From positions 124,001 through 188,000 of the forward strand of contig NZ_MRTH01000004.1 in NCBI RefSeq assembly GCF_001956045.1: DNA of 64,000 nucleotides. The letters are read 5' to 3'. This document shows positions 1 through 64,000 of this stretch, piece after piece. The DNA is from Paenibacillus sp. FSL H7-0331. GTDB lineage: Bacteria > Bacillota > Bacilli > Paenibacillales > NBRC-103111. The notes under the pieces were generated by a model. That model was given only the letters and a program-made list of their open reading frames with translations, did no database searches and was not told the origin of the DNA. Position numbers and translations under genes: made by a program. The first letter of the stretch is position 1. Each line of letters opens with the position of its first letter.

Positions 1-2
1 TA

Positions 3-1175
<1,173 letters not shown>

Positions 1176-1185
1176 ACAACGGCGT

Positions 1186-1234
1186 GGTGGTGTTCCCTAA
1201 GTAACTAGCTTGGGGGAAACCACCCCTATTTTTT
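1186..1234 (+). terminator. Rho-independent terminator after the beta-galactosidase
   Basis: GGTGGTGTTCCC (1186-1197) pairs with GGGAAACCACC (1214-1224) with one bulged base, followed by a T-rich run at 1229-1234. It separates the GH2 gene from the two-component pair. Confidence 0.8.
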
Positions 1235-1301
1235 AGAAAATGTATGCTATGGAATAAACTGAGGGTGGAATCAGCAAACATAAATCGTTATACTACATTA
1301 T

Positions 1302-1327
1302 ATCTATTTATCATATCTATTTATCAT
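1302..1327 (+). repeat. Perfect 13-bp tandem repeat upstream of the sensor kinase
   Basis: ATCTATTTATCAT occurs twice back to back (1302-1314 and 1315-1327), ending about 17 bp before the kinase start. It may be a binding site or simple slippage. No function can be assigned. Confidence 0.6.
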
Positions 1328-1344
1328 CTCAAAGCAGGTGAAGC

Positions 1345-3045
1345 ATGAAATACCGATTTCCCTCTGAAAAGCTGCCCTACCGGTTTCAATTGTCCAAAAG
1401 TGTTCAAGCAAGACTGATCATTTTTTTATTGATCGTGGCTATTTTGCCTTTAATAACACTGGGTTACTTTTCTTATTATAAGTCATCCCAGGTTGTCAAT
1501 TCTCAATTCGGAAACTACGGCCTGTATGCCGTGCAGCAGCTGAGGCTTCATCTGGATACCAACTTGAAACAAATGGAAAATATCACGGGGAATATATTAG
1601 CTTATTTGACGTCCACACCTATTGTAATCGAGGATGAGGATCTTCAGACCTACAGCCAATATACAGATGAAAGAGATCTGAAAAGACTGCTCGCCTCTTA
1701 TACAAATTCGGATATCATAAGCGTAAATATTGTTACCAAATCGGGAAAAATCTATGGGAACGATATGATTAATGCTCAGAAGCTTATGCTTTCCGACTTT
1801 TGGAAGAACGTTTCAGAGCGTCCTATAATACGCAATAAAATTATGATTCATCATCCGGATTATTACTCGTCCACATCGGTGAATTATGTGATAAGTTTAG
1901 TCGTACCTATACAAAAACAGTTCAGATTGCCGGAAGGAAGTCATATTTTAATTGAAATGAAAGCGGATTCAATATTAGGCTTATTTCGTACCTTTGAACA
2001 TGATTTGAAAGCGCATCTGCAAATTCTTGATCAAAACAGAGGGGTGTTGCTGCAAACCTCAGCAGATTATTCTTTTGCTGATAATGATATTATATGGTCG
2101 GATCGGTTAGATACGAATGGGTGGATTATTGAGGCCAGATTGCCTTATAAGCAATTTTATGAATCCTCCAGTGTCATTTTAAAATATTCACTGTTTGTTT
2201 CTTTATTAGCCCTTGTCCTGGTGGTTATTATGGCAGGTATTTTTTCTTCGCGGTTTACAAGGCCCATTAAAGAATTAGCTAAATCGATCAAGAGATTCGG
2301 TCAAGGTGATCTTTCCGTTCAGACGCGGATTACAACGTCGGATGAGCTGGGATATCTGGGCGATGCCTTCAACAGGATGACGGAGCAAATCAAACAGTCG
2401 GTACATGAAATCAGCCTTAAAGAAAAGCTCAAAAGCGAGGCTGAACTGAGAGCTCTCCATTATCAAATTAATCCTCATCTGCTATTCAATACATTAAACA
2501 GCATTCAGTGGAAGGCGAGATTAGCCCACCAGCCGGATATACAAAATATGCTCGTGCATTTAGTCGCTGTGCTGGAGGCAAGTTTTAATTTTAAACAATC
2601 GCTAGTACCGCTTAAAACGGAGCTTGAAGTGGCACAGCATTTTCTGGAAATTCAAAGATACAGATACGGAGATGTATTCAACGTTGTATTGCATGTGGAG
2701 CCCGAGCTGGAGAACTGTCTTATACCACGAATGGTGCTTCAACCCTTGTTAGAGAACATCTTTTTTCACGCTTTTACCGATGGTAGGGGGCAATTGATGC
2801 TTACGATTACTTCCTTACGGCAAAACATTTGCATGGAGCTTACCGATGACGGTTTGGGTATCAAACCACAGCATCTGGAATATATCCGAAGCGGCCACAA
2901 AATTCCTGATAAGCAGGGCGGGCTGGGTTTACGGAATGTCGACGAACGATTTAAGCTGCATTTTGACTTGCAGTACAGGATGAACATTGAATCAGAGAGA
3001 ATGAAAGGAACGAGGATGATGTTCATATGGCCGAAATTACTGTAG
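1345..3045 (+). CDS. YesM-type sensor histidine kinase
   Basis: Membrane sensor kinase of the LytS/YesM class, which typically senses extracellular sugars and phosphorylates the partner regulator. From the sequence: TM1 at about residues 24-44, an extracytoplasmic Cache-like region, TM2 at about 279-302, a HAMP segment (about 303-356), then the His_kinase motif QINPHLLFNTL with the probable phospho-acceptor H378. A HATPase domain follows, with LQPLLENIFFHAF (N box), DDGLGI and GGLGLRNVDERF (G boxes). The length of 566 aa is normal for the family. The ATG at 1345 has a weak SD (GCAGGTG). The response regulator start overlaps its 3' end by 19 bp, so the two are co-translated. The adjacent CUT1 importer is its likely target. 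Confidence 0.93.
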   Translation: MKYRFPSEKLPYRFQLSKSVQARLIIFLLIVAILPLITLGYFSYYKSSQVVNSQFGNYGLYAVQQLRLHLDTNLKQMENITGNILAYLTSTPIVIEDEDLQTYSQYTDERDLKRLLASYTNSDIISVNIVTKSGKIYGNDMINAQKLMLSDFWKNVSERPIIRNKIMIHHPDYYSSTSVNYVISLVVPIQKQFRLPEGSHILIEMKADSILGLFRTFEHDLKAHLQILDQNRGVLLQTSADYSFADNDIIWSDRLDTNGWIIEARLPYKQFYESSSVILKYSLFVSLLALVLVVIMAGIFSSRFTRPIKELAKSIKRFGQGDLSVQTRITTSDELGYLGDAFNRMTEQIKQSVHEISLKEKLKSEAELRALHYQINPHLLFNTLNSIQWKARLAHQPDIQNMLVHLVAVLEASFNFKQSLVPLKTELEVAQHFLEIQRYRYGDVFNVVLHVEPELENCLIPRMVLQPLLENIFFHAFTDGRGQLMLTITSLRQNICMELTDDGLGIKPQHLEYIRSGHKIPDKQGGLGLRNVDERFKLHFDLQYRMNIESERMKGTRMMFIWPKLL

Positions 3046-4229
3046 ATACTGTTTTAAAAGTGATGATTGTTGATGATGAACAGTTGGTCAGACAAGGTCT
3101 GCGCATGACCGTTGATTGGGAAAAACATCAAATGAAGGTCGTTGCGGACTCTGCGAACGGTTTACTCGGTTGGGAATCGTTCCTGAAACATCGGCCGCAC
3201 ATCGTCATTACCGATATTGTGATGCCGGAAATGGACGGAATCGAGTTGGCCAAGCGAATCTTGGGGGATTATCCGGAGACTAAGATATTATTTTTAAGCT
3301 GTCACCGCGATTTTAGCTTTGCCAAGCAAGGGATTCAGCTCGGTATATCCGATTACATTGTAAAAACCAACTTTGATGATGCACAAATGGATGACAGCTT
3401 GGCAAAAATACGCCAGGAATTACTTCTTCACAAACCGGAGAAAGCCTCCGCCACGACGCCAAAAGATCAAGATCGCACAGATAACCTTCTGCAAACATGG
3501 CTTATGGAAAAGAAACAATCGGCCGCTGCTCAATTGAAGCAGTATTTGGACACTGATTGGAAATGGATGGTTTCCGGGAGTCATCTATTCCATCTGTTTA
3601 TGAACAAAGCTGGTGATACGGGTGAGAAGGGTTTGGACTTACTGGAGGAAGTAAGTCAAACCTTTCCACTTGTGTGCGCTGAGGGAATCCTTTTTCTGAA
3701 TAATGGGCAGGACTCTTTGTTTTTATGTTGCGGCTCGGATCTTATGCATGCATGTAAAACTGAATTGCTCGCCATGAAATTGAACAAGCCTTGGCTGCAT
3801 TGGAGAAGCGAGGGAGCTATACAAGATGCTTCGGGCTGGATGAAGGCCATGGAAAAGATGCACCGACTTCGGCAAATCGAGCTGCAAATCGAATTGCGCA
3901 GCGGAATTCATAAGGATGATGTGCTTAGGGCAATTGATTTTATCGATCAGCATTTGCATCTAGATATACGGGCTGCCGATCTGGCTAACCGAATAGGGGT
4001 TAGCAGAAGCTATTTTAGCACGATATTCAAAGAAGAGGTTGGCTGCAGCTTGATCACTTTTATTTCTGATCGTAAATTGAAACGGGCCAAGGATTTGCTG
4101 CGTCTGACCGACCTTCGAACGGATGAAGTAGCCGAGCAGGTGGGCATTCAGGACGTCAAATATTTTTCCAAATGGTTTAAAAAATGTGTGGCTCAAACCC
4201 CCAGTCTATACCGACATCAAACAAAATAA
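3027..4229 (+). CDS. YesN-type response regulator (REC + AraC HTH)
   Basis: Cytoplasmic transcription factor paired with the upstream kinase. An N-terminal receiver domain (about residues 11-130) shows the acidic pair in VMIVDDEQ and the probable phospho-acceptor D63 in ITDIVMPEMDG. A middle linker follows, and a C-terminal double HTH of the AraC type (about 295-395, ending FKKCVAQTPSLYRHQ). The 400-aa length is within the shorter YesN range. The gene overlaps the kinase by 19 bp and is followed by a terminator, so kinase and regulator form one transcript. By analogy with YesN/LytT systems it probably activates the importer genes that start at 4385. Confidence 0.93.
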   Translation: MAEITVDTVLKVMIVDDEQLVRQGLRMTVDWEKHQMKVVADSANGLLGWESFLKHRPHIVITDIVMPEMDGIELAKRILGDYPETKILFLSCHRDFSFAKQGIQLGISDYIVKTNFDDAQMDDSLAKIRQELLLHKPEKASATTPKDQDRTDNLLQTWLMEKKQSAAAQLKQYLDTDWKWMVSGSHLFHLFMNKAGDTGEKGLDLLEEVSQTFPLVCAEGILFLNNGQDSLFLCCGSDLMHACKTELLAMKLNKPWLHWRSEGAIQDASGWMKAMEKMHRLRQIELQIELRSGIHKDDVLRAIDFIDQHLHLDIRAADLANRIGVSRSYFSTIFKEEVGCSLITFISDRKLKRAKDLLRLTDLRTDEVAEQVGIQDVKYFSKWFKKCVAQTPSLYRHQTK

Positions 4230-4257
4230 CGAAATGATGGAACAAGATTACGACAAC

Positions 4258-4282
4258 CTCCTGAACGTCAGGAGTGTTTTTT
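4258..4282 (+). terminator. Terminator after the two-component pair
   Basis: CTCCTGA (4258-4264), loop ACG, TCAGGAG (4268-4274), then a T-rich run to 4282. It isolates the importer operon from the regulator genes. Confidence 0.85.
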
Positions 4283-4323
4283 TATTTTTCTAAAATAGTA
4301 CACTATTATCAAACGAATGTCAG

Positions 4324-4341
4324 TTTGAAAGCACTTTCAAA
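4324..4341 (+). promoter_or_regulatory. cre-like palindrome upstream of the importer operon
   Basis: TTTGAAAG-CA-CTTTCAAA is an 18-bp inverted repeat. The core TGAAAGCACTTTCA differs from the ideal CcpA catabolite-repression site TGAAAGCGCTTTCA at one position. It lies 44 bp before the binding-protein start. It may be a CcpA or other LacI-family operator. Confidence 0.5.
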
Positions 4342-4384
4342 AAAACTAAGATAAAGAAGAACAAAATAAGGAGGGTATTGAACA

Positions 4385-5731
4385 ATGAAAAAGAAAAGTT
4401 GGTCGCTATTACTGGTCCTCTGCATGTTTTTCTCTATCATGGCCAGTGCATGTTCCAATCCAAGCAGCAAACCTGCAGAATCGGCAAAGCCCGGAGAAGC
4501 CGTCAAGCCTGCAGATGCCGGTAAAAAGACGAAGCTGGTAGTTTGGATTTGGGAATCGGCAAAAACGGGTGTAGATTTGAACATGGAAGAATTTAAGAAG
4601 CAATACCCGAATATCGAGGTTGAATTTCAATTGATGAAATCGACAGACTTGTATCAAAAGTATTTGATCGCTTCCAATACGGGAGATGCAGTGCCGGATA
4701 TTGTCTCATTGGAATCTACCAATCTTTCCCAAATGGTGCAAATTGATTCCTTACTGGATATTACTTCTCGTGTCCAGCCCTATAAAGACAAAATGAATGC
4801 GTACAAATGGGAAGACGCCACAAAGGATAATAAAATCTACGCGATGCCATGGGACAGTGGTCCGGTTGTGATGTTTTATAGAAATGATGTGTTCGCAAAA
4901 GCCGGTCTTCCTACCGATCCGAAGGAAGTTTCACAAAAAATCCAGACTTGGAACGATTACTATGAAGCAGCGAAACTAATTAAAGAAAAAACCGGCGTTC
5001 TGATGTATGGAGACTCAAAAACAAATTCAAGCAACCGTGTATTCGAGTCCATGATGTGGCAGCGCGGCTTGTGGTACTTCGATAAGCAGGGTAACGTATC
5101 CGTCGATTCGCCTCAGGTGAAAGAAGTAGCTGATTTTCTGGTCAAGATGCAAAAAGAAGGACTCGTATTTGATGCCCGTGCTAATACCGATCCTTGGGGT
5201 AATGCTATCAAAGAGGGTAAATTCGCTACCGTTGTAGGAGGCTCATGGCATGACGCGACCATCGAACAGCAGTATGCCCCTGGAGATAAGGGGAAATGGT
5301 CGGTTGCCATGATGCCAAAATGGTCCAAGGATGATAAATATGTCAGTGCCAACCAAGGCGGCTCTAACATGGCTATCAATAAAAATTCCAAGAATCCTGA
5401 AGAAGCATGGAAATTCATTGAATTTATGTTGGGTAAGGACAGTTCTCAAGCGAAAATGATGACAAAAGCAGGATTGTTCCCGGCACTGAACACCGTATAT
5501 AGCAGTCCGGATATGGACGCGCCATCTGCATACTTCAACAACCAGCCGGTCCTGAAAATGTATGCCGAGTCGTTAAAACAAACTTTCCCGCTTGCTTACA
5601 CTTCCGACTTTCCATTAGCCAATAAAATGATGACGGACGTATGGGCGCAAATCTTTTTAAACAATACGCCTTCGGACAAAGCTTTAAAAAGCATGGCTGA
5701 CGAGCTTAGGCAAAAGACGAAAAGAAAGTAA
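4385..5731 (+). CDS. CUT1 ABC importer, sugar-binding lipoprotein
   Basis: Extracellular solute-binding protein family 1, anchored outside the membrane by a lipid. The signal peptide has a lysine-rich start, a hydrophobic core and lipobox ASAC with lipidated C23. The mature part has the usual fold signatures: LVVWIWESAKTGV at the start, PDIVSLESTNL, YAMPWDSGPVVMFYRNDVFAKAGL and NPEEAWKFIEFML. The 448-aa length is typical. A strong SD (AAGGAGGG) precedes the ATG. It is first in an operon with two permeases, but a 202-bp spacer with two hairpin repeats separates it from them. The substrate is not readable from sequence; the linked YesM/YesN pair suggests an oligosaccharide. Confidence 0.93.
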   Translation: MKKKSWSLLLVLCMFFSIMASACSNPSSKPAESAKPGEAVKPADAGKKTKLVVWIWESAKTGVDLNMEEFKKQYPNIEVEFQLMKSTDLYQKYLIASNTGDAVPDIVSLESTNLSQMVQIDSLLDITSRVQPYKDKMNAYKWEDATKDNKIYAMPWDSGPVVMFYRNDVFAKAGLPTDPKEVSQKIQTWNDYYEAAKLIKEKTGVLMYGDSKTNSSNRVFESMMWQRGLWYFDKQGNVSVDSPQVKEVADFLVKMQKEGLVFDARANTDPWGNAIKEGKFATVVGGSWHDATIEQQYAPGDKGKWSVAMMPKWSKDDKYVSANQGGSNMAINKNSKNPEEAWKFIEFMLGKDSSQAKMMTKAGLFPALNTVYSSPDMDAPSAYFNNQPVLKMYAESLKQTFPLAYTSDFPLANKMMTDVWAQIFLNNTPSDKALKSMADELRQKTKRK

Positions 5732-5847
5732 GCACAAAATACCTATTCAATCTCGACAGGAATAACTGAGGGAGTGTCATGTTCATTCGAGCGAATGTGA
5801 ATCAGCATGAGTTCGATGGGAATGATGCCCCCTTTGTTTTTTGCTAA

Positions 5848-5927
5848 GCTTACGAAGTCAGTTTTGCTTCGCCAAACTTAGCAAATGCTTACGAAGTCAG
5901 TTTCGCTAAAGCGAAACTCATAGGAGG
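5848..5927 (+). repeat. Two direct copies of a hairpin-forming repeat abutting an SD site
   Basis: GCTTACGAAGTCAGTTT occurs at 5848-5864 and again at 5887-5903 (39-bp period). Each copy continues into its own hairpin. In copy 1 AGTTTTGC pairs with GCCAAACT with one mismatch. In copy 2 AGTTTCGCT (5899-5907) pairs perfectly with AGCGAAACT (5910-5918). The second hairpin ends four bases before AGGAGG (5922-5927) of the next gene, so it could tune translation of the permease or stabilise the binding-protein mRNA. It may belong to a dispersed genomic repeat family. Confidence 0.75.
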
Positions 5928-5933
5928 AAAGCT

Positions 5934-6821
5934 ATGAGAACCACAAGCTGGAAATGGCAGTTTCGACTCGCTCCTTATTTTTACATATCGCCATACTTTT
6001 TGTTGTTTATCCTGTTCTCTTTATATCCTATTATTTATTCATTTTATATAAGTCTCACGGATTGGAACGGTTCTAAAGTAAAGTCGTTTATCGGATTACA
6101 AAATTATACGACTTTAATGCATGATAACCAATTCTGGTTGTCTTTATGGAACAGCGCTGTGATCTATGTGATTTATGTGCCTATCATGCTTTTTCTGGCG
6201 CTTATTTTTGCCAGCCTGCTTAATGCGAACTGGATGGTCGGCAAAGGCTTTTTCCGTATGGCGTTGTTCGTCCCGAACTTTGTATCTGTTGTTGCCGTAT
6301 CATTCGTATTTGTTTTGATATTCAACACGCAGGATGGACTTTTGAATTCTCTGCTTATGAATTTGGGATGGTTGGATAACCGTATTCCGTGGCTGGAATC
6401 ACCGGGCTGGGCTCGGTTTACTGTGGCAATGATGGTTTTGTATCGCTGGCTCGGCTACAATATGCTGCTGCTTATGACAGGACTGCAAAGCATCCCCAAA
6501 GATTTGTATGAGGCCGCATATGTCGATGGCGCCACCAAAACCCAAAGTTTCTTTCTGATTACGATCCCTCTGGTGAAAAAGATATTACTATTCTGTACGA
6601 TTTTGTCCACGATTGGGACATTTTCATTGTTTACCGAACCCTTCATCTTAACCAAGGGAGGCCCTTTGAACTCTACGTTAACTCCTGTTTTGATGCTGTA
6701 TAACGAGAGCTTTCAAAACTTTAACTTTGGTTATGCTTCTTCGATCGCCGTATGTTTTTTTATTCTCATGATGCTGGTTTCGTTAGTTCAATTACGCTTG
6801 TTTGATGATAAAAATGGATAA
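5934..6821 (+). CDS. CUT1 ABC importer permease (MalF/LplB-like)
   Basis: Integral membrane permease of 295 aa with about six transmembrane segments. The first is YFLLFILFSLYPIIYSFYIS-like (residues about 18-40). The ATPase-docking EAA loop is seen as YEAAYVDGATKTQSFFLITIPL near residue 190. It partners with the permease starting 14 bp downstream to form the channel for the upstream lipoprotein. The start is an ATG behind AGGAGG. No ATPase gene is present nearby, which is normal for Paenibacillus CUT1 systems that share one MsmX-type ATPase. Confidence 0.93.
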   Translation: MRTTSWKWQFRLAPYFYISPYFLLFILFSLYPIIYSFYISLTDWNGSKVKSFIGLQNYTTLMHDNQFWLSLWNSAVIYVIYVPIMLFLALIFASLLNANWMVGKGFFRMALFVPNFVSVVAVSFVFVLIFNTQDGLLNSLLMNLGWLDNRIPWLESPGWARFTVAMMVLYRWLGYNMLLLMTGLQSIPKDLYEAAYVDGATKTQSFFLITIPLVKKILLFCTILSTIGTFSLFTEPFILTKGGPLNSTLTPVLMLYNESFQNFNFGYASSIAVCFFILMMLVSLVQLRLFDDKNG

Positions 6822-6835
6822 AGGGGGGAGAAGGC

Positions 6836-7693
6836 ATGCAGACCTCGGCTAAACAGAATTACAGCTGGAATCGCAAAAATGAATTTAACGCTATCCTCAT
6901 GTTTATCGTAATGGCTGTTGTTTCCGCAGTGATGTTATTTCCGTTTTTTTGGCTGCTAAGCTCTTCATTAAAAGCGGTAAGTGAAATATTCGTCAACCCT
7001 CCGATATGGATTCCTGAAACCTTGCATTGGGAAAATTTCGGGGAACTGTTTTTGAAAAGAAGCTTTGGTATCATTACGTGGAATAGTGTTTTACTATCCA
7101 CAACCTTTACTGTTGTAACACTGTTTCTATGCAGCTTGGGCGGTTATGCCTTTGCCAAATACGAATTCCGCGGAAAACAAATTTTATTCGTATTTGTATT
7201 AGCTTCGTTAATGATTCCTCACGAAGCGACAATGGTACCGCTGTTTGTCATCTATAAGCAGCTTCATTTAATTGATAATATTTGGGGGGTTATCCTTCCA
7301 GACCTTGCCAATGCCTTTGGTATTTTCTTTATGAGACAATACTGTCGGTCGCTGCCAGATGAGATGCTGGAAGCGGCACGGATTGATGGATGCTCGGAAT
7401 TTACACTGTTCCGAAAAGTAGTGCTGCCCAATTTGAAGTCGGCTTTTGCAGCTTTGGGCATTATTTTGTTCGTTAAGCAGTGGAACAATTTTTTGTGGCC
7501 GGTTGTTATTCTAAGGTCCAAAGAGAACTTAACACTTGCCGTAGCGATCAAAGCACTTGAAGACAGCAATTATACACCGTATCACTTGATCATGGCTGCT
7601 TCGGTTATTAGCGTCATACCGCTGCTTATTGTCGTGCTCGTTTTTCAAAAGCAGCTGATTTCCGGATTGACTGAAGGATCTGTCAAAGGATAA
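6836..7693 (+). CDS. CUT1 ABC importer permease (MalG/LplC-like)
   Basis: Second membrane subunit of the importer, 285 aa, with about six transmembrane segments. The EAA loop is LEAARIDGCSEFTLFRKVVLP (residues about 182-202). The C-terminus FQKQLISGLTEGSVKG is the typical MalG-type tail. SD GGGGGGAGAAGG precedes the ATG, and the 14-bp gap from the first permease shows co-transcription. No clear terminator was found downstream; the next transcription unit starts from its own promoter around 7774. Confidence 0.93.
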   Translation: MQTSAKQNYSWNRKNEFNAILMFIVMAVVSAVMLFPFFWLLSSSLKAVSEIFVNPPIWIPETLHWENFGELFLKRSFGIITWNSVLLSTTFTVVTLFLCSLGGYAFAKYEFRGKQILFVFVLASLMIPHEATMVPLFVIYKQLHLIDNIWGVILPDLANAFGIFFMRQYCRSLPDEMLEAARIDGCSEFTLFRKVVLPNLKSAFAALGIILFVKQWNNFLWPVVILRSKENLTLAVAIKALEDSNYTPYHLIMAASVISVIPLLIVVLVFQKQLISGLTEGSVKG

Positions 7694-7773
7694 TCGATAC
7701 CGACGACCTATCAGCATCAGCATCGGTCGAGGCACGATCGGATCCACTGGTTTTACAAATTCTTCACTTGCGT

Positions 7774-7803
7774 TTGATATTCTGATAACAAAGAGCTGAT
7801 AAA
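7774..7803 (+). promoter_or_regulatory. Promoter of leader copy 1
   Basis: TTGATA (7774-7779), an 18-bp spacer and GATAAA (7798-7803). The same arrangement, TTGATG-18-GGTAAA, recurs at 14654-14683 in the second leader, which supports it as a real sigma-A promoter. Confidence 0.55.
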
Positions 7804-7833
7804 CTAGGAAATGTAGCAAACAAACGAATAGGT

Positions 7834-7927
7834 AAGGGTACGAGTCGAGGAGAATACCCTTTATGCAACAAATGGAAGAGCCTTTGTTTTGGCGCGCCGC
7901 TTCCGTTTGATGGATAAAGGGTTTTTT
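7834..7927 (+). promoter_or_regulatory. Attenuator leader copy 1 (proposed GlpP target) before the surface phosphodiesterase
   Basis: Two alternative RNA folds are visible. An early hairpin AAGGGTA (7834-7840) : TACCCTT (7855-7861) overlaps the 5' arm of a terminator CCCTTTAT (7857-7864) : ATAAAGGG (7914-7921) followed by six T (7922-7927). Only one can form at a time, as expected of a transcription attenuator. The terminator arm encloses a second helix GGAAG (7874-7878) : CTTCC (7900-7904) around GGCGCGCC. A near-identical element sits at 14713-14807. Because glpP lies between the two, binding by GlpP in response to glycerol-3-phosphate is the favoured but untested reading. A small-molecule riboswitch is the alternative. 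Confidence 0.7.
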
Positions 7928-8018
7928 GTGTTGTTCAAGGGAAGGAGACCGCGGGCTTAACAGCAGATGTTCACATGTCGATGGTTTGTAAATGAACTCA
8001 TGAAAGGGTTGAAAATTG

Positions 8019-11000
8019 ATGAAGAGGTACTCCATGAAAAAGCATGCTAAATATGTAGTTGTAATCATGATAATAAGTTTAATAAGCAGTATGTTTCAAG
8101 TGCCTATGCTTCCATCCAAGGTTCATGCTGCGGATGCAGGGAGAAAATCGCTGGATGTGAATAAGACGATAACATCACCCGTAATTGACGGCAAGCTGGA
8201 TGATTCGGTCTGGAAAATTGATCAGCCTCTGAATGCGCGTGTAGGCGAAGGCACCTTTAAAGACAGCAAATTTGGCTTACTGTGGGATAATAAATATTTA
8301 TATTTGGGAATTCAGGCTGATGACGACACGCTTGTGAACGGGGGAACGGGGAATTGGTTTGAACAGGACAATATTAATGTGTTCCTGGATCCCAAGCTTC
8401 ATCAATCCACACCTTATGTGGCCGATGACATGCAGCTTGGTTTTGTATATAAACCGAATACGACGGTACCTGAGTTTCATTATGGTGCTGCAGCTAATGG
8501 TCAGGCAGCCAAGGATGATAAGAAAATATTGAGGGCCATCAGTAAAACCGCTACAGGTTGGTCTCTTGAAGTCGCATTGCCGTGGGATATGATCAATTTT
8601 GACCCGGTGTTGAAAAAACAATTGGGTTTAGAAATTGGTGCTACAGACCGTTATGATACGGACCCCGCCAAGAATAGAACCAGCTTCTGGAGTGCTTATA
8701 ACTCGTTTTCCTTCTGGAATGATACTTCCGGTTTTGGAAACATTACGCTTGTGGACAGCAGTCCGGTTTCAGGCAGCTTGAACAATGTAATTCTTCAGGA
8801 AAATTTCGACAATTATGCTACAGGTCAAATTCCAGACGGATGGATTTCGGATATTAATGCCGGAAGCCCCCCATTCTCCGTAGTGAAAGATACATATGGC
8901 AATGGAAGAATGACCTTTAATGGGATTACTTCCGGTCAACAAAGTCGCATTATAGCGCCGGTCCAATGGGACAATTTTGTCATTGAAGCGGATGTTCGGT
9001 TCGATGCATGGAAGGATACGGGAAGATGGGGTTCAATTATGTTCCGGGCACCCTCCACTGGCAAACCTCCCTATTCGCAAATGGCTATTAAGCCGAATGG
9101 TATTATTGAGGTCGCCTATAGAAAGCCTGATGGCAGCTGGGTCTCACCAATCACCCTTACGGGAGCGGGACTAGCGCTGAACAAAGATTATACGATGAAA
9201 GTAAGAGTCTTCGATAATCATGTTCAGGATTATTTTAAAGATAAGAGTGCGCCCGCCTTTGATCTCAAAGGGGATAAGTTCTTGACTCCGGATATGCTGC
9301 CAGAAAGAGGAGCAATCGGTTTTCAAGGTGATCAGAGCAAGGTTTCCTTCGATAATCTGAAAGTGACCCGTATTACGGCTGATCGGCTCGATATGACGAT
9401 GCCTGGCACACTTGAGGCCCTGACAGGACCGGCTAGCGTCACAGCCAGTGTGTATTATTCGGATGGTGTAACAGATTCCCCTTCTGATGGACGGGTGAAG
9501 CTATATTCATTGGATGAAAGCATTATTAGAATTATTGACAACAAGATCTATCCTATCAAGCCGGGTAAAGCAATGGTTAAAGCTGTTTATTATAACCAGG
9601 AAGTATCAAAAGAAATTACGGTTACACCGTCTCTGACAGGGATTAAGGCGACATCCATCAAGCATGATGACGGTTATATTTTGGCTACTGCTGGTCAGGA
9701 TGTGCTGCTGAATTCGGTTATATTTAAAGCGGAATTTAATGACTTTTCAACGGGAACTATCAAGGGCGATGAATTAACCTGGACTCCCAGCAGTCCTGAC
9801 GTCGTTGTAGCGAATGGCAAAATAACGGCGCAAACAAAAGGCGTTTACATGCTTACTGCTGCAGCAAATGGTGCTACAGCGAATATGGCTCTAGTCGTTA
9901 AAAACGCTGGTGATAGTGAATACACGTTATACGAAGAGAACTTTGATAATGCCGCAGAGGGCTCACTGCCTCAAGGATGGACGAGAAAAGAGGGGACTAC
10001 AGTTGGTGCAGCTGTGGTGAAATCCGGAGCATTTGAGCTGAATGCGAGTGCTGCTCCCGATAATCCTTCCCGAGTGCTGCTGCCCGATTATTTGGGACTG
10101 TTCGGCAATTACAGGATTGAAGCTGATGTTACGCATTTGGCTGCCAACGACGCGGCCAGATGGCACTCGATCATGTACAGAATACAAAACAACGACTATC
10201 CCTACTACCAAATGGCTGTTAGGAAGGATGCAACTGCATCCAATGGGATTGAGTTTGCCGAGCGAACAGCTGCCAATGGATGGAACGTAATGGAGACAGG
10301 TTCGAATTCCGAAGCTATTGATGTAGCTAAATTATATCATTATACGGTCAAAGCCCATGGAAGTCGGGTGCAGGAGTTGATTAATGACCGGGTAATTGTA
10401 GACAGCAACGCGGCAACAGCATATACGAAAGGAAGAATTGGGCTTCAGTCCAACGGAAGTAAAATGAAGGTGGATAATATTCGAATCACTTTGCAGCAAG
10501 AGGCGCTGCCGCCGATGCCGAGTGAACGATTCGTCCAGGTTACAGAGCCGGAAAGCCGAATTTCCATGGCCCCGTCTGTGATCACCGAGCTGAAGACGAT
10601 GAAGGATTTGACAGCATTAACCGGACCTGTTCTGCCTGCGACTGTAATGGTCCATGTGAACAGTGATTTAAAGGTTACAGATCCAACAGGCCAGACGGAA
10701 ATTGCAAGTCTTGACACTATTTTGGACACGATCGGAAACCGGATGATTCCTGCTTTTTACATTAAGGATGAGCAGACTGTAGATAAGCTGATGGATGCTC
10801 TGAAGAACAAGGGTATGGAAGATGCATTTGTCATCTCTGACAAGGGGGATTTGGTTAAGAGGGCAAGAACGGCCTATCCAATTATCCGTGGTATTGTAGA
10901 TTTCAGTAATATTAAAGATGTAACGCAAGAGGGCTTGTTGGACATTCGTAGACAAACCACACGCAGCCTTGCCAAGATCGCACTGCTGCCACAGAGTGCA

Positions 11001-13865
11001 GCCTCCATGGATAATGTTGCGTACCTTCAGCAGCGGCTGATCGTAGTGTGGTCGAAGGAAGCTGCTAGTGCAACTGGTCACAGCCTGTCGATGCACAGCT
11101 TGATTACAGCTGGAGTGAACGGAATTGTCACGGATTCACCAAATGAAGCTTTCACTGCTTTTCAACTGTATTCGAATAATACAACATTGATCCGTAAGCC
11201 TTATATTATCGGTCATAGAGGCATGCCGACGAGCGCTCCCGAGAACACGATCGAAAGTGACAAGCTTGGGTTGGATAACGGAGCAGACTTTATTGAAAAT
11301 GATATTTATGTAACCAAGGACAATCGTCTAGTCATTATCCATGATGCTGAATTGTCGCATACAACGGATGGCGCAGGAAATGTTGAGGACTTTACACTGG
11401 AGCAATTAAAGAAACTGAATGCCAATAAGCCGTTCCCAACAGGCTTTCCGTATGTTCAAATTCCGACACTGGATGAGCAGATTGAACTGGCTGCAAGTAG
11501 AGGGAAAATGGTCATGGCTGAAATCAAGACGAGCACGCCAGCTGCTGTTGCTGCCTACGTCAAGCTGCTTAAAGAGATGAAGGCAGAGGGGCTTGTCGAC
11601 TCGATGTCCTTTAGCTCGAATCAATTAAAGCTGCTGGCTGATCAGATGCCGGAGATGCCTTCGGGCTTGCTGGTGAACAGCATCAGCTCTAATGAGACGA
11701 ACGCCAATAAATCACTGCGTGATGCGCTGAGAACGGTTCAAGGTCTTAATGCCACGTTCAACGTAGGCTATTATGGGATTGGCAAGAACTTCCTGGAGGC
11801 AACCAAGCACCGTGGATTAATCGTATCGCCGTGGACCATTAATAACCAGGATGATCTTAAAAACTTGTTCGCGCTAGGAGCCTTTGGGTTAACGACCGAT
11901 TATGCGCTGTGGGCTGCGGATTGGGCCGCTTCGGTTAAACCGGAGAAAGACAACTATGTGTTGCTGAAGGATGAAGGCTTGTCCTTACATGCAACCGTCG
12001 AAACCTACAAAGGCACCAAATCGACCGTAACCCCGGAAGTCGTGCTGCTGGACGGTCAAGATTTCATTGGGGTGGATCAAGGCAAGGTAACAGCCAAGAA
12101 GTCAGGAACCGCGCATGTGCTGCTCAGATATACAGCCGCCATGGACGCCAGCCGGAAATATGATTTGTATACGAAACCGATCACTATTGAGGTCAAAGGG
12201 CAGGAGCCGGAGAACCCAGGAGGTAATCCAGGAGAAAACCCAGGAGGTAATCCGGGCGGAAATCCCGGTGGAAACCCAGGAGAGAATCCCGGTGGTAACC
12301 CAGGAGAAAACCCGGGTGGTGGTAACCCGAATCCTGAGCCAGTAACCTATACACTCAGTGTGGATCCGAAGCAATATACGATTATTGTGGGCAGAGAACA
12401 GAACATCGACAATGTAACCTATTTGTCTGCAAAGGATAGCCAAATTGTAACTCCTTATGCAGCCTACACACCTCGTGACAATACCATTGTATCTGTAGAG
12501 AACGGTAAGATGCGGGCGCTCCTAACCGGTTCTACAGTGATTGATGTTGTTTACCGCAACACGACCGCTTCCATTGACGTTACGGTGGTGCTCAAACCGT
12601 CCAATTCGAGTTCGGGCGGCTCCTCCACAACCCCGGATACATCCGGAACTGGAACTGGAACATCTGGCACAGGCAATAACGGTGATGGCAAACAGTCCGT
12701 TAAGCTTGAAGCCGTCGATGGCAAGCTGGATGCGGGTCAACTCAGAAATGCATTTGCTGCTGGCACCAGAGTTGAGGTGCATATGACAGGCGAGAAGCTG
12801 GAGCTCAGCGCGGCTGGGCTGTTGGATGCATCACAAATAAACGGAAGCACACTGGTCATTACAGGCGATAGCAATGCTGCTTATTATTTGCCAGTATCCA
12901 CTTTAAATCTAACGGGATTGGCACAGCAGCTGGGTGTAAGTGTGAATGACCTGACGATCCAGGTGACGATCAAGAAGCTTGACGACAGCATGGCGGCAGC
13001 AGTTGCAGCAGCTGTGGTGAAAGCAGGCGGACAACAAATCGCCACTGCCGTAGATTTTGATGTTCAGGCAGTCAATAAGAGTGGCCAATCACTTCCTATA
13101 TCCTTTGGCTCCACCTATGTGGCTCGCGAGTTAAAGCTTGGCAAGGAAGTCGATTTCAAGAAAGCGACGGGTGTACAGTTTATCCCGGAAACGAAAATGC
13201 TCCGGTTCGTTCCGACCGTATTCGAAACGAAGGATGGTCAGACAACAGCTACACTTAAACGAAATGGCAACAGTATGTATACCGTAATGGAGAATAACAA
13301 AAGCTTCACCGATCTGGCCAACCATTGGGCAAAAGCGGACGTGGAGTTGCTGGCTAACAAGCTGGTGGTTGATGGGGTTAGCGATAGCCGTTTCGAGGGT
13401 GATCGCAATATCTCTCGCTCGGAATTTGCGGCACTGCTTGTTCGTGCCCTGGGTATAAGCCCAACTGCTGCCAAGAGTGATTTCCGCGATGTAGCCTCCG
13501 ATGCCTGGTATGCTCCTGAGGTGGCTGCTGCGGCGAAAGTAGGTCTGATCAGCGGCTACGAGGATGGTACATTCCGTCCTGATAGGGAAATTACGCGTGA
13601 GGAGCAGGCTGCTATGGTCATCCGTGCCATGTCCTTCGTAAGCGTGGATACGGCGATTTCGGCAGCACAGCAAAGCGAAACCTTGGCGCCATTCAAGGAT
13701 GCCAATAAGATCGCTTGGGCTAAATCCGAGGTAGCTACCGCTGTGCATGCGGGTCTGATGAATGGAATGACACCAGACACGCTCGATTTGGCAAGCTATG
13801 CAACACGTGCCCAATCCGCTGTTATATTGAAACGTTTCTTAAGCAAAGTCAATTTTATTAACTAG
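8019..13865 (+). CDS. Giant surface glycerophosphodiester phosphodiesterase with SLH anchor
   Basis: Secreted, S-layer-associated protein of about 1948 aa. Order of parts: signal peptide (cleavage likely after VHA, about residue 37); a CBM9-like domain (about 45-245, PVIDGKLDDSVW); a concanavalin/LamG-like domain beginning ENFDNYATG; a bacterial Ig-like region; a second concanavalin-like domain beginning ENFDNAAEG; a degenerate GDPD-like half (about 860-1055, ending GIVTDSPNEA); and a catalytic GDPD domain with H1066-R-G, PENT (E1075), E1093-N-D1095 and H1108 in VIIHD. Then come a Gly-Asn-Pro-Glu repeat linker (about 1399-1443) and three SLH domains (about 1763, 1820 and 1890 onward). GDPD enzymes release glycerol-3-phosphate from glycerophosphodiesters; GlpQ-type members also attack poly(glycerol phosphate) teichoic acid. 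Alternative starts are TTG 8016 and ATG 8034 (SD GAAGAGG). Confidence 0.9.
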   Translation: MKRYSMKKHAKYVVVIMIISLISSMFQVPMLPSKVHAADAGRKSLDVNKTITSPVIDGKLDDSVWKIDQPLNARVGEGTFKDSKFGLLWDNKYLYLGIQADDDTLVNGGTGNWFEQDNINVFLDPKLHQSTPYVADDMQLGFVYKPNTTVPEFHYGAAANGQAAKDDKKILRAISKTATGWSLEVALPWDMINFDPVLKKQLGLEIGATDRYDTDPAKNRTSFWSAYNSFSFWNDTSGFGNITLVDSSPVSGSLNNVILQENFDNYATGQIPDGWISDINAGSPPFSVVKDTYGNGRMTFNGITSGQQSRIIAPVQWDNFVIEADVRFDAWKDTGRWGSIMFRAPSTGKPPYSQMAIKPNGIIEVAYRKPDGSWVSPITLTGAGLALNKDYTMKVRVFDNHVQDYFKDKSAPAFDLKGDKFLTPDMLPERGAIGFQGDQSKVSFDNLKVTRITADRLDMTMPGTLEALTGPASVTASVYYSDGVTDSPSDGRVKLYSLDESIIRIIDNKIYPIKPGKAMVKAVYYNQEVSKEITVTPSLTGIKATSIKHDDGYILATAGQDVLLNSVIFKAEFNDFSTGTIKGDELTWTPSSPDVVVANGKITAQTKGVYMLTAAANGATANMALVVKNAGDSEYTLYEENFDNAAEGSLPQGWTRKEGTTVGAAVVKSGAFELNASAAPDNPSRVLLPDYLGLFGNYRIEADVTHLAANDAARWHSIMYRIQNNDYPYYQMAVRKDATASNGIEFAERTAANGWNVMETGSNSEAIDVAKLYHYTVKAHGSRVQELINDRVIVDSNAATAYTKGRIGLQSNGSKMKVDNIRITLQQEALPPMPSERFVQVTEPESRISMAPSVITELKTMKDLTALTGPVLPATVMVHVNSDLKVTDPTGQTEIASLDTILDTIGNRMIPAFYIKDEQTVDKLMDALKNKGMEDAFVISDKGDLVKRARTAYPIIRGIVDFSNIKDVTQEGLLDIRRQTTRSLAKIALLPQSAASMDNVAYLQQRLIVVWSKEAASATGHSLSMHSLITAGVNGIVTDSPNEAFTAFQLYSNNTTLIRKPYIIGHRGMPTSAPENTIESDKLGLDNGADFIENDIYVTKDNRLVIIHDAELSHTTDGAGNVEDFTLEQLKKLNANKPFPTGFPYVQIPTLDEQIELAASRGKMVMAEIKTSTPAAVAAYVKLLKEMKAEGLVDSMSFSSNQLKLLADQMPEMPSGLLVNSISSNETNANKSLRDALRTVQGLNATFNVGYYGIGKNFLEATKHRGLIVSPWTINNQDDLKNLFALGAFGLTTDYALWAADWAASVKPEKDNYVLLKDEGLSLHATVETYKGTKSTVTPEVVLLDGQDFIGVDQGKVTAKKSGTAHVLLRYTAAMDASRKYDLYTKPITIEVKGQEPENPGGNPGENPGGNPGGNPGGNPGENPGGNPGENPGGGNPNPEPVTYTLSVDPKQYTIIVGREQNIDNVTYLSAKDSQIVTPYAAYTPRDNTIVSVENGKMRALLTGSTVIDVVYRNTTASIDVTVVLKPSNSSSGGSSTTPDTSGTGTGTSGTGNNGDGKQSVKLEAVDGKLDAGQLRNAFAAGTRVEVHMTGEKLELSAAGLLDASQINGSTLVITGDSNAAYYLPVSTLNLTGLAQQLGVSVNDLTIQVTIKKLDDSMAAAVAAAVVKAGGQQIATAVDFDVQAVNKSGQSLPISFGSTYVARELKLGKEVDFKKATGVQFIPETKMLRFVPTVFETKDGQTTATLKRNGNSMYTVMENNKSFTDLANHWAKADVELLANKLVVDGVSDSRFEGDRNISRSEFAALLVRALGISPTAAKSDFRDVASDAWYAPEVAAAAKVGLISGYEDGTFRPDREITREEQAAMVIRAMSFVSVDTAISAAQQSETLAPFKDANKIAWAKSEVATAVHAGLMNGMTPDTLDLASYATRAQSAVILKRFLSKVNFIN
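12210..12342 (+). repeat. Coding repeat for a Gly/Asn/Pro/Glu linker
   Basis: Short degenerate repeats encoding NPGG/NPGE units (about ten) between the catalytic part and the Ig-like/SLH part of the surface phosphodiesterase. They form a flexible, probably wall-spanning linker. Such repeats are prone to slippage, so unit number may vary between strains. Confidence 0.85.
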
Positions 13866-13934
13866 GTTTGATGCGCTTCGTTTCTTGATTCGGGTTTGGT
13901 GAGCGAAGCTGTATGAACAAAATGGTTGCATACA

Positions 13935-13978
13935 AAAGTTTGCTTGGGCTGTGCCTAACAGTCCAAGTAAACTTTTTG
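13935..13978 (+). terminator. Strong terminator after the surface phosphodiesterase
   Basis: AAAGTTTGCTTGG (from 13935) pairs with CCAAGTAAACTTT (to about 13975), with a one-base mismatch near the base and a T run at the end. It separates the phosphodiesterase gene from glpP. Confidence 0.85.
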
Positions 13979-14055
13979 TTGATTTAAGTTAATATTGCGC
14001 AAACAATAGTCTGGTAAATTGGAATAGGTGTAAGAGTTGGAAAGGATGTTGGCTA

Positions 14056-14619
14056 ATGAGTAATATTGAACATGATTATTGGGGCCCCAAACGGATCATA
14101 CCTGCGGTTCGCAAGGTTGAGGATTTGCAAGCAGCCTGCCGAAGCGACAGTCCGGTAGTTTTCCTACTGATCGGCGATCTGCTCACCGTGGAGGATTATA
14201 TTAAACAAGTGCAACAAGCAGGTAAAAAGATTTTTCTGCATGTCGATTTTATTACGGGATTGGGTGGCGACCCGATTGTAATGAAGTTTGTAGCCGAGCG
14301 ATTGCGGCCGACAGGCATCATATCCACAAAGAGCCATTTTGTAAAGCATGCCAAAAAAAATGGGCTGATGGCGATCCAACGGATTTTTTTGATCGATACG
14401 TCGGCTTTGGAGCATGGCATCCACAACATTGAGCAGAGTGGGCCCGATGCTGTTGAAATTATGCCTGGGTTGATCCCTCGTGTGATTACCAAACTCTGTG
14501 ATACGATTTCCATACCTATTATCGCTGGTGGATTAATTCACGATCATAGTGAGATTACAATGGCTTTACAGGCTGGTGCCAGTGCTGTATCGATGGGCAG
14601 CAAGCGGCTATGGATTTAA
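14056..14619 (+). CDS. glpP: GlpP, glycerol-3-phosphate-responsive antiterminator
   Basis: Cytoplasmic RNA-binding regulator of the G3P_antiterm family, 187 aa, which is full length. Recognisable stretches are IPAVRKVEDL, VFLLIGDLLTVEDYI, KKIFLHVDFITGLGGD, GIISTKSHFVKHAKKNGL, QRIFLIDTSALEHG, EIMPGLIPRVI and IPIIAGGLIHDHSEI, the TIM-barrel-like fold with a phosphate-binding end. In Bacillus, GlpP bound to glycerol-3-phosphate prevents termination in the leaders of glp genes. Here it sits between two genes or operons that carry matching attenuator leaders. The ATG follows GGAAAGGA. Its own upstream region contains no copy of the leader, so it appears not to be controlled by the same element. 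It sits directly upstream of leader copy 2 with no terminator of its own. Confidence 0.9.
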   Translation: MSNIEHDYWGPKRIIPAVRKVEDLQAACRSDSPVVFLLIGDLLTVEDYIKQVQQAGKKIFLHVDFITGLGGDPIVMKFVAERLRPTGIISTKSHFVKHAKKNGLMAIQRIFLIDTSALEHGIHNIEQSGPDAVEIMPGLIPRVITKLCDTISIPIIAGGLIHDHSEITMALQAGASAVSMGSKRLWI

Positions 14620-14653
14620 TAATGTCACAGGTTTACAAAATCTTAACTTCCGC

Positions 14654-14683
14654 TTGATGCTCCGATAACAGAAGCTTGGTAAA
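14654..14683 (+). promoter_or_regulatory. Promoter of leader copy 2
   Basis: TTGATG (14654-14659), an 18-bp spacer and GGTAAA (14678-14683), matching the promoter of leader copy 1 in motif and spacing. Confidence 0.55.
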
Positions 14684-14712
14684 GTAGAGATGTAATAACT
14701 AATCGAATATAC

Positions 14713-14807
14713 AAGGGTACGAGCCGAAGAGAAAACCCTTTTATGCAGCAAGTGGAACCGCCTTTATTTGGGCGCGCCGATTCCGTTTGATGGATAGAGG
14801 GTTTTTT
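14713..14807 (+). promoter_or_regulatory. Attenuator leader copy 2 (proposed GlpP target) before the phosphatase-importer operon
   Basis: Homologous to 7834-7927. Antiterminator AAGGGT (14713-14718) : ACCCTT (14735-14740) overlaps the terminator 5' arm CCCTTTTAT (14736-14744), which pairs with ATAGAGGG (14794-14801) before six T (14802-14807). The inner helix is GGAA : TTCC around GGGCGCGCC. The block TTCCGTTTGATGGAT is identical in both copies and the total length differs by one base. Compensating changes appear where the arms differ (TA pair lost in the first hairpin, G-U in the second), which suggests that the structure is selected. Confidence 0.72.
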
Positions 14808-14838
14808 GTGTTGTTCCAAGAAAGGAGATGCTCACAGA

Positions 14839-15648
14839 TTGCCGGATGTGATGGATTGGGATGGTTACTTTTTTGATTTGGATGGAACGATTTTACTTGG
14901 AGAACAGCTGCTCCCGGGTGTCTCGGAAACTTTGGCCGTGTTAAGGCAAACAGGAAAAAGGATTTTGTTCTTGAGCAATACTACGACGCGAACCCGTATG
15001 GATTGCGTGAATCGGCTGCGCAAGCTTGGCCTTGAGGCGCACCTGGAGGAAATCGTGACGGCAGCTTTCACAGCAGCTATATATCTGCGTGAAGGCACGC
15101 AGGAGCCGCTGGTATTTGCAGTCGGGGAGCCGGCACTGTTCAGTGAGCTGGATGAGCAGGGGGTCAAGCATACGATGGACCCGCTTGCCGCTACACATGT
15201 GCTTGTAGGTATGGATATGCATTTTGATTACGATAAGCTTCATCAAGCTATGACGGCTGTACGCAATGGAGCTGCCCTGATCGCTGCGAACCCCGATCCG
15301 AATTGTCCGGTCGTCGGCGACGTCATCCCTGATACGTGGTCGATGGTGAAGGCCATAGAAGCGGCAAGCTGTATAGCACCGCATGCTGTTATCGGCAAGC
15401 CGTCCGAGCATTATGCAGCTAAAGTGCAGGAATGGAGCGGTCTGAGTGCCGAACGTTGTCTAATGGTGGGTGACCGGCTGGAAACGGATATTTTATTCGG
15501 GTCAAATCATGGCTTTTACACGGCGCTTGTATTGACGGGGGTCACGGCGAAGGGAGATATCGAACAATCTCTGATACAACCTGATTATGTATGGGATTCA
15601 TTGGATGATTTACTATCGATCCTGACCATGCATAAGGAACAGGTGTAA
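14839..15648 (+). CDS. HAD-IIA sugar/glycerol phosphatase (NagD/PGP-like)
   Basis: Cytoplasmic phosphatase with a C2 cap. Visible HAD motifs are FDLDGT (nucleophile D13, acid D15), FLSNTTTRT (motif II), GKPSEHY (motif III lysine) and MVGDRLETDILFG (motif IV). About 269 aa, normal for the HAD-IIA family (NagD, AraL, phosphoglycolate/glycerol-3-phosphate phosphatase). TTG at 14839 is chosen because AAAGGAG (14821-14827) sits 11 bp upstream; an earlier GTG at 14806 lies in the terminator T-run and can be excluded. It is the first gene after leader copy 2 and is followed by a UgpB-like receptor. Some HAD-IIA enzymes dephosphorylate glycerol-3-phosphate, which would fit this locus, but substrate specificity cannot be read directly. 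Confidence 0.88.
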   Translation: MPDVMDWDGYFFDLDGTILLGEQLLPGVSETLAVLRQTGKRILFLSNTTTRTRMDCVNRLRKLGLEAHLEEIVTAAFTAAIYLREGTQEPLVFAVGEPALFSELDEQGVKHTMDPLAATHVLVGMDMHFDYDKLHQAMTAVRNGAALIAANPDPNCPVVGDVIPDTWSMVKAIEAASCIAPHAVIGKPSEHYAAKVQEWSGLSAERCLMVGDRLETDILFGSNHGFYTALVLTGVTAKGDIEQSLIQPDYVWDSLDDLLSILTMHKEQV

Positions 15649-15819
15649 GCAGTCAGGCTCAGACGAACCACTGCAGCAAAGCACAGAGCATTAGAGTTTA
15701 CACCTGCTTCACACTGCTGTAATCATGGGATCACAATGGTTTGTTACAGTGAATGAGGAAGCGGCGGAAGTGGGCAGTTCTTCACAAATAAGATCATAGG
15801 AAAAAGGAGAGATTTACTT

Positions 15820-17145
15820 ATGCGTTCCCTCACAACAAAAATGATAGGTCTTACTTTATGCGTCTCCATGCTGGCCGCCTGCGCCAAAACGACAACCGAG
15901 CCATCTGCGGCAGCACCTGCAGGGGCACCGACCGATACGAAAGCAGAGAAGGTCGAGCTTAGCTTCTATTATCCGATTGCTGTGGGTGGTCCTCTGACGG
16001 CTACGATTGAAAGCATGGCTCAGGAGTTTACCAAGCTTAATCCGAACATAACCGTTAAGCCGATATACACAGGCAGCTATGCGGATACCGCAGTCAAAAC
16101 CCAAGCAGGCGTACAGAGCAAGAATCCACCCGATGTGGCCGTGCTTCAGTCTACCGAGCTGTTCAGTCTGCTGGACATGAACGCGATCGTTCCGTTGGAT
16201 GATTTCATTGCCAAAGAAGGCGGCGATAAATATTTGTCCGATTTCTATCCGGCATTTATGTCAAACTCCCAAACCGGCGGGAAGACATACAGCATTCCGT
16301 TTCAACGCAGCACCATTGTGCTTTATTACAACAAGGATTTGTTTAAAGCGGCAGGGCTTGATCCAGAGAAGGCTCCTCAAACCTGGGACGAGATGAAGGA
16401 TTATGCGAGCAAGCTAACCAAAAACGGGGTATGGGGCTTGGAAATTCCGGTGACGGGATATGCTTACTGGATGATGCAAACCTTTGCGTTGCAAAATGGT
16501 AAAAATTTGATGTCCGAGGACGGTAAAAAGGTCATGTTTAATACACCTGAGAACGTGCAAGGACTGCAATATTGGAGCGATTTGGCGAAGAAAGACAAAG
16601 TAATGCCGGAAGGCGTCACCGAATGGGGAACTGTACCCTCTGACTTCCTGGAAGGCAAGACGGCGATGATGTACCATACAACCGGCAACTTATCCAACGT
16701 GAAGAAAAATGCCAAATTCAATTTTGGTGTGAGCTTCCTGCCTAAAAATAAAAGCTTTGGAAGTCCAACAGGTGGCGGAAACTTCTATATCTTCAAAGAT
16801 ATCGAAAAGAAAAAGCAGGAAGCAGCCTGGAAATTCGTGAAATTTATGACCGAAACGGAGCTTGCTGCACAATGGAGCATCGATACCGGTTATGTCGCTG
16901 TTAAAAAATCGGCCTATGATACAGAACGAATGAAGAAATATGCGGCAGAATTCCCCGCAGCTCTAATTGCCCGTGATCAGCTGCAATATGCCGCTGCGGA
17001 GTTATCCACACATAACAACGGCAAGGTTATGAAAGCATTAAACGATCCGATACAGGCCGTGTTGACAGGCAGTATGGCACCTGCTGAAGCTCTGCAAAAG
17101 GCACAGGAGGAAGCAGACAAGGCGCTTGCACCCTTTAATAAGTAA
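15820..17145 (+). CDS. UgpB-like glycerol-3-phosphate/glycerophosphodiester-binding lipoprotein
   Basis: Lipid-anchored receptor of a CUT1 importer, 441 aa. The signal peptide ends in lipobox MLAAC. The mature part begins VELSFYYPIAVGG and continues MAQEFTKLNPNITVKPIYTGSY, then STIVLYYNKDLFKAAGLDPEKAPQTWDE. This order and wording resemble UgpB, the G3P/glycerophosphocholine receptor, more than typical sugar receptors. That is a judgement from memory of the family, not an alignment. It lies 171 bp after the phosphatase. A possible internal promoter is TTTACA (15697-15702) -17- TAATCA (15720-15725). It works with the two permeases that follow. Given glpP and the surface phosphodiesterase, G3P or a glycerophosphodiester is the likely ligand. 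Confidence 0.85.
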   Translation: MRSLTTKMIGLTLCVSMLAACAKTTTEPSAAAPAGAPTDTKAEKVELSFYYPIAVGGPLTATIESMAQEFTKLNPNITVKPIYTGSYADTAVKTQAGVQSKNPPDVAVLQSTELFSLLDMNAIVPLDDFIAKEGGDKYLSDFYPAFMSNSQTGGKTYSIPFQRSTIVLYYNKDLFKAAGLDPEKAPQTWDEMKDYASKLTKNGVWGLEIPVTGYAYWMMQTFALQNGKNLMSEDGKKVMFNTPENVQGLQYWSDLAKKDKVMPEGVTEWGTVPSDFLEGKTAMMYHTTGNLSNVKKNAKFNFGVSFLPKNKSFGSPTGGGNFYIFKDIEKKKQEAAWKFVKFMTETELAAQWSIDTGYVAVKKSAYDTERMKKYAAEFPAALIARDQLQYAAAELSTHNNGKVMKALNDPIQAVLTGSMAPAEALQKAQEEADKALAPFNK

Positions 17146-17156
17146 TTGTTGAAAGC

Positions 17157-17217
17157 GGGGAGGCAATGCTGCGGCACTGAACAGGACGCATAGCAGACTG
17201 CTTCCCCTTACTTAACT
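17157..17217 (+). other. Intercistronic hairpin between receptor and permease genes
   Basis: GGGGAGGCA (17157-17165) can pair with TGCTTCCCC (17209-17217) with one G-U, around an inner helix TGCTGCG : CGCATAGCA. There is no T run, so it is more likely an mRNA-stabilising or processing element than a terminator. It would keep the receptor more abundant than the permeases. Confidence 0.55.
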
Positions 17218-17264
17218 TCATGATGTACGGACTTACTCAGATATTAATGCGAGGAGGCCCCCAA

Positions 17265-18158
17265 TTGGGCAGCAAAAAATCAGTCTTTAGCTGGAAAACC
17301 AATGCGTTTGCCTGGATGCTTCTAGCGCCATCGCTTGTCTTTTTGTTTCTATTTACGTTCTATCCGATTGCCAAAACGATTCGACTCAGCTTTTATCAAG
17401 CCGATTTGGCGACACCGGTACCTATTTTCAACGGTTTGGATAATTATAAGCATTTGCTGGACGATATGGTTTTTTGGCAGGTCATGTCCAACAATATGTG
17501 GTTTGCGATTGGCACGGTCCCGACCTCGATTCTGTTAGCGATCCTTATGGCGGTATTCACCAATAAAGTAATGCGGGGCACAAGCCTGGCACGGACCGCA
17601 TTTTTTTATCCAACGTTAATTCCGATGATTGCAGTAGCTAATATTTGGTTGTTTATTTACACGCCGCAGTATGGATTGCTCAGCAGAGTCATGAAAGGCT
17701 TTATGCAAACCGATGTGAACTGGCTGGGATCACCGCAGTATGTAATGTGGGCAATGGTGATTATGGTAATTTGGAAGGAGGCCGGATATTTTATGATTTT
17801 TTACTTAGCCGGTCTGCAAAATATTTCTCCGGATTTGTATGAAGCTGCACAGATGGATGGTGTGGGACGCTGGACGGTATTTCGTAAAATTACCTTTCCA
17901 CTGCTGATGCCGACAACATTATTCGTTTCCATTGTGGCCTTGACCAATTCGTTTAAGCTGGTGGATCACTTGCTGATTATGACCAAGGGTGGACCGAACA
18001 ACGCCAGTAATTTGCTGCTCTATTATATTTACGAATCTGCGTTCAGCTTCTGGGATCAGGGAATGGCTTCAACCTTGACGGTTGTAATGATTGGGGTTCT
18101 TCTATTGTTTGCAGCGTTAAATTTCCTCGGACTGGACAAAAAAATTCATTATCATTGA
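17265..18158 (+). CDS. UgpA-like ABC importer permease
   Basis: MalF-type membrane subunit, about 297 aa, with about six transmembrane helices (first WMLLAPSLVFLFLFTFYPIA-like). The EAA loop is YEAAQMDGVGRWTVFRKITFPLL. The TTG at 17265 is preferred because GAGGAGG (17251-17257) is 7 bp upstream, whereas the ATG at 17220 has no SD. It forms the channel with the next gene for the UgpB-like receptor. No ATPase gene follows, so a shared UgpC/MsmX-type ATPase encoded elsewhere is required. Confidence 0.88.
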   Translation: MGSKKSVFSWKTNAFAWMLLAPSLVFLFLFTFYPIAKTIRLSFYQADLATPVPIFNGLDNYKHLLDDMVFWQVMSNNMWFAIGTVPTSILLAILMAVFTNKVMRGTSLARTAFFYPTLIPMIAVANIWLFIYTPQYGLLSRVMKGFMQTDVNWLGSPQYVMWAMVIMVIWKEAGYFMIFYLAGLQNISPDLYEAAQMDGVGRWTVFRKITFPLLMPTTLFVSIVALTNSFKLVDHLLIMTKGGPNNASNLLLYYIYESAFSFWDQGMASTLTVVMIGVLLLFAALNFLGLDKKIHYH

Positions 18159-18209
18159 TGCCTCTCAAGGCCCAAGTAAGCTCCCGTGAGGGGGAGAAAG
18201 GCGATCCCT

Positions 18210-19022
18210 ATGCTGCTTAAAAAATTGAATATAAGCCAATGGCTCTTATATATAGGTGCCGCCTTCTGGCTAGTGCCGCTGCTTTGGATGACGGTAACCG
18301 CATTCCGCCCCAGGCAAATTGCTTTGTCACCTTCATTTTCACTGGAGTTCACACTTGATAATTTTGCCCGGGTCTGGTCGGCTGCACCCTTCGCGCAATA
18401 CTATTTGAATACGATCCTGATCGTGGTGGGCGTATTCCTCGTACAGATGATTACGGCTTCGATGGCTGCCTTCGCCTTTGCAAGAGTGGAGTTTCGCGCG
18501 AAAAATATCGTGTTCCTGCTGTTTCTTATCCAAATTATGGTGCCTGCCGATGTGTTGATTTTTCCGAATTACAGCGTACTCAAGGAATTGTCACTGCTCG
18601 ATACCAAGCTCGGTGTGATGCTGCCGTATTTTGCATCGGCTTTTGGCATCTTTCTGCTGCGGCAGATGTTCAAGACGATCCCTCCAGAGCTCGACGAGGC
18701 TGCTGTAATGGAAGGCTACTCGAAATGGCAGATTTTGTGGAAAATCTATTTCCCGCTTTCCCGTCCAACTTATGTGGCCTTTGGGCTCGTATCCGTCAGC
18801 TATCATTGGAACAATTTCCTATGGCCTTTAATTGTTACCAACTCCGTAGAGAACCGTCCCTTGACGGTAGGTCTGGCTATATTCGCACAGTCGTTCGAGA
18901 TAGGTGCTCAATGGACTGAAGTCAGCGCTGCTACACTGCTCGTCATCGCACCGCTGATGATCGGATTCCTGTTATTTCAACGACAGTTTATGAACAGCTT
19001 CATTCATTCAGGAATGAAATAA
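18210..19022 (+). CDS. UgpE-like ABC importer permease
   Basis: MalG-type membrane subunit, about 270 aa, with six predicted helices. The EAA-type loop is LDEAAVMEGYSKWQILWKIYFPL. It begins at an ATG 8 bp after GAGAAAGG; an upstream in-frame GTG at 18186 lies within the SD region and is rejected. The gene follows the first permease by 51 bp and is followed by the TIM-barrel gene after 22 bp, so all belong to one operon. Confidence 0.88.
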   Translation: MLLKKLNISQWLLYIGAAFWLVPLLWMTVTAFRPRQIALSPSFSLEFTLDNFARVWSAAPFAQYYLNTILIVVGVFLVQMITASMAAFAFARVEFRAKNIVFLLFLIQIMVPADVLIFPNYSVLKELSLLDTKLGVMLPYFASAFGIFLLRQMFKTIPPELDEAAVMEGYSKWQILWKIYFPLSRPTYVAFGLVSVSYHWNNFLWPLIVTNSVENRPLTVGLAIFAQSFEIGAQWTEVSAATLLVIAPLMIGFLLFQRQFMNSFIHSGMK

Positions 19023-19044
19023 TAACCAAGAAAGGATGATGAAT

Positions 19045-19857
19045 ATGCTGAAAGGCAATGAATGCTTGATCTCGACGTATGCTTTGGCAGATATTCCCTT
19101 GGATGAGGCGGTTAATCATTTAATAAATAAAGGCTGTAAAGCGATTGAAATTATGTGTGAAGGGCGTCATGGAGAATTGTTGGATTGGCCGCAGGAACGA
19201 CTGAATGTGCTGAAACAGCTTGGAGATGAGAATCAAATCATCTGGACGATTCACGCTCCCATAGCGAATCTGAATCTGGCAGCGGAGGAAGAGGAGTTAA
19301 TTCAGTCTAACACGGAGCTGCTGCTTCGGACCTTGCAGATTGCGGAGCTGCTGGAATGTGCTTATGTGGTGCTTCACCCCGGAGAGCTGAGCAGGGACAA
19401 GGTGGATCGGGATGGCGCGAGTCATGAAGCAGCGCTGAGAATAGCTGCCTTTTTGCAGGAGATTGTGAACGAAACCGAAGGATCACAAGTTATCCTTGCT
19501 TTGGAAAATGTGCCTCCTTATCCTGGATTGTTGGGCACAGATAGCGTGTTTTTGAAAAAAGTGATCCATCTCGTACAATCCCGACGTGTGAAAATTGTTT
19601 ATGATGTGGGTCATATGCATTTGATGGGTGAAGGGCAATGTGAACAGTCGTTTCAAAGCCTGCTGCCGTTTATAACGAGTATTCATCTTAGTGATAACCA
19701 GGGGCAGCATGACGATCATCTTCGGCTGGGAGCAGGAACCGTTCCTCTGAAATCGGTGCTAGCCATGGCCAACGAGTATAGTTATTCAGGTGCTTGGGTG
19801 CTGGAAATGAGCAATATGAACGATATCCGATTATCTCAGGAGTGGCTTGGTCACTAA
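19045..19857 (+). CDS. TIM-barrel sugar-phosphate isomerase/AP endonuclease-2-like protein
   Basis: Xylose-isomerase-like TIM barrel of about 270 aa, cytoplasmic. Probable metal ligands lie in LALENVP (Glu), KIVYDVGHMHL (Asp, His), SIHLSDNQ (His, Asp) and WVLEMSN (Glu), the standard order for this superfamily. The ATG at 19045 is favoured by SD AAGAAAGG 9 bp upstream over ATGs at 19036 and 19039. It is last in the phosphatase-UgpBAE-like operon. Family members are isomerases, epimerases or endonucleases; a role in converting a glycerol- or sugar-derived intermediate is a guess from context. Confidence 0.82.
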   Translation: MLKGNECLISTYALADIPLDEAVNHLINKGCKAIEIMCEGRHGELLDWPQERLNVLKQLGDENQIIWTIHAPIANLNLAAEEEELIQSNTELLLRTLQIAELLECAYVVLHPGELSRDKVDRDGASHEAALRIAAFLQEIVNETEGSQVILALENVPPYPGLLGTDSVFLKKVIHLVQSRRVKIVYDVGHMHLMGEGQCEQSFQSLLPFITSIHLSDNQGQHDDHLRLGAGTVPLKSVLAMANEYSYSGAWVLEMSNMNDIRLSQEWLGH

Positions 19858-19941
19858 CGCTAAACATTTTTTTACTAAACGAACAATTATTCGATGTAAT
19901 TGAATATATGTTTAATAAGGAATGTTTAAGGGGGGGACGTC

Positions 19942-21225
19942 ATGCAGATCCAGGTTGTCCGGCCAGGCCAGACGCTCTATCAGCTTTCACAAGCTTATGG
20001 TGTAAGTATTCAAAGCATTACAGATGCAAATGAGCTATCACCGGATAAGTCGTTGGTCGTGGGACAGGCATTAGTAATCCCGATCACGGGTCAATACTAT
20101 TGGGTAGAGAGCGGGGACAGCCTGTATACGATTGCCAATAAATTCAGAATATCACCGCAGCAGCTGGCATCGGTCAACGGTTTAGCACCAAACCAGCCAC
20201 TCAACGTGGGCCTCAGGTTATATATTCCACCAAGGCCTCGCAGGAATATCGAGGTTAATGCTTATATCGAGCCTCGTGGTGATACGGTCTCACCTCCACT
20301 TCTCCAGGCAGCCCGGCAAGCGGCCCCCCATCTTACTTATCTTGCTCCTTTTAGCTTCCGCATCCAACGCGATGGCACATTGAAGGCTCCTCCTCTCGCT
20401 GGTCTCCAGACCATAGCCAGTAATAACAATGTGACGCTGATGATGGTTATAACCAATCTGGAGCAACAATTCAGCGCAGAGCTTGGCGCAGTCCTATTAA
20501 ATGACGAGCAGCTGCAGGATACCTTATTGGATACGATTATTCAAACAGCCAAGCGGCTTGATTTCAAGGATATTCACTTTGATATTGAGCATCTGCGTCC
20601 ACAGGATAGAGAAGCCTACAACCGTTTCTTACGTAAAGCAGCGGACATTATCCATAATGAGGGATTCTTGATGTCAACGGCGCTCGTACCCAAGACCAGC
20701 GCAACCCAAGTGGGTGCATGGTACTCGGCACACGATTATCGTGCCCATGGTGAGATTGCTGACTTTGTCATCATCATGACCTATGAATGGGGGTATAGCG
20801 GTGGGCCTGCTATGGCTGTATCCCCGATAGGTCCGGTTCGGCAAGTATTGGAATATGCGCTGACGGAAATTCCCGCCTCCAAGATCATGATGGGACAAAA
20901 CCTCTACGGATACGACTGGACCTTGCCCTTTGTGGCCGGAGGAGCGTATGCCAGAGCTTTAAGTCCTCAGGAGGCTATTAATTTGGCCCGTGAGCGGCAG
21001 GCTGCGATTCAATACGATTACGTGGCGCAGGCTCCACATTTCACCTACTGGGACGATAATGGTAAAACCCACATCGTATGGTTTGAGGACGCAAGATCGA
21101 TTCAAGCCAAATTTGATTTATTAAAGGAATTAAACCTTCGGGGAATCAGCTATTGGAAGCTCGGATTAAGCTTTCCTCAGAACTGGCTGCTTATCGAGGA
21201 TAACTTCAATGTCATCAAAAAATGA
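19942..21225 (+). CDS. Spore cortex-fragment-lytic glycoside hydrolase (SleL/YaaH-like)
   Basis: 427 aa with two N-terminal LysM peptidoglycan-binding modules (about 3-47 and 52-95; PGQTLYQLSQAYGV and SGDSLYTIANKFRI) and a GH18 barrel (about 105-420). The catalytic pattern DxxxDxE is seen as D210-IHF-D214-I-E216. The length and architecture match SleL/YaaH of Bacillus, which acts as an N-acetylglucosaminidase on cortex fragments during spore germination. No signal peptide is present, also as in SleL. The ATG follows GGGGGGG. It is monocistronic, with a terminator downstream. It supports a spore-forming host. Confidence 0.9.
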   Translation: MQIQVVRPGQTLYQLSQAYGVSIQSITDANELSPDKSLVVGQALVIPITGQYYWVESGDSLYTIANKFRISPQQLASVNGLAPNQPLNVGLRLYIPPRPRRNIEVNAYIEPRGDTVSPPLLQAARQAAPHLTYLAPFSFRIQRDGTLKAPPLAGLQTIASNNNVTLMMVITNLEQQFSAELGAVLLNDEQLQDTLLDTIIQTAKRLDFKDIHFDIEHLRPQDREAYNRFLRKAADIIHNEGFLMSTALVPKTSATQVGAWYSAHDYRAHGEIADFVIIMTYEWGYSGGPAMAVSPIGPVRQVLEYALTEIPASKIMMGQNLYGYDWTLPFVAGGAYARALSPQEAINLARERQAAIQYDYVAQAPHFTYWDDNGKTHIVWFEDARSIQAKFDLLKELNLRGISYWKLGLSFPQNWLLIEDNFNVIKK

Positions 21226-21283
21226 AAAATTCGATACGTCGTCTGCTTTAATTCGATGAATTTCCGTATATAGCTAGCATGAG

Positions 21284-21307
21284 GCCTGCGTGATTGCAGG
21301 CTTTTTT
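21284..21307 (+). terminator. Terminator after the SleL-like gene
   Basis: GCCTGC (21284-21289), a six-base loop, GCAGGC (21296-21301) and six T. Confidence 0.9.
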
Positions 21308-21363
21308 CATTTACTTAGGTTATAATAGGAGAGGTATCATCATTCCATTTAGGAGGTAATCAA

Positions 21364-22260
21364 GTGAATATTGCTTTTGTTGGTTTGGGGACTATGGGGC
21401 GGCACATGGCAGTCAACTTATTAAAGGCTGGATATAAATTAAGCGTTTACAATAGAGATCGGCGCAAGACTGAGGGTCTCGGCTCTTCCGTCCATGTTGT
21501 AGACTCTCCCGGCGAAGCTGCCCAAGGAGCAGACATCGTGATTACGATGATCTCAGATGACCGTGCTGTCAAGGAAGTTTATTTGGGTGAAGGCGGAATT
21601 GTTCCTGCGCTACAGCAGCAGCCGGGTGCCCGCACACTTATCGATTGCAGTACAATCTCTCCGGATACAAGTCTGGAGCTGGCTGCTCACTTATCAGCAA
21701 TTGGCGTACAGATGCTGGATGCACCGGTTACAGGCAGCGAGCCTCAAGCTAAAGAAGCGCAGTTGACTTTTATCGTTGGTGGAGATCGGGAATTATTCGA
21801 GAGCTGCCTGCCTTTATTTAATGCCATGGGAAAAAAAGCGGTACATATGGGAGCGCAGGGTACAGGTTCGCAAACGAAGCTTGCCAATAACGCTTTGGTT
21901 GCTATTACGCTGGCAGGACTTTCCGAGAGTATCTCACTTGTTCGTCAAGCTGGCATTGACCCCGCCTTATTTCTAGAGGTTGTAGCGGGTGGCGGAGCGC
22001 GCAGCGGCATGGCGGAGATGAAAGGACCCAAAATGCTGAGTGGAGACTTTTCGCCGCAATTTATGACACGGCTAATGCTGAAGGATTTGAAGCTGGCCCG
22101 CGGATTGGCGGAATCGTTCGAGCTCCCGGTGCCTGCACTATCGGCTGTCAAGGAGCTGTTTCAGGTCGCTTGCAACGATGGGTATGGCGATGAAGATATG
22201 AGTGCGATTGTTAAATGCTATGAAGACTGGGGTAAAGCCGGAGTCAGCCATCGTAGCTAG
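21364..22260 (+). CDS. Beta-hydroxyacid dehydrogenase (3-hydroxyisobutyrate dehydrogenase / tartronate semialdehyde reductase family)
   Basis: Soluble NAD(P)-dependent oxidoreductase, 298 aa. N-terminal Rossmann motif VGLGTMGRHMAVNLLKAG and the substrate-binding signature DAPVTGSEPQAKEAQL. The catalytic lysine is in GTGSQTKLANNAL (about residue 170), followed by an all-helical C-terminal domain. GTG start 6 bp after AGGAGGT. It stands alone between two terminators; a TATAAT box at 21321-21326 may be its -10. The family acts on small beta-hydroxyacids such as 3-hydroxyisobutyrate or glycerate; the exact substrate is unknown. Confidence 0.9.
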   Translation: MNIAFVGLGTMGRHMAVNLLKAGYKLSVYNRDRRKTEGLGSSVHVVDSPGEAAQGADIVITMISDDRAVKEVYLGEGGIVPALQQQPGARTLIDCSTISPDTSLELAAHLSAIGVQMLDAPVTGSEPQAKEAQLTFIVGGDRELFESCLPLFNAMGKKAVHMGAQGTGSQTKLANNALVAITLAGLSESISLVRQAGIDPALFLEVVAGGGARSGMAEMKGPKMLSGDFSPQFMTRLMLKDLKLARGLAESFELPVPALSAVKELFQVACNDGYGDEDMSAIVKCYEDWGKAGVSHRS

Positions 22261-22316
22261 GCTAGCATCATTCCCTGCATCACAAGTACAGGCTCACCCT
22301 GATTTCTTCGAATTAC

Positions 22317-22434
22317 ATCTTCCTAAAAGTGCGGCGAATAAGTCGCACTGCGCGGCCAAATATCCCTCCGATCGATGACGCTTCTCCGGGATCATTTGGC
22401 CGCTTCGCTCTTTATTCACCGGACTCCTAAAGAT
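22317..22434. repeat. Long imperfect inverted repeat (about 118 bp)
   Basis: The left arm starting ATCTTCCTAAAAGTGCGG and the right arm ending CGGACTCCTAAAGAT are imperfect complements over about 48 bases. The best block is GCGGCCAAAT versus ATTTGGCCGC near the centre. No coding sequence is inside. It could be a MITE-like relic, a REP-type element or a structured 3' UTR of the dehydrogenase transcript. Confidence 0.6.
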
Positions 22435-22464
22435 CAGTTGGTTATCCAAGCTGATCTTTTTTTC
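22430..22464 (+). terminator. Terminator downstream of the dehydrogenase
   Basis: AAGATCAG (22430-22437) pairs with CTGATCTT (22451-22458), followed by a run of T to 22463. Confidence 0.85.
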
Positions 22465-22530
22465 ATCCTGGATAACATCCCACTCATTCTAAACCTGCAG
22501 GTGTAATTTTACGGATACGGATTTGATGGG

Positions 22531-22559
22531 TTGTCGTGCATGATCAACAGCTTTATACT
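22531..22559 (+). promoter_or_regulatory. Promoter of the AraC regulator gene
   Basis: TTGTCG (22531-22536), a 17-bp spacer and TATACT (22554-22559), 67 bp before the coding start. Confidence 0.6.
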
Positions 22560-22626
22560 AAGGATAATCATGGAAGAATCCTGCTGTCAGGGAATCATTT
22601 ATTAGAACAGGTGGAAAAAACCGACT

Positions 22627-23526
22627 ATGTATTATTGGAAAGCACAGATCGAAAAGCCGATCGAATTCGTATCTGCAGGGCACTTTACCGCCGGTTATCC
22701 GTGGATTCACGGTAAACGTTCGATAAACAGCTTTGAGATTATCCTCGGATTGCGCGACACTGCCTATATTCAGCAGGAGGATGAACAGTTTGAGGTGACT
22801 CCAGGCAGTGTACTGCTGCTATTGCCGGAACAGACCCATTGGGGTTATGCGTATTCGGACCCGCAGGTTTCTTTTTACTGGCTGCATTTTCAATGTCCTG
22901 AGAGCAGTATGGAGTTCATGGATGAGAAGCAGGCCGAGGCCGAGCTTGGGCGTTACAAGCATAATCCTTATTTGGATCAAGGTATGCCATTTGTCCTGCT
23001 GCCGGCGTTTTTTAAACCACCTGAGGTGGACAAAGCGGGGATTTTGTTTCGTCAGCTGCTGCACATTGTGGAATCACGCTATTACACCCGGCAGGGGGCC
23101 GACTACATGCTGACTTCTTTATTAATTGAGCTGACGCAGCAATCGATGACTGCTTATACAAGCCCTCAAGGGGGAATGACTTCGAGGCACCAGAGGATGA
23201 TGAGTGTGCTGGAGTGGATTCGCATCCATGCTGTCAAGCCTATATCGGTTGATGATGCTGCACGTGAATTCAATTACAATCCCGACTACTTGACCCGTTT
23301 ATTTAAAAAGGAAATGGGCATGAGCATGCAGGAATATATTCAAAAAGTCAAAATCGACCGCGCAAAGGAAGAGCTGGGCCGCACCGATCTTTCGATTAAA
23401 GAAATCGCCCATCGGTTGGGATTTGAGGATGAAAAATATTTTATGAAAGTGTTCCGCAAGCATCAGCAGATGACGCCTACTGAATTCCGTCGTGCTTTTT
23501 ACCGGACACATTTGAATAACAAGTAG
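22627..23526 (+). CDS. AraC-family regulator with N-terminal cupin domain
   Basis: Cytoplasmic transcription factor, 299 aa. The N-terminal sugar-sensing cupin-like half (about 1-170, with SINSFEIILGL and TPGSVLLLLPEQTHWGY) is followed by a double HTH (about 198-296): ISVDDAAREFNYNPDYLTRLFKKEM for the first helix pair and DLSIKEIAHRLGFEDEKYFMKVFRKHQQMTPTEFRR for the second. The ATG has only a distant SD (AGGTGG). Three 15-bp direct repeats begin in its last codons and continue downstream, so it may control the transcript that once encoded the deleted genes and now encodes the sialidase-like protein. Confidence 0.9.
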   Translation: MYYWKAQIEKPIEFVSAGHFTAGYPWIHGKRSINSFEIILGLRDTAYIQQEDEQFEVTPGSVLLLLPEQTHWGYAYSDPQVSFYWLHFQCPESSMEFMDEKQAEAELGRYKHNPYLDQGMPFVLLPAFFKPPEVDKAGILFRQLLHIVESRYYTRQGADYMLTSLLIELTQQSMTAYTSPQGGMTSRHQRMMSVLEWIRIHAVKPISVDDAAREFNYNPDYLTRLFKKEMGMSMQEYIQKVKIDRAKEELGRTDLSIKEIAHRLGFEDEKYFMKVFRKHQQMTPTEFRRAFYRTHLNNK

Positions 23527-23612
23527 ATCGTTGAAACTCCCTAAAGTAGACAGTTGAAACACAGTAGGAGAAATGAATCATGTTCTTTCTCATAATTGTA
23601 GACAAATGAAAC
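23523..23612 (+). promoter_or_regulatory. Three 15-bp direct repeats, candidate AraC binding sites
   Basis: GTAGATCGTTGAAAC (23523-23537), GTAGACAGTTGAAAC (23546-23560) and GTAGACAAATGAAAC (23598-23612). Start-to-start distances are 23 and 52 bp, roughly two and five helical turns, so all three lie on about the same face. AraC proteins bind same-orientation repeats. The first copy contains the stop codon of the regulator gene. Confidence 0.6.
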
Positions 23613-23713
23613 GGCCTAATGGAAATGGTTAATCATCTTCAGCATGAAATCGATTACAATACAATCAGAGCGGTTGTTTCAAATATCCACTTAGGGTCGG
23701 CAAGGAGGGCACC

Positions 23714-23872
23714 ATGAGTATGAATAATTGGATTAAGGTGATGCGAAAAAATAAACTGTTTTTCAAAATTCTGATGTACTTCTTATGCTTGCTGCTTCCT
23801 ATCCTGGCCGTGTACCCGTTTGTTCAAAAATATTTTGTGCAGGGGGTGATGGTTGGCTCGGTTAAAGGCTGA
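23714..23872 (+). pseudogene. Deletion scar: start of a membrane regulator fused in frame to a permease C-terminus
   Basis: A 52-codon frame with an excellent SD (AAGGAGG, 23702-23708). The first part, MSMNNWIKVMRKNKLFFKI, then LMYFLCLLLPILA, looks like the N-terminus and first membrane helix of the large membrane-bound AraC/sensor proteins of Paenibacillus. The last 20 residues, VYPFVQKYFVQGVMVGSVKG, are the C-terminus of a MalG/LplC-type permease (compare YPFMQKYFTKGVMIGAVKG at the end of the permease at 31604). The simplest explanation is one large deletion that removed a regulator, a receptor and most of an importer and happened to stay in frame. It may still be translated, since the sialidase-like gene begins 34 bp later. 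Confidence 0.75.
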
Positions 23873-23906
23873 TAGTATTCATTACAAAACAAAGGAGAAC
23901 TTAACC

Positions 23907-24932
23907 ATGAATATTCAATCCCAAAAACAATTTATATTTGAAGACGACCGACCTTTTCCAAGCTGCCATGCTTCTACGCTGGTCGTTTTGTCGAATGGCG
24001 ACATCCTGGCTGCATGGTTCGGCGGTCTGCATGAGAAGGCTAGTGATGTGGCGATCTGGATGTCGCGGCGTACCGGAGAGAGCTGGTCAGCACCTTATCT
24101 AGCTGCAGATGAAGAGGGCATTGCCCATTGGAATCCGGTGCTTTTTGACGATGGCCGCAAGCTAACGCTTTATTATAAGGTCGGCCATGAAATCACAGAT
24201 TGGTTTACACGGGTAATTCATTCTGTGGATGGCGGACAGACATGGACGGAGCCGAAGGAGCTTGTTGAAGGCGATATCGGCGGACGAGGACCGGTACGCA
24301 ATAAGCCGATTTCCTTAAGCAATTGCATCATATTGGCGCCTGCTTCTATCGAGAGGAAGGACCCGGATGCGCCGGGCAAGCAAATTTGGGAAGCATTCGT
24401 CGATATATCCGACGATTACGGACATACCTGGAGGCAGAGCAGCCTTGTGCCCATGGAGGTCTCTAAGCTGGTAGGGGCGGTGCATTCACATGCCAAAGGG
24501 TTTATTCAGCCGACATTGTGGACGTCAGGCGGGACGCATGTCCATATGCTGCTGCGCAGCACCGAAGGCCTTATTTATCGCAGCGATTCGGAGGACAACG
24601 GAGAAACCTGGCGCCTGGCCTATCCGATAGAGCTGCCCAACAACAACAGTGGAATTGATGTCGTGCAGATGGACAACGGGCTGCTGGCGCTTATTTTCAA
24701 CCCGGTGACTGGTTATTCCACAAGTAGTCCACGTACACCGATAGTCATTCGTTTTTCTTCGGACAATGGCAGTACATGGACGGATGAAATCAAGCTGGAA
24801 ACCGAGCCTGGTGAATATTCATACCCAGCCATTGTTGCCAAAAACAATGAGCTGTATGTAACGTATACCTGGAAGCGGGAACGAATCGCCTTTTGGCAGC
24901 TGACCTTGCAGCAGCAGGCGGTCCATAGCTAG
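23907..24932 (+). CDS. Sialidase-like BNR/Asp-box repeat protein
   Basis: Six-bladed-propeller protein of the exo-alpha-sialidase superfamily, about 341 aa. At least four Asp boxes (S/T-x-D-x-G-x-T-W) are visible: HSVDGGQTW, ISDDYGHTW, SEDNGETW and SSDNGSTW. The N-terminal FPSCHASTLVVLSNGDILAAWFGG is typical of family proteins linked to sugar operons. No signal peptide is seen, so it probably acts on imported oligosaccharides. The ATG at 23907 has AAAGGAG 9 bp upstream; an earlier in-frame ATG at 23853 lies inside the scar gene and is rejected. Real sialidase activity is uncertain; other uronate- or deoxysugar-directed hydrolases share this fold. Its importer partners appear to have been deleted. 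Confidence 0.82.
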   Translation: MNIQSQKQFIFEDDRPFPSCHASTLVVLSNGDILAAWFGGLHEKASDVAIWMSRRTGESWSAPYLAADEEGIAHWNPVLFDDGRKLTLYYKVGHEITDWFTRVIHSVDGGQTWTEPKELVEGDIGGRGPVRNKPISLSNCIILAPASIERKDPDAPGKQIWEAFVDISDDYGHTWRQSSLVPMEVSKLVGAVHSHAKGFIQPTLWTSGGTHVHMLLRSTEGLIYRSDSEDNGETWRLAYPIELPNNNSGIDVVQMDNGLLALIFNPVTGYSTSSPRTPIVIRFSSDNGSTWTDEIKLETEPGEYSYPAIVAKNNELYVTYTWKRERIAFWQLTLQQQAVHS

Positions 24933-24959
24933 AGTTGAAGAGTCGACAATCATGCTTCA

Positions 24960-25002
24960 AAAAAAGTCCGGTTCTCCCATCTGGGAAGTAACCGGACTTT
25001 GG
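24960..25002. terminator. Bidirectional terminator between convergent genes
   Basis: AAAGTCCGGTT (24963-24973) pairs perfectly with AACCGGACTTT (24990-25000). A runs lie on the left and T-rich sequence on the right, so it can serve both the + gene ending at 24932 and the - gene ending at 25010. Confidence 0.85.
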
Positions 25003-25009
25003 TTTATAG

Positions 25010-25813
25010 CTAAACGAGTTTTTTGATATAGGACATGTAAGCGGGCAGTGAAACCTCAGGTTCCTCCAGATAAGGAGCCCACTTCTTCTCATATTCCAGC
25101 GAGAGCCAGCCGTTATAGCCATTTTCCTTGAGAATACTGACAATCTGGGGGACAGGCACATCGCCATCTCCGATCAGACAAAGCTTTTTACCGTCTTCGC
25201 CTTTAATCGCGTCCTTGACATGGGTATGCTTGATGTAAGGAGCAAGCTCCCTGTAGGTAAGTTCAGGCTCTTCCCCATGCAAATACGGATGCTCAAAATC
25301 CCATAGGACGCCAACACTGCTGCTGTCGGTTTGATCCAATATATGCTTGATGATGCGGTGATTATTAATATCTCCATGGGTTTCCAGCAGTACAGTAACG
25401 CCTGTTCCTTCTGCATAAAGCCCTAATTCAGTCAGCCCTGATGCGATTGTGCCTGCGATTTCCGCTTCCGAAGCGCCTTCAGGAATGATGTCTCCAAATA
25501 CTCGGATGTAAGGTGCTTGGAGCTTCACTGCAAGATCTATCGCATCCTTACCTTCCAGAATGGAGGCACGGTATTTCTCCTCATTGTGAAAAGCGCAGGA
25601 TGTGTCCAGACAACAGATTTCCAAACCCTTTTGTTGTAAATCCAACAAAGTTTGCTCTATATTTTCGGGTAAAAACGGTCGCGCCCGAGGTAAGTACATC
25701 TCGCCTTCCACGCCTCTTAACTCAATACCGTCGTAGCCAAGCTGCGCGGCTGCATTCAGGGTTTGCTCCCAGCTCCAATTCGGGCTTGCCAATGTTTGAA
25801 ATGCTATCTTCAT
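25010..25813 (-). CDS. TIM-barrel sugar-phosphate isomerase/epimerase
   Basis: 267 aa, soluble. Begins MKIAFQTLASPNWSWEQTL. The probable metal/active-site residues are in TVLLETHGD (Glu, His), LWDFEHPYL (Asp), KHTHVKDA (His, Lys, Asp) and LSLEYEKKW (Glu). This is the AP-endonuclease-2/xylose-isomerase-like family, common in inositol, hexulose and uronate catabolism. It reads away from the neighbouring AraC gene in the same - direction, 38 bp downstream of it, so the two could be co-transcribed. The substrate is unknown. Confidence 0.87.
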   Translation of the reverse strand: MKIAFQTLASPNWSWEQTLNAAAQLGYDGIELRGVEGEMYLPRARPFLPENIEQTLLDLQQKGLEICCLDTSCAFHNEEKYRASILEGKDAIDLAVKLQAPYIRVFGDIIPEGASEAEIAGTIASGLTELGLYAEGTGVTVLLETHGDINNHRIIKHILDQTDSSSVGVLWDFEHPYLHGEEPELTYRELAPYIKHTHVKDAIKGEDGKKLCLIGDGDVPVPQIVSILKENGYNGWLSLEYEKKWAPYLEEPEVSLPAYMSYIKKLV

Positions 25814-25851
25814 CAGGTTCTCTCCTCAACTACAAATTATCGTATCGTACA

Positions 25852-26679
25852 CTAATTACCCTTGTATTTTCCAGGAGAAATACCAACGGTTCGTTTAAAC
25901 ATTTTTAAAAAATTGGAGTAATCATTAAATCCACATCTTTCGCACGTATCTGTGACGTTATAGCCTTCAGAAAGAATTTCTTTTGCTTTGGAAATTCGTT
26001 TAAATAAAATATATTCATGGATGTTACTACCGATATTTTTTTTGAAAATTCTCCCCATATAAAATCGATCCACATAAAACTTTTTGGAGAGTGATACAAG
26101 GGTAAGATCTTTTTCCAAATTCATGTCAATATAGTCCAGTAATGAAATTAATAAATCAGGCATTGTAGAAAGACTTTCTGAGCGATTAACGTCCATAAAT
26201 ACAATATTAATCAGAACCAACATTTCAACGAGATAATTGAGCTTTAAAATTTCATAGCCAGCATCGTTTTTAAGATTCTCCATTTGATTAAAAAGCCGCA
26301 GTATTTCAATAGTCTGACTCGGTTTAAGAGAAATCTTATTTTGTTGGCCCTTCGGTTTGTTAATAAAACAATTCAGAAGATCGAGCCGTGGAGAATTGAA
26401 AGGACGGACGATGTGTGGTGCAAACTGTAGTGTTATTCTTTCGTATAACCTATCATTTCGAAAAGCCGGCTTATGAATTTCCTGATTATTGGTAATCATT
26501 AAATCGCCGTATTTTAAAGGATATATACTTTTTTCAACAAAGTAGTTCACATCACCTGATATTAAAAAGTAAATTTCAAACTCTTCATGCAAATGAAAGT
26601 TAACGTTATATAGGTTAGGATTTAAGAGTTTATGCTCATAACGAATGCAATCATCGATATTTCCATAAGCTAAATTCAT
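25852..26679 (-). CDS. AraC-family regulator with cupin domain (paralogue A of a divergent pair)
   Basis: 275 aa. The cupin-like ligand domain contains FHLHEEFEIYFLISGDVNYFVE and GDLMITNNQEIHKPAF. The C-terminal double HTH (about residues 175-273) includes VTDTCERCGFNDYSNFLKMFKRTVGISPGKY. It is clearly paralogous to the + strand regulator at 26871: the two share the order H-L-H-x-x-x-E-I-Y-F-L and EIHKP. The upstream intergenic region is shared with that paralogue, a classic divergent arrangement, and the gene probably controls the epimerase-like gene downstream on its own strand. Confidence 0.9.
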   Translation of the reverse strand: MNLAYGNIDDCIRYEHKLLNPNLYNVNFHLHEEFEIYFLISGDVNYFVEKSIYPLKYGDLMITNNQEIHKPAFRNDRLYERITLQFAPHIVRPFNSPRLDLLNCFINKPKGQQNKISLKPSQTIEILRLFNQMENLKNDAGYEILKLNYLVEMLVLINIVFMDVNRSESLSTMPDLLISLLDYIDMNLEKDLTLVSLSKKFYVDRFYMGRIFKKNIGSNIHEYILFKRISKAKEILSEGYNVTDTCERCGFNDYSNFLKMFKRTVGISPGKYKGN

Positions 26680-26870
26680 CCATATGACCTCACTTTATCC
26701 TACACAAATGTTTCAGGCTGAAATAAACTATTGGCTTTTCTGGGCTGTAACTGTTCTCATCACCTTTCTGATTTGTAGTTGCGGTACGTGTGACATTCAT
26801 GATAAGAATAGAGTATTATATAAGATATGCAATTTCATTGTAATTTTTGATGAAAATATGGACTAAATTG

Positions 26871-27731
26871 ATGTTTCATGGGGGGATTGCACTGCCTATT
26901 ACTTATTTAGACCAAATCGATCATTATATTCAATTTTTGCATGTGCAGCGGAAAAGCCATAGTATCGATTTTCATCTGCATCAAGGCTGTGAAATTTACT
27001 TTCTCCTTCAAGGTGATGTTAAATATTTTGTGGAAAAAACGGTCTATCCATTGCAATTCGGCGATTTGATTATTACGAATCAACACGAAATTCATAAACC
27101 GTCCTTTTCGTCAGATGTTGTGTATGAGCGAATTACTATTGAATTTGACCCCCTAATTGCTGCGCAATATCAGACTGAGGATTTCAATCCTTTATCCTGC
27201 TTCTATGACAGACCCATCGGTACAAGAAACAAGCTCTCTCTAACCAGTAATGATTCAGCAGCCTTACTTAGTTTATTTATGAAATATGATGCTTTAAAAA
27301 ACCATCCTTCTTTAGGAAACGCCGTTATGAAAATGGGTTGTTTTATGGAAATCATGGTTCATATCAACCGTCTATTCCAAGAGCAGAAGATTACAGATCA
27401 AGGGCTTGATTTGCATCATAAACTGTCTCCCGTTCTGGACTATATTGAAATGCATTTGGGAGAGGATCTGAGTCTTGACCAATTGGAAAAACAGTTTTTT
27501 ATAAATAAATATTACCTAATCAAGCTTTTTAAAAAGTATACCGGAAATACAATTCATGAATACATTATCTATAAACGTATATCTCTGGCTAAAAAATTAC
27601 TCGCAGAGGGCAGCAGTGTGACTGAGGCTTGTATGGTCAGCGGATTTAACGATTACACCAGTTTTTTGCGTATGTTCAAGAAAAAAGTAGGGATATTGCC
27701 TCGGGATTATCAAAAGAATTATTTGGGATAA
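26871..27731 (+). CDS. AraC-family regulator with cupin domain (paralogue B), likely activator of the LplABC-like operon
   Basis: About 286 aa. Cupin domain with DFHLHQGCEIYFLLQGDVKYFVE and GDLIITNQHEIHKPSF, then a C-terminal double HTH ending VTEACMVSGFNDYTSFLRMFKKKVGILPRDY. Alignment with paralogue A suggests that homology begins only at about LPITYLDQ (26892). The start is therefore uncertain: ATG 26871 is chosen, with ATG 26850 and TTG 26847 as alternatives, none with a good SD. It lies directly upstream of the importer operon, whose promoter carries two identical 13-bp repeats spaced like AraC sites. Confidence 0.88.
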   Translation: MFHGGIALPITYLDQIDHYIQFLHVQRKSHSIDFHLHQGCEIYFLLQGDVKYFVEKTVYPLQFGDLIITNQHEIHKPSFSSDVVYERITIEFDPLIAAQYQTEDFNPLSCFYDRPIGTRNKLSLTSNDSAALLSLFMKYDALKNHPSLGNAVMKMGCFMEIMVHINRLFQEQKITDQGLDLHHKLSPVLDYIEMHLGEDLSLDQLEKQFFINKYYLIKLFKKYTGNTIHEYIIYKRISLAKKLLAEGSSVTEACMVSGFNDYTSFLRMFKKKVGILPRDYQKNYLG

Positions 27732-27770
27732 GCAGCTTGCTGTGGAATCTGTAATGAAGCTAATCAACAA

Positions 27771-27808
27771 GATGCAGTAAGTCTCATAAGGAGACTGCTG
27801 CATTTTTT
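27771..27808 (+). terminator. Terminator after AraC paralogue B
   Basis: ATGCAG...AGTCTC pairs with GAGACT...CTGCAT (with a short internal mismatch), loop ATAAG, then six T. Confidence 0.8.
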
Positions 27809-27825
27809 AATGCGGCCTCAAAGTG

Positions 27826-27859
27826 CACAAAAAACAATATTTTAATCACAAAAAACAAT
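27826..27859 (+). promoter_or_regulatory. Two identical 13-bp direct repeats, 21 bp apart: candidate AraC activator site
   Basis: CACAAAAAACAAT occurs at 27826-27838 and 27847-27859. The 21-bp period equals two helical turns. The downstream copy ends 10 bp before the -35 box at 27870, the classic geometry for AraC-type activation. Confidence 0.65.
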
Positions 27860-27869
27860 GATATATCCT

Positions 27870-27899
27870 TTGGAATATTTTAGAATAGCAGAGTATGAT
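27870..27899 (+). promoter_or_regulatory. Promoter of the LplABC-like operon
   Basis: TTGGAA (27870-27875), an 18-bp spacer and TATGAT (27894-27899). A cre-like sequence TGTATGCGCTTTCG at 27934-27947 (two mismatches to the CcpA consensus) lies about 30 bp downstream of the expected start, a position suited to repression. Confidence 0.6.
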
Positions 27900-28018
27900 T
27901 GTTTATCCTTTTATATCTAATAACACCTTTTTTTGTATGCGCTTTCGTTTCTTTATGCAAAAAAGCTTGAAGAACTTATCAAAACTCTAAACAAAAAAAT
28001 GTCAGGGGGACTTAATCA

Positions 28019-29692
28019 ATGAATCGTAAACTCGGCAAGACTTCAGCTTATGTCATGTCTTTTACTTTAATCACAGGCCTATTATCAGGCTGTACTTCCA
28101 ATGCAACGCAGCCAACAAATTCACCGCAAAAGACCGAGGAAGCTATATCGTCAATCCAACTGCCCATCGTAAGTAAACCTATTACATTGAAAATGTTTGT
28201 GTCCATGGACCCCAAGGTTGCGGCAACAATGAAAAATTATAATGAAATAGCACAATTCAAAGAATTGGAAAAAAGAACCGGTATACATATCGATTTCATT
28301 CATCCGGCATCCATGGATGCGGCGGCAATCAAAGAACAGTTCAATCTTATGATAGCGTCAGGCGACTTACCTGATCTGATATATTATAACTGGATTAATG
28401 ATTTTAACGGTGGACCTAATAAGGCTATCAAGGATGGCATCATCCTTCCACTCAATGATTTGGTAGATAAATATTCTCCCAATCTCAAAAAATTTATGAA
28501 TTCTGACCCAAAAGCAAATAAACAAATCCGCACAGATGATGGTACGCTTTATGTATTCCCTGAGGCACAATCACCGGATCAGTACGCCAAGGTAAACCCG
28601 AATCCCAATCCCGCTTTTCAGACATTTGGCTGGCAAATACGTCAGGATTGGCTGGAAAAACTGAATTTAAAGTCACCTGAAACGATTGATGATTGGTATG
28701 AAGTGTTAACCGCTTTTAAAACAAAAAATCCTAGCGGCAGCGGAAAAAATGATGAGATCCCTCTGGCGCCTAAAGGAGCAGGGGATTTACAGAACTGGGT
28801 AAGGGCTTGGGGGATCAATTACGGTTTTTATCATGATGGGGATACCGTTAAATTTGGACCTTATACATCTGAATATAAGGAAGCGCTTACGACGTTAGCC
28901 AAGTGGTATAAAGAAGGATTGATAGACCCTGATTTTGGATTAACGGATGCCAAACAATTCGATACCAAGGTAGTAGGTAACCGTGCAGGTGCCTGGACGG
29001 GATCTACATCAGGAACCTTCGGAAGATTTGTTCAATTGATGAAAGCAAAGGATCCAACCGTAAAATTATTGGGAACGGTTCCGCCATACGTTAAAGGGAC
29101 AAAATCATATAATTTTAATGCAGATGAAATCAAGGTTGCTAATGGCATTGGTGTAGCCATATCCGCCAAAAGTAAGTATGCCAAGGAGGCTGCGATGTGG
29201 TTGGACTATGGCTATAGCCCAGAAGGAGCATTGCTCAATACGTTTGGTATAGAAGGCGAAAGCTACAAGATGGTGAATGGTTCTCCTCAATTACTCCCTG
29301 AGATCACCAATAATCCAAAGGGTCTGTCTATTGATGAGGCATTATCCAAATATTCCAGAGGATCTGGCGGCTTAGCTTATGTAATGACACCTGAGATATG
29401 GCACCAACGCATGTCATTACCCGAACAACAGCAAATTATCGGATTATGGAAAGCAGGTTCATACGATAGAATCATGCCGCCAGTAACGCCAACCATTGAG
29501 GAATCGACCAAAATGGCATCTGTTATGTCTGCGGTTAACACTTATAAGGATGAGCAATTCCTGAAGATCGTTATGGGACAGTCTTCTATTAGTGATTATG
29601 ATAATTATATGAAGACATTGAAGGGTATGGGAATCGAAGATGCCATCAAAATTCAGCAAGCTGCATACGACAGATATATGGCAAGAAAATAG
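28019..29692 (+). CDS. LplA-like large solute-binding lipoprotein (CUT1)
   Basis: 557-aa receptor, clearly larger than ordinary CUT1 receptors and typical of the LplA/YtcQ group. Lipobox LLSGC. Mature signatures are TLKMFVSMDPKVAAT, FNLMIASGDLPDLIYYNWI, QDWLEKLNLKSPETIDDWYEVL and KYAKEAAMWLDYGYSPEGALL. The ATG follows CAGGGGG. It is first in an operon with LplB- and LplC-like permeases, a PhyH dioxygenase and, after a 138-bp gap, a dehydrogenase and an isomerase. This receptor group commonly binds complex oligosaccharides such as pectin fragments; the specific ligand is unknown. Confidence 0.92.
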   Translation: MNRKLGKTSAYVMSFTLITGLLSGCTSNATQPTNSPQKTEEAISSIQLPIVSKPITLKMFVSMDPKVAATMKNYNEIAQFKELEKRTGIHIDFIHPASMDAAAIKEQFNLMIASGDLPDLIYYNWINDFNGGPNKAIKDGIILPLNDLVDKYSPNLKKFMNSDPKANKQIRTDDGTLYVFPEAQSPDQYAKVNPNPNPAFQTFGWQIRQDWLEKLNLKSPETIDDWYEVLTAFKTKNPSGSGKNDEIPLAPKGAGDLQNWVRAWGINYGFYHDGDTVKFGPYTSEYKEALTTLAKWYKEGLIDPDFGLTDAKQFDTKVVGNRAGAWTGSTSGTFGRFVQLMKAKDPTVKLLGTVPPYVKGTKSYNFNADEIKVANGIGVAISAKSKYAKEAAMWLDYGYSPEGALLNTFGIEGESYKMVNGSPQLLPEITNNPKGLSIDEALSKYSRGSGGLAYVMTPEIWHQRMSLPEQQQIIGLWKAGSYDRIMPPVTPTIEESTKMASVMSAVNTYKDEQFLKIVMGQSSISDYDNYMKTLKGMGIEDAIKIQQAAYDRYMARK

Positions 29693-29735
29693 GCTAGTGT
29701 ATCTGTAGAAGGACTGTTACCAATGGGAGGGAACT

Positions 29736-30710
29736 ATGGATCAGATTAAGGTTGGTGACGCGGCACTTTCTGGAAATGTTTATCAGACGAAGAAACAAAC
29801 CGGTTTTGTGCATAGACTTAAAAGAGATTTATATAAAAACCGAATGATTTATTGGATGGCATTGCCGGTTATGGCTTACTATATTATTTTCCAATATCTC
29901 CCTATGTACGGTGCTTCCATCGCTTTTAAAGATTTCTCCCCAATGAAGGGAATCTTGGGAAGCTCTTGGGTGGGCATGCAGCATTTTAACGATTTTTTTA
30001 AGGATGTATACTTTGGAAGAATACTAAGCAATACTCTCTTAATCAGCTTATATAACATTATATTTGGATTCCCGGCACCCATCATTTTAGCGCTCCTATT
30101 GAATGAAGTGAGAAAAAATGTGCTTAAGAGGTTTGTACAATCAGTTACGTATTTGCCGCATTTTATTTCTGTCCTGGTTTTATGCGGTCTGATAGTCGAC
30201 TTTACTGCAAGAAACGGTATCGTTAATGATTTGCTGGCTTTCATGGGAATGGAAAGAATAACCATGCTGCTTAAACCTGAATTATTTAGAACGATTTATG
30301 TGAGCTCCAATATTTGGCAGGAGGTAGGATGGGGATCTATCATATATTTGGCTGCGTTAGCCGGAATTGATCAAGATCTGTACGAAGCAGCAACGATTGA
30401 CGGGGCGGGAAGATTTAAGCAAATGCTCCATGTTACGCTGCCTGGAATTATGCCGACGATTATTATTCTTTTTATTTTGAGAATGGGAAGTATGATGAAT
30501 GTTGGGTTTGATAAAATATTTCTCTTATACAATCCGATTACCTATGAGACGTCGGATGTTATTTCAACCTATGTATACAGAAAAGGGATTCTGGAAGCGA
30601 ACTACAGCTTCAGTGCGGCAGTAGGTTTATTTAACTCAGTTATCAATTTCGTGCTTCTGGTAGTTACCAACAAAATCAGTAAAAAAGTGAACGAGACCAG
30701 TCTTTGGTAG
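29736..30710 (+). CDS. LplB-like ABC importer permease
   Basis: 324-aa membrane subunit with an N-terminal cytoplasmic extension and about six helices. Diagnostic stretches are LPVMAYYIIFQYLPMYGASIAFKDF and the EAA loop LYEAATIDGAGRFKQMLHVTLPGI. SD GGGAGGG precedes the ATG. It pairs with the next gene. The spacer to the receptor gene is only 43 bp and holds no hairpin, unlike most other importers in this window. Confidence 0.92.
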   Translation: MDQIKVGDAALSGNVYQTKKQTGFVHRLKRDLYKNRMIYWMALPVMAYYIIFQYLPMYGASIAFKDFSPMKGILGSSWVGMQHFNDFFKDVYFGRILSNTLLISLYNIIFGFPAPIILALLLNEVRKNVLKRFVQSVTYLPHFISVLVLCGLIVDFTARNGIVNDLLAFMGMERITMLLKPELFRTIYVSSNIWQEVGWGSIIYLAALAGIDQDLYEAATIDGAGRFKQMLHVTLPGIMPTIIILFILRMGSMMNVGFDKIFLLYNPITYETSDVISTYVYRKGILEANYSFSAAVGLFNSVINFVLLVVTNKISKKVNETSLW

Positions 30711-30722
30711 GGAGTGGACAAA

Positions 30723-31604
30723 TTGAATGTAAAGAGAAGTAAAGCAGAAATCATATTCGGATTCTTTAATATTAGCTTTTTATTGTTCCTTACATTAATC
30801 ACGTTGTATCCATTTCTGTATGTTGCTTTTGCATCATTAAGTAATCCATCTTCGTTGGCCAGTCATTCCGGTCTGCTGCTCTGGCCGTTGGGATTCAATG
30901 TTGACGGTTATATCAATGTTTTTAAAAATCCCAATATTATAACGGGTTATACGAATACAATCATTTATGTGGTCGTGGGAACTATCATCAATGTTTTTAT
31001 GACCGCTCTCGGAGCCTATGTATTATCCAGAAAAGGTGTCATGCTTCGAGATCCGATGATGATGATCATTGTGTTCACCTTATTTTTTAGCGGAGGTCTG
31101 ATTCCCAACTATTTATTAGTGAGAAGCCTTGGCATGTTTGACACCATGTGGGCACTCATTCTGCCGGGAGCGATCAGTACCTATAATTTGATTATTATGA
31201 GAACCTCTTTCGCAGCAATCCCGGATAGTCTGGAGGAATCCGCGAGAATTGATGGAGCCAACGATATCACGATCTTGTTTAAAATCGTTCTGCCGTTATC
31301 GCAAGCCGTGATATCGGTTATGATTTTGTTTTATGCTGTGGCGCATTGGAATTCGTGGTTTAGTGCAATGATTTATTTGCGCAATAGAGATGCGTATCCT
31401 TTGCAGCTGTTTTTACGTGAGATTTTAATAAACAGCAGTACCGACAGTATGATCACAGGCTCCAACGGAAATGACAAAGAGGCAGTCAGCGAGATTGTTA
31501 AATATTGCACTATCATTATAGCCACTTTACCGATCATTGCCGTTTATCCTTTTATGCAAAAATACTTTACTAAAGGGGTTATGATAGGAGCAGTGAAGGG
31601 ATAA
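30723..31604 (+). CDS. LplC-like ABC importer permease
   Basis: About 293 aa, six helices, EAA loop LEESARIDGANDITILFKIVLPLS and C-terminus YPFMQKYFTKGVMIGAVKG. TTG at 30723 is preferred because AGGGAG (30709-30714) gives 8-bp spacing. A GTG at 30714 overlaps the SD itself. The SD also overlaps the stop of the first permease, which suggests translational coupling. Confidence 0.9.
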   Translation: MNVKRSKAEIIFGFFNISFLLFLTLITLYPFLYVAFASLSNPSSLASHSGLLLWPLGFNVDGYINVFKNPNIITGYTNTIIYVVVGTIINVFMTALGAYVLSRKGVMLRDPMMMIIVFTLFFSGGLIPNYLLVRSLGMFDTMWALILPGAISTYNLIIMRTSFAAIPDSLEESARIDGANDITILFKIVLPLSQAVISVMILFYAVAHWNSWFSAMIYLRNRDAYPLQLFLREILINSSTDSMITGSNGNDKEAVSEIVKYCTIIIATLPIIAVYPFMQKYFTKGVMIGAVKG

Positions 31605-31642
31605 GTATCAGCCCATGGTGAGGGTAAGGACTATGGCTCGGG

Positions 31643-32461
31643 ATGGATACACCAAATGATTATGGAAAAGGGGAATTAACCTTGATAACTGAGGACCAAG
31701 TGCAATTTTATCATGATAACGGTTACTTACTGGTAAAGGGTGTATATAACACTGAAGAAGTTAGGAGGTTCCAGGAATCAGTGGAAACCTTCCTGAAGCG
31801 TGCAGCCGCCTCTAAATTTGACCGGAGTCACGCTTGGCAGGGAGATTATTTGCCTCCGGAACAATTGAAGAAGCTTGTGCTGAAAGGTTTTCATGACGTA
31901 CAGTACCATGACGCCCAATTTACTCAAATGATCACACAATTGAAGCTGGTCGGTATATTCGCCAAGCTGATCGGTGACAATGTCCAACTGCATCATACCA
32001 AAATGATGGTCAAACCTCCGGAAAAGGGCGCTGCCTTCCCGATGCATCAGGATTATCCGTATTTTCCGCACACCAAGCATAGTATGATGCTAGCAAGCAT
32101 CCATTTAGATCGAACGAATGAGGAAAACGGATGTTTGCATGTCATACCTGGCTCCCATAAACAAGGACCTTTGCCCCACGTAGGAAGCTACTATTTGAAC
32201 CATAAAGAATATCCTATTGAAAGGGGAACTCCCTGTATAGCTGAAGCGGGTGACGTATTATTTTTTAACTATTTAACGATTCATGGATCGCCGATTAACC
32301 GCAGCGACCGGACTCGTAGGAATATACTTGTACAGGTTCGTGATCCCGAGGATTTGCCGACGAATGATAAACATGTAAATTGGGGACAGGGGATGATGCT
32401 TCATGGTATCAATCCTTTATTCAGAAATTATAATTATGAAGGAAAATTAGCGGAAGTTTAA
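31643..32461 (+). CDS. PhyH-family Fe(II)/2-oxoglutarate dioxygenase
   Basis: 272-aa soluble oxygenase of the phytanoyl-CoA dioxygenase family. The iron facial triad is visible as H-x-D in PMHQDYPYFP and the distal His in TIHGSPINRS. The Arg that binds 2-oxoglutarate is probably in SDRTRRNI. It lies 38 bp after the last permease, so it belongs to the importer operon. Family members hydroxylate or demethylate small molecules. Here the substrate is probably the imported glycoside or a derivative. A second member lies at 62955-63713, also beside a CUT1 importer. Confidence 0.88.
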   Translation: MDTPNDYGKGELTLITEDQVQFYHDNGYLLVKGVYNTEEVRRFQESVETFLKRAAASKFDRSHAWQGDYLPPEQLKKLVLKGFHDVQYHDAQFTQMITQLKLVGIFAKLIGDNVQLHHTKMMVKPPEKGAAFPMHQDYPYFPHTKHSMMLASIHLDRTNEENGCLHVIPGSHKQGPLPHVGSYYLNHKEYPIERGTPCIAEAGDVLFFNYLTIHGSPINRSDRTRRNILVQVRDPEDLPTNDKHVNWGQGMMLHGINPLFRNYNYEGKLAEV

Positions 32462-32599
32462 CTGTGGACAACGTAAATGAATCATGTGATTAGTCAATAA
32501 TTCCTACTTTTTCATCAAAAATTACAAGGAAGTTGCATTTGGTACCCTTTAGAATAAGGAAGAACCTAATATCACAAATAATTGAGGGAGACGGATGAT

Positions 32600-33784
32600 A
32601 TGAGTGAACGGAAAATAAGTATAGGACTAGTAGGACTCGGGAACATTGGCTCCACACATGCCAAAATATTGAAGGAAATGAGCAATGTTCACATAGCTGG
32701 TGTATGTGATGTTGTTCAGGAAAAAGCGGATTCCTATGCCAAGGAACTGAATACGCAAGCTTATACCAATTACAAAGATTTGCTGGAGCAGTCCGGGCTG
32801 GATGCAGTTATTATTGCCGTGCCGCATTATGATCACCCTACCGTTGCTTTGGAAGCCTTTGCACGTGGAATCCATGTTATGTGTGAAAAGCCGATTGCTG
32901 TTCATCTTAACGATGCCAAGCGTATGATCGATGCTTACGAGGAAGCTAAAAAGCAGCACCCGAATTTGGAATTCGCCATCATGTTCCAAGAGCGCACCCT
33001 ACCTTTTTACCGTAAAGTGAAAAGTGTTGTAGACAGCGGCCAGCTCGGTAAGCTTACGCGTGCTACCTGGATCAATACGGCATGGTTCCGTTCCCAGGCT
33101 TATTATGACAGTGGAGACTGGCGTGCAACCTGGGCAGGCGAGGGCGGCGGTATTTTGACAAATCAGTGTCCGCACACACTTGACATGTATCAATGGTTGT
33201 TCGGTGTACCTACCAGCATTACCGGACATGCACATATCGGCAAATATCACAATATCGAAGTCGAGGACGAGGTAACCGCATACTTTGAACATGCTAACGG
33301 CATGATCGGGCATTTGATGGTGACGACAGCTGAGTCGCCGGGAACGAATCGAATGGAAATTATCGGTGAACACGGCAAGCTTGTACTGGAGGATGGCAAG
33401 CTGGTTCTTTATAAAAATCCGATGTCCATGCTGAAATACTCCAATGAAACCGAACAAAAGTTCAGTAAAATGGAATTCGAAAAGATCGAGATTGAAGTCG
33501 ATATTAATGAGCCTTCCGGACATCAAGTGGTGACTACCAAATTTGTTGAACGGCTGCTGAACGGTACCGGAGAGCTTATCGCTCACGGCGTTGAAGGTGT
33601 AGGCGCACTGACTTTGGCAAACGGTATTATGCTGTCCTCGTTCCAAAAACAGACGGTAACTGTTCCGATTGATGCTGATGCTTTTGAAGCTAAGCTGAAG
33701 GAACTGATTGCCGGTTCAAAATTCGTTAAGAAAGCGGCAGCAAGCTTGTCGCAAGAAGATATGTCCAAATCTTTTGGCAAGTAA
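32600..33784 (+). CDS. Gfo/Idh/MocA-family NAD(P)-dependent sugar dehydrogenase
   Basis: About 394 aa. N-terminal Rossmann fold GLVGLGNIGSTHAKIL, then the family lysine motif in MCEKPIAVHL, followed by the alpha/beta substrate domain with WINTAWFRSQAYYDSGDWRATW and GGGILTNQCPHTLDMYQWLFG. The ATG at 32600 lies about 9 bp after GAGGGAG; a TTG at 32582 has no SD. It is 138 bp after the PhyH gene and 22 bp before the isomerase, so it forms at least a pair with it. The family oxidises sugars, inositols or sugar acids; the substrate is not defined. Confidence 0.9.
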   Translation: MSERKISIGLVGLGNIGSTHAKILKEMSNVHIAGVCDVVQEKADSYAKELNTQAYTNYKDLLEQSGLDAVIIAVPHYDHPTVALEAFARGIHVMCEKPIAVHLNDAKRMIDAYEEAKKQHPNLEFAIMFQERTLPFYRKVKSVVDSGQLGKLTRATWINTAWFRSQAYYDSGDWRATWAGEGGGILTNQCPHTLDMYQWLFGVPTSITGHAHIGKYHNIEVEDEVTAYFEHANGMIGHLMVTTAESPGTNRMEIIGEHGKLVLEDGKLVLYKNPMSMLKYSNETEQKFSKMEFEKIEIEVDINEPSGHQVVTTKFVERLLNGTGELIAHGVEGVGALTLANGIMLSSFQKQTVTVPIDADAFEAKLKELIAGSKFVKKAAASLSQEDMSKSFGK

Positions 33785-33806
33785 TGAATGGAGAGGGGAC
33801 CTCGCT

Positions 33807-34634
33807 GTGAGTCATGTTAAGCTTACTTGTTTTGCCGATGAAATAGCTTCCGATTTAAATGAACAGCTGGATGTTCTTGAGCAGGAAGGTATCAAATATT
33901 TGGAATTACGTGGAGTATGGGGCAAAAATGTGCTTGATCTGAATGAAGAAGAGCTGAATCAAATACAAGCAGCATTACAACAACGAGGTTTTCGTATTTC
34001 ATCTATTGCTTCACCGATCGGCAAATACTTAATAACGGACCCCCTTGAACCACAGCTTGAGGCGCTTGATAAGGCGGTACACGCGGCGCATTTGTTTGAA
34101 ACTCCGTATATTCGCATTTTTTCTTATCGGCTGCCTGAAGGTGAATCCGTTGAAGCCCATCGTGCAGAGGTGCTGTCCAGACTGAAGCAGCTCACAGAGA
34201 CTGCCAGCCGTCATGGAGTCATTTTGATCCTGGAAAATGACAGCAATTTGTACGGTGCAACTGACGACTGCTGCCTGGACATTCTTGCCCATTGCGATTC
34301 CAAGCATATGCGTGCAGCGTTTGACCCTGGGAATTATGTAATGAATAACGTTCAGCCCATGCACGACGCTTATCCCAAGATTGCTCCCTACATCGACTAT
34401 GTCCATATCAAGGATGCTACACAGGTGCCCCGTCAATTTGTACCAGCTGGTGTAGGAGAGGGTCACATTGAGGAATTGCTCGTTACATTAAAGGAACGTC
34501 AGTATGACGGTTTTCTATCGGTAGAGCCTCATTTAAAGCATTATTTGCCTGAAGCAAACGATTCGGAGCGTGTTGTTGCGGCAATCCGTGCATTAAAGGT
34601 GTTGCTCGATAAGGTAGACCAGACCTGGGAATAG
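33807..34634 (+). CDS. TIM-barrel sugar-phosphate isomerase/epimerase
   Basis: About 275 aa. Metal/active-site positions are in LILENDSNLY (Glu), AAFDPGNYVMNN (Asp), DYVHIKDA (His, Lys, Asp) and LSVEPHLKHY (Glu). GTG start 9 bp after GAGAGGG; longer in-frame versions would run into the dehydrogenase gene and lack an SD. It is coupled to the dehydrogenase and followed by a terminator. Dehydrogenase plus isomerase pairs of this type commonly process inositols or keto-sugars. Confidence 0.88.
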   Translation: MSHVKLTCFADEIASDLNEQLDVLEQEGIKYLELRGVWGKNVLDLNEEELNQIQAALQQRGFRISSIASPIGKYLITDPLEPQLEALDKAVHAAHLFETPYIRIFSYRLPEGESVEAHRAEVLSRLKQLTETASRHGVILILENDSNLYGATDDCCLDILAHCDSKHMRAAFDPGNYVMNNVQPMHDAYPKIAPYIDYVHIKDATQVPRQFVPAGVGEGHIEELLVTLKERQYDGFLSVEPHLKHYLPEANDSERVVAAIRALKVLLDKVDQTWE

Positions 34635-34656
34635 TATGGTCATAATTGAATTCAAA

Positions 34657-34698
34657 CCGGCTCTTCACTCGAATATTTTCGGGAGGGAGCCGTTTTTT
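34657..34698. terminator. Terminator between convergent isomerase and AraC genes
   Basis: CGGCTC (34658-34663) pairs with GAGCCG (34687-34692), with an inner extension, followed by six T at 34693-34698. Confidence 0.8.
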
Positions 34699-34729
34699 GT
34701 GTGCATCGATTATTCGATCTCTGCTCTGC

Positions 34730-35572
34730 TTACCCCCGATATCCTTTGGGTGATATTCCGTACAGCTTCGTAAAAGCACGGGTGAAAGAGAACAAATCCG
34801 GATACCCAAGAGAAAGGGCGATTTCAGTTACTGAAAGATCGGTTTTCTTGAGCAGCTGGCTGCCCTTTTCCAAACGAAGCCTTTGTAAATACTGCATCGG
34901 GGAGCAGTCAAACTCTTTCATAAAAGCAGTATACAGATGGGACCGGTGCACACCCATATACCGCGCAATATCGTCTATTTTGATATTTTCCGTGCAATGC
35001 AGCTCCATATAAGGTTTGACCTCGGCAACCCAATGGCGCTTTGGCATGGCTTGTTGAATGTCGGTGTTTTGTTTGATTCGCCACAGCAGCTCAAATAGCA
35101 GACTTTGCTCGCGCATTGGATCAAGTTTGCCTTTTTGAAAATATTGAATGAATTGCCTGATTGTCGCCCATACGCGATGGTCCAGCGCCTGCCTGAGATA
35201 AAACGATGTATCCGTCAAACCCACCTCTAACAGTAAGAAAGGGACCTGTGGGCCATCAAGCGCCAGCCATACCATGTGCAATTCCTCAGAACAATCCGGT
35301 ATCGCTTGATAAATATACGATTTCCCAGGAAATAGACAGAAGGCATCGCTCTCCGCCAGCTCTACCGATACGCCTCCGCTTGTCACCTGAACTTTCCCTG
35401 ATTGAATCAAATGAAATCCATATTGCTGAATGCTTTTCGGTCCGACAACATAATGGGGTTTCGCTTTATTATGTCCGGCCCGGACGATCCAACTGCCGCC
35501 TGCCGCTTGCATAGGTGTGGGAAGCGAGTACCAATGCTCAGCAAACTCATGGGCGTATTCCTGCATATCCAT
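34730..35572 (-). CDS. AraC-family regulator divergent from the sulfatase gene
   Basis: About 280 aa. N-terminal cupin-like half (GKVQVTSGGVSVELAESDAFCLFPGKSY) and C-terminal double HTH (about 180-280), IKIDDIARYMGVHRSHLYTAFMKEF and LSVTEIALSLGYPDLFSFTRAFTKLYGISPKGYRG. The ATG at 35572 has SD CAGGGAG at 6-bp spacing. It is divergent from the sulfatase gene, sharing a 146-bp control region, so it is the probable sulfatase regulator. Confidence 0.9.
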   Translation of the reverse strand: MDMQEYAHEFAEHWYSLPTPMQAAGGSWIVRAGHNKAKPHYVVGPKSIQQYGFHLIQSGKVQVTSGGVSVELAESDAFCLFPGKSYIYQAIPDCSEELHMVWLALDGPQVPFLLLEVGLTDTSFYLRQALDHRVWATIRQFIQYFQKGKLDPMREQSLLFELLWRIKQNTDIQQAMPKRHWVAEVKPYMELHCTENIKIDDIARYMGVHRSHLYTAFMKEFDCSPMQYLQRLRLEKGSQLLKKTDLSVTEIALSLGYPDLFSFTRAFTKLYGISPKGYRG

Positions 35573-35661
35573 CGTCAACTCCCTGATAACCTGTCCTACC
35601 TTCAGGATAAATCAACAGACAACATAATGACAAGTACAACATATTTGCATTTTCACGGAAA

Positions 35662-35700
35662 GGAAACCGATTTATACTATAAGATAAAGAAATCGATTCC
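35662..35700. promoter_or_regulatory. Inverted repeat just upstream of the sulfatase gene
   Basis: GGAAACCGATTT (35662-35673) is nearly complementary to AAATCGATTCC (35690-35700), with a 16-base A/T-rich loop containing TATACTATAAGAT. It ends four bases before the SD. It could be an operator or an mRNA hairpin. Confidence 0.4.
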
Positions 35701-35718
35701 TAACAGGAGGATTGTATA

Positions 35719-37230
35719 ATGAGTAAGCCCAACATATTGCTAATTACAAGTGACCAACAGCATTGGAATACCCTTGGCGCTTTTAATGGTGAGATTTCCA
35801 CTCCGAACCTGGACAGATTGGTGAAGCAGGGAACAACCTATACGAAGGCTTATTGCCCGAATCCGACTTGTACACCTACGAGAGCTTCTATTGTTACTGG
35901 CATGTATCCGAGCCAACACGGAGCCTGGACCTTGGGCACGAAGCTTTTGGAGGACCGACATACCGTTGGTGAAGATTTTAAACAGGCTGGTTACCGAACA
36001 GGACTGATCGGGAAGGCGCATTTTCAACCTCTAAAGAGTACGGAGACATATCCTTCCGTGGAGTCGTACCCTATCATGCAGGATCTGGAATATTGGAAAA
36101 GCTTTAACGGGCCCTTTTACGGGTTTGATCATGTGGAGCTCGCACGTAATCATACGAATGAAGCCCATGTGGGACAACATTATGCAATCTGGATGGAGCA
36201 AAAGGGCTGTACCAACTGGCGTGATTATTTCCTCCCACCGACCGGAACGATGGATCCGTCCGTGCTGCATAAATGGCCTATTCCTGAGCAATATCATTAC
36301 AACACCTGGATAGCCGAACGAACCAATCAGCTACTTGAAGATTATAGTCAAAATGAGGACAGCTTTTTTCTATGGGCAAGCTTTTTTGATCCGCACCCTG
36401 ACTATCTCGTACCGGAGCCTTGGGATACGATGTACGATCCGGAGCAGCTAACCATTCCAACCGTAACACCTGGTGAGCACGATCAGAATCCGCCGCATTT
36501 TGGAATGACTCAGGAGCCGAATCCAGATTTCTCACATTTACTGGAAAGCGGCTTTGGTATCCATGGCTACCATTCCCATAATCGGCACTCGGAGAGTGAA
36601 CGCAAACAGCTTGTTGCCACTTATTACGGAATGATCAGCTGTATGGATAAGTATATCGGCCGGATTTTGGATAAGCTCGATGAACTGGGGCTAACGGATA
36701 ACACCATTGTCGTGTTTACAACAGACCACGGCCACTTCTTTGGTCAGCATGGTTTGCAATATAAGGGCGGCTTTCACTATGAGGATCTGATCAAAATTCC
36801 TTTTATCGTCCGTTATCCGGACCATGTGCCAGCAGATGTGCAATCTCCGGCTATTCAATCGCTTGTTGATCTCGCGCCGACATTTTTGAGTATGGCCGGA
36901 ATTGCAGTCCCTCACAGCATGACGGGTGTCGATCAGAGCGAAGTATGGTTAGGGAAGTCCGATCAGGCGCGGGACCATGCCATCTGTGAATTCCGCCACG
37001 AAGCGACTACAATTCACCAAAAAACGTATGTAGATCAACGATATAAAATAACAGTCTACTACAATCAGACCTATGGCGAAATCTTCGACCTGCAGGAAGA
37101 CCCGGGCGAGCTGAATAACCTGTGGGATGACAGCAAGAGTGCAGCATTGAAGACAGAGCTGCTGTTGAAATATGTATGGGCGGAGCTTGGAAAAGAACCG
37201 CTGCCGATGCCGCGCATTTGGCACGCTTAG
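35719..37230 (+). CDS. Sulfatase (type I, formylglycine-dependent)
   Basis: 503 aa, full length for the alkaline-phosphatase-like sulfatase superfamily. N-terminal metal site NILLITSDQQHWNTLG; the modified-cysteine motif C51-T-P-T-R55 in NPTCTPTRASIVTGMYPS; second metal site VVFTTDHGHFFGQHG. The pattern C-x-P-x-R identifies a cysteine-type enzyme that needs a formylglycine-generating enzyme encoded elsewhere. No signal peptide, so it acts in the cytoplasm on imported sulfated sugars or similar esters. SD AGGAGG precedes the ATG. Choline-sulfatase-like and carbohydrate-sulfatase activities are both possible. Confidence 0.92.
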   Translation: MSKPNILLITSDQQHWNTLGAFNGEISTPNLDRLVKQGTTYTKAYCPNPTCTPTRASIVTGMYPSQHGAWTLGTKLLEDRHTVGEDFKQAGYRTGLIGKAHFQPLKSTETYPSVESYPIMQDLEYWKSFNGPFYGFDHVELARNHTNEAHVGQHYAIWMEQKGCTNWRDYFLPPTGTMDPSVLHKWPIPEQYHYNTWIAERTNQLLEDYSQNEDSFFLWASFFDPHPDYLVPEPWDTMYDPEQLTIPTVTPGEHDQNPPHFGMTQEPNPDFSHLLESGFGIHGYHSHNRHSESERKQLVATYYGMISCMDKYIGRILDKLDELGLTDNTIVVFTTDHGHFFGQHGLQYKGGFHYEDLIKIPFIVRYPDHVPADVQSPAIQSLVDLAPTFLSMAGIAVPHSMTGVDQSEVWLGKSDQARDHAICEFRHEATTIHQKTYVDQRYKITVYYNQTYGEIFDLQEDPGELNNLWDDSKSAALKTELLLKYVWAELGKEPLPMPRIWHA

Positions 37231-37243
37231 ACGTCACCAATAT

Positions 37244-37281
37244 AAAAAGATGGTTTCCTTGTAGCGGAACCATCTTTTTTA
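37244..37281. terminator. Bidirectional terminator between sulfatase and response-regulator genes
   Basis: AAAGATGGTTTCC pairs with GGAACCATCTTTT around TTGTAGC, with A and T runs on both sides. Confidence 0.85.
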
Positions 37282-37355
37282 TCTCCATTAGGTCATAAGG
37301 AGAGCCTATCAGGCTTATATTCACAATAATCACTCGTGACTATTGTTCACCTCTA

Positions 37356-38870
37356 TTACAATTTCGATGAGCTCTCCGACTCCACCTTCTTGTAATTTTT
37401 CTTGTATTCAGACGGATAACACCCAACAAATTCTTTAAATAGCTTTGTAAAATGTCTTGTACTGAAATAGCCAACCTGCTCGGCGGCTTGCTGTACCTGT
37501 ACCATTGGATCAGACAGCAGCTCCTGCGCTTTCAACATCCTGAGTTTGGTCACATACTGCATAAAGGTCGTTCCTGTTCGCTTATGGAACTGACTGCTTA
37601 AGTGATTGGGAGTCACACTGAACTCTTCTGCAGTACGACCTAATGTTAAATCTCCTGCATAGTGCTTTTCTATATAAGCAATGGTCTTGCCTACCAAATC
37701 AGGCTTAGTATCGACTTGTCGAATCTTTTTATCCAGAAGATGTACGCCAAGACTTTTGAGTGACTGCAGCCATTCCGCTTCCCCAGTTGGAATGAGCACG
37801 GGCGCTTGGATGGAGCAGTTGAGAAACCGTGAAAAAGCCAATGACGTTTCTAGAGATACCGAATTGCACTGCTCTGAATAGTATTTAACAAATTGCTCAA
37901 TCGTATCCATATAGCCTACATATTGTGCTCTGTGGTATTCATCTACTGCTTTATTTAAGAGGTGGCATAGCTGAGAAATCATTGGCTGTGATTCAACTGC
38001 AAGTAAATCTGCTTGAGTCCAACTGTGTGAGATTCCCAATGAGCAGCGGAGATAAGAAAGCTTATGAAGCATATTTACCTCAGCTAGCAGGGAGATATAA
38101 GAATCGCATTCACCAGATTGTACCAGTGTAAATGCCTGACCCGGCTCCTCAGCCTGCTGTACCAGCTCGGCGTGAGCAGAGAATAGCTGATCCAATTGCT
38201 CTGCGCCCTGTGATGTCTGGTACTTCCCGACTACAGCCCAATCCCCACTGGGCAGAATTAAAGTAGCCAACTCCAAATCCTTGTGGGAATACTGCGACAT
38301 TGCTGAGCGAATGGCACTGATCAACAGCTTGATGGCTGCAGATTTTTCCGTTTCCGAGTAGCAGCTGTCCATATAAATAATCTGACATCGAATCCCGCTG
38401 TAAGGCTTAGGGGACTGTTCAATTTCTTCCCAGTCGCGAATGAGACCGTGAAATAAGGATAACATGTCCGACTCAAAAAACTTGTTCTTCTCAATCATTT
38501 GCAGAAATGCCGTTTGCTGTATTTTGGTCAGTAGTACACGTATATCCTGAATATCGACCGGTTTCAGCAAATACTCCATCGCTCTCAGTCGGAGGGCTTC
38601 TTTGGCATATTCAAAATCAGCGAAACCGGTTACTATAATCCATTGGGTATCCGGTGATAACGGGGCTGCTTCTTGAATCGCTTCGAGACCTGATTTGCCA
38701 GGCATTCTAATGTCCACAAAAGCAGCCTCAGGCTTGATCCGTTCAGCTAGTTGGATCAGCTCCTTACCGTTGCGTGCTTCATAGATATGCAAATCCGGGC
38801 AAATTTCCAACAACATAATCGATAATGCTTCCCTTGCCAATTGTTCATCATCAGTAATCACAATATTCAT
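37356..38870 (-). CDS. YesN-type response regulator (REC + AraC HTH)
   Basis: 504 aa. Receiver domain at 1-120 with ITDDEQ, phospho-acceptor D53 in AAFVDIRMPGKSG and the conserved Lys in YLLKPVD. A long middle region follows, then a C-terminal double HTH (about 400-497; LGRTAEEFSVTPNHLSSQFHKRTG and VQQAAEQVGYFSTRHFTKLFKEFVGCYPSEYKK). Its start overlaps the kinase stop by 4 bp, so the pair is translationally coupled. It is divergent from the importer-MelA operon and most likely regulates it. Confidence 0.92.
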   Translation of the reverse strand: MNIVITDDEQLAREALSIMLLEICPDLHIYEARNGKELIQLAERIKPEAAFVDIRMPGKSGLEAIQEAAPLSPDTQWIIVTGFADFEYAKEALRLRAMEYLLKPVDIQDIRVLLTKIQQTAFLQMIEKNKFFESDMLSLFHGLIRDWEEIEQSPKPYSGIRCQIIYMDSCYSETEKSAAIKLLISAIRSAMSQYSHKDLELATLILPSGDWAVVGKYQTSQGAEQLDQLFSAHAELVQQAEEPGQAFTLVQSGECDSYISLLAEVNMLHKLSYLRCSLGISHSWTQADLLAVESQPMISQLCHLLNKAVDEYHRAQYVGYMDTIEQFVKYYSEQCNSVSLETSLAFSRFLNCSIQAPVLIPTGEAEWLQSLKSLGVHLLDKKIRQVDTKPDLVGKTIAYIEKHYAGDLTLGRTAEEFSVTPNHLSSQFHKRTGTTFMQYVTKLRMLKAQELLSDPMVQVQQAAEQVGYFSTRHFTKLFKEFVGCYPSEYKKNYKKVESESSSKL

Positions 38871-40624
38871 GGTGCCAGCTCCTCTTTGTTAAGAGATATA
38901 GTGATCGTTATGGTAGTACCCTGTCCTGGGCTGCTAACCAGTAGAAATTCGTGTTTATCCGGAAAAGCGAGCGCTAATCGTTCCTTAACATTGCTTAAAC
39001 CGATATGCTGATCATCTATGTGCACGGAAGTATCAAATCCTAATCCGTTATCTGAAATGCGAATGACAAAGCTTTCTCCGTTATCGCTATCGGGAGCCAT
39101 TTGAGCTCTTACTTCAACTATACAAGGATGCTCACAAGGCTCAACGCCGTGAATGATAGCGTTTTCGACTAACGGCTGAATCAGCAGCTTGGGAATATAA
39201 ATAGGTGCCAGCTCGGGTGCCAATGTGATGTTTATTTGTAAGCGGTCACTAAAACGTATGCTCATCAGCTCGCCGTATTTGTGAATACTGGAGAATTCCT
39301 CCTCCAGACTACAGGAATCATGAGAGGTTAAGAAGTAACGGAGCATCCCGCTTAACGATAATATAGCACGCTCCAGCAGCGCATGTTCTCCTTTTCGGTT
39401 TAGACTCACGAACGCATTTAATGTATTATACAGAAAATGAGGGTGAATTTGTGACTGCAATGCGCGAAATTCGGCATTTCTTAGCTTCAGCTTGTTCAGA
39501 TACTCATTCGTAATTAATTCATCCAACTGACTGATCATTTTGTTCAAAACAGTTCCCAATTGAGCGATCTCATCCTGCCCTCGAACGGAAAAGCGTTTGT
39601 TCATATTGCCGAGCTGAACCTGGCGCATGACGCCGATCATTTCTTTGAATGGTGTCAGTAAGGTTCTGGAATAGGCCAAAAACAAGAAGAAGGTAAGCAC
39701 CACGCCACCTGCTGCAAATATCGCTCCCGTTAAGCGCATCCAATGGGTTTTGGAGGCAAGCTCTGCTTTGGATAACCAAACTGTAATTTTCCAGGAGCTG
39801 GTCGAAATTTCCCTGGATACAGCTACATAGGAATGCTGATTAAAATCGTTATTGGTCGGGTTTTTCAGAAATTGGTTCAAAGCCTCATGAGATAAGTTCG
39901 TATTCGAATAAATCAACCTTTGATCCTTGTCCGTAATGGTAACGAAAGAATCTGCGTTAACGGAAATTTGTCTTACGATTCGATCCAAAATGATCGTATC
40001 GGCATCAGCCATAATGACGGCAAGCGGTTGTTTGGAGTCTGGATCCTTAATTAATCGTGCTACCGAGAATACCTCTGGGACAGCAGTCAGCTTTAAATAA
40101 TCCTGGGGATGGACATTAACAAAGGCTACTCTTCCGTTAGCTACAACGGCTTCACGATACCAGTTTTGCTCTGTATAAGGATAAGCGTTGCGAGTTTCAG
40201 TCAGCTGCGAGCTGCTATCATTATAGTAGACAGAACCATCAATAGCCACAAGCAGTGTGCCTAATATATCCTTACGTAAATTGACTAGCAAGCTCGGAAG
40301 TGTATGGTACAAGGTATAGTCGGCTTTAAACTTTGAATACGGATCAAGAGGACTGTTGACGCCCCGGGCTTTTTGCTTGAGAGAATTCATCACATCATTA
40401 TTCGTGTAAGGAGAGATTGTGACTCGTTCCAAATCGTCCAGATACGTTTGAATGTTTTCGGTCAAGCCGATCAAGGTAGCATCGGTAAGCTTTTCCGTTT
40501 CTTTCGTGATAATTTTCACATAATAGGCAGGCATCACAAAAGCAATTATAATAACAGGAATCAGTATCGTTAACGAGTAGAGCAGAATCAGTTTCACTCG
40601 AATCGAGATTTTTGGCTTATTCAA
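38867..40624 (-). CDS. YesM-type sensor histidine kinase
   Basis: About 585 aa. TM1 near residues 12-35 (LILLYSLTILIPVIIIAFV), an extracellular Cache-type sensor (about 36-285), TM2 (about 290-312) and HAMP. His_kinase motif QIHPHFLYNTL with probable phospho-acceptor H396. HATPase boxes are LIQPLVENAIIHGV, ISDNGLGFD and GLSNVKERL. TTG at 40624 is chosen: it has GGGGGAG six bases upstream, and a good promoter lies at 40656-40684, which makes starts farther upstream impossible. Partner of the overlapping regulator; probably senses a galactoside. Confidence 0.92.
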   Translation of the reverse strand: MNKPKISIRVKLILLYSLTILIPVIIIAFVMPAYYVKIITKETEKLTDATLIGLTENIQTYLDDLERVTISPYTNNDVMNSLKQKARGVNSPLDPYSKFKADYTLYHTLPSLLVNLRKDILGTLLVAIDGSVYYNDSSSQLTETRNAYPYTEQNWYREAVVANGRVAFVNVHPQDYLKLTAVPEVFSVARLIKDPDSKQPLAVIMADADTIILDRIVRQISVNADSFVTITDKDQRLIYSNTNLSHEALNQFLKNPTNNDFNQHSYVAVSREISTSSWKITVWLSKAELASKTHWMRLTGAIFAAGGVVLTFFLFLAYSRTLLTPFKEMIGVMRQVQLGNMNKRFSVRGQDEIAQLGTVLNKMISQLDELITNEYLNKLKLRNAEFRALQSQIHPHFLYNTLNAFVSLNRKGEHALLERAILSLSGMLRYFLTSHDSCSLEEEFSSIHKYGELMSIRFSDRLQINITLAPELAPIYIPKLLIQPLVENAIIHGVEPCEHPCIVEVRAQMAPDSDNGESFVIRISDNGLGFDTSVHIDDQHIGLSNVKERLALAFPDKHEFLLVSSPGQGTTITITISLNKEELAP

Positions 40625-40655
40625 GAGAGACTCCCCCTGCATTAATTTGAGGTCG

Positions 40656-40684
40656 ATTATACTTGAAAATGAATAGGGTTGCAA
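40656..40684 (-). promoter_or_regulatory. Promoter of the YesM/YesN pair
   Basis: On the - strand TTGCAA, exactly 17 bp, TATAAT. Near-consensus sigma-A promoter, about 30 bp before the kinase start. Confidence 0.8.
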
Positions 40685-40724
40685 GATTAATTATGAGCGC
40701 CTGAAATCGTAGATTTAGCGTATA

Positions 40725-40738
40725 TGTAAACCCTTACA
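40725..40738 (+). promoter_or_regulatory. cre-like site in the divergent control region
   Basis: TGTAAACCCTTACA is an inverted repeat (TGTAA/TTACA) that fits the CcpA cre pattern at all positions except one of the central CG. It lies 54 bp before the receptor gene, overlapping the likely -35 region. Confidence 0.5.
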
Positions 40739-40791
40739 ACTGTGATAGGATTTTTGTGTGAAGGAAATAATAAATTTAAAGAGGTGGGCAC

Positions 40792-42096
40792 ATGTTGAAA
40801 AAATGGAAATTATCTTTGGCGTTAACCCTGGTATCCGCAGTAGCTATAAGCGGTTGTTCCCAGCGTCCTGAATCAGCTTCGCCAGCACCAGCACCTACGA
40901 GTGGAAAGGAAAGCAGTAATAGCAATAGTATGGCCAAAAAAACATTATCTATGATGAGCAATGTTGCTGATCAGCCGGTACAAGAGGTGTATCGCCAAAT
41001 TCTTAATGATTTCTCCAAGGAGAACCCGGATATCGCTGTGAATATTCAGTTCCCGGGCTCGGCTTATGAAAATAACATGAAGGTAAAGATGGCGGCTAAT
41101 GATCTTCCAGATGTATTTGATACGCATGGCTGGGCGCAAGTCCGCTACGGAGAATACCTGGCCGATCTGAAAGATGAGCCGTGGGCCAAGCAATTGACCG
41201 ATACGATCAAAAATGTCGTAACCGACAAAGCTGGCAAGGTATACGTCCTACCGCTTAGTGAAGCCAAGGACGGCATTATGTATAACGTCGAAATGCTCAA
41301 AAAATATAATTTGGAGCCGCCTAAAACCCTGGATGAATTAATAGCTGCAGCTGAGAAAATTAAAAAAGAGAGTGGCGGAAAGACGACACCGTTTTTCTTA
41401 TCAGGTATCGATGAAAGTACCATTGGCACCTACTTTGACTATTTTGCCAACTCCTTATTGATCAGTCCAGAGAGTAATTCGGCAGCAGACTTGTTGAAAA
41501 ACACCTTCGATTGGAACAAGTGGAACGTGCTTCCGGAAAAATTGCTGGATATTAAAAATCGTGGACTGATTAACGAAGATTTCTTGACAGCGAAACGGAG
41601 CGAGATTCCGGCTGCATTTGCTGCAGAGAAGGTAGCCTTTGTATTACTGGCTCCATCCTTCGTCGATGCGGTTAATAAAATAAAGCCGGACATGAAAGTC
41701 GGATTGATGCCAATTCCATCGATGTCGACGAATGACAAACCGAATTTTTCTGGTGGAGAACGGGCTACAATGGGGATATGGAAAGACTCCAAGAATATGG
41801 CTGACTCCAAGAAGCTGCTCCAGTTCTTTGCTAAACCAGCCAATATGACCAAAATTGCCAATGTAACGAAGCTGCAGCCCGGCTTGAAGGGTATTGAGTC
41901 GAAGCATGACCTGACCGAGTATTATGAAAGATATGCCGATATTCGAGTGTTCCCTTATTTTGACCGCGTTTACTTGCCTAATGGAATGTGGAGCGTTATG
42001 TCCAAATCAGGAACTGAGCTGCTTGCGGGACGAATTACACCAAAAGAATACACAGCGAATATGAAGCAGGAAGTCGAACGTTTACGCAAAAACTAA
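40792..42096 (+). CDS. CUT1 sugar-binding lipoprotein (probable alpha-galactoside receptor)
   Basis: 434 aa. Signal peptide with lipobox AISGC (C22), then a Ser/Pro/Ala-rich linker. Family-1 receptor signatures are VYRQILNDFSKENPDIAVNIQF, MAANDLPDVFDTHGWAQV and YVLPLSEAKDGIMYNVEMLKKY. First gene of a five-gene operon that ends with a MelA-like alpha-galactosidase, which suggests an alpha-galactoside ligand. A 141-bp spacer with a long stem separates it from the permeases. Confidence 0.91.
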   Translation: MLKKWKLSLALTLVSAVAISGCSQRPESASPAPAPTSGKESSNSNSMAKKTLSMMSNVADQPVQEVYRQILNDFSKENPDIAVNIQFPGSAYENNMKVKMAANDLPDVFDTHGWAQVRYGEYLADLKDEPWAKQLTDTIKNVVTDKAGKVYVLPLSEAKDGIMYNVEMLKKYNLEPPKTLDELIAAAEKIKKESGGKTTPFFLSGIDESTIGTYFDYFANSLLISPESNSAADLLKNTFDWNKWNVLPEKLLDIKNRGLINEDFLTAKRSEIPAAFAAEKVAFVLLAPSFVDAVNKIKPDMKVGLMPIPSMSTNDKPNFSGGERATMGIWKDSKNMADSKKLLQFFAKPANMTKIANVTKLQPGLKGIESKHDLTEYYERYADIRVFPYFDRVYLPNGMWSVMSKSGTELLAGRITPKEYTANMKQEVERLRKN

Positions 42097-42106
42097 CTAT
42101 GCTCAG

Positions 42107-42184
42107 CTCGTATCACGCCTTTTGATTCTATATCCTGCATGGGCGATTGCGGTCTAGCATGAGGGTCAACGGGCGTGGTGCGAG
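42107..42184 (+). other. Intercistronic long-stem element between receptor and permease genes
   Basis: CTCGTATCACGCC (42107-42119) is complementary to GGCGTGGTGCGAG (42172-42184) at 11 of 13 positions plus G-U pairs, with an inner GCATG/CATGC stem. It has no T run. It is probably an mRNA-stability element for the receptor message. Confidence 0.55.
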
Positions 42185-42237
42185 AATATTAAGGCTGTTT
42201 CACATTCGTGTCTTATTTTAATGAAGGAGGATTAAAC

Positions 42238-43167
42238 GTGGAGACCGTGTATCGTAAAACAGGTGAGAGAGGAACTACTAAAAGTCGTTTACGTCGCTGG
42301 ATAAATTCCCCATCCTCAATAAACCTGATGTACTTACCTGCGCTTCTGCTGTTTGTGTTATTCATTTATTATCCATTTTTTCAAGGGATTATGATCTCTT
42401 TCACGAATTGGGACGGTTACTCGCAGCTGTACAAGTATATCGGTTTGGATAACTATAAAAGAATGCTTTCGGATCATCGAATCGGTACCGTAATTGTCAA
42501 TACGCTGATTTATGGAATTGGCAGTACGGTTTTACAAAATGCCATTGGGTTAGCCTATGCGCTCTTGCTCAACTACCATATCCGTGGAAAGACCCTTATT
42601 CGTACGATTGTCTATCTTCCCGTTATCGTCAGTCCTCTGGTTATGGGTTATATATGGTATTTCTTCTTTCAGTTTAACGGCGGGGCACTTAACGATATCA
42701 TTCTATTGTTTCGCGATAAGCCGATCAATTTACTTGCTGACACCCAACTTAACGTATGGATCATTACACTGGTGAACACCTATCAATTCCTGGGTGTTGC
42801 GATGATTATTTTCCTGGCCGGCCTTCAGTCCATTTCCAAGGATTATTATGAGGCGGCGGAGATGGATGGCGCTTCGGGGTTATCTAAATTCCGCAATATT
42901 ACGCTCCCACTTCTTGCACCTGCCATTACGATTAATATTGTACTTAACCTGATCGGCGGCTTGAAGCTGTTTGATGTTATAACCGCTTTAACTAATGGGG
43001 GACCCGGCTATGCATCCGCTTCATTATCCACGATGATTTATCAATTATATTTTGCTCATCAGGACGCTGGCTACGCAGCCGCATTAGGTAATTTTATGTT
43101 TCTGCTTATATCTGTCATTGGTTTGACCTCTTTGTATTTATTACGTAAAAAGGAGGTTTCCTCATGA
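42238..43167 (+). CDS. CUT1 ABC importer permease (MalF-like)
   Basis: About 309 aa, with a basic cytoplasmic N-terminus and about six helices. The EAA loop is YEAAEMDGASGLSKFRNITLPLL. GTG start 7 bp after AAGGAGG; a longer form from 42208 lacks an SD. It overlaps the next permease gene by 4 bp (ATGA), so the two are translationally coupled. Confidence 0.91.
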   Translation: METVYRKTGERGTTKSRLRRWINSPSSINLMYLPALLLFVLFIYYPFFQGIMISFTNWDGYSQLYKYIGLDNYKRMLSDHRIGTVIVNTLIYGIGSTVLQNAIGLAYALLLNYHIRGKTLIRTIVYLPVIVSPLVMGYIWYFFFQFNGGALNDIILLFRDKPINLLADTQLNVWIITLVNTYQFLGVAMIIFLAGLQSISKDYYEAAEMDGASGLSKFRNITLPLLAPAITINIVLNLIGGLKLFDVITALTNGGPGYASASLSTMIYQLYFAHQDAGYAAALGNFMFLLISVIGLTSLYLLRKKEVSS

Positions 43168-43979
43168 AGCGTGCAGGCGTTCTGTATACCCTCATAGGTG
43201 CGTTAATAGGTCTCATGCATATCGTTCCTTTTTATGTGCTCATTACTACCTCATTTAAAGATACCTTGGACACCAGCTCCAAATGGATCATGCCGGGTTA
43301 TGCATATTGGGATAATTTTATTCATGCGTGGGAGATTGCAGGTTTGGACAGAGCTTTTGTCAACACAGCGATCATTACGTTATTATCCATTGCACTGATC
43401 TTGATTCTCGGTTCATCAGCGGCATTTCCACTTGCCCGTAATCAAAGCAAGCTCAATAAATGGATGTACGGATTTTTTGTAAGTGCGCTTATCGTGCCAC
43501 CGCTTACGATCCTCGTTCCTTTGTATAAAATGTTTGTTGAAATCGGGGCCATGAATACGTATATAGGAATCGTGATTCTCCATGTTACCTTTCATCTATC
43601 GATGGCTATCTTTTTGTTCACAGGCTTCATTAGTACGATTCCAAAAGAGCTGGACGAAGCTGCTATGATTGATGGCGCTTCTAGGATTGGACTGTTTTTT
43701 CGGATTTTATTGCCGGTACTTATGCCAATTACGGCTACTGTTATCATCATGAATGGCGTTTCGATCTGGAATGACTATCAATTCTCTGTATTTTTCTTGC
43801 AGAAATTAGAATACAGAACGATCACTGTGGCTTTATCGACATTTTTCGGTGAGAACAATTCCAACATCGGTTGGGTAGCTGCTGGTTCCTTATTAGCTGC
43901 AATTCCCAGCATTTCAGTCTACCTGTTTTTGCAAAGATATTTCATCTCAGGCATGACCTCGGGGGCTATCAAAGGATAA
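43164..43979 (+). CDS. CUT1 ABC importer permease (MalG-like)
   Basis: 271 aa, six helices. The EAA-type loop is LDEAAMIDGASRIGLFFRILLPVL, and the C-terminus FLQRYFISGMTSGAIKG is typical. SD AAGGAGG lies inside the end of the first permease gene. Part of the receptor-permease-PdxA-MelA operon. Confidence 0.92.
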   Translation: MKRAGVLYTLIGALIGLMHIVPFYVLITTSFKDTLDTSSKWIMPGYAYWDNFIHAWEIAGLDRAFVNTAIITLLSIALILILGSSAAFPLARNQSKLNKWMYGFFVSALIVPPLTILVPLYKMFVEIGAMNTYIGIVILHVTFHLSMAIFLFTGFISTIPKELDEAAMIDGASRIGLFFRILLPVLMPITATVIIMNGVSIWNDYQFSVFFLQKLEYRTITVALSTFFGENNSNIGWVAAGSLLAAIPSISVYLFLQRYFISGMTSGAIKG

Positions 43980-44029
43980 TAAACATAGAATTAGAGGATA
44001 CAACATTCATAGAGAAGAGGAATGGCAGC

Positions 44030-45022
44030 ATGAAGAAGAAACCGGTAATGGGCTTAACCTTGGGAGATGCAACAGGAATCGGATCGGAGTTAGTTGCAAA
44101 AACGCTCCAATCTGCAGAAATTCGTCAATTGGCGACATGGGTTGTAGTAGGTGATGAACGTGTTTTTCAGCAAGGCCAATCCGTAGCAGGATTATCAGTC
44201 CCTTATGTAAAAATCGCTAACATCGAAGAAATCGATAGCGAGGACAAGGTTTATTTCATTGATTTACACAATCTGTCTCCGGATACTTATTCTCTGGGCC
44301 AATTATCGGAAGATTCCGGCCAAGCAACCGGTGAGACGTTAACGTACGTATTGAAGCTTGCACAGCAAAAAAAGCTGGATGGTGTTGTTTATGCGCCGAT
44401 CAATAAAGAAGCTTTGCATCGAGGTGGATTTCATTTTCAGGATGAGCTGCATTTTTTTGCATCACTTCTGGATTGCAAGGAAGGCTTTAGTGAAATTAAC
44501 GTGATGGGCGACCTTTGGTTTACGCGAATAACTTCCCATGTGCCGTTAAAACAAGTCAGCAGCCTTGTAACAAAAGAACGCGTTGCCCGTATTATCCGTT
44601 TTGCTCAGGATACTTTAACCAGCGTAGGCTTCGATAATCCCAAGATTGTCGTAGCCGCCCTTAATCCGCATGCCGGCGATGGAGGTCTGTTAGGCACTGA
44701 AGAAATCGACGAAATTCGACCTGCCATTGTGAGCGCTCAGGAGCAAGGGATTAACGTAGAAGGCCCTTATCCGGCGGATACTATCTTTTTACGGTTAAAA
44801 ACCAAACCTTTTGATTGTCTGGTTAGTATGTATCATGATCAGGCACAGACCGGTATGAAGCTGTTGGGCTTTAATAAAGGCATTACGGTCAGCGGAGGAC
44901 TTCCCGTTGTCATCACCACGCCTGCACACGGTACGGCATTTGATATTGCAGGGCAAGGGATCTCTGACCCTGGCGCTACAGAGCAGGCGATGAAGCTCGC
45001 TGTAAGATTAGCAGGATTCTAA
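44030..45022 (+). CDS. PdxA-family dehydrogenase (4-hydroxythreonine-4-phosphate dehydrogenase-like)
   Basis: 330 aa, soluble, NAD-dependent, metal-requiring. The three metal-binding histidines of the family are visible in ITSHVPLKQV, ALNPHAGDGG and MYHDQAQTGMK. The start GLTLGDATGIGSELVAK and the end GGLPVVITTPAHGTAFDIAGQG are also diagnostic. ATG with SD GAAGAGG. Its place inside a sugar-uptake operon argues against pyridoxal synthesis. PdxA2-type relatives oxidise phosphorylated four-carbon sugar acids, but the kinase that normally accompanies them is not here. The role in this operon is therefore open. Confidence 0.9.
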   Translation: MKKKPVMGLTLGDATGIGSELVAKTLQSAEIRQLATWVVVGDERVFQQGQSVAGLSVPYVKIANIEEIDSEDKVYFIDLHNLSPDTYSLGQLSEDSGQATGETLTYVLKLAQQKKLDGVVYAPINKEALHRGGFHFQDELHFFASLLDCKEGFSEINVMGDLWFTRITSHVPLKQVSSLVTKERVARIIRFAQDTLTSVGFDNPKIVVAALNPHAGDGGLLGTEEIDEIRPAIVSAQEQGINVEGPYPADTIFLRLKTKPFDCLVSMYHDQAQTGMKLLGFNKGITVSGGLPVVITTPAHGTAFDIAGQGISDPGATEQAMKLAVRLAGF

Positions 45023-45051
45023 TAAAATCATACAATTGGGAGGCAAGGTTT

Positions 45052-46350
45052 ATGTCAAAGATTACTTTTCTAGGTGCTGGCAGCTCGGTATTTGCCAAAA
45101 ATGTGTTGGGTGACTGCATGATGACCCCAGCTCTGCAAGGCTTTGAATTAGCATTGTTCGATATCAATGAAGAACGTCTCAAAGATTCTGAAAATATGTT
45201 AAATAATTTAAAGCTGACACTTGGAAGCACCTGCACGGTACGAGCGTACACCAACCGCAAAGATGCGCTTCGTGGGGCCAAATATGTAGTTAATGCGATA
45301 CAGGTGGGCGGTTATGATCCGTGTACGATTACAGATTTTGAAATACCAAAGAAATACGGCTTGCGCCAAACGATCGGTGACACCTTGGGAATTGGAGGCA
45401 TCTTTCGTAATCTCCGCACGATTCCGGTCATGCTCGATTTTGCCAAGGATATGAATGAAGTGTGCCCGAATGCCCTGTTCCTGAACTATACGAACCCGAT
45501 GGCTGTACTGACGAATGCCATGATCACCTATGGTGGTGTACAGACAGTCGGCTTGTGCCACAGTGTTCAACGGTGCATACCGTACTTATTTAAGGACTTG
45601 GACATCGATACCGAAGGCGTTCATACTAAGATAGCCGGTATTAATCATATGGCCTGGTTGCTGGAAGTCACCAAAGACGGAGTGGATTTGTATCCAGAAA
45701 TCAAGCGTCGTGCCCGTGAGAAACAACAAGAGCAGCACGAAGACATGGTACGTTATGAAATGATGTTCCGCTTTGGCTATTACGTGACCGAATCCTCTGA
45801 GCATAATGCCGAATACCACCCGTACTTTATTAAGAAAAATTATCCTGAATTGATTGAGCGTTTCAATATTCCATTGGATGAGTATCCACGCCGTTGTGAA
45901 CGCCAAATCAAGAGATGGGCAACCATGCGCGATGAACTGGTCAATAACAAAAATCTCAGACATACCCGTTCTCATGAATATGCATCCTTTATGTTTGAGG
46001 CGATGGAGACCAACAATCCGTTCAAAATCGGCGGTAATGTGATGAATACCGGATTAATTACGAATCTGCCTAAGGAAACCATAGTCGAAGTACCATGCCT
46101 GGTTGATGCAAGCGGTGTGACGCCAACGTATGTAGGGGATCTGCCTCCGCAGCTGGCTGCATTGAATCGCACGAATATCAATACGCAGTTATTAACCCTG
46201 GAAGCAGCTGCCACCGGGAAAAAAGAGCATATTTATCACGCAGCGCTGCTTGACCCTCATACGGCAGCCGAGCTTTCTATCGATGATATCGTAGCTATGT
46301 GCGATGATCTTATTGAAGCTCATGGCGATTGGCTGCCGAAGTTTGTGTAA
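45052..46350 (+). CDS. melA: GH4 alpha-galactosidase (MelA-like)
   Basis: 432 aa. N-terminal NAD-binding ITFLGAGSSVFAKNVLGD. Then GGYDPCTITDFEIPKKYGL, IGDTLGIGGIFRNLRTIP and LNYTNPMAV. The Mn site lies in VGLCHSVQ and AGINHMAWLLEV; YFVTESSEH-like and HGDWLP segments follow. These agree closely with E. coli MelA as I remember it, more than with the alpha-glucosidase or LplD branches of GH4. GH4 enzymes use NAD and Mn in a redox-assisted cleavage of glycosides in the cytoplasm. SD GGGAGG. Last gene of its operon, followed by a terminator. Confidence 0.9.
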   Translation: MSKITFLGAGSSVFAKNVLGDCMMTPALQGFELALFDINEERLKDSENMLNNLKLTLGSTCTVRAYTNRKDALRGAKYVVNAIQVGGYDPCTITDFEIPKKYGLRQTIGDTLGIGGIFRNLRTIPVMLDFAKDMNEVCPNALFLNYTNPMAVLTNAMITYGGVQTVGLCHSVQRCIPYLFKDLDIDTEGVHTKIAGINHMAWLLEVTKDGVDLYPEIKRRAREKQQEQHEDMVRYEMMFRFGYYVTESSEHNAEYHPYFIKKNYPELIERFNIPLDEYPRRCERQIKRWATMRDELVNNKNLRHTRSHEYASFMFEAMETNNPFKIGGNVMNTGLITNLPKETIVEVPCLVDASGVTPTYVGDLPPQLAALNRTNINTQLLTLEAAATGKKEHIYHAALLDPHTAAELSIDDIVAMCDDLIEAHGDWLPKFV

Positions 46351-46390
46351 GAAGAGACTTATTAAATAGACAATAGCTTTATGAAATGCA

Positions 46391-46417
46391 GGTCCGCGTA
46401 TATCGCGGGCCTTTTCG
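46391..46417 (+). terminator. Terminator after the MelA-like gene
   Basis: GGTCCGCG (46391-46398), loop TATAT, CGCGGGCC (46404-46411), then TTTT. Confidence 0.85.
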
Positions 46418-46548
46418 TTATTATTAATTATCATAATATTCAGATAATTTTAAAAGAGTGGGGTTAAATTTAGTATCATTCATACGCCATGTCTGCATAA
46501 ACTGTAAAAGAGTACTAGTTATTGCAATCGGTTTCATTCGGTTGAGTA

Positions 46549-46564
46549 AGTGAGATGTTTCACA
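46549..46564 (+). promoter_or_regulatory. FNR/CRP-like half-site pair upstream of fixABCX
   Basis: AGTGA-GATGTT-TCACA matches the FNR/CRP-family pattern TGTGA-N6-TCACA except at the first base. It lies 63 bp before fixA. Anaerobic activation would fit the function. I could not place a convincing -10 box after it. Confidence 0.4.
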
Positions 46565-46626
46565 AATGGAGAAAGGTTTGACGACTCATTGGCCTAGAAG
46601 CCGACCCATGTTAGGAGGATCGCCGT

Positions 46627-47460
46627 ATGCTGCATATTGTTGTCTGTATCAAGCAGGTTCCCGACAGCCGAGAGATTCGAATTGACCCGAAGAACAATAC
46701 TTTAATACGCCAAGGGGTACCGAGTATTGTTAATTTTTATGATTTGCATGGCTTGGAGGAAGCACTGCGGATTAAGGATGAGTTGGGTGCAAGGGTAACT
46801 GTTGTCACTATGGGGCCTCCCCCTGCGGAAAAAAGCTTGAAGCAGTGCATCTCGTTGGGTGCGGATGAGGCCGTGTTGGTAACGGATCGAGGATTTGCAG
46901 GTGCGGATACACTCGCTACCTCTTACGTGATAGCCAAGACACTTCAAAAGGTAGCGGAAACATGGGGTGCCATAGATTTGGTATTTTGTGGAAAACAGAC
47001 ACTGGATGGGGATACCGGACAGGTCGGGCCGGGCGTAGCCTGCAGACTTGACTTGGAGCAGCTGACCTATGTCAGTAAGGTGGTGGAGGTCGATACGGAA
47101 AGGCGCAGACTGACAGCGCACCGCTTACTTGAGGATGGCATTGAAGTGGTACAGACCAGCATGCCGGTGCTGATTACGGCCTTGAAGGAATTGAATAAGG
47201 TACGCAGAGCCGCTATGCCAGGGATGATTCGGGCCGCCAGGTACAAGCCGGTGGTATGGACGACGGCCGATTTTCCGGATTTGGAACGATCGATGATTGG
47301 ATTGAAAGGCTCGCCAACGATAGTGTCCAAAACCTGGGTACCCGAGGTCAAAGCCGTCAACTCGAAAATGATCACAGGCGATTCACCGGAGGCAACTGCC
47401 GTACAGCTGCTTGACCAGCTGTGGGAGCGGGACTTACCAAGCCGATTAGGCTGGACTTAG
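46627..47460 (+). CDS. fixA: FixA, electron-transfer flavoprotein beta subunit
   Basis: 277 aa. Begins MLHIVVCIKQVPDSREIRIDP; contains DLHGLEEALRIKDELGARVTVVTMGP, ISLGADEAVLVTD, DLVFCGKQTLDGDTGQVGPG and the C-terminal PGMIRAARYKPV region. This matches EtfB/FixA in order and length. FixA with FixB forms the flavin heterodimer that bifurcates electrons from NADH. SD TAGGAGG. First of four tightly packed genes, 11 bp before fixB. Confidence 0.93.
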   Translation: MLHIVVCIKQVPDSREIRIDPKNNTLIRQGVPSIVNFYDLHGLEEALRIKDELGARVTVVTMGPPPAEKSLKQCISLGADEAVLVTDRGFAGADTLATSYVIAKTLQKVAETWGAIDLVFCGKQTLDGDTGQVGPGVACRLDLEQLTYVSKVVEVDTERRRLTAHRLLEDGIEVVQTSMPVLITALKELNKVRRAAMPGMIRAARYKPVVWTTADFPDLERSMIGLKGSPTIVSKTWVPEVKAVNSKMITGDSPEATAVQLLDQLWERDLPSRLGWT

Positions 47461-47471
47461 GAGGCGACAAC

Positions 47472-48599
47472 ATGTCCAATGAACCAAAAAAGGACACACA
47501 GGATGCGGGGGCTATGCCAGATTGGTCGGCGTATCGTGGGGTATTAATTGTCATTGAGCAAAGGGATGGGGAAGCCAAGAAGGTGTCCTGGCAGCTACTG
47601 GGTGAAGGTAAGAAGCTTGCAGCCAAGCTGGAGGTTCCCTTACTGGCTCTAGTCATCGGCAATGGAGTTGAGCCTCTTGCGAAGGAGGCTGCTTATTATG
47701 GTGCTGACAAGGTTTATGTGTGTGAAGCGCCTGAGCTTGGTGTATATCGGACACGGCCTTACAGCCGTATCTGCCTGAAGCTGATCGATCAGGTGAAGCC
47801 TGAGATTGTGCTGTTCGGCGCGACGGGAACAGGACGGGACTTGGCTGGAGCGATCGCGACACACCTGCCGACAGGGCTTACCGCGGATACAACGGAGCTG
47901 GACGTGGAGCCACACCCCTCGCGGCTGCTGCTGGCCAGCCGACCGGCCTTTTCCGAGAAGATGATGGCAACGATTTTATGCAAGCAGTATCGCCCGCAGA
48001 TGGCGACGGCGCGTGCCGGCGTATTCCAGGCATTGCCACGGGATGAGACACGTGAATCTGAGATCATCAGGATCGAGAGCTTGATGCCTGAAGAGGAAAT
48101 TGCTGCGCAAGTAATCGACTTTATACGGGATACAGGTAATCTGAATCTGGAGGAAGCCGATATCATCGTATCTGGAGGTCGCGGTTTGGGAGGGCCTGAG
48201 CCTTTTGCGATGCTCAAGGAATTGGCCGATGCATTGGGCGGGGTCGTTGGCGCTTCTCGTGCAGCTGTAGATGCCGGGTGGATCAAGCATGAGCACCAAG
48301 TCGGACAGACAGGCTCAACCGTCCGGCCGAAGCTGTATTTTGCCATCGGCATCTCGGGCGCTGTTCAGCATACAGTAGGTATGGGCAATTCGGACATCGT
48401 TATCGCGATCAACAGGGATGAGAAAGCCACGATTTTTCAGTTTGCCCATTATGGGATTGTGGGAGATTTGTTCAAGATCGTGCCAGCGATAACGGAAGAA
48501 GTCAAAAAACGTAAAAGCCTGTTCGGCGTTCAACTACCGAATACAGAAGCAGCATCACAAGAGCTTTCGCGGCAGCAGAATCTGGAACAATCTGTATAG
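47472..48599 (+). CDS. fixB: FixB, electron-transfer flavoprotein alpha subunit
   Basis: 375 aa. N-terminal domain with GVLIVIEQRDGEAKKVSWQLLGEGKKLA, then the FAD domain EADIIVSGGRGLGGPEPFAMLKELADALGG, VGASRAAVDAGWI, QVGQTGSTVRPKLYFAIGISGAVQH and GNSDIVIAINRDEKATIF. ATG at 47472 with TAGGAGG, which overlaps the fixA stop. Heterodimer partner of FixA. Confidence 0.93.
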   Translation: MSNEPKKDTQDAGAMPDWSAYRGVLIVIEQRDGEAKKVSWQLLGEGKKLAAKLEVPLLALVIGNGVEPLAKEAAYYGADKVYVCEAPELGVYRTRPYSRICLKLIDQVKPEIVLFGATGTGRDLAGAIATHLPTGLTADTTELDVEPHPSRLLLASRPAFSEKMMATILCKQYRPQMATARAGVFQALPRDETRESEIIRIESLMPEEEIAAQVIDFIRDTGNLNLEEADIIVSGGRGLGGPEPFAMLKELADALGGVVGASRAAVDAGWIKHEHQVGQTGSTVRPKLYFAIGISGAVQHTVGMGNSDIVIAINRDEKATIFQFAHYGIVGDLFKIVPAITEEVKKRKSLFGVQLPNTEAASQELSRQQNLEQSV

Positions 48600-48659
48600 A
48601 AGCCATCATTTTTCGTCGTCATGCAGGAGTGGAACTATTATTGTGAGGAGCGGATTGCT

Positions 48660-49970
48660 TTGAACGAAAAATTTGATGCTATCATTGTTGGGGGTGGACC
48701 AGCAGGTGCCGCCGCCGCATTAACGATGTCCCGGGCCGGCTTGTCTGTTGTATTGCTTGAGCGTGGTGAATTTCCCGGTGCCAAAAATCTGTTTGGTGGT
48801 GTATTATATCGTAAGCAAATCGAGGAACTCGTCCCGGAGTTTTGGAAGGAACGTAATTTCCCGATGGAGCGGTATATTGTAGAACAGCGAATCTGGATGA
48901 TGGGCAAGGAATCGATGGTAACCTTTGGACATCGGAATGAAAAATATTCGGAGCCCTATAATTGTTTTACCGGCTTGCGAGTCAAATTCGACCAGTGGTT
49001 TGCGGACAAAGCGGTTGCTGCGGGGGCTCTGCCCGTCTATGAAACAGTTGCACTGGATGTCATTCGCGAGGGCGACCGGGTAGTGGGAGTTAAGACCGAT
49101 CGGGATGACGGCAATTTGTATGCGGATGTCGTAGTCATAGCGGATGGTGTAAATTCGCTGCTCGGTAAGGCGATGGGCATTCACAAGGAATGGAAGCCCG
49201 ATGAGGTTTCTCTGGCGGTTAAAGAAATCATCTCCTTGCCCAAGGAAAAGATCGAGGATCGCTTCGGTCTTGAAGGAGACGAAGGCGTCACCATTGAATT
49301 TATGGGTGAAACCTCGCTTGGCATGGCGGGGATGGGATTCTTGTACACGAACAAGGAAACCATTTCGTTAGGCGTTGGGGTCATGGTCAATCATCTGCGG
49401 GACAAAAAGGTTAAGCCTTATGCCATCCTGGATGCCGTGAAGCAGCATCCGATGATCCGCAAATTAATTCAGGGCGGGGAAACCAAGGAGTATTCGGGTC
49501 ACCTGATCCCCGAAGGAGGCTTTCATTCGATACCTCCACTTTCTGGAAATGGCTGGTGTGTATGTGGAGACGCGGCTCAACTTGTCAACTTTGTAAATCG
49601 GGAAGGCACGAATCTGGCGATGACTTCGGGTCGCCTGGCAGGCGAGGCTATTATTGAAGCTAAAGGCAGAGGTGATTTCTCGGCAGCTTCGTTGAACGCT
49701 TATGACCAGAAAATCCGCAGCTCTTTTGTACACAAGGATTTGAAAAAGTACAAAGGCATGCACCAATTTCTCAAAGAACAAAATCCCGAGCTGTTATTCG
49801 ATAAGCTGCCCCGGGCATTAAATGAAGCGGCATATAATATGTTTTTAGTTGACGGCATCCCTAAAGCGGATAAACAGAAAATGGCTGTTAATTTAATTAA
49901 AGATGCAGCCGGCGGCACCATGAATCTGATGAAATTAGGCTATAAAGGTTGGAGGGCGATGAACGGATGA
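48660..49970 (+). CDS. fixC: FixC, ETF-quinone oxidoreductase-like flavoprotein
   Basis: About 436 aa. FAD-binding IIVGGGPAGAAAALTMSRAGLSVVLLERG, then GLRVKFDQWFADKA, VVIADGVNSLLGK and GWCVCGDAAQLVNFVNREGTNLAMTSGRLAGEA. TTG at 48660 has GTGAGGAG 9 bp upstream; an ATG at 48621 has no SD. FixC passes the high-potential electrons to quinone. It overlaps fixX by 4 bp. Confidence 0.92.
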   Translation: MNEKFDAIIVGGGPAGAAAALTMSRAGLSVVLLERGEFPGAKNLFGGVLYRKQIEELVPEFWKERNFPMERYIVEQRIWMMGKESMVTFGHRNEKYSEPYNCFTGLRVKFDQWFADKAVAAGALPVYETVALDVIREGDRVVGVKTDRDDGNLYADVVVIADGVNSLLGKAMGIHKEWKPDEVSLAVKEIISLPKEKIEDRFGLEGDEGVTIEFMGETSLGMAGMGFLYTNKETISLGVGVMVNHLRDKKVKPYAILDAVKQHPMIRKLIQGGETKEYSGHLIPEGGFHSIPPLSGNGWCVCGDAAQLVNFVNREGTNLAMTSGRLAGEAIIEAKGRGDFSAASLNAYDQKIRSSFVHKDLKKYKGMHQFLKEQNPELLFDKLPRALNEAAYNMFLVDGIPKADKQKMAVNLIKDAAGGTMNLMKLGYKGWRAMNG

Positions 49971-50251
49971 GCTGTAATGTTTCTGAAAAGCTATTTACGA
50001 TCCGTTATAAATGCGATACGGAGTCCCATTTGGTCATTAAAGAAACGGAAACCTGTTTGAGCTGCAAGACCAAGGACTGTAATTATTTTTGTCCGTCTGA
50101 CGTCTATGAGTGGGAGAAAAAGCTAAAGATTACGACAGTAGCCTTTGAGAACTGTATTGAATGCGGCACCTGTCGGATTGCTTGTCCATCCGATAATATC
50201 GCTTGGGTATATCCAAAAGGCGGCTATGGCATTACCTATAAGTACGGGTGA
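49967..50251 (+). CDS. fixX: FixX, ferredoxin-like protein
   Basis: 94 aa. Two cysteine clusters, CLSCKTKDCNYFCP and CIECGTCRIACP, consistent with iron-sulfur clusters; ends NIAWVYPKGGYGITYKYG, as in FixX. ATG overlaps the fixC stop (ATGA). It completes a four-gene fixABCX set. No nif or carnitine genes are adjacent, so the physiological electron donor and acceptor are open. Confidence 0.92.
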   Translation: MSCNVSEKLFTIRYKCDTESHLVIKETETCLSCKTKDCNYFCPSDVYEWEKKLKITTVAFENCIECGTCRIACPSDNIAWVYPKGGYGITYKYG

Positions 50252-50282
50252 AACCGGAGCGGCTGAATCCATTGCATACGAA

Positions 50283-50317
50283 ACGAGCCTCGCAGTCTTT
50301 CAGCAGGCTCGTTTTTA
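50283..50317. terminator. Terminator between fixX and the convergent deacetylase gene
   Basis: ACGAGCCT (50283-50290) pairs with AGGCTCGT (50305-50312), followed by T5. Confidence 0.85.
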
Positions 50318-50343
50318 TTGTATCTGTATGCATAACCAGATGA

Positions 50344-51306
50344 TTATTGGTATGCTTGCACATTTAGCAAGGTTTCGAGATCAACGATATCGTAATTTCG
50401 TTTTTGCAGCTCTTCAATCATAATCGGCACGGCCTTGGCGGTTTCGTTTGTTCTTGAAGTGGAATGCATGAGAATAATGTCGCCATTTCGAATATTATCG
50501 ATGACATTATGAACAATATTATCACTTTCTCGCTGAGACCAATCCAATGTATCTATCGACCATAGAACGATCTTATGACCTGTTTCGGTTGCAGCGGCGA
50601 CTACTTTCTCATCGGTATCCCCATACGGGGAACGCATCAGAGCAGGCTTCTTGCCGATTATATCCTCAATGATTTTGTCAGTTTGATTGAGATCCGCTTG
50701 AATTTGATGATTGGTTTTTTGGGTTAAATTGTCATGCTTGTAGCTGTGGTTTAACACCAGGTTTCCATTATCGAATGCATGGCGCACAACCCCCGGGTAG
50801 ATTTTGGCCATTTCGCCTACAAAAAAGAAGCTTCCTTTAACCCCATATTTCTTCAATGAATCGATAATAGCAGGCGTATTGACGTTATCAGGACCATCAT
50901 CAAAGGTCAGAGCGACCCTATTTCGGTCAGGCCCATTGATGTAGACGCTGTCACGATGTTTCCGGGCAAAAGTAATTATGTTCTCACGCCACTCTGTCAT
51001 GCTTTTTAAAGCTTTGGGAGTTAGCTGGTTGGACTTCCCTTTAATTTCAAGCATATACTCTGGAGGTTCAGGCTCGGGTCGAGCCGGGGCTTCTTCAGGT
51101 ACGGGTAAAGCAGTTTCAGCTGCAGGTATGCTCAAGACAGCAGAAGCAATGATAGGCGCGGCCACCTCGGAAGATTTGGTTGGGAGGGAAGGTATGGAAG
51201 GAAGGGACGCGATGGAGGGTTCTGACGAATGGTAGAAACAACCACCCAACCATACCATGTTTACTAGCACCAGCAGAAAAGTAAATTTGTTATTCATAAG
51301 CTTCAT
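50344..51306 (-). CDS. Polysaccharide deacetylase lipoprotein (NodB domain)
   Basis: 320 aa. Signal peptide with lipobox LGGC (C23), a Pro/Ser/Ala/Glu-rich linker (about 25-85), then a NodB catalytic domain. The metal and catalytic motifs are all present: TFDDGPDN (motif 1), NHSYKHDNL (H-S-x-x-H, motif 2), RSPYGDTD (motif 3), TLDWS (motif 4) and ILMHST (motif 5). It probably removes N-acetyl groups from peptidoglycan at the cell surface (PgdA/PdaC-like). Chitin or another N-acetylated polymer is possible. Confidence 0.9.
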   Translation of the reverse strand: MKLMNNKFTFLLVLVNMVWLGGCFYHSSEPSIASLPSIPSLPTKSSEVAAPIIASAVLSIPAAETALPVPEEAPARPEPEPPEYMLEIKGKSNQLTPKALKSMTEWRENIITFARKHRDSVYINGPDRNRVALTFDDGPDNVNTPAIIDSLKKYGVKGSFFFVGEMAKIYPGVVRHAFDNGNLVLNHSYKHDNLTQKTNHQIQADLNQTDKIIEDIIGKKPALMRSPYGDTDEKVVAAATETGHKIVLWSIDTLDWSQRESDNIVHNVIDNIRNGDIILMHSTSRTNETAKAVPIMIEELQKRNYDIVDLETLLNVQAYQ

Positions 51307-51612
51307 AGCAAATAGACACTCCCTTTATCCGATCATACCAAACTATGTTCATATGTAAAGGCTCTCAGACTCGATTTGTAGACATTATTTAATATAGACG
51401 GACAAGCAGTCCTTAGAGTTGTATGTTCATCGAGAATAACTAATAATATCGTCAATAAATACCATTTTTAAACACAATAGGGGAGCAGCGGTCGTGGTGT
51501 GTTGGCGGCATTTTGTTGTGCATGGTTTGGTTTCCATAATTTACACATACTTTCTATTACTATATTTTGATAGACTTTGTATGTGACAGGAATAAATTTT
51601 AGGAGGAATTGC
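51307..51612. other. Intergenic region between divergent cell-wall genes
   Basis: 306 bp. A possible promoter for the + strand gene is TTTACA (51540-51545), 17 bp, TATTTT (51563-51568). Otherwise it is A/T-rich sequence in which I see no convincing operator, repeat or small gene. Confidence 0.4.
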
Positions 51613-52239
51613 ATGAAAAGGTTTGTCATTTCAACTGTACTGGCCGGGAGTCTTTTATTTGGCGGTATAGCTTCAGCTTCCGCGGCATCAACAAATCCGT
51701 ACCTTGCCACAGATTCCGACACATTCTGGAGCATTTCACAGAAGTTAAATATGAATGTATCGGACCTTATCGCTGCTAATCCGCAGATCGATCCACAAAA
51801 TGTGCATGCCGGTGTTTCTATCAATCTACCAGGATCGCAAGCAAAGGGCTGGGAAGCCCAAGCGGATGCTATCATTGCGACAGGGATGAAGCAGCTTGGA
51901 ACCCCCTATGTGTTTGGCGGCGACACCCCGTATGTGGCATTTGATTGCTCCGGTTTTGTTCAATATGCGTTTAATCAAAACGGTTTTGACCTTCTTCATT
52001 CTTCTTCATTGCTGAGTCAAATGGGAACACCTGTAGATAAAGGTGATCTTCGTAAAGGCGATCTTGTATTTTTGCAGGGCACCTATACGAGCGGCGTTTC
52101 CCACGTTGCAATTTATCTTGGCAATAATCAGGTTCTTCAGGCGGGAACTATGGGCACCCGTGAAGTGAAAATCAGCACTTTTTTTGGTACACCTTATTAT
52201 GATGAGCACTATTGGGGCGCACGCCGTCTCATCAATTGA
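51613..52239 (+). CDS. Secreted LysM-NlpC/P60 peptidoglycan endopeptidase
   Basis: 208 aa. Signal peptide ending SASA, one LysM (about 33-78, DTFWSISQKLNMNVSDLI), then an NlpC/P60 domain. Catalytic Cys112 lies in FDCSGFVQY and His in VSHVAIYLG; the third position is probably in the C-terminal EHYWGARR. It cleaves peptide stems, typically D-gamma-Glu to diaminopimelate. ATG with AGGAGGA at 51601. Followed by a strong terminator. Confidence 0.91.
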   Translation: MKRFVISTVLAGSLLFGGIASASAASTNPYLATDSDTFWSISQKLNMNVSDLIAANPQIDPQNVHAGVSINLPGSQAKGWEAQADAIIATGMKQLGTPYVFGGDTPYVAFDCSGFVQYAFNQNGFDLLHSSSLLSQMGTPVDKGDLRKGDLVFLQGTYTSGVSHVAIYLGNNQVLQAGTMGTREVKISTFFGTPYYDEHYWGARRLIN

Positions 52240-52243
52240 ATAC

Positions 52244-52281
52244 GAGGGCAGGTCGAATACGATTATTCGACTGCCCTTTTT
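52244..52281 (+). terminator. Terminator after the NlpC/P60 gene
   Basis: AGGGCAG-GTCGAATA pairs with TTATTCGAC-TGCCCT around CGA, then T5. A related terminator sequence is found at 58704-58742. Confidence 0.9.
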
Positions 52282-52330
52282 GCTGTAAATGGGCTGCACC
52301 CAAATCCGCAAATACGAAAGCGGTTCCCCA

Positions 52331-52359
52331 TTGACAGAGATGAATCGATATGATAAGTT
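52331..52359 (+). promoter_or_regulatory. Possible promoter of the LacI-family gene
   Basis: A perfect TTGACA at 52331-52336; with 17-bp spacing the -10 would be TAAGTT (52354-52359), with GATAAG (52352-52357) as an alternative at 15 bp. The operator-like 15-mer at 52369 would then cover the transcription start. Confidence 0.45.
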
Positions 52360-52368
52360 GAATCCAAG

Positions 52369-52383
52369 AATAAACGCGCGTCC
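52369..52383 (+). promoter_or_regulatory. Operator-like 15-mer, copy 1 (at the LacI gene)
   Basis: AATAAACGCGCGTCC, with a palindromic core ACGCGCGT, is repeated exactly at 53616-53630 before the SDR gene. A CG-centred core is typical of LacI-family operators. Its position around the probable start site suggests autoregulation. Confidence 0.6.
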
Positions 52384-52396
52384 ACAAAAAACAGGA

Positions 52397-53458
52397 ATGG
52401 CTGATGGCATTTTGAGAAACTTGGATATTAAAAGCAAGGAAATCGCTGAAATTGCAGGTGTGTCCAGAAGTACAGTAAGCAGAGTTATCAATAATTACCC
52501 TAATGTCCCGGCCAAAACAAGGGAAAAGGTCATGAGGGTCATCGAGCAATATAATTACTTTCCGAATATATCGGCGCAAATTCTGGCTGGCAAAAAGACC
52601 AAAACTTTAGGTTTATTTTTTATCGATCAATCTCACTTTAGCGAAGATTCTTCCGCCAATTTGTTGATTACAGGCATAATCGAGAACGCTTCCATTCTTG
52701 GATATAATGTACTGGCCTATATAATTCGGGACTTGAGTACAGCTGAGAACATAAAAAATGTCAAAGAAGTGTTTTATCAGGAGCGTATTGCCGGTGGAAT
52801 ATTTATTGGAGCGGAAAATCATGAGCCTATCGTTGAGGAGCTGATCGCCGGAGGGTTTATCGTAGGGATATTAGATCAGGTTCTACCCGGACGCAGTGAG
52901 CCTAACCGAATTGTATATAACCTCGATAATGAAGGGGCCGCTATGCAAGCTGTGGATTATTTGGTCCGTTTAAACCATACCAAAATCGGGATTATCAATA
53001 GTACAATGAGCAGAGCCTCCGCTAGCTTCAAGTTCAAAGGTTTTATGAATCGCATGCAGCATCACGGCTTGGAGGTTAAGAAGCATTGGATCATGCATGG
53101 TCAATACGAATCCGGCGGCTATGAGGCGATGGACAATTTGATTAGAAATTCAACCGATTTACCGACAGCGATATTTGCAGCAAATGACAGCATTGCCTTT
53201 GGTGCGATTCGTGCCGCTAATGATCATCAATTAAAGGTTCCCGACGATATTTCCATTATTGGAATCAATGATCAGAAGCTGAGCGCTTATTACAAACCTG
53301 CGTTAACTACGTTTCGTTCTAACTTTAAGGAGTTTATATCTGGGATTACTACAAGTGTGATTGAGGCTGTAGAAAATGGTGTTGCCAACGAGTCGATAAA
53401 AGTAACGCTCGATTTGGAACTGGTCGAAAGAGAATCCTGTAAAAGAGTAGAAGAGTAA
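52397..53458 (+). CDS. LacI-family transcriptional repressor
   Basis: 353 aa. N-terminal HTH IKSKEIAEIAGVSRSTVSRVINNYPNVPAKTREKVM with the hinge helix region NYFPNISAQILAGKKTKTLG, then a periplasmic-binding-like sugar sensor (about 60-340). ATG at 52397 is chosen over an in-frame TTG at 52289, because the longer form adds 36 unrelated residues and would read through the probable promoter and operator. It likely represses itself and the SDR-importer-VOC genes downstream, through sites of the AATAAACGCGCG type. Confidence 0.9.
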   Translation: MADGILRNLDIKSKEIAEIAGVSRSTVSRVINNYPNVPAKTREKVMRVIEQYNYFPNISAQILAGKKTKTLGLFFIDQSHFSEDSSANLLITGIIENASILGYNVLAYIIRDLSTAENIKNVKEVFYQERIAGGIFIGAENHEPIVEELIAGGFIVGILDQVLPGRSEPNRIVYNLDNEGAAMQAVDYLVRLNHTKIGIINSTMSRASASFKFKGFMNRMQHHGLEVKKHWIMHGQYESGGYEAMDNLIRNSTDLPTAIFAANDSIAFGAIRAANDHQLKVPDDISIIGINDQKLSAYYKPALTTFRSNFKEFISGITTSVIEAVENGVANESIKVTLDLELVERESCKRVEE

Positions 53459-53487
53459 GTAAACAGCTTCATTCTTTTACACCCATT

Positions 53488-53503
53488 TATAAACGCGCTT
53501 TCA
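53488..53503 (+). promoter_or_regulatory. Operator-like site, diverged copy
   Basis: TATAAACGCGCTTTCA shares TAAACGCGC with the two exact 15-mers and also resembles a cre half. It lies just after the LacI stop codon, upstream of the SDR gene. Confidence 0.4.
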
Positions 53504-53615
53504 CAAGGTTTAGGTAATGAAAGGGATGAATCCTGAAAATATCCGTTTACAAAGAACATTTGCGCATCATAGAGACAGGGGACAGCACCGATAGTAATAG
53601 TTTTTCTTGTCCATA

Positions 53616-53630
53616 AATAAACGCGCGTCC
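53616..53630 (+). promoter_or_regulatory. Operator-like 15-mer, copy 2 (before the SDR gene)
   Basis: AATAAACGCGCGTCC, identical to 52369-52383, lying 31 bp before the SDR start. This is the main evidence that the LacI protein controls this operon. Confidence 0.6.
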
Positions 53631-53660
53631 AAATCTAAAATAAAGTGTCGGGAGCGAGCC

Positions 53661-54362
53661 ATGAAAACTATTTTTATTACAGGAGCCAATCGGGGATTAG
53701 GGTATTGCTTGGCGGTGGAGGGACTGCATAGAGGATATGCGATTTACGCAGGCGTAAGATCAGCGGACTCCTTTGCCATGCTGGATTCGTTGCATAATCA
53801 ATATCCCAATCGGGTTCATTTGATTGAAATCGATGTCGCGGATGAAGATTCAGTAAGAAAGGCAAGCAGTGAGATCCGCAAAACGACTGACTCTCTGGAT
53901 GCCATCATCAATAATGCGGCCGTTATGCTGGAAAGAGAAAAAACTATCGAAGAGCTGGACTTTGATCTCGTTCGCCACAGCTTTGAAATCAACACATTCG
54001 GGCCTATGCGGGTGGTCAAACATTTGCTGCCACTCATCGGTGCAGGCACCCAACCAGTAATAATGAATATTTCCTCGGAAGCAGGCACCATTATTAATGC
54101 ATTCAGTACGAACTATCCTTACAGTATGTCCAAGACTGCATTGAACATGTTCACGGAGAGGCTGCGGCATTACGTTCAGGATCAAGGAATAACCGTGTAT
54201 GCCGTGCATCCGGGTTGGATGAAGACAGATATGGGTGGAGAAGAGGCACCCAGCGAACCGGCAGCTGCAGCCGAAGGAATTTATAATATCATCGAAAAAA
54301 AGATTACGGTTACAAGTAAAATAGCTTTCATTAATCATCTGGGCAAACCAATGCCGCTTTAA
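53661..54362 (+). CDS. Short-chain dehydrogenase/reductase
   Basis: 233 aa, classical SDR. Cofactor motif TGANRGLG, DVADEDSV, NNAAV, catalytic Ser in NISSEAG and the catalytic pair Y-x-x-x-K in YPYSMSKTALNMF. The TGxxxGxG plus NNAx pattern is that of small NAD(P)-dependent alcohol/sugar dehydrogenases. ATG at 53661 after GGGAGCG; a TTG at 53607 would include the operator and is rejected. It is between the LacI gene and the importer and is probably co-regulated with both. Confidence 0.9.
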   Translation: MKTIFITGANRGLGYCLAVEGLHRGYAIYAGVRSADSFAMLDSLHNQYPNRVHLIEIDVADEDSVRKASSEIRKTTDSLDAIINNAAVMLEREKTIEELDFDLVRHSFEINTFGPMRVVKHLLPLIGAGTQPVIMNISSEAGTIINAFSTNYPYSMSKTALNMFTERLRHYVQDQGITVYAVHPGWMKTDMGGEEAPSEPAAAAEGIYNIIEKKITVTSKIAFINHLGKPMPL

Positions 54363-54431
54363 TTAGGTGGCAAGCATGGGAAGGAGTGATTTGCATAAGG
54401 GTTGGCATCAAATAGGAGTCTATTTTTGAAA

Positions 54432-54446
54432 AGTACCACAGGTACT
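54432..54446 (+). promoter_or_regulatory. Short inverted repeat before the importer receptor gene
   Basis: AGTACC-ACA-GGTACT is a perfect 6-bp-arm inverted repeat, 39 bp before the receptor start. It may be an operator; no promoter boxes are convincing around it. Confidence 0.35.
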
Positions 54447-54485
54447 GCTTGAAAACTTATGTACCAAACTAAGGGGGAAACCACA

Positions 54486-55751
54486 ATGTTGAATCTGAAG
54501 AAGCTAAGTGTGACGGGGGCTGCCATCGGTATGTTAGGATCGCTTCTGGCCGGATGCGGAGATAATAATGCTGCCAATGGTGTAAGCGCTGACAAGAAGG
54601 TAGAATTGACTTTCTGGGATGCAGCCTGGAATGAAGCCATTACTCCCGGTGTCATCAAAGAATTTGAAAGCAAAAATCCGAACATCAAAATCAATGCCCA
54701 GTATAACCCCGATAACGGCATGTCTGATAAATATTTGATTGCTCTCAAACAGAAAAACGGACCGGATGTCATTAATATTAACCTGGATTGGGTCACTCCG
54801 TTTGCGACGATAGGCGGACTTCAAGCGTTGGATGGTTATATTCAAACCGATAAAGTGGATTTAACCGACTTTTTTGACGGCTCGATCCAATCGGCCAAAG
54901 TGAAGGATAAAATTTATACGCTTCCCTATCGTGCCGAAACACATGGTCTTTTGTATAACAAAAAATTATTTGCAGATGCAGGCATAGATGCCGCCAAGGC
55001 ACCGGAAAACTGGAAACAGGTGCTTGAGGATGCACAGAAAATAACGAAAGGAGACGTATTTGGCATTGGCCTGGTCGGGACTAATTTCGGAAATTTAACA
55101 ACTCAATTATTTAACATGATCCAATCCAATGGTGGCAGTATTCTTAACGCCGACAACACCAAATCGATGCTGAATGAGCCTGCTGCCGTTGAGATGGCTA
55201 AGCTCTATGTGGAGCTGTCCACCAAACATAAGGTAACACCGAACAGCATTTTGCAAAACGATAATATCGCAAACCGCAACTTGTTCTCCAGTAGCAAAAT
55301 CGGTATGTACATGTCGGGAGCTTATGATGTAGCGCCAATTAAACAAGCCAATGCGAACATTGATCTCGGAATTGGGATGGTTCCGGCCAATCAAACCCGT
55401 AAAACAATTCTTAGCGGTTGGGGTACGTCTATTACCAATTCGAGCAAAAATCCTGAGGCTGCGTGGAAATTCATTAATTTTCTGGCAACGCCTGAAATAT
55501 CTACTAAGTACAGCATTACCTTCTCGGCAAGAAAATCGGCTGCCAAGGACCCCAAGTATCAGGATCCACAAACAAAAGCGTTTGTTGACGCACTCGCCTT
55601 TGCTCAGCCTTTACCGCAAATTCCAGAGTTGACCCAAATTAAACAAAGTGTATTTAATCAAATCCAGAGCTCCCTTTCCGGTAAAATCACACCAGAGGAA
55701 GCGATGAAAAATGCATCCAAAGAAATCGATGATCTGTTGGCAAAGAAATAA
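54486..55751 (+). CDS. CUT1 sugar-binding lipoprotein
   Basis: 421 aa. Lipobox LLAGC after a short signal peptide. Family-1 receptor signatures are ELTFWDAAWNEAITPGVIKEFESKNPNI, GPDVININLDWVTPF, YTLPYRAETHGLLYNKKLFADAGI and SSKNPEAAWKFINFL. ATG after AAGGGGG. It forms an operon with two permeases and two VOC proteins. The ligand is unknown. Confidence 0.92.
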   Translation: MLNLKKLSVTGAAIGMLGSLLAGCGDNNAANGVSADKKVELTFWDAAWNEAITPGVIKEFESKNPNIKINAQYNPDNGMSDKYLIALKQKNGPDVININLDWVTPFATIGGLQALDGYIQTDKVDLTDFFDGSIQSAKVKDKIYTLPYRAETHGLLYNKKLFADAGIDAAKAPENWKQVLEDAQKITKGDVFGIGLVGTNFGNLTTQLFNMIQSNGGSILNADNTKSMLNEPAAVEMAKLYVELSTKHKVTPNSILQNDNIANRNLFSSSKIGMYMSGAYDVAPIKQANANIDLGIGMVPANQTRKTILSGWGTSITNSSKNPEAAWKFINFLATPEISTKYSITFSARKSAAKDPKYQDPQTKAFVDALAFAQPLPQIPELTQIKQSVFNQIQSSLSGKITPEEAMKNASKEIDDLLAKK

Positions 55752-55823
55752 TAGTTATCGAATTGTAACTGTTCCGCTTCGGTCGATTCATGCAGACGCG
55801 CTGGATGTTAGGAGGTAAACCAT

Positions 55824-56708
55824 GTGCAAGCTTTGAAAAATATTCGTAGTCCGGGTCCGATGTTCGTTTTTCCTGCCATACTGATTATTGCTCTTATCAT
55901 GATCTTTCCTCTGCTGTATACGATCGTATTAAGCTTTAATAAAAGTGATATCTACACGGACAGCTGGACATTCGTCGGTATTGCGCAGTATGTGGAGCTG
56001 TTTAAAAATCCGGAGTTTCTTCTATCGCTCTATGTTACGTTTTTATGGACGATTGGCAGTGTAGTCTTTCAGTTTTTAATTGGGTTTGCTGCAGCCGTTG
56101 TGATTAATCAAGATTTTATCAGATGGAAAACGGTGATTCGCATCGTGCTGATGGTCCCATGGGTGATCCCGAGCATTATTAGCGTGAATGTCTGGAAATG
56201 GTTGTACCATGCGGATTTTGGCATTATCAATTATATATTGAAATCGCTTGGTATCCTGTCTACCAGCATCAACTGGGTATCCGATGAGCATACTGCATTG
56301 TTTTCCGCAATTCTGGTCAATGTGTGGAAGATGTATCCGCTGGTCATGATTATGGTTGAGGCCGCTTTGCAATCGGTTCCAAAGGAATTGAAGAATGCAG
56401 CCAGAGTCGATGGGGCAACCGGATGGAGGGAATTCACAACGGTGACGATCCCGCATATTTCCTCCACATGTATGTCCGTCATCCTGCTGCTCACCATTTG
56501 GACGATGAATGCGTTTACCTTTGTATACGTGCTGACAGAGGGCGGCCCGGCTCATCAAACAGAAATTCTTTCCCTGTTTATTTATAAAGCAGGCTTTCAA
56601 AATTACAATTTTGGTGTTGCTGCAGCAGCCAGTACAATTTTATTTATCATTACAGCCGTTTTAAGCTTTGTGTATATGAAGCTCTTTATGAAGGGGGAGG
56701 ATGGCTGA
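55824..56708 (+). CDS. CUT1 ABC importer permease (MalF-like)
   Basis: 294 aa, six helices. The EAA loop is LKNAARVDGATGWREFTTVTIPHI. GTG start 7 bp after AGGAGGT. An out-of-frame ATG two bases earlier opens a four-codon frame that stops inside this gene, an odd overlap that could lower translation. The next permease begins 2 bp after its stop. Confidence 0.9.
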   Translation: MQALKNIRSPGPMFVFPAILIIALIMIFPLLYTIVLSFNKSDIYTDSWTFVGIAQYVELFKNPEFLLSLYVTFLWTIGSVVFQFLIGFAAAVVINQDFIRWKTVIRIVLMVPWVIPSIISVNVWKWLYHADFGIINYILKSLGILSTSINWVSDEHTALFSAILVNVWKMYPLVMIMVEAALQSVPKELKNAARVDGATGWREFTTVTIPHISSTCMSVILLLTIWTMNAFTFVYVLTEGGPAHQTEILSLFIYKAGFQNYNFGVAAAASTILFIITAVLSFVYMKLFMKGEDG

Positions 56709-56710
56709 TC

Positions 56711-57550
56711 ATGAAGCGTGAACCCCGACCATTGGGAAGAGCCATCCTAAGTTACCTGTTCCTGATTGGGCTTATGATGTTCGGCTTGTTCCCGGCCATA
56801 TGGATGTTTATCACATCCATCAAGCCGATGAACGAAAATTTCACGATCCCGCCACGGATTACGGTACAGCATCCTACTTTAACGAACTATCACAAGGTGT
56901 TGTTTGAAAGCGGAATTCCAAGAGCATTCCTGAACAGTATCGTGGTAACCTGCAGCGCAACCCTAATCACGTTAGTTATTGCCATTCTGGCGGGCTACGG
57001 ATTCAGCAGATTCAGGTTCAGAGGGTCGAAGAAGCTTTCTTCCGGATTGCTTTATGGTCAAATGATGCCAGGTGTTGTCATTATTATGCCGATCTATATG
57101 ACTTTCTCCAAAATCGGAATAATTGACTCCTATCTAGGCCTCATCATTGCCAATGTTGCCTTGACGATCCCGATGTCGGTGATCATGCTCACTTCGTTTT
57201 TCAAGACCGTACCGAGGGAGCTGGAGGAAGCAGCCAAAATCGATGGCACCACCACGATTGGCGCCTTATTTCGGATCATTCTGCCAGTCTCATCACCCGG
57301 ACTTATCGCTGTGAGCGTGTATGCTTTCTTGCATATATGGGAGGAGTTCCTGTTCGCATTAAACTTATCGAATTCCGATACCGTGCGAACCCTGCCAATA
57401 GGCATCACTCATTTTAGCGGAGAATTCGTAGTGGATTGGGGGGCTATGATGGGGGCTTCCGTGTTGGTTTCGGTACCTGTGCTGATCATTTTCCTGTTGT
57501 GCAGCAAGTACTTTGTACAAGGACTTTCCGACGGCTCGGTAAAAGGCTGA
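56711..57550 (+). CDS. CUT1 ABC importer permease (MalG-like)
   Basis: 279 aa, six helices. The EAA loop is LEEAAKIDGTTTIGALFRIILPVS, and the C-terminus CSKYFVQGLSDGSVKG is typical. SD GGGGGAGG lies inside the end of the upstream gene. Followed by the VOC genes after 138 bp, with no terminator between. Confidence 0.92.
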   Translation: MKREPRPLGRAILSYLFLIGLMMFGLFPAIWMFITSIKPMNENFTIPPRITVQHPTLTNYHKVLFESGIPRAFLNSIVVTCSATLITLVIAILAGYGFSRFRFRGSKKLSSGLLYGQMMPGVVIIMPIYMTFSKIGIIDSYLGLIIANVALTIPMSVIMLTSFFKTVPRELEEAAKIDGTTTIGALFRIILPVSSPGLIAVSVYAFLHIWEEFLFALNLSNSDTVRTLPIGITHFSGEFVVDWGAMMGASVLVSVPVLIIFLLCSKYFVQGLSDGSVKG

Positions 57551-57688
57551 GTCATCTGTTTATTATTGCTGGAGGTGAGTGCCGTATAAGTCGTCCAAGG
57601 GAATTCTTTGTTATCAAATAACAGAGCACCATCCATAGCTTTACCCTGTAATCACAAAATCAAACTCAAAAAAGCGGAGGTTATTCAC

Positions 57689-58099
57689 ATGTTTAAAGGA
57701 ATCGGCCATACAGCCTACAACGTAATCGATATGGAAAAATCATTGCAATTTTATTGTGACGTGCTTGGGTTTCAAAAATGCTTCGAATTAAAAAATGACA
57801 AAAACGAGCCGTGGATCGTTTATCTAAAGGTCCTTAATTTACAATTCATCGAGCTGTTTTATAACGGCAAACAGGGCGTCGACAACGACACCAAAGTTAC
57901 GAAAGGCTATAACCATCTGTGCCTGGAGGTCAACGACATTCACGAAATCGCCAACCATTTGAAGAGCAAAGGATTGACTTTGGATGTGGAACCCAAGATG
58001 GGGGCGGATTTGAACTGGCAGTGTTGGGTTAGAGACCCCGATGGAAACCGTATTGAGTTTATGCAGCTTGATCCTGAATCACCGCAAGCCAAATCCTAA
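57689..58099 (+). CDS. VOC-family (glyoxalase-fold) protein 1
   Basis: 136 aa, a single vicinal-oxygen-chelate module pair. Metal-site residues are likely His in GIGHTAYNV, His in YNHLCLEV and Glu in NRIEFMQ. ATG with GCGGAGG. Eighteen base pairs separate it from a second VOC gene in the same operon. VOC enzymes include epimerases, isomerases, dioxygenases and lyases; in a sugar operon an epimerase or isomerase role is plausible but unproven. Confidence 0.87.
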   Translation: MFKGIGHTAYNVIDMEKSLQFYCDVLGFQKCFELKNDKNEPWIVYLKVLNLQFIELFYNGKQGVDNDTKVTKGYNHLCLEVNDIHEIANHLKSKGLTLDVEPKMGADLNWQCWVRDPDGNRIEFMQLDPESPQAKS

Positions 58100-58117
58100 T
58101 CAAAGGGAGTGTCTGAC

Positions 58118-58627
58118 TTGGAACAAATATCGAATAACCGAATCATCAAGCTGGGTGTTGTCGTGGACAATCTGGAGGAAGCGTTCCAGTATTATGTGGA
58201 ATTGTTCAAGCTTGACCCGACCAAGATGAGAGCACCCAAGCCCAAACCAACCGATTCAGAGTTATCTCAGGCACCAGCAGCTGCTGCTGCACCAGAGGGC
58301 GGCAATACCCCTTTTGTATGGTACAGGGGGGAATATCGGAATGCACGATGCCGGACGGCTATTATTCCATTGGAACCGATTTATCTGGAATTGATCGAGC
58401 CTTACGATGAGCTTAGCCCATGGACGGAATTTAGAGAAAAGCACGGTCCCGGCATCCATTTTATGACATTTCATATTGATGGCTTCGACGAGCATATTGA
58501 GCTGATGGAGAGCAAGGGAATGCCTGCCTTCCATAAGCAGGAAAAAGGTAAGGAGCGTTACGCTTACTTTGATTCCGTTGCCAAATTAGGGGCAACGATC
58601 GAGTTTAAGGAAATCGATAAGAACTAA
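58118..58627 (+). CDS. VOC-family (glyoxalase-fold) protein 2 with a Pro/Ala-rich insertion
   Basis: About 169 aa. IIKLGVVVDNLEEAFQYYVELF opens the fold and GPGIHFMTFHIDG and GATIEFKEI close it. Between the first beta-alpha unit and the next strand there is an unusual insertion rich in Lys, Pro and Ala (about residues 36-65) that is lacking in protein 1. TTG start with AAAGGGAG 8-10 bp upstream; a GTG at 58109 is too close to the SD. The two VOC proteins may act as a heteromer. Confidence 0.82.
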   Translation: MEQISNNRIIKLGVVVDNLEEAFQYYVELFKLDPTKMRAPKPKPTDSELSQAPAAAAAPEGGNTPFVWYRGEYRNARCRTAIIPLEPIYLELIEPYDELSPWTEFREKHGPGIHFMTFHIDGFDEHIELMESKGMPAFHKQEKGKERYAYFDSVAKLGATIEFKEIDKN

Positions 58628-58637
58628 CAAACGAACC

Positions 58638-58676
58638 AAGGCCGTTCTCCAGTCCATTGTGGCTGTGAACGGCCTT
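58638..58676 (+). other. Hairpin after the second VOC gene
   Basis: AAGGCCGTTC (58638-58647) pairs with GAACGGCCTT (58667-58676), a perfect 10-bp stem, but it is followed only by GATTCTGTT, so it is a weak terminator at best. Confidence 0.55.
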
Positions 58677-58703
58677 GATTCTGTTACATGTAGGGAAAGC
58701 CGT

Positions 58704-58742
58704 CAGGGCAGGTCGAATATTATCATTCGCCTGCTCTTTTTG
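58704..58742 (+). terminator. Terminator closing the LacI-SDR-importer-VOC block
   Basis: AGGGCAGG-CGAAT pairs with ATTCG-CCTGCTCT, followed by T5. It is clearly similar in sequence to the terminator at 52244-52281. Confidence 0.8.
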
Positions 58743-58810
58743 TTGTACGGTAAGGAATTCAAGCTGAGGCTGTCATATATCAATTATAGATACAAAAGTG
58801 ATGAAGTCCG

Positions 58811-58826
58811 TCCATTTTAAAATGGA
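58811..58826 (+). promoter_or_regulatory. Perfect 16-bp palindrome upstream of the last importer
   Basis: TCCATTTTAAAATGGA lies 80 bp before the receptor start and just before a TACAAT box (58833-58838), where a -35 element would be. It is a good candidate for a repressor site. Confidence 0.5.
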
Positions 58827-58905
58827 AGCGAATACAATAAAATGAGGGTAGACCTATACTTCGCAGGATGGCTGCAGCTTGAGCAAACGATATGGAGGGT
58901 GAATC

Positions 58906-60267
58906 ATGAAAAAATCAGGTTTCATTGTACTAGTGGGATTGCTCGTATTCCTGAGTGCCTGTACGCCAAATGTTGGAGCCCCGGAGGCTAACGACGTTAA
59001 ACCAGCAGGTAATCAAGCAGATGCCAAGACCGACGACAAAGGCAGCAAAAAGTTGACGTTATGGGTTTTCGCTGAGGCACACAAACGTTTTTATGAAGCG
59101 GTAAAAGAAGAATTTAAGAAAAAACAGCCTAATGTTGAGGTTGACATTAATTTGATGGACGGGAATGCTCTGGTAGATAAGTATACCATCATTGCCAAAT
59201 CCGGTGGAGAAGGTTCTCCCGATCTGATCGATATCGAGCAGGGGCAGTTCCCCAAATTCATTCGCGGAGATATTCCATTTGAACCGCTTGATCCTTACCT
59301 TAAACGTGACAATTTGTCAGAAGTGATGTCCAAGGGCCGCCAAGCTTTATACACGGTCAATGACAAGCAGTATGGTATTGAGCATGCTGCAACAGCTTCT
59401 GCTTTATATTACCGCAAGGATGTATTCGACCAGGCAGGTATTAACGTTGCGGAGCTGAAAACCTGGGATCAGTTTACAGAACAAGCAAAAAAGCTGGTAG
59501 GTGATAAAAAGTACATATTTCCACCGTCCCCGGCAACGAAAACGAACAGTGAGCAAACCTATTTTGAGCTGCTGATTAAGCAGGAGGGCGGCGACATTGT
59601 TACTACCAAGGGAGAGATCGGATTTAACTCGCCTGAAGGAGTCACCGCGCTTAAGCGCATGAACAACTGGGAGAAAGACGGTATCATGGATAAAAACTTT
59701 TATGATGGTCCAGCCTTCTGGGATCAATACAAAAAGGGGAATTACATTGCGGCCTTTGGCCCCGATTGGTGGGTAAACCAGCTGGCGGATAACGTTCCTG
59801 ATCTGAGCGGCAAGTGGGCTGCTGTCCCGATTCCATTGGGTGGTGCCAAGTCGGTCCCTACATCCGTATGGGGTGGAACGGGACTAATGGTTTCTAAATT
59901 TGCCAAAAACAAGGATTTGGCCTGGGAGTTTATGAAAACCGCCCAATTAACGCCTGAAATGTCGGTAAAACGCTTTCAAATCGTTAATTTATTTCCGGCT
60001 CTCCTCACCTCTGTTAATGAAAAAGGACTTCATGAGCAAAGTAAATATACGAAATATTTTAATGGGCAGGATTTAGGTGAGCTGTACGGAAAGCTTGTTG
60101 CCGTAGCACCTAATCAAAATCAGGCCTGGTGGCGAGCCTTATTCACACAGGCCTGGGATAAATTCAAGTTCGATTATGCTGAAGGGAAATTGACACCAGA
60201 GCAGTTCCTGCAAAAAGTCGAGGAAGAGCTGAAGCAGCAAATCAAGAAACAGGAAGCAAGCGGCTGA
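58906..60267 (+). CDS. CUT1 sugar-binding lipoprotein
   Basis: 453 aa. Lipobox LSAC after a hydrophobic signal. Signatures are KLTLWVFAEAHKRFYEAVKEEFKKKQPNV, SPDLIDIEQGQFPKF, YGIEHAATASALYYRKDVFDQAGI and KNKDLAWEFMKTAQL. ATG with GGAGGGTG. First gene of an operon with two permeases and followed by a terminator-like hairpin that probably lowers permease expression. Confidence 0.92.
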   Translation: MKKSGFIVLVGLLVFLSACTPNVGAPEANDVKPAGNQADAKTDDKGSKKLTLWVFAEAHKRFYEAVKEEFKKKQPNVEVDINLMDGNALVDKYTIIAKSGGEGSPDLIDIEQGQFPKFIRGDIPFEPLDPYLKRDNLSEVMSKGRQALYTVNDKQYGIEHAATASALYYRKDVFDQAGINVAELKTWDQFTEQAKKLVGDKKYIFPPSPATKTNSEQTYFELLIKQEGGDIVTTKGEIGFNSPEGVTALKRMNNWEKDGIMDKNFYDGPAFWDQYKKGNYIAAFGPDWWVNQLADNVPDLSGKWAAVPIPLGGAKSVPTSVWGGTGLMVSKFAKNKDLAWEFMKTAQLTPEMSVKRFQIVNLFPALLTSVNEKGLHEQSKYTKYFNGQDLGELYGKLVAVAPNQNQAWWRALFTQAWDKFKFDYAEGKLTPEQFLQKVEEELKQQIKKQEASG

Positions 60268-60281
60268 TAACATAAAGCTGG

Positions 60282-60307
60282 GAAAGGGGACCATGCTCCC
60301 CTTTTCT
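60282..60307 (+). terminator. Terminator-like attenuator between receptor and permease genes
   Basis: AAAGGGGA (60283-60290) pairs perfectly with TCCCCTTT (60297-60304), followed by a T and mixed pyrimidines. It probably causes partial termination, so more receptor than permease is made. Confidence 0.65.
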
Positions 60308-60333
60308 GCTTCTGCTTAAAGGAGGAATAACGG

Positions 60334-61212
60334 TTGTTTATAAAACCATCGCATTGGTTAAAGCTGGCACCGTTTTTGTTTATTAGCCCATTTTTCATAC
60401 ACTTTGCGGTATTCAACCTTTATCCGACTGTGTACGGCTTCTGGGTTAGCTTGTATGCCGGAGTCAGTAAGCTGACTTTTGTGGGATTCAGAAATTATGG
60501 CTTTGTCCTTCAGGACGAAAAGTTCTGGAAATCGATGTGGAATGGTCTTCAGCTAACCGGTGGCAGCGTGTTTATTATTCTTCCGATTGCACTCGGCGTA
60601 GCGCTTCTCATTAACCAACCGTTTGTCGAGAAGCGAAAGGGACTGTTTGCCACCTTTTTCTTCACACCTAATATGACGTCCGCTGTAGCGGTTGCCATTG
60701 TATTTGGCCTTATTTTCAATAAGCAGTTTGGCAGTTTGAATGTGATCCTCTCCTTTGTAGGGATGAGTTCGATAGCCTGGCTTGAAAATCCGAGATGGAC
60801 GATACCAGCCCTCATCCTTCTCTCAACATGGAGATATTTGGGTATTAATATTTTGTATTTCTTGGCTGGCTTGCAAAATATCCCGAGCGAATTAATTGAG
60901 GCAGCCAAGATGGATGGGGCCAATTTATTTCAACGATTTTGGCGTATCACGCTTCCGCTTCTTCGTCCGATCCTGACATTTATTGTATTTCAAGCGATTA
61001 TCGGTTCGTTCAACATGTTTGCTGAAGCTTATTTATTGGCCGGTGGAGGCTCAGGACCTGATAATTCACTGCTGTTTCCAACGATGTATTTGTATGAACA
61101 GGCATTCCGCTCGCAAAATTTCGGTTATTCTTCAGCCATTGGATATGTGTTCACCTTTATTTTGTTAGCTATAGGGATGCTTCAGTTACGAATGTTTCAG
61201 GAAAGGAAGTAA
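60334..61212 (+). CDS. CUT1 ABC importer permease (MalF-like)
   Basis: 292 aa, six helices. The EAA loop is LIEAAKMDGANLFQRFWRITLPLL. TTG start 8 bp after AAAGGAGG, with no better ATG nearby. Paired with the permease starting 52 bp after its stop. Confidence 0.91.
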   Translation: MFIKPSHWLKLAPFLFISPFFIHFAVFNLYPTVYGFWVSLYAGVSKLTFVGFRNYGFVLQDEKFWKSMWNGLQLTGGSVFIILPIALGVALLINQPFVEKRKGLFATFFFTPNMTSAVAVAIVFGLIFNKQFGSLNVILSFVGMSSIAWLENPRWTIPALILLSTWRYLGINILYFLAGLQNIPSELIEAAKMDGANLFQRFWRITLPLLRPILTFIVFQAIIGSFNMFAEAYLLAGGGSGPDNSLLFPTMYLYEQAFRSQNFGYSSAIGYVFTFILLAIGMLQLRMFQERK

Positions 61213-61264
61213 GGCAGATGCTTATGAAGCCAATTTACAACGTGAACACGAAGAGGATGATAGT

Positions 61265-62092
61265 ATGCTGACCACCAAAATGAATCGTATAACCATATAT
61301 GCCACGCTTATCATCCTGAGTTTTCTATTTAGTGTACCTTTTCTTTTCATGGTGGGAACCTCGTTCAAAACGTATGATGACATCGTCAACAGTCCACTTA
61401 ATCCCATACCACTGAATCCTACACTGGATAATTTCGCTCTTCTTTTTCAGAAGCTCCCTTTCTGGACGCAGTTTTTGAATGGGGCCTTTATTGCAGTCAG
61501 TGTGGCTGTATTAGCCATGATATTTAATGCTGTGGTGGCATACGGATTTTCGCGATATGAGTTTAGAGGTAAACAGGTTCTATTCATGATCGTTATTGCC
61601 ACGATATTGATTCCATCCCAGATGACGCTTGTACCGACCTTTATTATGTTTCGTAACTGGGGATGGCTGGATACCTTTTACCCTTTGATCATCCCAGGTG
61701 CTATATCGGCGATAAATATTTTTCTGATTCGGCAAATTATGAATGCAATTCCTAAGGAGCTGTACGAGAGTGCGCGTGTAGACGGAAGCTCGGAATGGGG
61801 CACCTTCGTGCGTATAGCAGTTCCACTATCGATGAGTGGGATCGGTATTGTCGGTCTACTACAGTTTATGGGGTCGTGGAATGATTATTTAAGTCCGCTC
61901 ATCTTTTTGATATCAGAGAAAAAGATGACTCTGGCTGTAGGAATAACGACCATGAATAACCCTTATAAAGAGGACTATGCCACACCTATTACAGGAGCTT
62001 GCCTGATGGCCATTCCCGTGCTCATTCTGTTAAGTGTCGTGGGTCGAAAATATTTTGTCAGTGGGCTTGCTACCGGGGCTATAAAAGGTTAA
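61265..62092 (+). CDS. CUT1 ABC importer permease (MalG-like)
   Basis: 275 aa, six helices. The EAA loop is LYESARVDGSSEWGTFVRIAVPLS, C-terminus GRKYFVSGLATGAIKG. Its TAA stop interlocks with the stop of the convergent AraC gene (four shared bases), so the two genes leave no room for a terminator. Confidence 0.92.
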   Translation: MLTTKMNRITIYATLIILSFLFSVPFLFMVGTSFKTYDDIVNSPLNPIPLNPTLDNFALLFQKLPFWTQFLNGAFIAVSVAVLAMIFNAVVAYGFSRYEFRGKQVLFMIVIATILIPSQMTLVPTFIMFRNWGWLDTFYPLIIPGAISAINIFLIRQIMNAIPKELYESARVDGSSEWGTFVRIAVPLSMSGIGIVGLLQFMGSWNDYLSPLIFLISEKKMTLAVGITTMNNPYKEDYATPITGACLMAIPVLILLSVVGRKYFVSGLATGAIKG

Positions 62093-62916
62093 CCAGGTGG
62101 GATCACATGATTATAGCTTTCTCTTCGAATTTCACTTGGTGTTTTTCCAGAGTGTCGTTTGATCGTTCGGGCAAAATGGTAGGAGGTTTTGAAGCCTACC
62201 TGTTCAGCAACGGCTCCAATCTGTAGGCCTGTGCTGCGCAGCAAGTCAATTCCCTGCTTGACACGGTAGTTCCATAAATATTGGATGGGCGTCATATCTT
62301 CATCACGTCGGAATAAACGAATCAGATGCTCTGGGGTGTGTTTAGTAACCTTCGATAGGCTGCTTAGCGTCAGATCCTCAGCATATCGCTTATGAATTTC
62401 CTCCTTGGCAATCAGTACGGAAGGATGCTTTCTGTCATTGATGTTCCCTTGGCTGCATTCTGCCAAATATAATAATATCGCAGGTCGTCCCAATGTTCGG
62501 ATTACTTCCTCGTCTTGCTGCACCCCATCGCTTTGCAGGGATCGTATAATGTCTGTTAGCTGATTCATCTTTTCGGATAAGGGAATGAAGAGAGGGAGGG
62601 AATCCATGAAGCTGATCGCCATCCCATCCAGAGGCTCAACTGAAACAGCGATCCAGCGATGCCAGGTTTCCCGTTTTTCCGCGAACACGAAATTTTCCAT
62701 ATGTCCGGGTTTAAGAAGCACCACATGTCCAGGGGGCACCTGATGTTTGACTTTGTCGATTTCCACGGTCATGGCGCCTGAATGCAGCAGCACGAGCTGC
62801 AAATCCTGCTGAATACGTGGACCATACGCCCCACCGGGACCGTAAACTACACTGCCTCCGTATGTTTTAATAACAGTAAAGGACGGAGTCGCTTCCGTCC
62901 CTGATTGTTCGATCAT
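62089..62916 (-). CDS. AraC-family regulator convergent with the last importer
   Basis: 275 aa. N-terminal cupin-like ligand domain (about 20-150; GAMTVEIDKVKHQVPPGHVVLLKPGH) and C-terminal double HTH (about 170-268; LTLSSLSKVTKHTPEHLIRLFRRDEDMTPIQYLW and IGAVAEQVGFKTSYHFARTIKRHSGKTPSEIRRE). It lies 38 bp after the PhyH gene on the same strand, so the two form an operon. Its 3' end meets the importer operon. Confidence 0.9.
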   Translation of the reverse strand: MIEQSGTEATPSFTVIKTYGGSVVYGPGGAYGPRIQQDLQLVLLHSGAMTVEIDKVKHQVPPGHVVLLKPGHMENFVFAEKRETWHRWIAVSVEPLDGMAISFMDSLPLFIPLSEKMNQLTDIIRSLQSDGVQQDEEVIRTLGRPAILLYLAECSQGNINDRKHPSVLIAKEEIHKRYAEDLTLSSLSKVTKHTPEHLIRLFRRDEDMTPIQYLWNYRVKQGIDLLRSTGLQIGAVAEQVGFKTSYHFARTIKRHSGKTPSEIRRESYNHVIPPG

Positions 62917-62954
62917 CCCGATCCCTGCCCTCGTAAAAGCGTATTTACCTCCTA

Positions 62955-63713
62955 TTATACAAGAGATATTTTACGTTTTAAATCCTCTCTTTCAATCTTG
63001 GAATCATGCCGGATATAGTGGCACACGTAAGAACGCCTCCAACGATTCGAGCGATTGCGGGTAGAAGAGTGGATAAGCAAACTGTCAAAAATAAGGATAT
63101 CCCCCTGATCCATGATGATCGGAATTTCTTTACTTAAATCAACGTCCTCAACCTCGTCAGTCCACGCCTCGTGCTCCTGCAAATTTTTGACAGCTCCATG
63201 GGAGAGAACCCCCAGCTTATGTGATCCTGGTATGACCCATAGACATCCATTTTCTTCATTGACCTGTTCCATCGCGATCCACGTTGCTGTCAAAGTATTC
63301 GGCTCATTGCGAATATAATAATAATCCTGATGTGCCGCTTGCCCGGGGGAGTTCGGTTCCTTATAAAAATACATACTTTGAACGCCTGTGGCCTCGTCTC
63401 CGAGCAGCTGCGCCAGTGACCCGCGAACGATGGGCAGCTTCATCATCTGAAGTGAAAATCCATCATGGAGGTGTGGGTTAAATAACCGAACGGAGAAGCG
63501 GTCTTTATCATCGATGAACTCTTTGCCCTTTTTGGGCTTGGCCCAATCCGGCATCTCATCAGATGAGCGGATAGCATGTATATGAGCATTGAAGGTGTGG
63601 ATCAAATCGTCGGAGCAGCCCCCTTTGATGATAATAAATCCATCCTCCTTGTATTGTGCAATTTGCTCTTCGGTAAGTGGAGTGGTCCTTTCGAATTGAA
63701 CTTGAACAGTCAT
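62955..63713 (-). CDS. PhyH-family Fe(II)/2-oxoglutarate dioxygenase
   Basis: 252 aa. Iron site H-x-D in AAHQDYYYIRN and distal His in LIHSSTRNRS; the 2-oxoglutarate Arg is probably in NRWRRSYVCHYI. The N-terminal LTEEQIAQYKEDGFIIIKGG and ENGCLWVIPGSHKLG are typical of the family. The ATG has a very strong SD (AAAGGAGGG). Related to the protein at 31643 but clearly diverged. Its place next to an AraC gene and an importer suggests oxidative modification of a sugar-derived substrate. Confidence 0.88.
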   Translation of the reverse strand: MTVQVQFERTTPLTEEQIAQYKEDGFIIIKGGCSDDLIHTFNAHIHAIRSSDEMPDWAKPKKGKEFIDDKDRFSVRLFNPHLHDGFSLQMMKLPIVRGSLAQLLGDEATGVQSMYFYKEPNSPGQAAHQDYYYIRNEPNTLTATWIAMEQVNEENGCLWVIPGSHKLGVLSHGAVKNLQEHEAWTDEVEDVDLSKEIPIIMDQGDILIFDSLLIHSSTRNRSNRWRRSYVCHYIRHDSKIEREDLKRKISLV

Positions 63714-64000
63714 AAGTAATGCCCTCCTTTAAAGTTCAAAACCGAATCGCCTCTCCTGAAAGGGCTGCGATTTCCGTTTTGTTATACTCCAAGTGTAAGG
63801 TACAGGGGGATAAAACAAAATGCTTGCAACTAATATTTTGTATCTGTAATTGATATTTGTAAAAAAGATAATTGCGCAGAGTGCTCAATTTAACAGCTTT
63901 ATCTCCAGTCTCTGCGTGATTTCAAAAAAAGACTATAGCCGGAAATTTTTCAGAGGCATAGTAATAATTTGTTATTATTGCACGTTCGGCAAGCTCTATC
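63714..64000. other. Region upstream of the PhyH-AraC pair
   Basis: 287 bp with no gene that I can support. On the - strand it must hold the promoter of the PhyH gene; TATAAC boxes are seen but no clear -35. The right end continues out of the window. Confidence 0.4.

Follow-up and report, generated by a model that had tools for sequence, protein, structure and literature searches.

Genes and leaders at the locus

The window (the whole 64-kb stretch of DNA analysed) comes from a soil bacterium of the genus Paenibacillus. It contains a locus in which genes for a surface phosphodiesterase, GlpP, a predicted phosphatase, and a Ugp-like ABC importer are accompanied by two leaders and three Pho-box-like arrays. 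The features, all on the forward strand (+), are as follows:

7752–7790 (+): Pho-box-like array 1, TTTACA-N5-TTCACT-N5-TTGATA-N5-ATAACA (score 17/20; best of 200 shuffles, 14)
7800–7805 (+): −10 element TAAACT, 9 nt past array 1
7834–7861 (+): early (putative antiterminator) hairpin of leader 1, AAGGGTA:TACCCTT, enclosing a GlpP-type core (7836–7859)
7855–7927 (+): intrinsic terminator of leader 1, T6, −31.0 kcal/mol
8016–13865 (+): GDPD/SLH surface phosphodiesterase with CBM9, two 3keto-disac_hyd stretches, GDPD, and three SLH stretches
14056–14619 (+): glpP, predicted G3P-responsive antiterminator, orthologue group A (PF04309, 214.8 bits)
14632–14670 (+): Pho-box-like array 2, TTTACA-N5-TTAACT-N5-TTGATG-N5-ATAACA (score 16; best of 200 shuffles, 14)
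14680–14685 (+): −10 element TAAAGT, 9 nt past array 2
14713–14740 (+): early hairpin of leader 2, AAGGGT:ACCCTT, enclosing a core (14715–14738)
14734–14807 (+): intrinsic terminator of leader 2, T6, −26.6 kcal/mol
about 14845–15648 (+): predicted HAD-IIA phosphatase (start codon ambiguous, ORF open from 14806)
15697–15735 (+): Pho-box-like array 3, TTTACA-N5-TTCACA-N5-GTAATC-N5-ATCACA (score 16), preceding the UgpB-like gene
15745–15750 (+): −10 element TACAGT of array 3, with no GlpP leader after it
15820–17145 (+): UgpB-like solute-binding protein (NF008211, E 1.5e-53, 181.9 bits against a cut-off of 411)
17220–18158 (+): UgpA-like permease (NF007852, E 9.1e-32, under the cut-off)
18186–19022 (+): UgpE-like permease (NF008210, E 3.7e-37, under the cut-off)

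The glpP gene is placed between the two leaders in the same locus, and the PDB relatives of its product are 3kts and 1vkf. The HAD-IIA protein scored above the cut-off of TIGR01460 and reached 194.8 against a cut-off of 201.95 for TIGR01452 (PGP). The best profile matches of the solute-binding protein and the two permeases are UgpB, UgpA, and UgpE, all under the equivalog cut-offs.

The leaders described in the initial annotation, at 7834–7927 (94 nt) and 14713–14807 (95 nt), were both found there, as was the block claimed to be identical in the two, TTCCGTTTGATGGAT. They are identical at 83 of 95 aligned columns, and their promoter stretches at 61 of 83. The early hairpins pair 7834–7840 with 7855–7861 in leader 1 (7 bp, −6.5 kcal/mol) and 14713–14718 with 14735–14740 in leader 2 (6 bp, −4.8 kcal/mol). 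The claim that the early hairpin and the terminator are alternative folds holds in both leaders, where the two structures are mutually exclusive because ACCCTT belongs to the early hairpin as well as to the 5' arm of the terminator. The full leaders are more stable than shuffled sequences (z −3.1 and −2.4). Taken by themselves, as truncated transcripts, the early hairpins are not outstanding in folding energy (z of +0.4 and +0.7 against shuffles), and the case for them rests on comparative evidence. Across 25 leaders, 8 of the 21 consensus pairs of the terminator are altered on both sides. No third leader was found in the 64-kb window with a core-plus-terminator expression, and a search of Rfam 15 returned no family matching the leaders at gathering scores, the only matches between 7000 and 15500 being two sub-threshold ones located away from the leaders.

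The leader core and its association with GlpP

Both leaders contain the core GG-N-GAG-N4-GGAGA-N-CC, the 3' strand of which forms part of the 5' arm of the intrinsic terminator. A Bacillus subtilis 168-like genome (G215) has the same core in its leaders of glpD (GGTCCTGAGATGAGGAGAGACC) and glpTQ (GGATGGAGATGAGGAGAGCC), and GlpP activation of glpD, glpT, and glpFK is reported in a published study (PMC9604022). All four leaders fit a more general consensus, GG-N(1-5)-GAG-N(2-8)-RGAG-N-CC, which was derived in this analysis and not taken from print. The core is nearly invariant across many species and the apical part drifts; the interior of the early hairpin is highly conserved, the conserved element being about 24 nt long. 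Both leader copies have been kept as pairs in several genomes. The closing stem covaries, with 243 paired positions in 70 representatives (220.1 ± 5.0 in shuffles, 0 of 5000 as high) and 183 in 55 distinct arm pairs (165.9 in shuffles, 2 of 5000 as high), although these values, like the other shuffle and Fisher figures given here, are inflated by the relatedness of the genomes. When columns were compared in a single register, the signal was weak, with 52 and 57 of 90 inner pairs against shuffle means of 45.7 and 48.0, since the positions of the GG and CC runs vary; letting the runs extend yielded the clearer figure of 243.

The core with an overlapping terminator was called 114 times in 115 stretches, nearly all of them picked for holding a leader or glpP, and 8 times when the sequence was reversed; the 114 calls include a few that are plainly false and miss some leaders, so the set is both incomplete and impure. 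The glpF(K) leader of G215 and the leader match of G490 were not caught by the regular expression used.

The exact core had 25 matches in named genomes, all in Paenibacillaceae (18 genomes). The initial annotation had regarded leaders before unrelated genes, or mostly in genomes without glpP, as evidence against its GlpP assignment. All 25 matches precede genes for GDPD (16) or HAD phosphatase (9), none lying before unrelated genes, and a GlpP-type match is present in 18 of the 18 genomes. An orthologue of the window GlpP (70–99% identity) occurs in 16 of these; the exceptions are Cohnella sp. SGD-V74, which has only orthologue fragments beside distant paralogues, and Paenibacillus sp. H1-7, which lacks the orthologue. 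At the order level, a covariance model matched 46 of 296 genomes at E ≤ 1e-5, and 19 genomes had weaker model matches only. A GlpP at E ≤ 1e-60 to that of the window was found in 28 of the 46 genomes (29 of 296 overall) and a less closely related one, encoded in the same locus, in a further 15, and no GlpP was found in the stretch read for the remaining 3 (G008, G322, and G490). Within the genus, the leader is present in 5/5 genomes with the orthologue versus 1/8 without it (Fisher p 0.005), and within the order in 28/29 versus 18/267 (p 6e-26), the one genome with an orthologue at E ≤ 1e-60 and no model match being G243. The occurrence of the core in the glpD and glpTQ leaders, the gene association, and the co-occurrence with GlpP support the proposal that the leaders are GlpP targets, which they appear to be.

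Such genomes contain 1 to 4 GlpP paralogues each, a multiplicity that the initial annotation missed. It is possible, though somewhat doubtful, that the leaders answer any cellular GlpP, including the glpFKD type, without a dedicated local circuit. Related cores occur in every GlpP leader group seen, and strain H1-7 has kept the leader together with GlpPs of at most 48% identity to that of the window, as has the Cohnella strain with its orthologue fragments and distant paralogues. Such promiscuity is at odds with the strong co-occurrence of orthologue and leader, the position of glpP within the locus, and the finding that GlpP paralogue clades differ in their leaders.

Pho-box-like arrays upstream of the leaders

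The element TTGATA at 7774 had been assigned to the promoter in the initial annotation, but it lies 20 nt from the −10 element, too far for an ordinary −35. TTGATA and TTGATG were rejected as −35 elements on account of this spacing, and TTGATA is the third hexamer of an array with an 11-bp period. The Pho-box-like promoters and the ungated third array had been overlooked.

Arrays were scored with a general hexamer consensus; the 11-nt unit follows PMC4415409, and mononucleotide shuffles served as the null for single promoters. The four-hexamer array is present in 26 of 26 distinct promoters, each scoring at least as high as the best of 200 shuffles (three ties). Of 178 other upstream regions, 6 reached the score when any position was allowed, namely those with array 3 in the window and in L109, where the corresponding gap before the ugpB-like gene also scores 16, those before glpP in L101 and L102, and two others, in L077 and L108. 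Visual inspection without scoring showed arrays similar to array 3 in L097, L107, and L086. Upstream of glpP in the window, no Pho-box-like array was found (best score, 10).

The pstS promoter of the B. subtilis 168-like genome has an array score of 19. A related array precedes pstS in 10 of 13 genomes of the Paenibacillus group, with the same spacing (9 nt to the −10), TTTACA ends, and a different, GGGTT-like third hexamer; shuffles reach the score of these 10 in 0 to 6% of cases. The pstS array was not seen in L279 or L281, and L277 shows another version.

It is unlikely that the leaders are GlpP attenuators behind promoters that are ordinary or under another regulator, with hexamers at 11-bp intervals that are not PhoP sites. 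Direct repeats with a period of about 11 bp are recognised by further members of the OmpR family too, and the third hexamer is unlike that of the Paenibacillus pstS array. Nevertheless, the spacing to the −10 is the same as in pstS, one of the arrays precedes the ugpB-like gene, and arrays 1–3 are the only sites scoring 16 or more on either strand of the window, against 0.1 expected. Among the 114 leaders called, arrays precede 21 of 37 Ugp/GDPD/HAD leaders but none of 64 glpF/K/D leaders (p 5e-12); without group A, the values are 8 of 24 and 0 of 64, respectively (p 1e-5). Two leaders reached the score at other distances, the glpF leader L210 at 51 nt, which is outside the range of positions allowed, and L222 (GlpP-HAD) at 110 nt. 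Among the HAD/GDPD/Ugp leaders, those of group B have no array.

Predicted dual control and comparison with known systems

On the basis of the observed sequence, fold overlap, conservation, gene association, and array periodicity and spacing, we regard each leader as probably a transcription attenuator under GlpP control, preceded by a phosphate-starvation promoter. It is highly improbable that the leaders form a protein-free riboswitch responding to G3P or a related ligand. The conserved interior of the early hairpin would suit it, but some 24 conserved nucleotides and a weak hairpin would offer little for a pocket, and this reading was rejected given the small size of the element, the absence of an Rfam match, the strong co-occurrence with GlpP, and the presence of the same core before genes that PMC9604022 places under GlpP control. 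The least credible reading, in which the terminators are constitutive or the leaders a recent duplication lacking any regulatory role, would fit the similarity of the two copies and was rejected on the invariant core with its drifting apical part, the persistence of copy pairs, and the covarying stem.

The attenuator model predicts PhoP binding, GlpP binding, G3P as the ligand, the substrates, and the order of events. At low phosphate, PhoP~P on the four hexamer half-sites would start transcription, and the terminator would form as long as the inducer is absent. Once cellular glycerol-3-phosphate rises through the GDPD reaction or through import, its complex with GlpP would bind the early hairpin (GGG...CCC, with GAG-N4-GGAGA inside) and keep ACCCTT from the terminator, so that polymerase would read into the gene for the surface phosphodiesterase or into the operon for the phosphatase and UgpBAE. 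Hydrolysis at the surface, import, and dephosphorylation would then constitute one phosphorus-scavenging pathway, with the phosphatase releasing phosphate and glycerol, and full expression of its genes would require both phosphate scarcity and ongoing formation of the product. Because the UgpB-like gene has its own putative PhoP-type promoter, which lacks an attenuator, phosphate starvation by itself would lead to some importer being made and the inducer being admitted.

We tentatively suggest, at close to even confidence, that GlpP in Bacilli has split into two circuits, one for carbon (glpF/K/D), which lacks a Pho box, and one for phosphorus, the latter comprising at least three paralogue clades, each with Ugp/GDPD/HAD genes, a Pho box before the attenuator as a coincidence gate, and, in the Paenibacillus locus, an ungated importer promoter. 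The gate would require low phosphate and G3P on one transcript; the Paenibacillus locus would scout for glycerophosphodiesters on starvation and commit once G3P appears. GlpP is known as an antiterminator for glycerol use. If the model is true, it also serves phosphorus acquisition, each paralogue being linked to leaders of its own, and one and the same transcript is controlled first by a transcription factor and then by an RNA-binding metabolite sensor. The compact RNA consensus could be used to find GlpP regulons in Bacilli, the paralogue-leader pairs could reveal specificity change of an RNA-binding protein within one family, and the scheme for glycerophosphodiester use by soil and rhizosphere Paenibacillaceae is testable.

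As in PhoPR-dependent promoters of the pstS type in Bacillales, the arrays have an 11-bp hexamer period and end 9 nt before the −10; unlike in those promoters, arrays 1 and 2 are followed by a predicted GlpP attenuator (7834 and 14713) as a second gate. The B. subtilis glpD and glpTQ leaders share with those described here the overlap of core and terminator, the G3P-related genes, and the GlpP family. However, GlpP leaders in B. subtilis precede glycerol catabolism genes, whereas the leaders in the window precede the surface GDPD and HAD-UgpBAE genes behind a Pho-box-like promoter, and the window GlpP belongs to a paralogue clade separate from the B. subtilis glpD/glpFK/glpTQ type. GlpQ of B. 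subtilis is reported to be PhoPR-dependent in PMC6232261, and glpTQ, which also has a GlpP leader, would thus be a precedent for both inputs; its transporter is GlpT and not an ABC importer, and our score detected no four-hexamer array at up to 110 nt from its leader. In an open-access collection without most subscription papers, none of the titles listed for GlpP with PhoP or for Paenibacillus with GlpP concerns such double control. In Escherichia coli, ugpBAECQ is responsible for glycerophosphodiester uptake and is under Pho and cAMP-CRP control from two promoters, according to the review PMC4415409. It thereby resembles the proposal made here in combining phosphate-regulated uptake with a second nutrient input, but that input acts through a second promoter, whereas in the Paenibacillus locus it would act by antitermination on the same transcript.

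Two putative attenuators in the window

The two leaders were confirmed with 83 of 95 columns identical, and in both copies the 3' strand of the early hairpin also serves as the first part of a strong terminator, as the initial annotation had described. The elements of the locus are as follows.

7834–7927, leader 1: early hairpin AAGGGTA:TACCCTT (−6.5 kcal/mol); terminator (−31.0 kcal/mol) ending in T6
After leader 1: surface protein (~1950 residues) with CBM9, 3keto-disac_hyd, GDPD and three SLH stretches
14056–14619: glpP, 3' of the GDPD/SLH gene, between it and leader 2
14713–14807, leader 2: early hairpin AAGGGT:ACCCTT (−4.8 kcal/mol); terminator (−26.6 kcal/mol) ending in T6
After leader 2: HAD-IIA phosphatase, UgpB-like binding protein and UgpA/UgpE-like permeases (named by best matches, every one under the NCBI equivalog cut-off)
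15697: third Pho-box-like array, 5' of the UgpB-like gene, with no leader

The full leaders fold better than shuffled sequences (z = −3.1 and −2.4), whereas truncated transcripts containing the early hairpin do not (z = +0.4 and +0.7), and the early hairpin therefore probably needs the aid of a protein or another factor. No Rfam family matched the leaders, and a search of the whole window with the core-plus-terminator expression (core in these leaders, GG-N-GAG-N4-GGAGA-N-CC) returned only these two. The same search found no GlpP-type leader in the stretch directly 5' of leader 1 (3027–7693), which encodes a response regulator whose end looks AraC-like by eye, together with the SBP and two permeases of an ABC importer. 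The Ugp operon is closed by a TIM-barrel-type protein (19036–19857) with a weak CbiR/endonuclease IV-like match, which is kept in some relatives only.

Co-occurrence of the leader and GlpP

The GlpP question was addressed through relatives of the window's genome. PF04309 proteins occur in all 13 genomes of the nearest genus, in one to four copies belonging to distinct paralogue groups. The orthologue of the window's GlpP (80–99% identical) is present in five of these, all of which carry the leader twice, and the leader was found in one of the eight genomes lacking it, namely Paenibacillus sp. H1-7, where a single copy lies 5' of a lone HAD gene and the best GlpP is only 48% identical to that of the window. 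Across 84,980 species genomes, a set that may omit the window's own, the core pattern gave 25 matches, none of them outside Paenibacillus, Cohnella and Paenibacillaceae bins. None of the 25 precedes unrelated genes (BLAST against the proteins of the window identifies the next gene as the large GDPD in 16 and as the HAD in 9), and 16 of the 18 genomes have the orthologue at 70–99% identity; the leader is thus not found mostly without glpP. In Cohnella sp. SGD-V74 (G172:C13:187796-188072), the leader is intact and the glpP orthologue consists of two fragments with one stop codon, apparently on the same contig, judging from the contig number only.

A covariance model built from the 25 leaders, in which 8 of 21 pairs change on both sides, matched 65 of the order's 296 genomes at E ≤ 0.01; the 46 at E ≤ 1e-5 were followed up and the 19 with weaker matches were left out. 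A GlpP at E ≤ 1e-60 to that of the window (59–99% identical) occurs in 29 of the 296 genomes, and 28 of these are among the 46, the exception being G243. Among the other 18 leader genomes, 15 have a more distant GlpP at the same locus (14 at 38–42% identity, plus G125), and no GlpP was found in the stretch read around the leader in G008, G322 and G490.

A Pho-box-like promoter array

The TTGATA taken as the −35 element in the initial annotation lies 20 nt from the −10 and belongs instead to a hexamer array with an 11-bp period (TTTACA-N5-TTMACT-N5-TTGATR-N5-ATAACA); in both copies, 9 nt separate the end of the array from the −10. Pho boxes are in general built from an 11-nt direct-repeat unit, according to a review (PMC4415409). 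All 26 distinct promoters of the leader carry the four-hexamer array, with scores of 15 to 18 out of 20 that equal (three ties) or exceed the best of 200 shuffles each; for comparison, the pstS promoter in the B. subtilis 168-like genome reaches 19. Of 13 genomes in the Paenibacillus group, 10 have a related array upstream of pstS that differs in its third hexamer (TTTACA-N5-TTWACG-N5-NNNGTT-N5-TTTACA) and lies equally far from a −10-like hexamer; its score is reached by 0 to 6% of shuffles. This form is absent from L277 (which has a different array), L279 and L281. On both strands of the window, three sites score ≥16 (7752, 14632 and 15697), against a mean of 0.1 and a maximum of 2 in 60 Markov shuffles. 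The gap equivalent to the third array scores 16 in the related locus L109, and similar arrays were seen by eye in L097, L107 and L086.

The downstream genes of all 114 leader calls were assigned by BLAST, and an array was called when ≤1% of 400 shuffles equalled it and it lay 60–100 nt 5' of the core. Arrays precede 21 of 37 Ugp/GDPD/HAD leaders and none of 64 glpF/glpK/glpD leaders, 3 glpTQ-type leaders or 10 unassigned leaders. The window's own group accounts for 13 of 13, and without it the counts are 8/24 versus 0/64. Two cases are borderline, a glpF leader (L210) passing the score at 51 nt and a GlpP-HAD leader (L222) at 110 nt. The background, counted at any position, is 6 passes among 178 other upstream regions: the third array (window and L109), two before glpP (L101 and L102) and two unexplained (L077 and L108). 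Among 20 further loci, L352 has no leader call, and 29 of 35 leaders in the other 19 pass (300 shuffles; a spurious core call in L351 excluded), or 28 by the 60–100 nt rule, since one passes at 102 nt.

In a tree of 126 GlpPs, those near array-bearing leaders (within 9 kb, with fresh shuffles) fall into three clades, that of the window lying in a fully supported clade of nine; starred branches force at least four changes of array state, with several long branches leaving deep placement unsure. L220, array-positive in the gene-class count, falls just short under this labelling. None of the 59 rows in the set holding the B. subtilis-type GlpP (support 94) is near an array-bearing leader. An array and GlpP leader directly 5' of glpP itself were seen in L354 (G479), L232, L247 and L274, which suggests glpP autoregulation in some lineages.

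The addition to the initial annotation is a putative Pho-box-like promoter that, in this sample, is confined to phosphorus-scavenging GlpP leaders. Binding by PhoP and GlpP and its effects on expression are predictions. Under phosphate shortage, PhoP~P would start transcription, and GlpP with G3P would stabilise the early hairpin and prevent termination; the surface GDPD would release G3P from glycerophosphodiesters, the importer would bring it in and the HAD enzyme would free phosphate, while the ungated array before ugpB could supply the importer ahead of time.

Comparison with known systems

In Paenibacillus sonchi, glpQ mRNA is reported, in the portion of PMC7793946 concerned, to be up 6 and 24 h after a low-phosphate shift, later than pstS, which would fit a delayed second gate, though in another species and gene.

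In 115 stretches (the window and 114 relatives' loci, nearly all picked for glpP or the leader), the core with an overlapping terminator gave 114 calls, a few plainly false, versus 8 in reversed sequence. The strands closing the early hairpin show covariation across 70 representatives (243 positions paired, versus 220.1 ± 5.0 in shuffles; 0 of 5000 as high), in a test that ignores kinship; a one-register version gave a weaker signal. TAATA lies within 12 nt 5' of the core in 38 of the 114 calls, and in glpD-type leaders (e.g. L196 4375) a TTAATA-like stretch is conserved a few nt 5' of it. Leaders of their own, with a related core and no Pho-box-like array, are present in the group B GlpP operons (L076-L080, L082-L084; HAD-GlpP, mostly GlpD, GDPD, Ugp), where each locus gave one or two calls.

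B. subtilis glpD, glpT and glpFK are described as under GlpP control in the relevant part of PMC9604022. In the B. subtilis 168-like genome, the glpD leader contains GGTCCTGAGATGAGGAGAGACC and the glpTQ leader GGATGGAGATGAGGAGAGCC, and their core is the same as that of GGGTACGAGATGAGGAGAAAACCC in relatives of the window. This comparison is the decisive one for the GlpP question and, with the co-occurrence and the GDPD/HAD genes downstream, supports at the sequence level the proposal that both leaders are GlpP targets.
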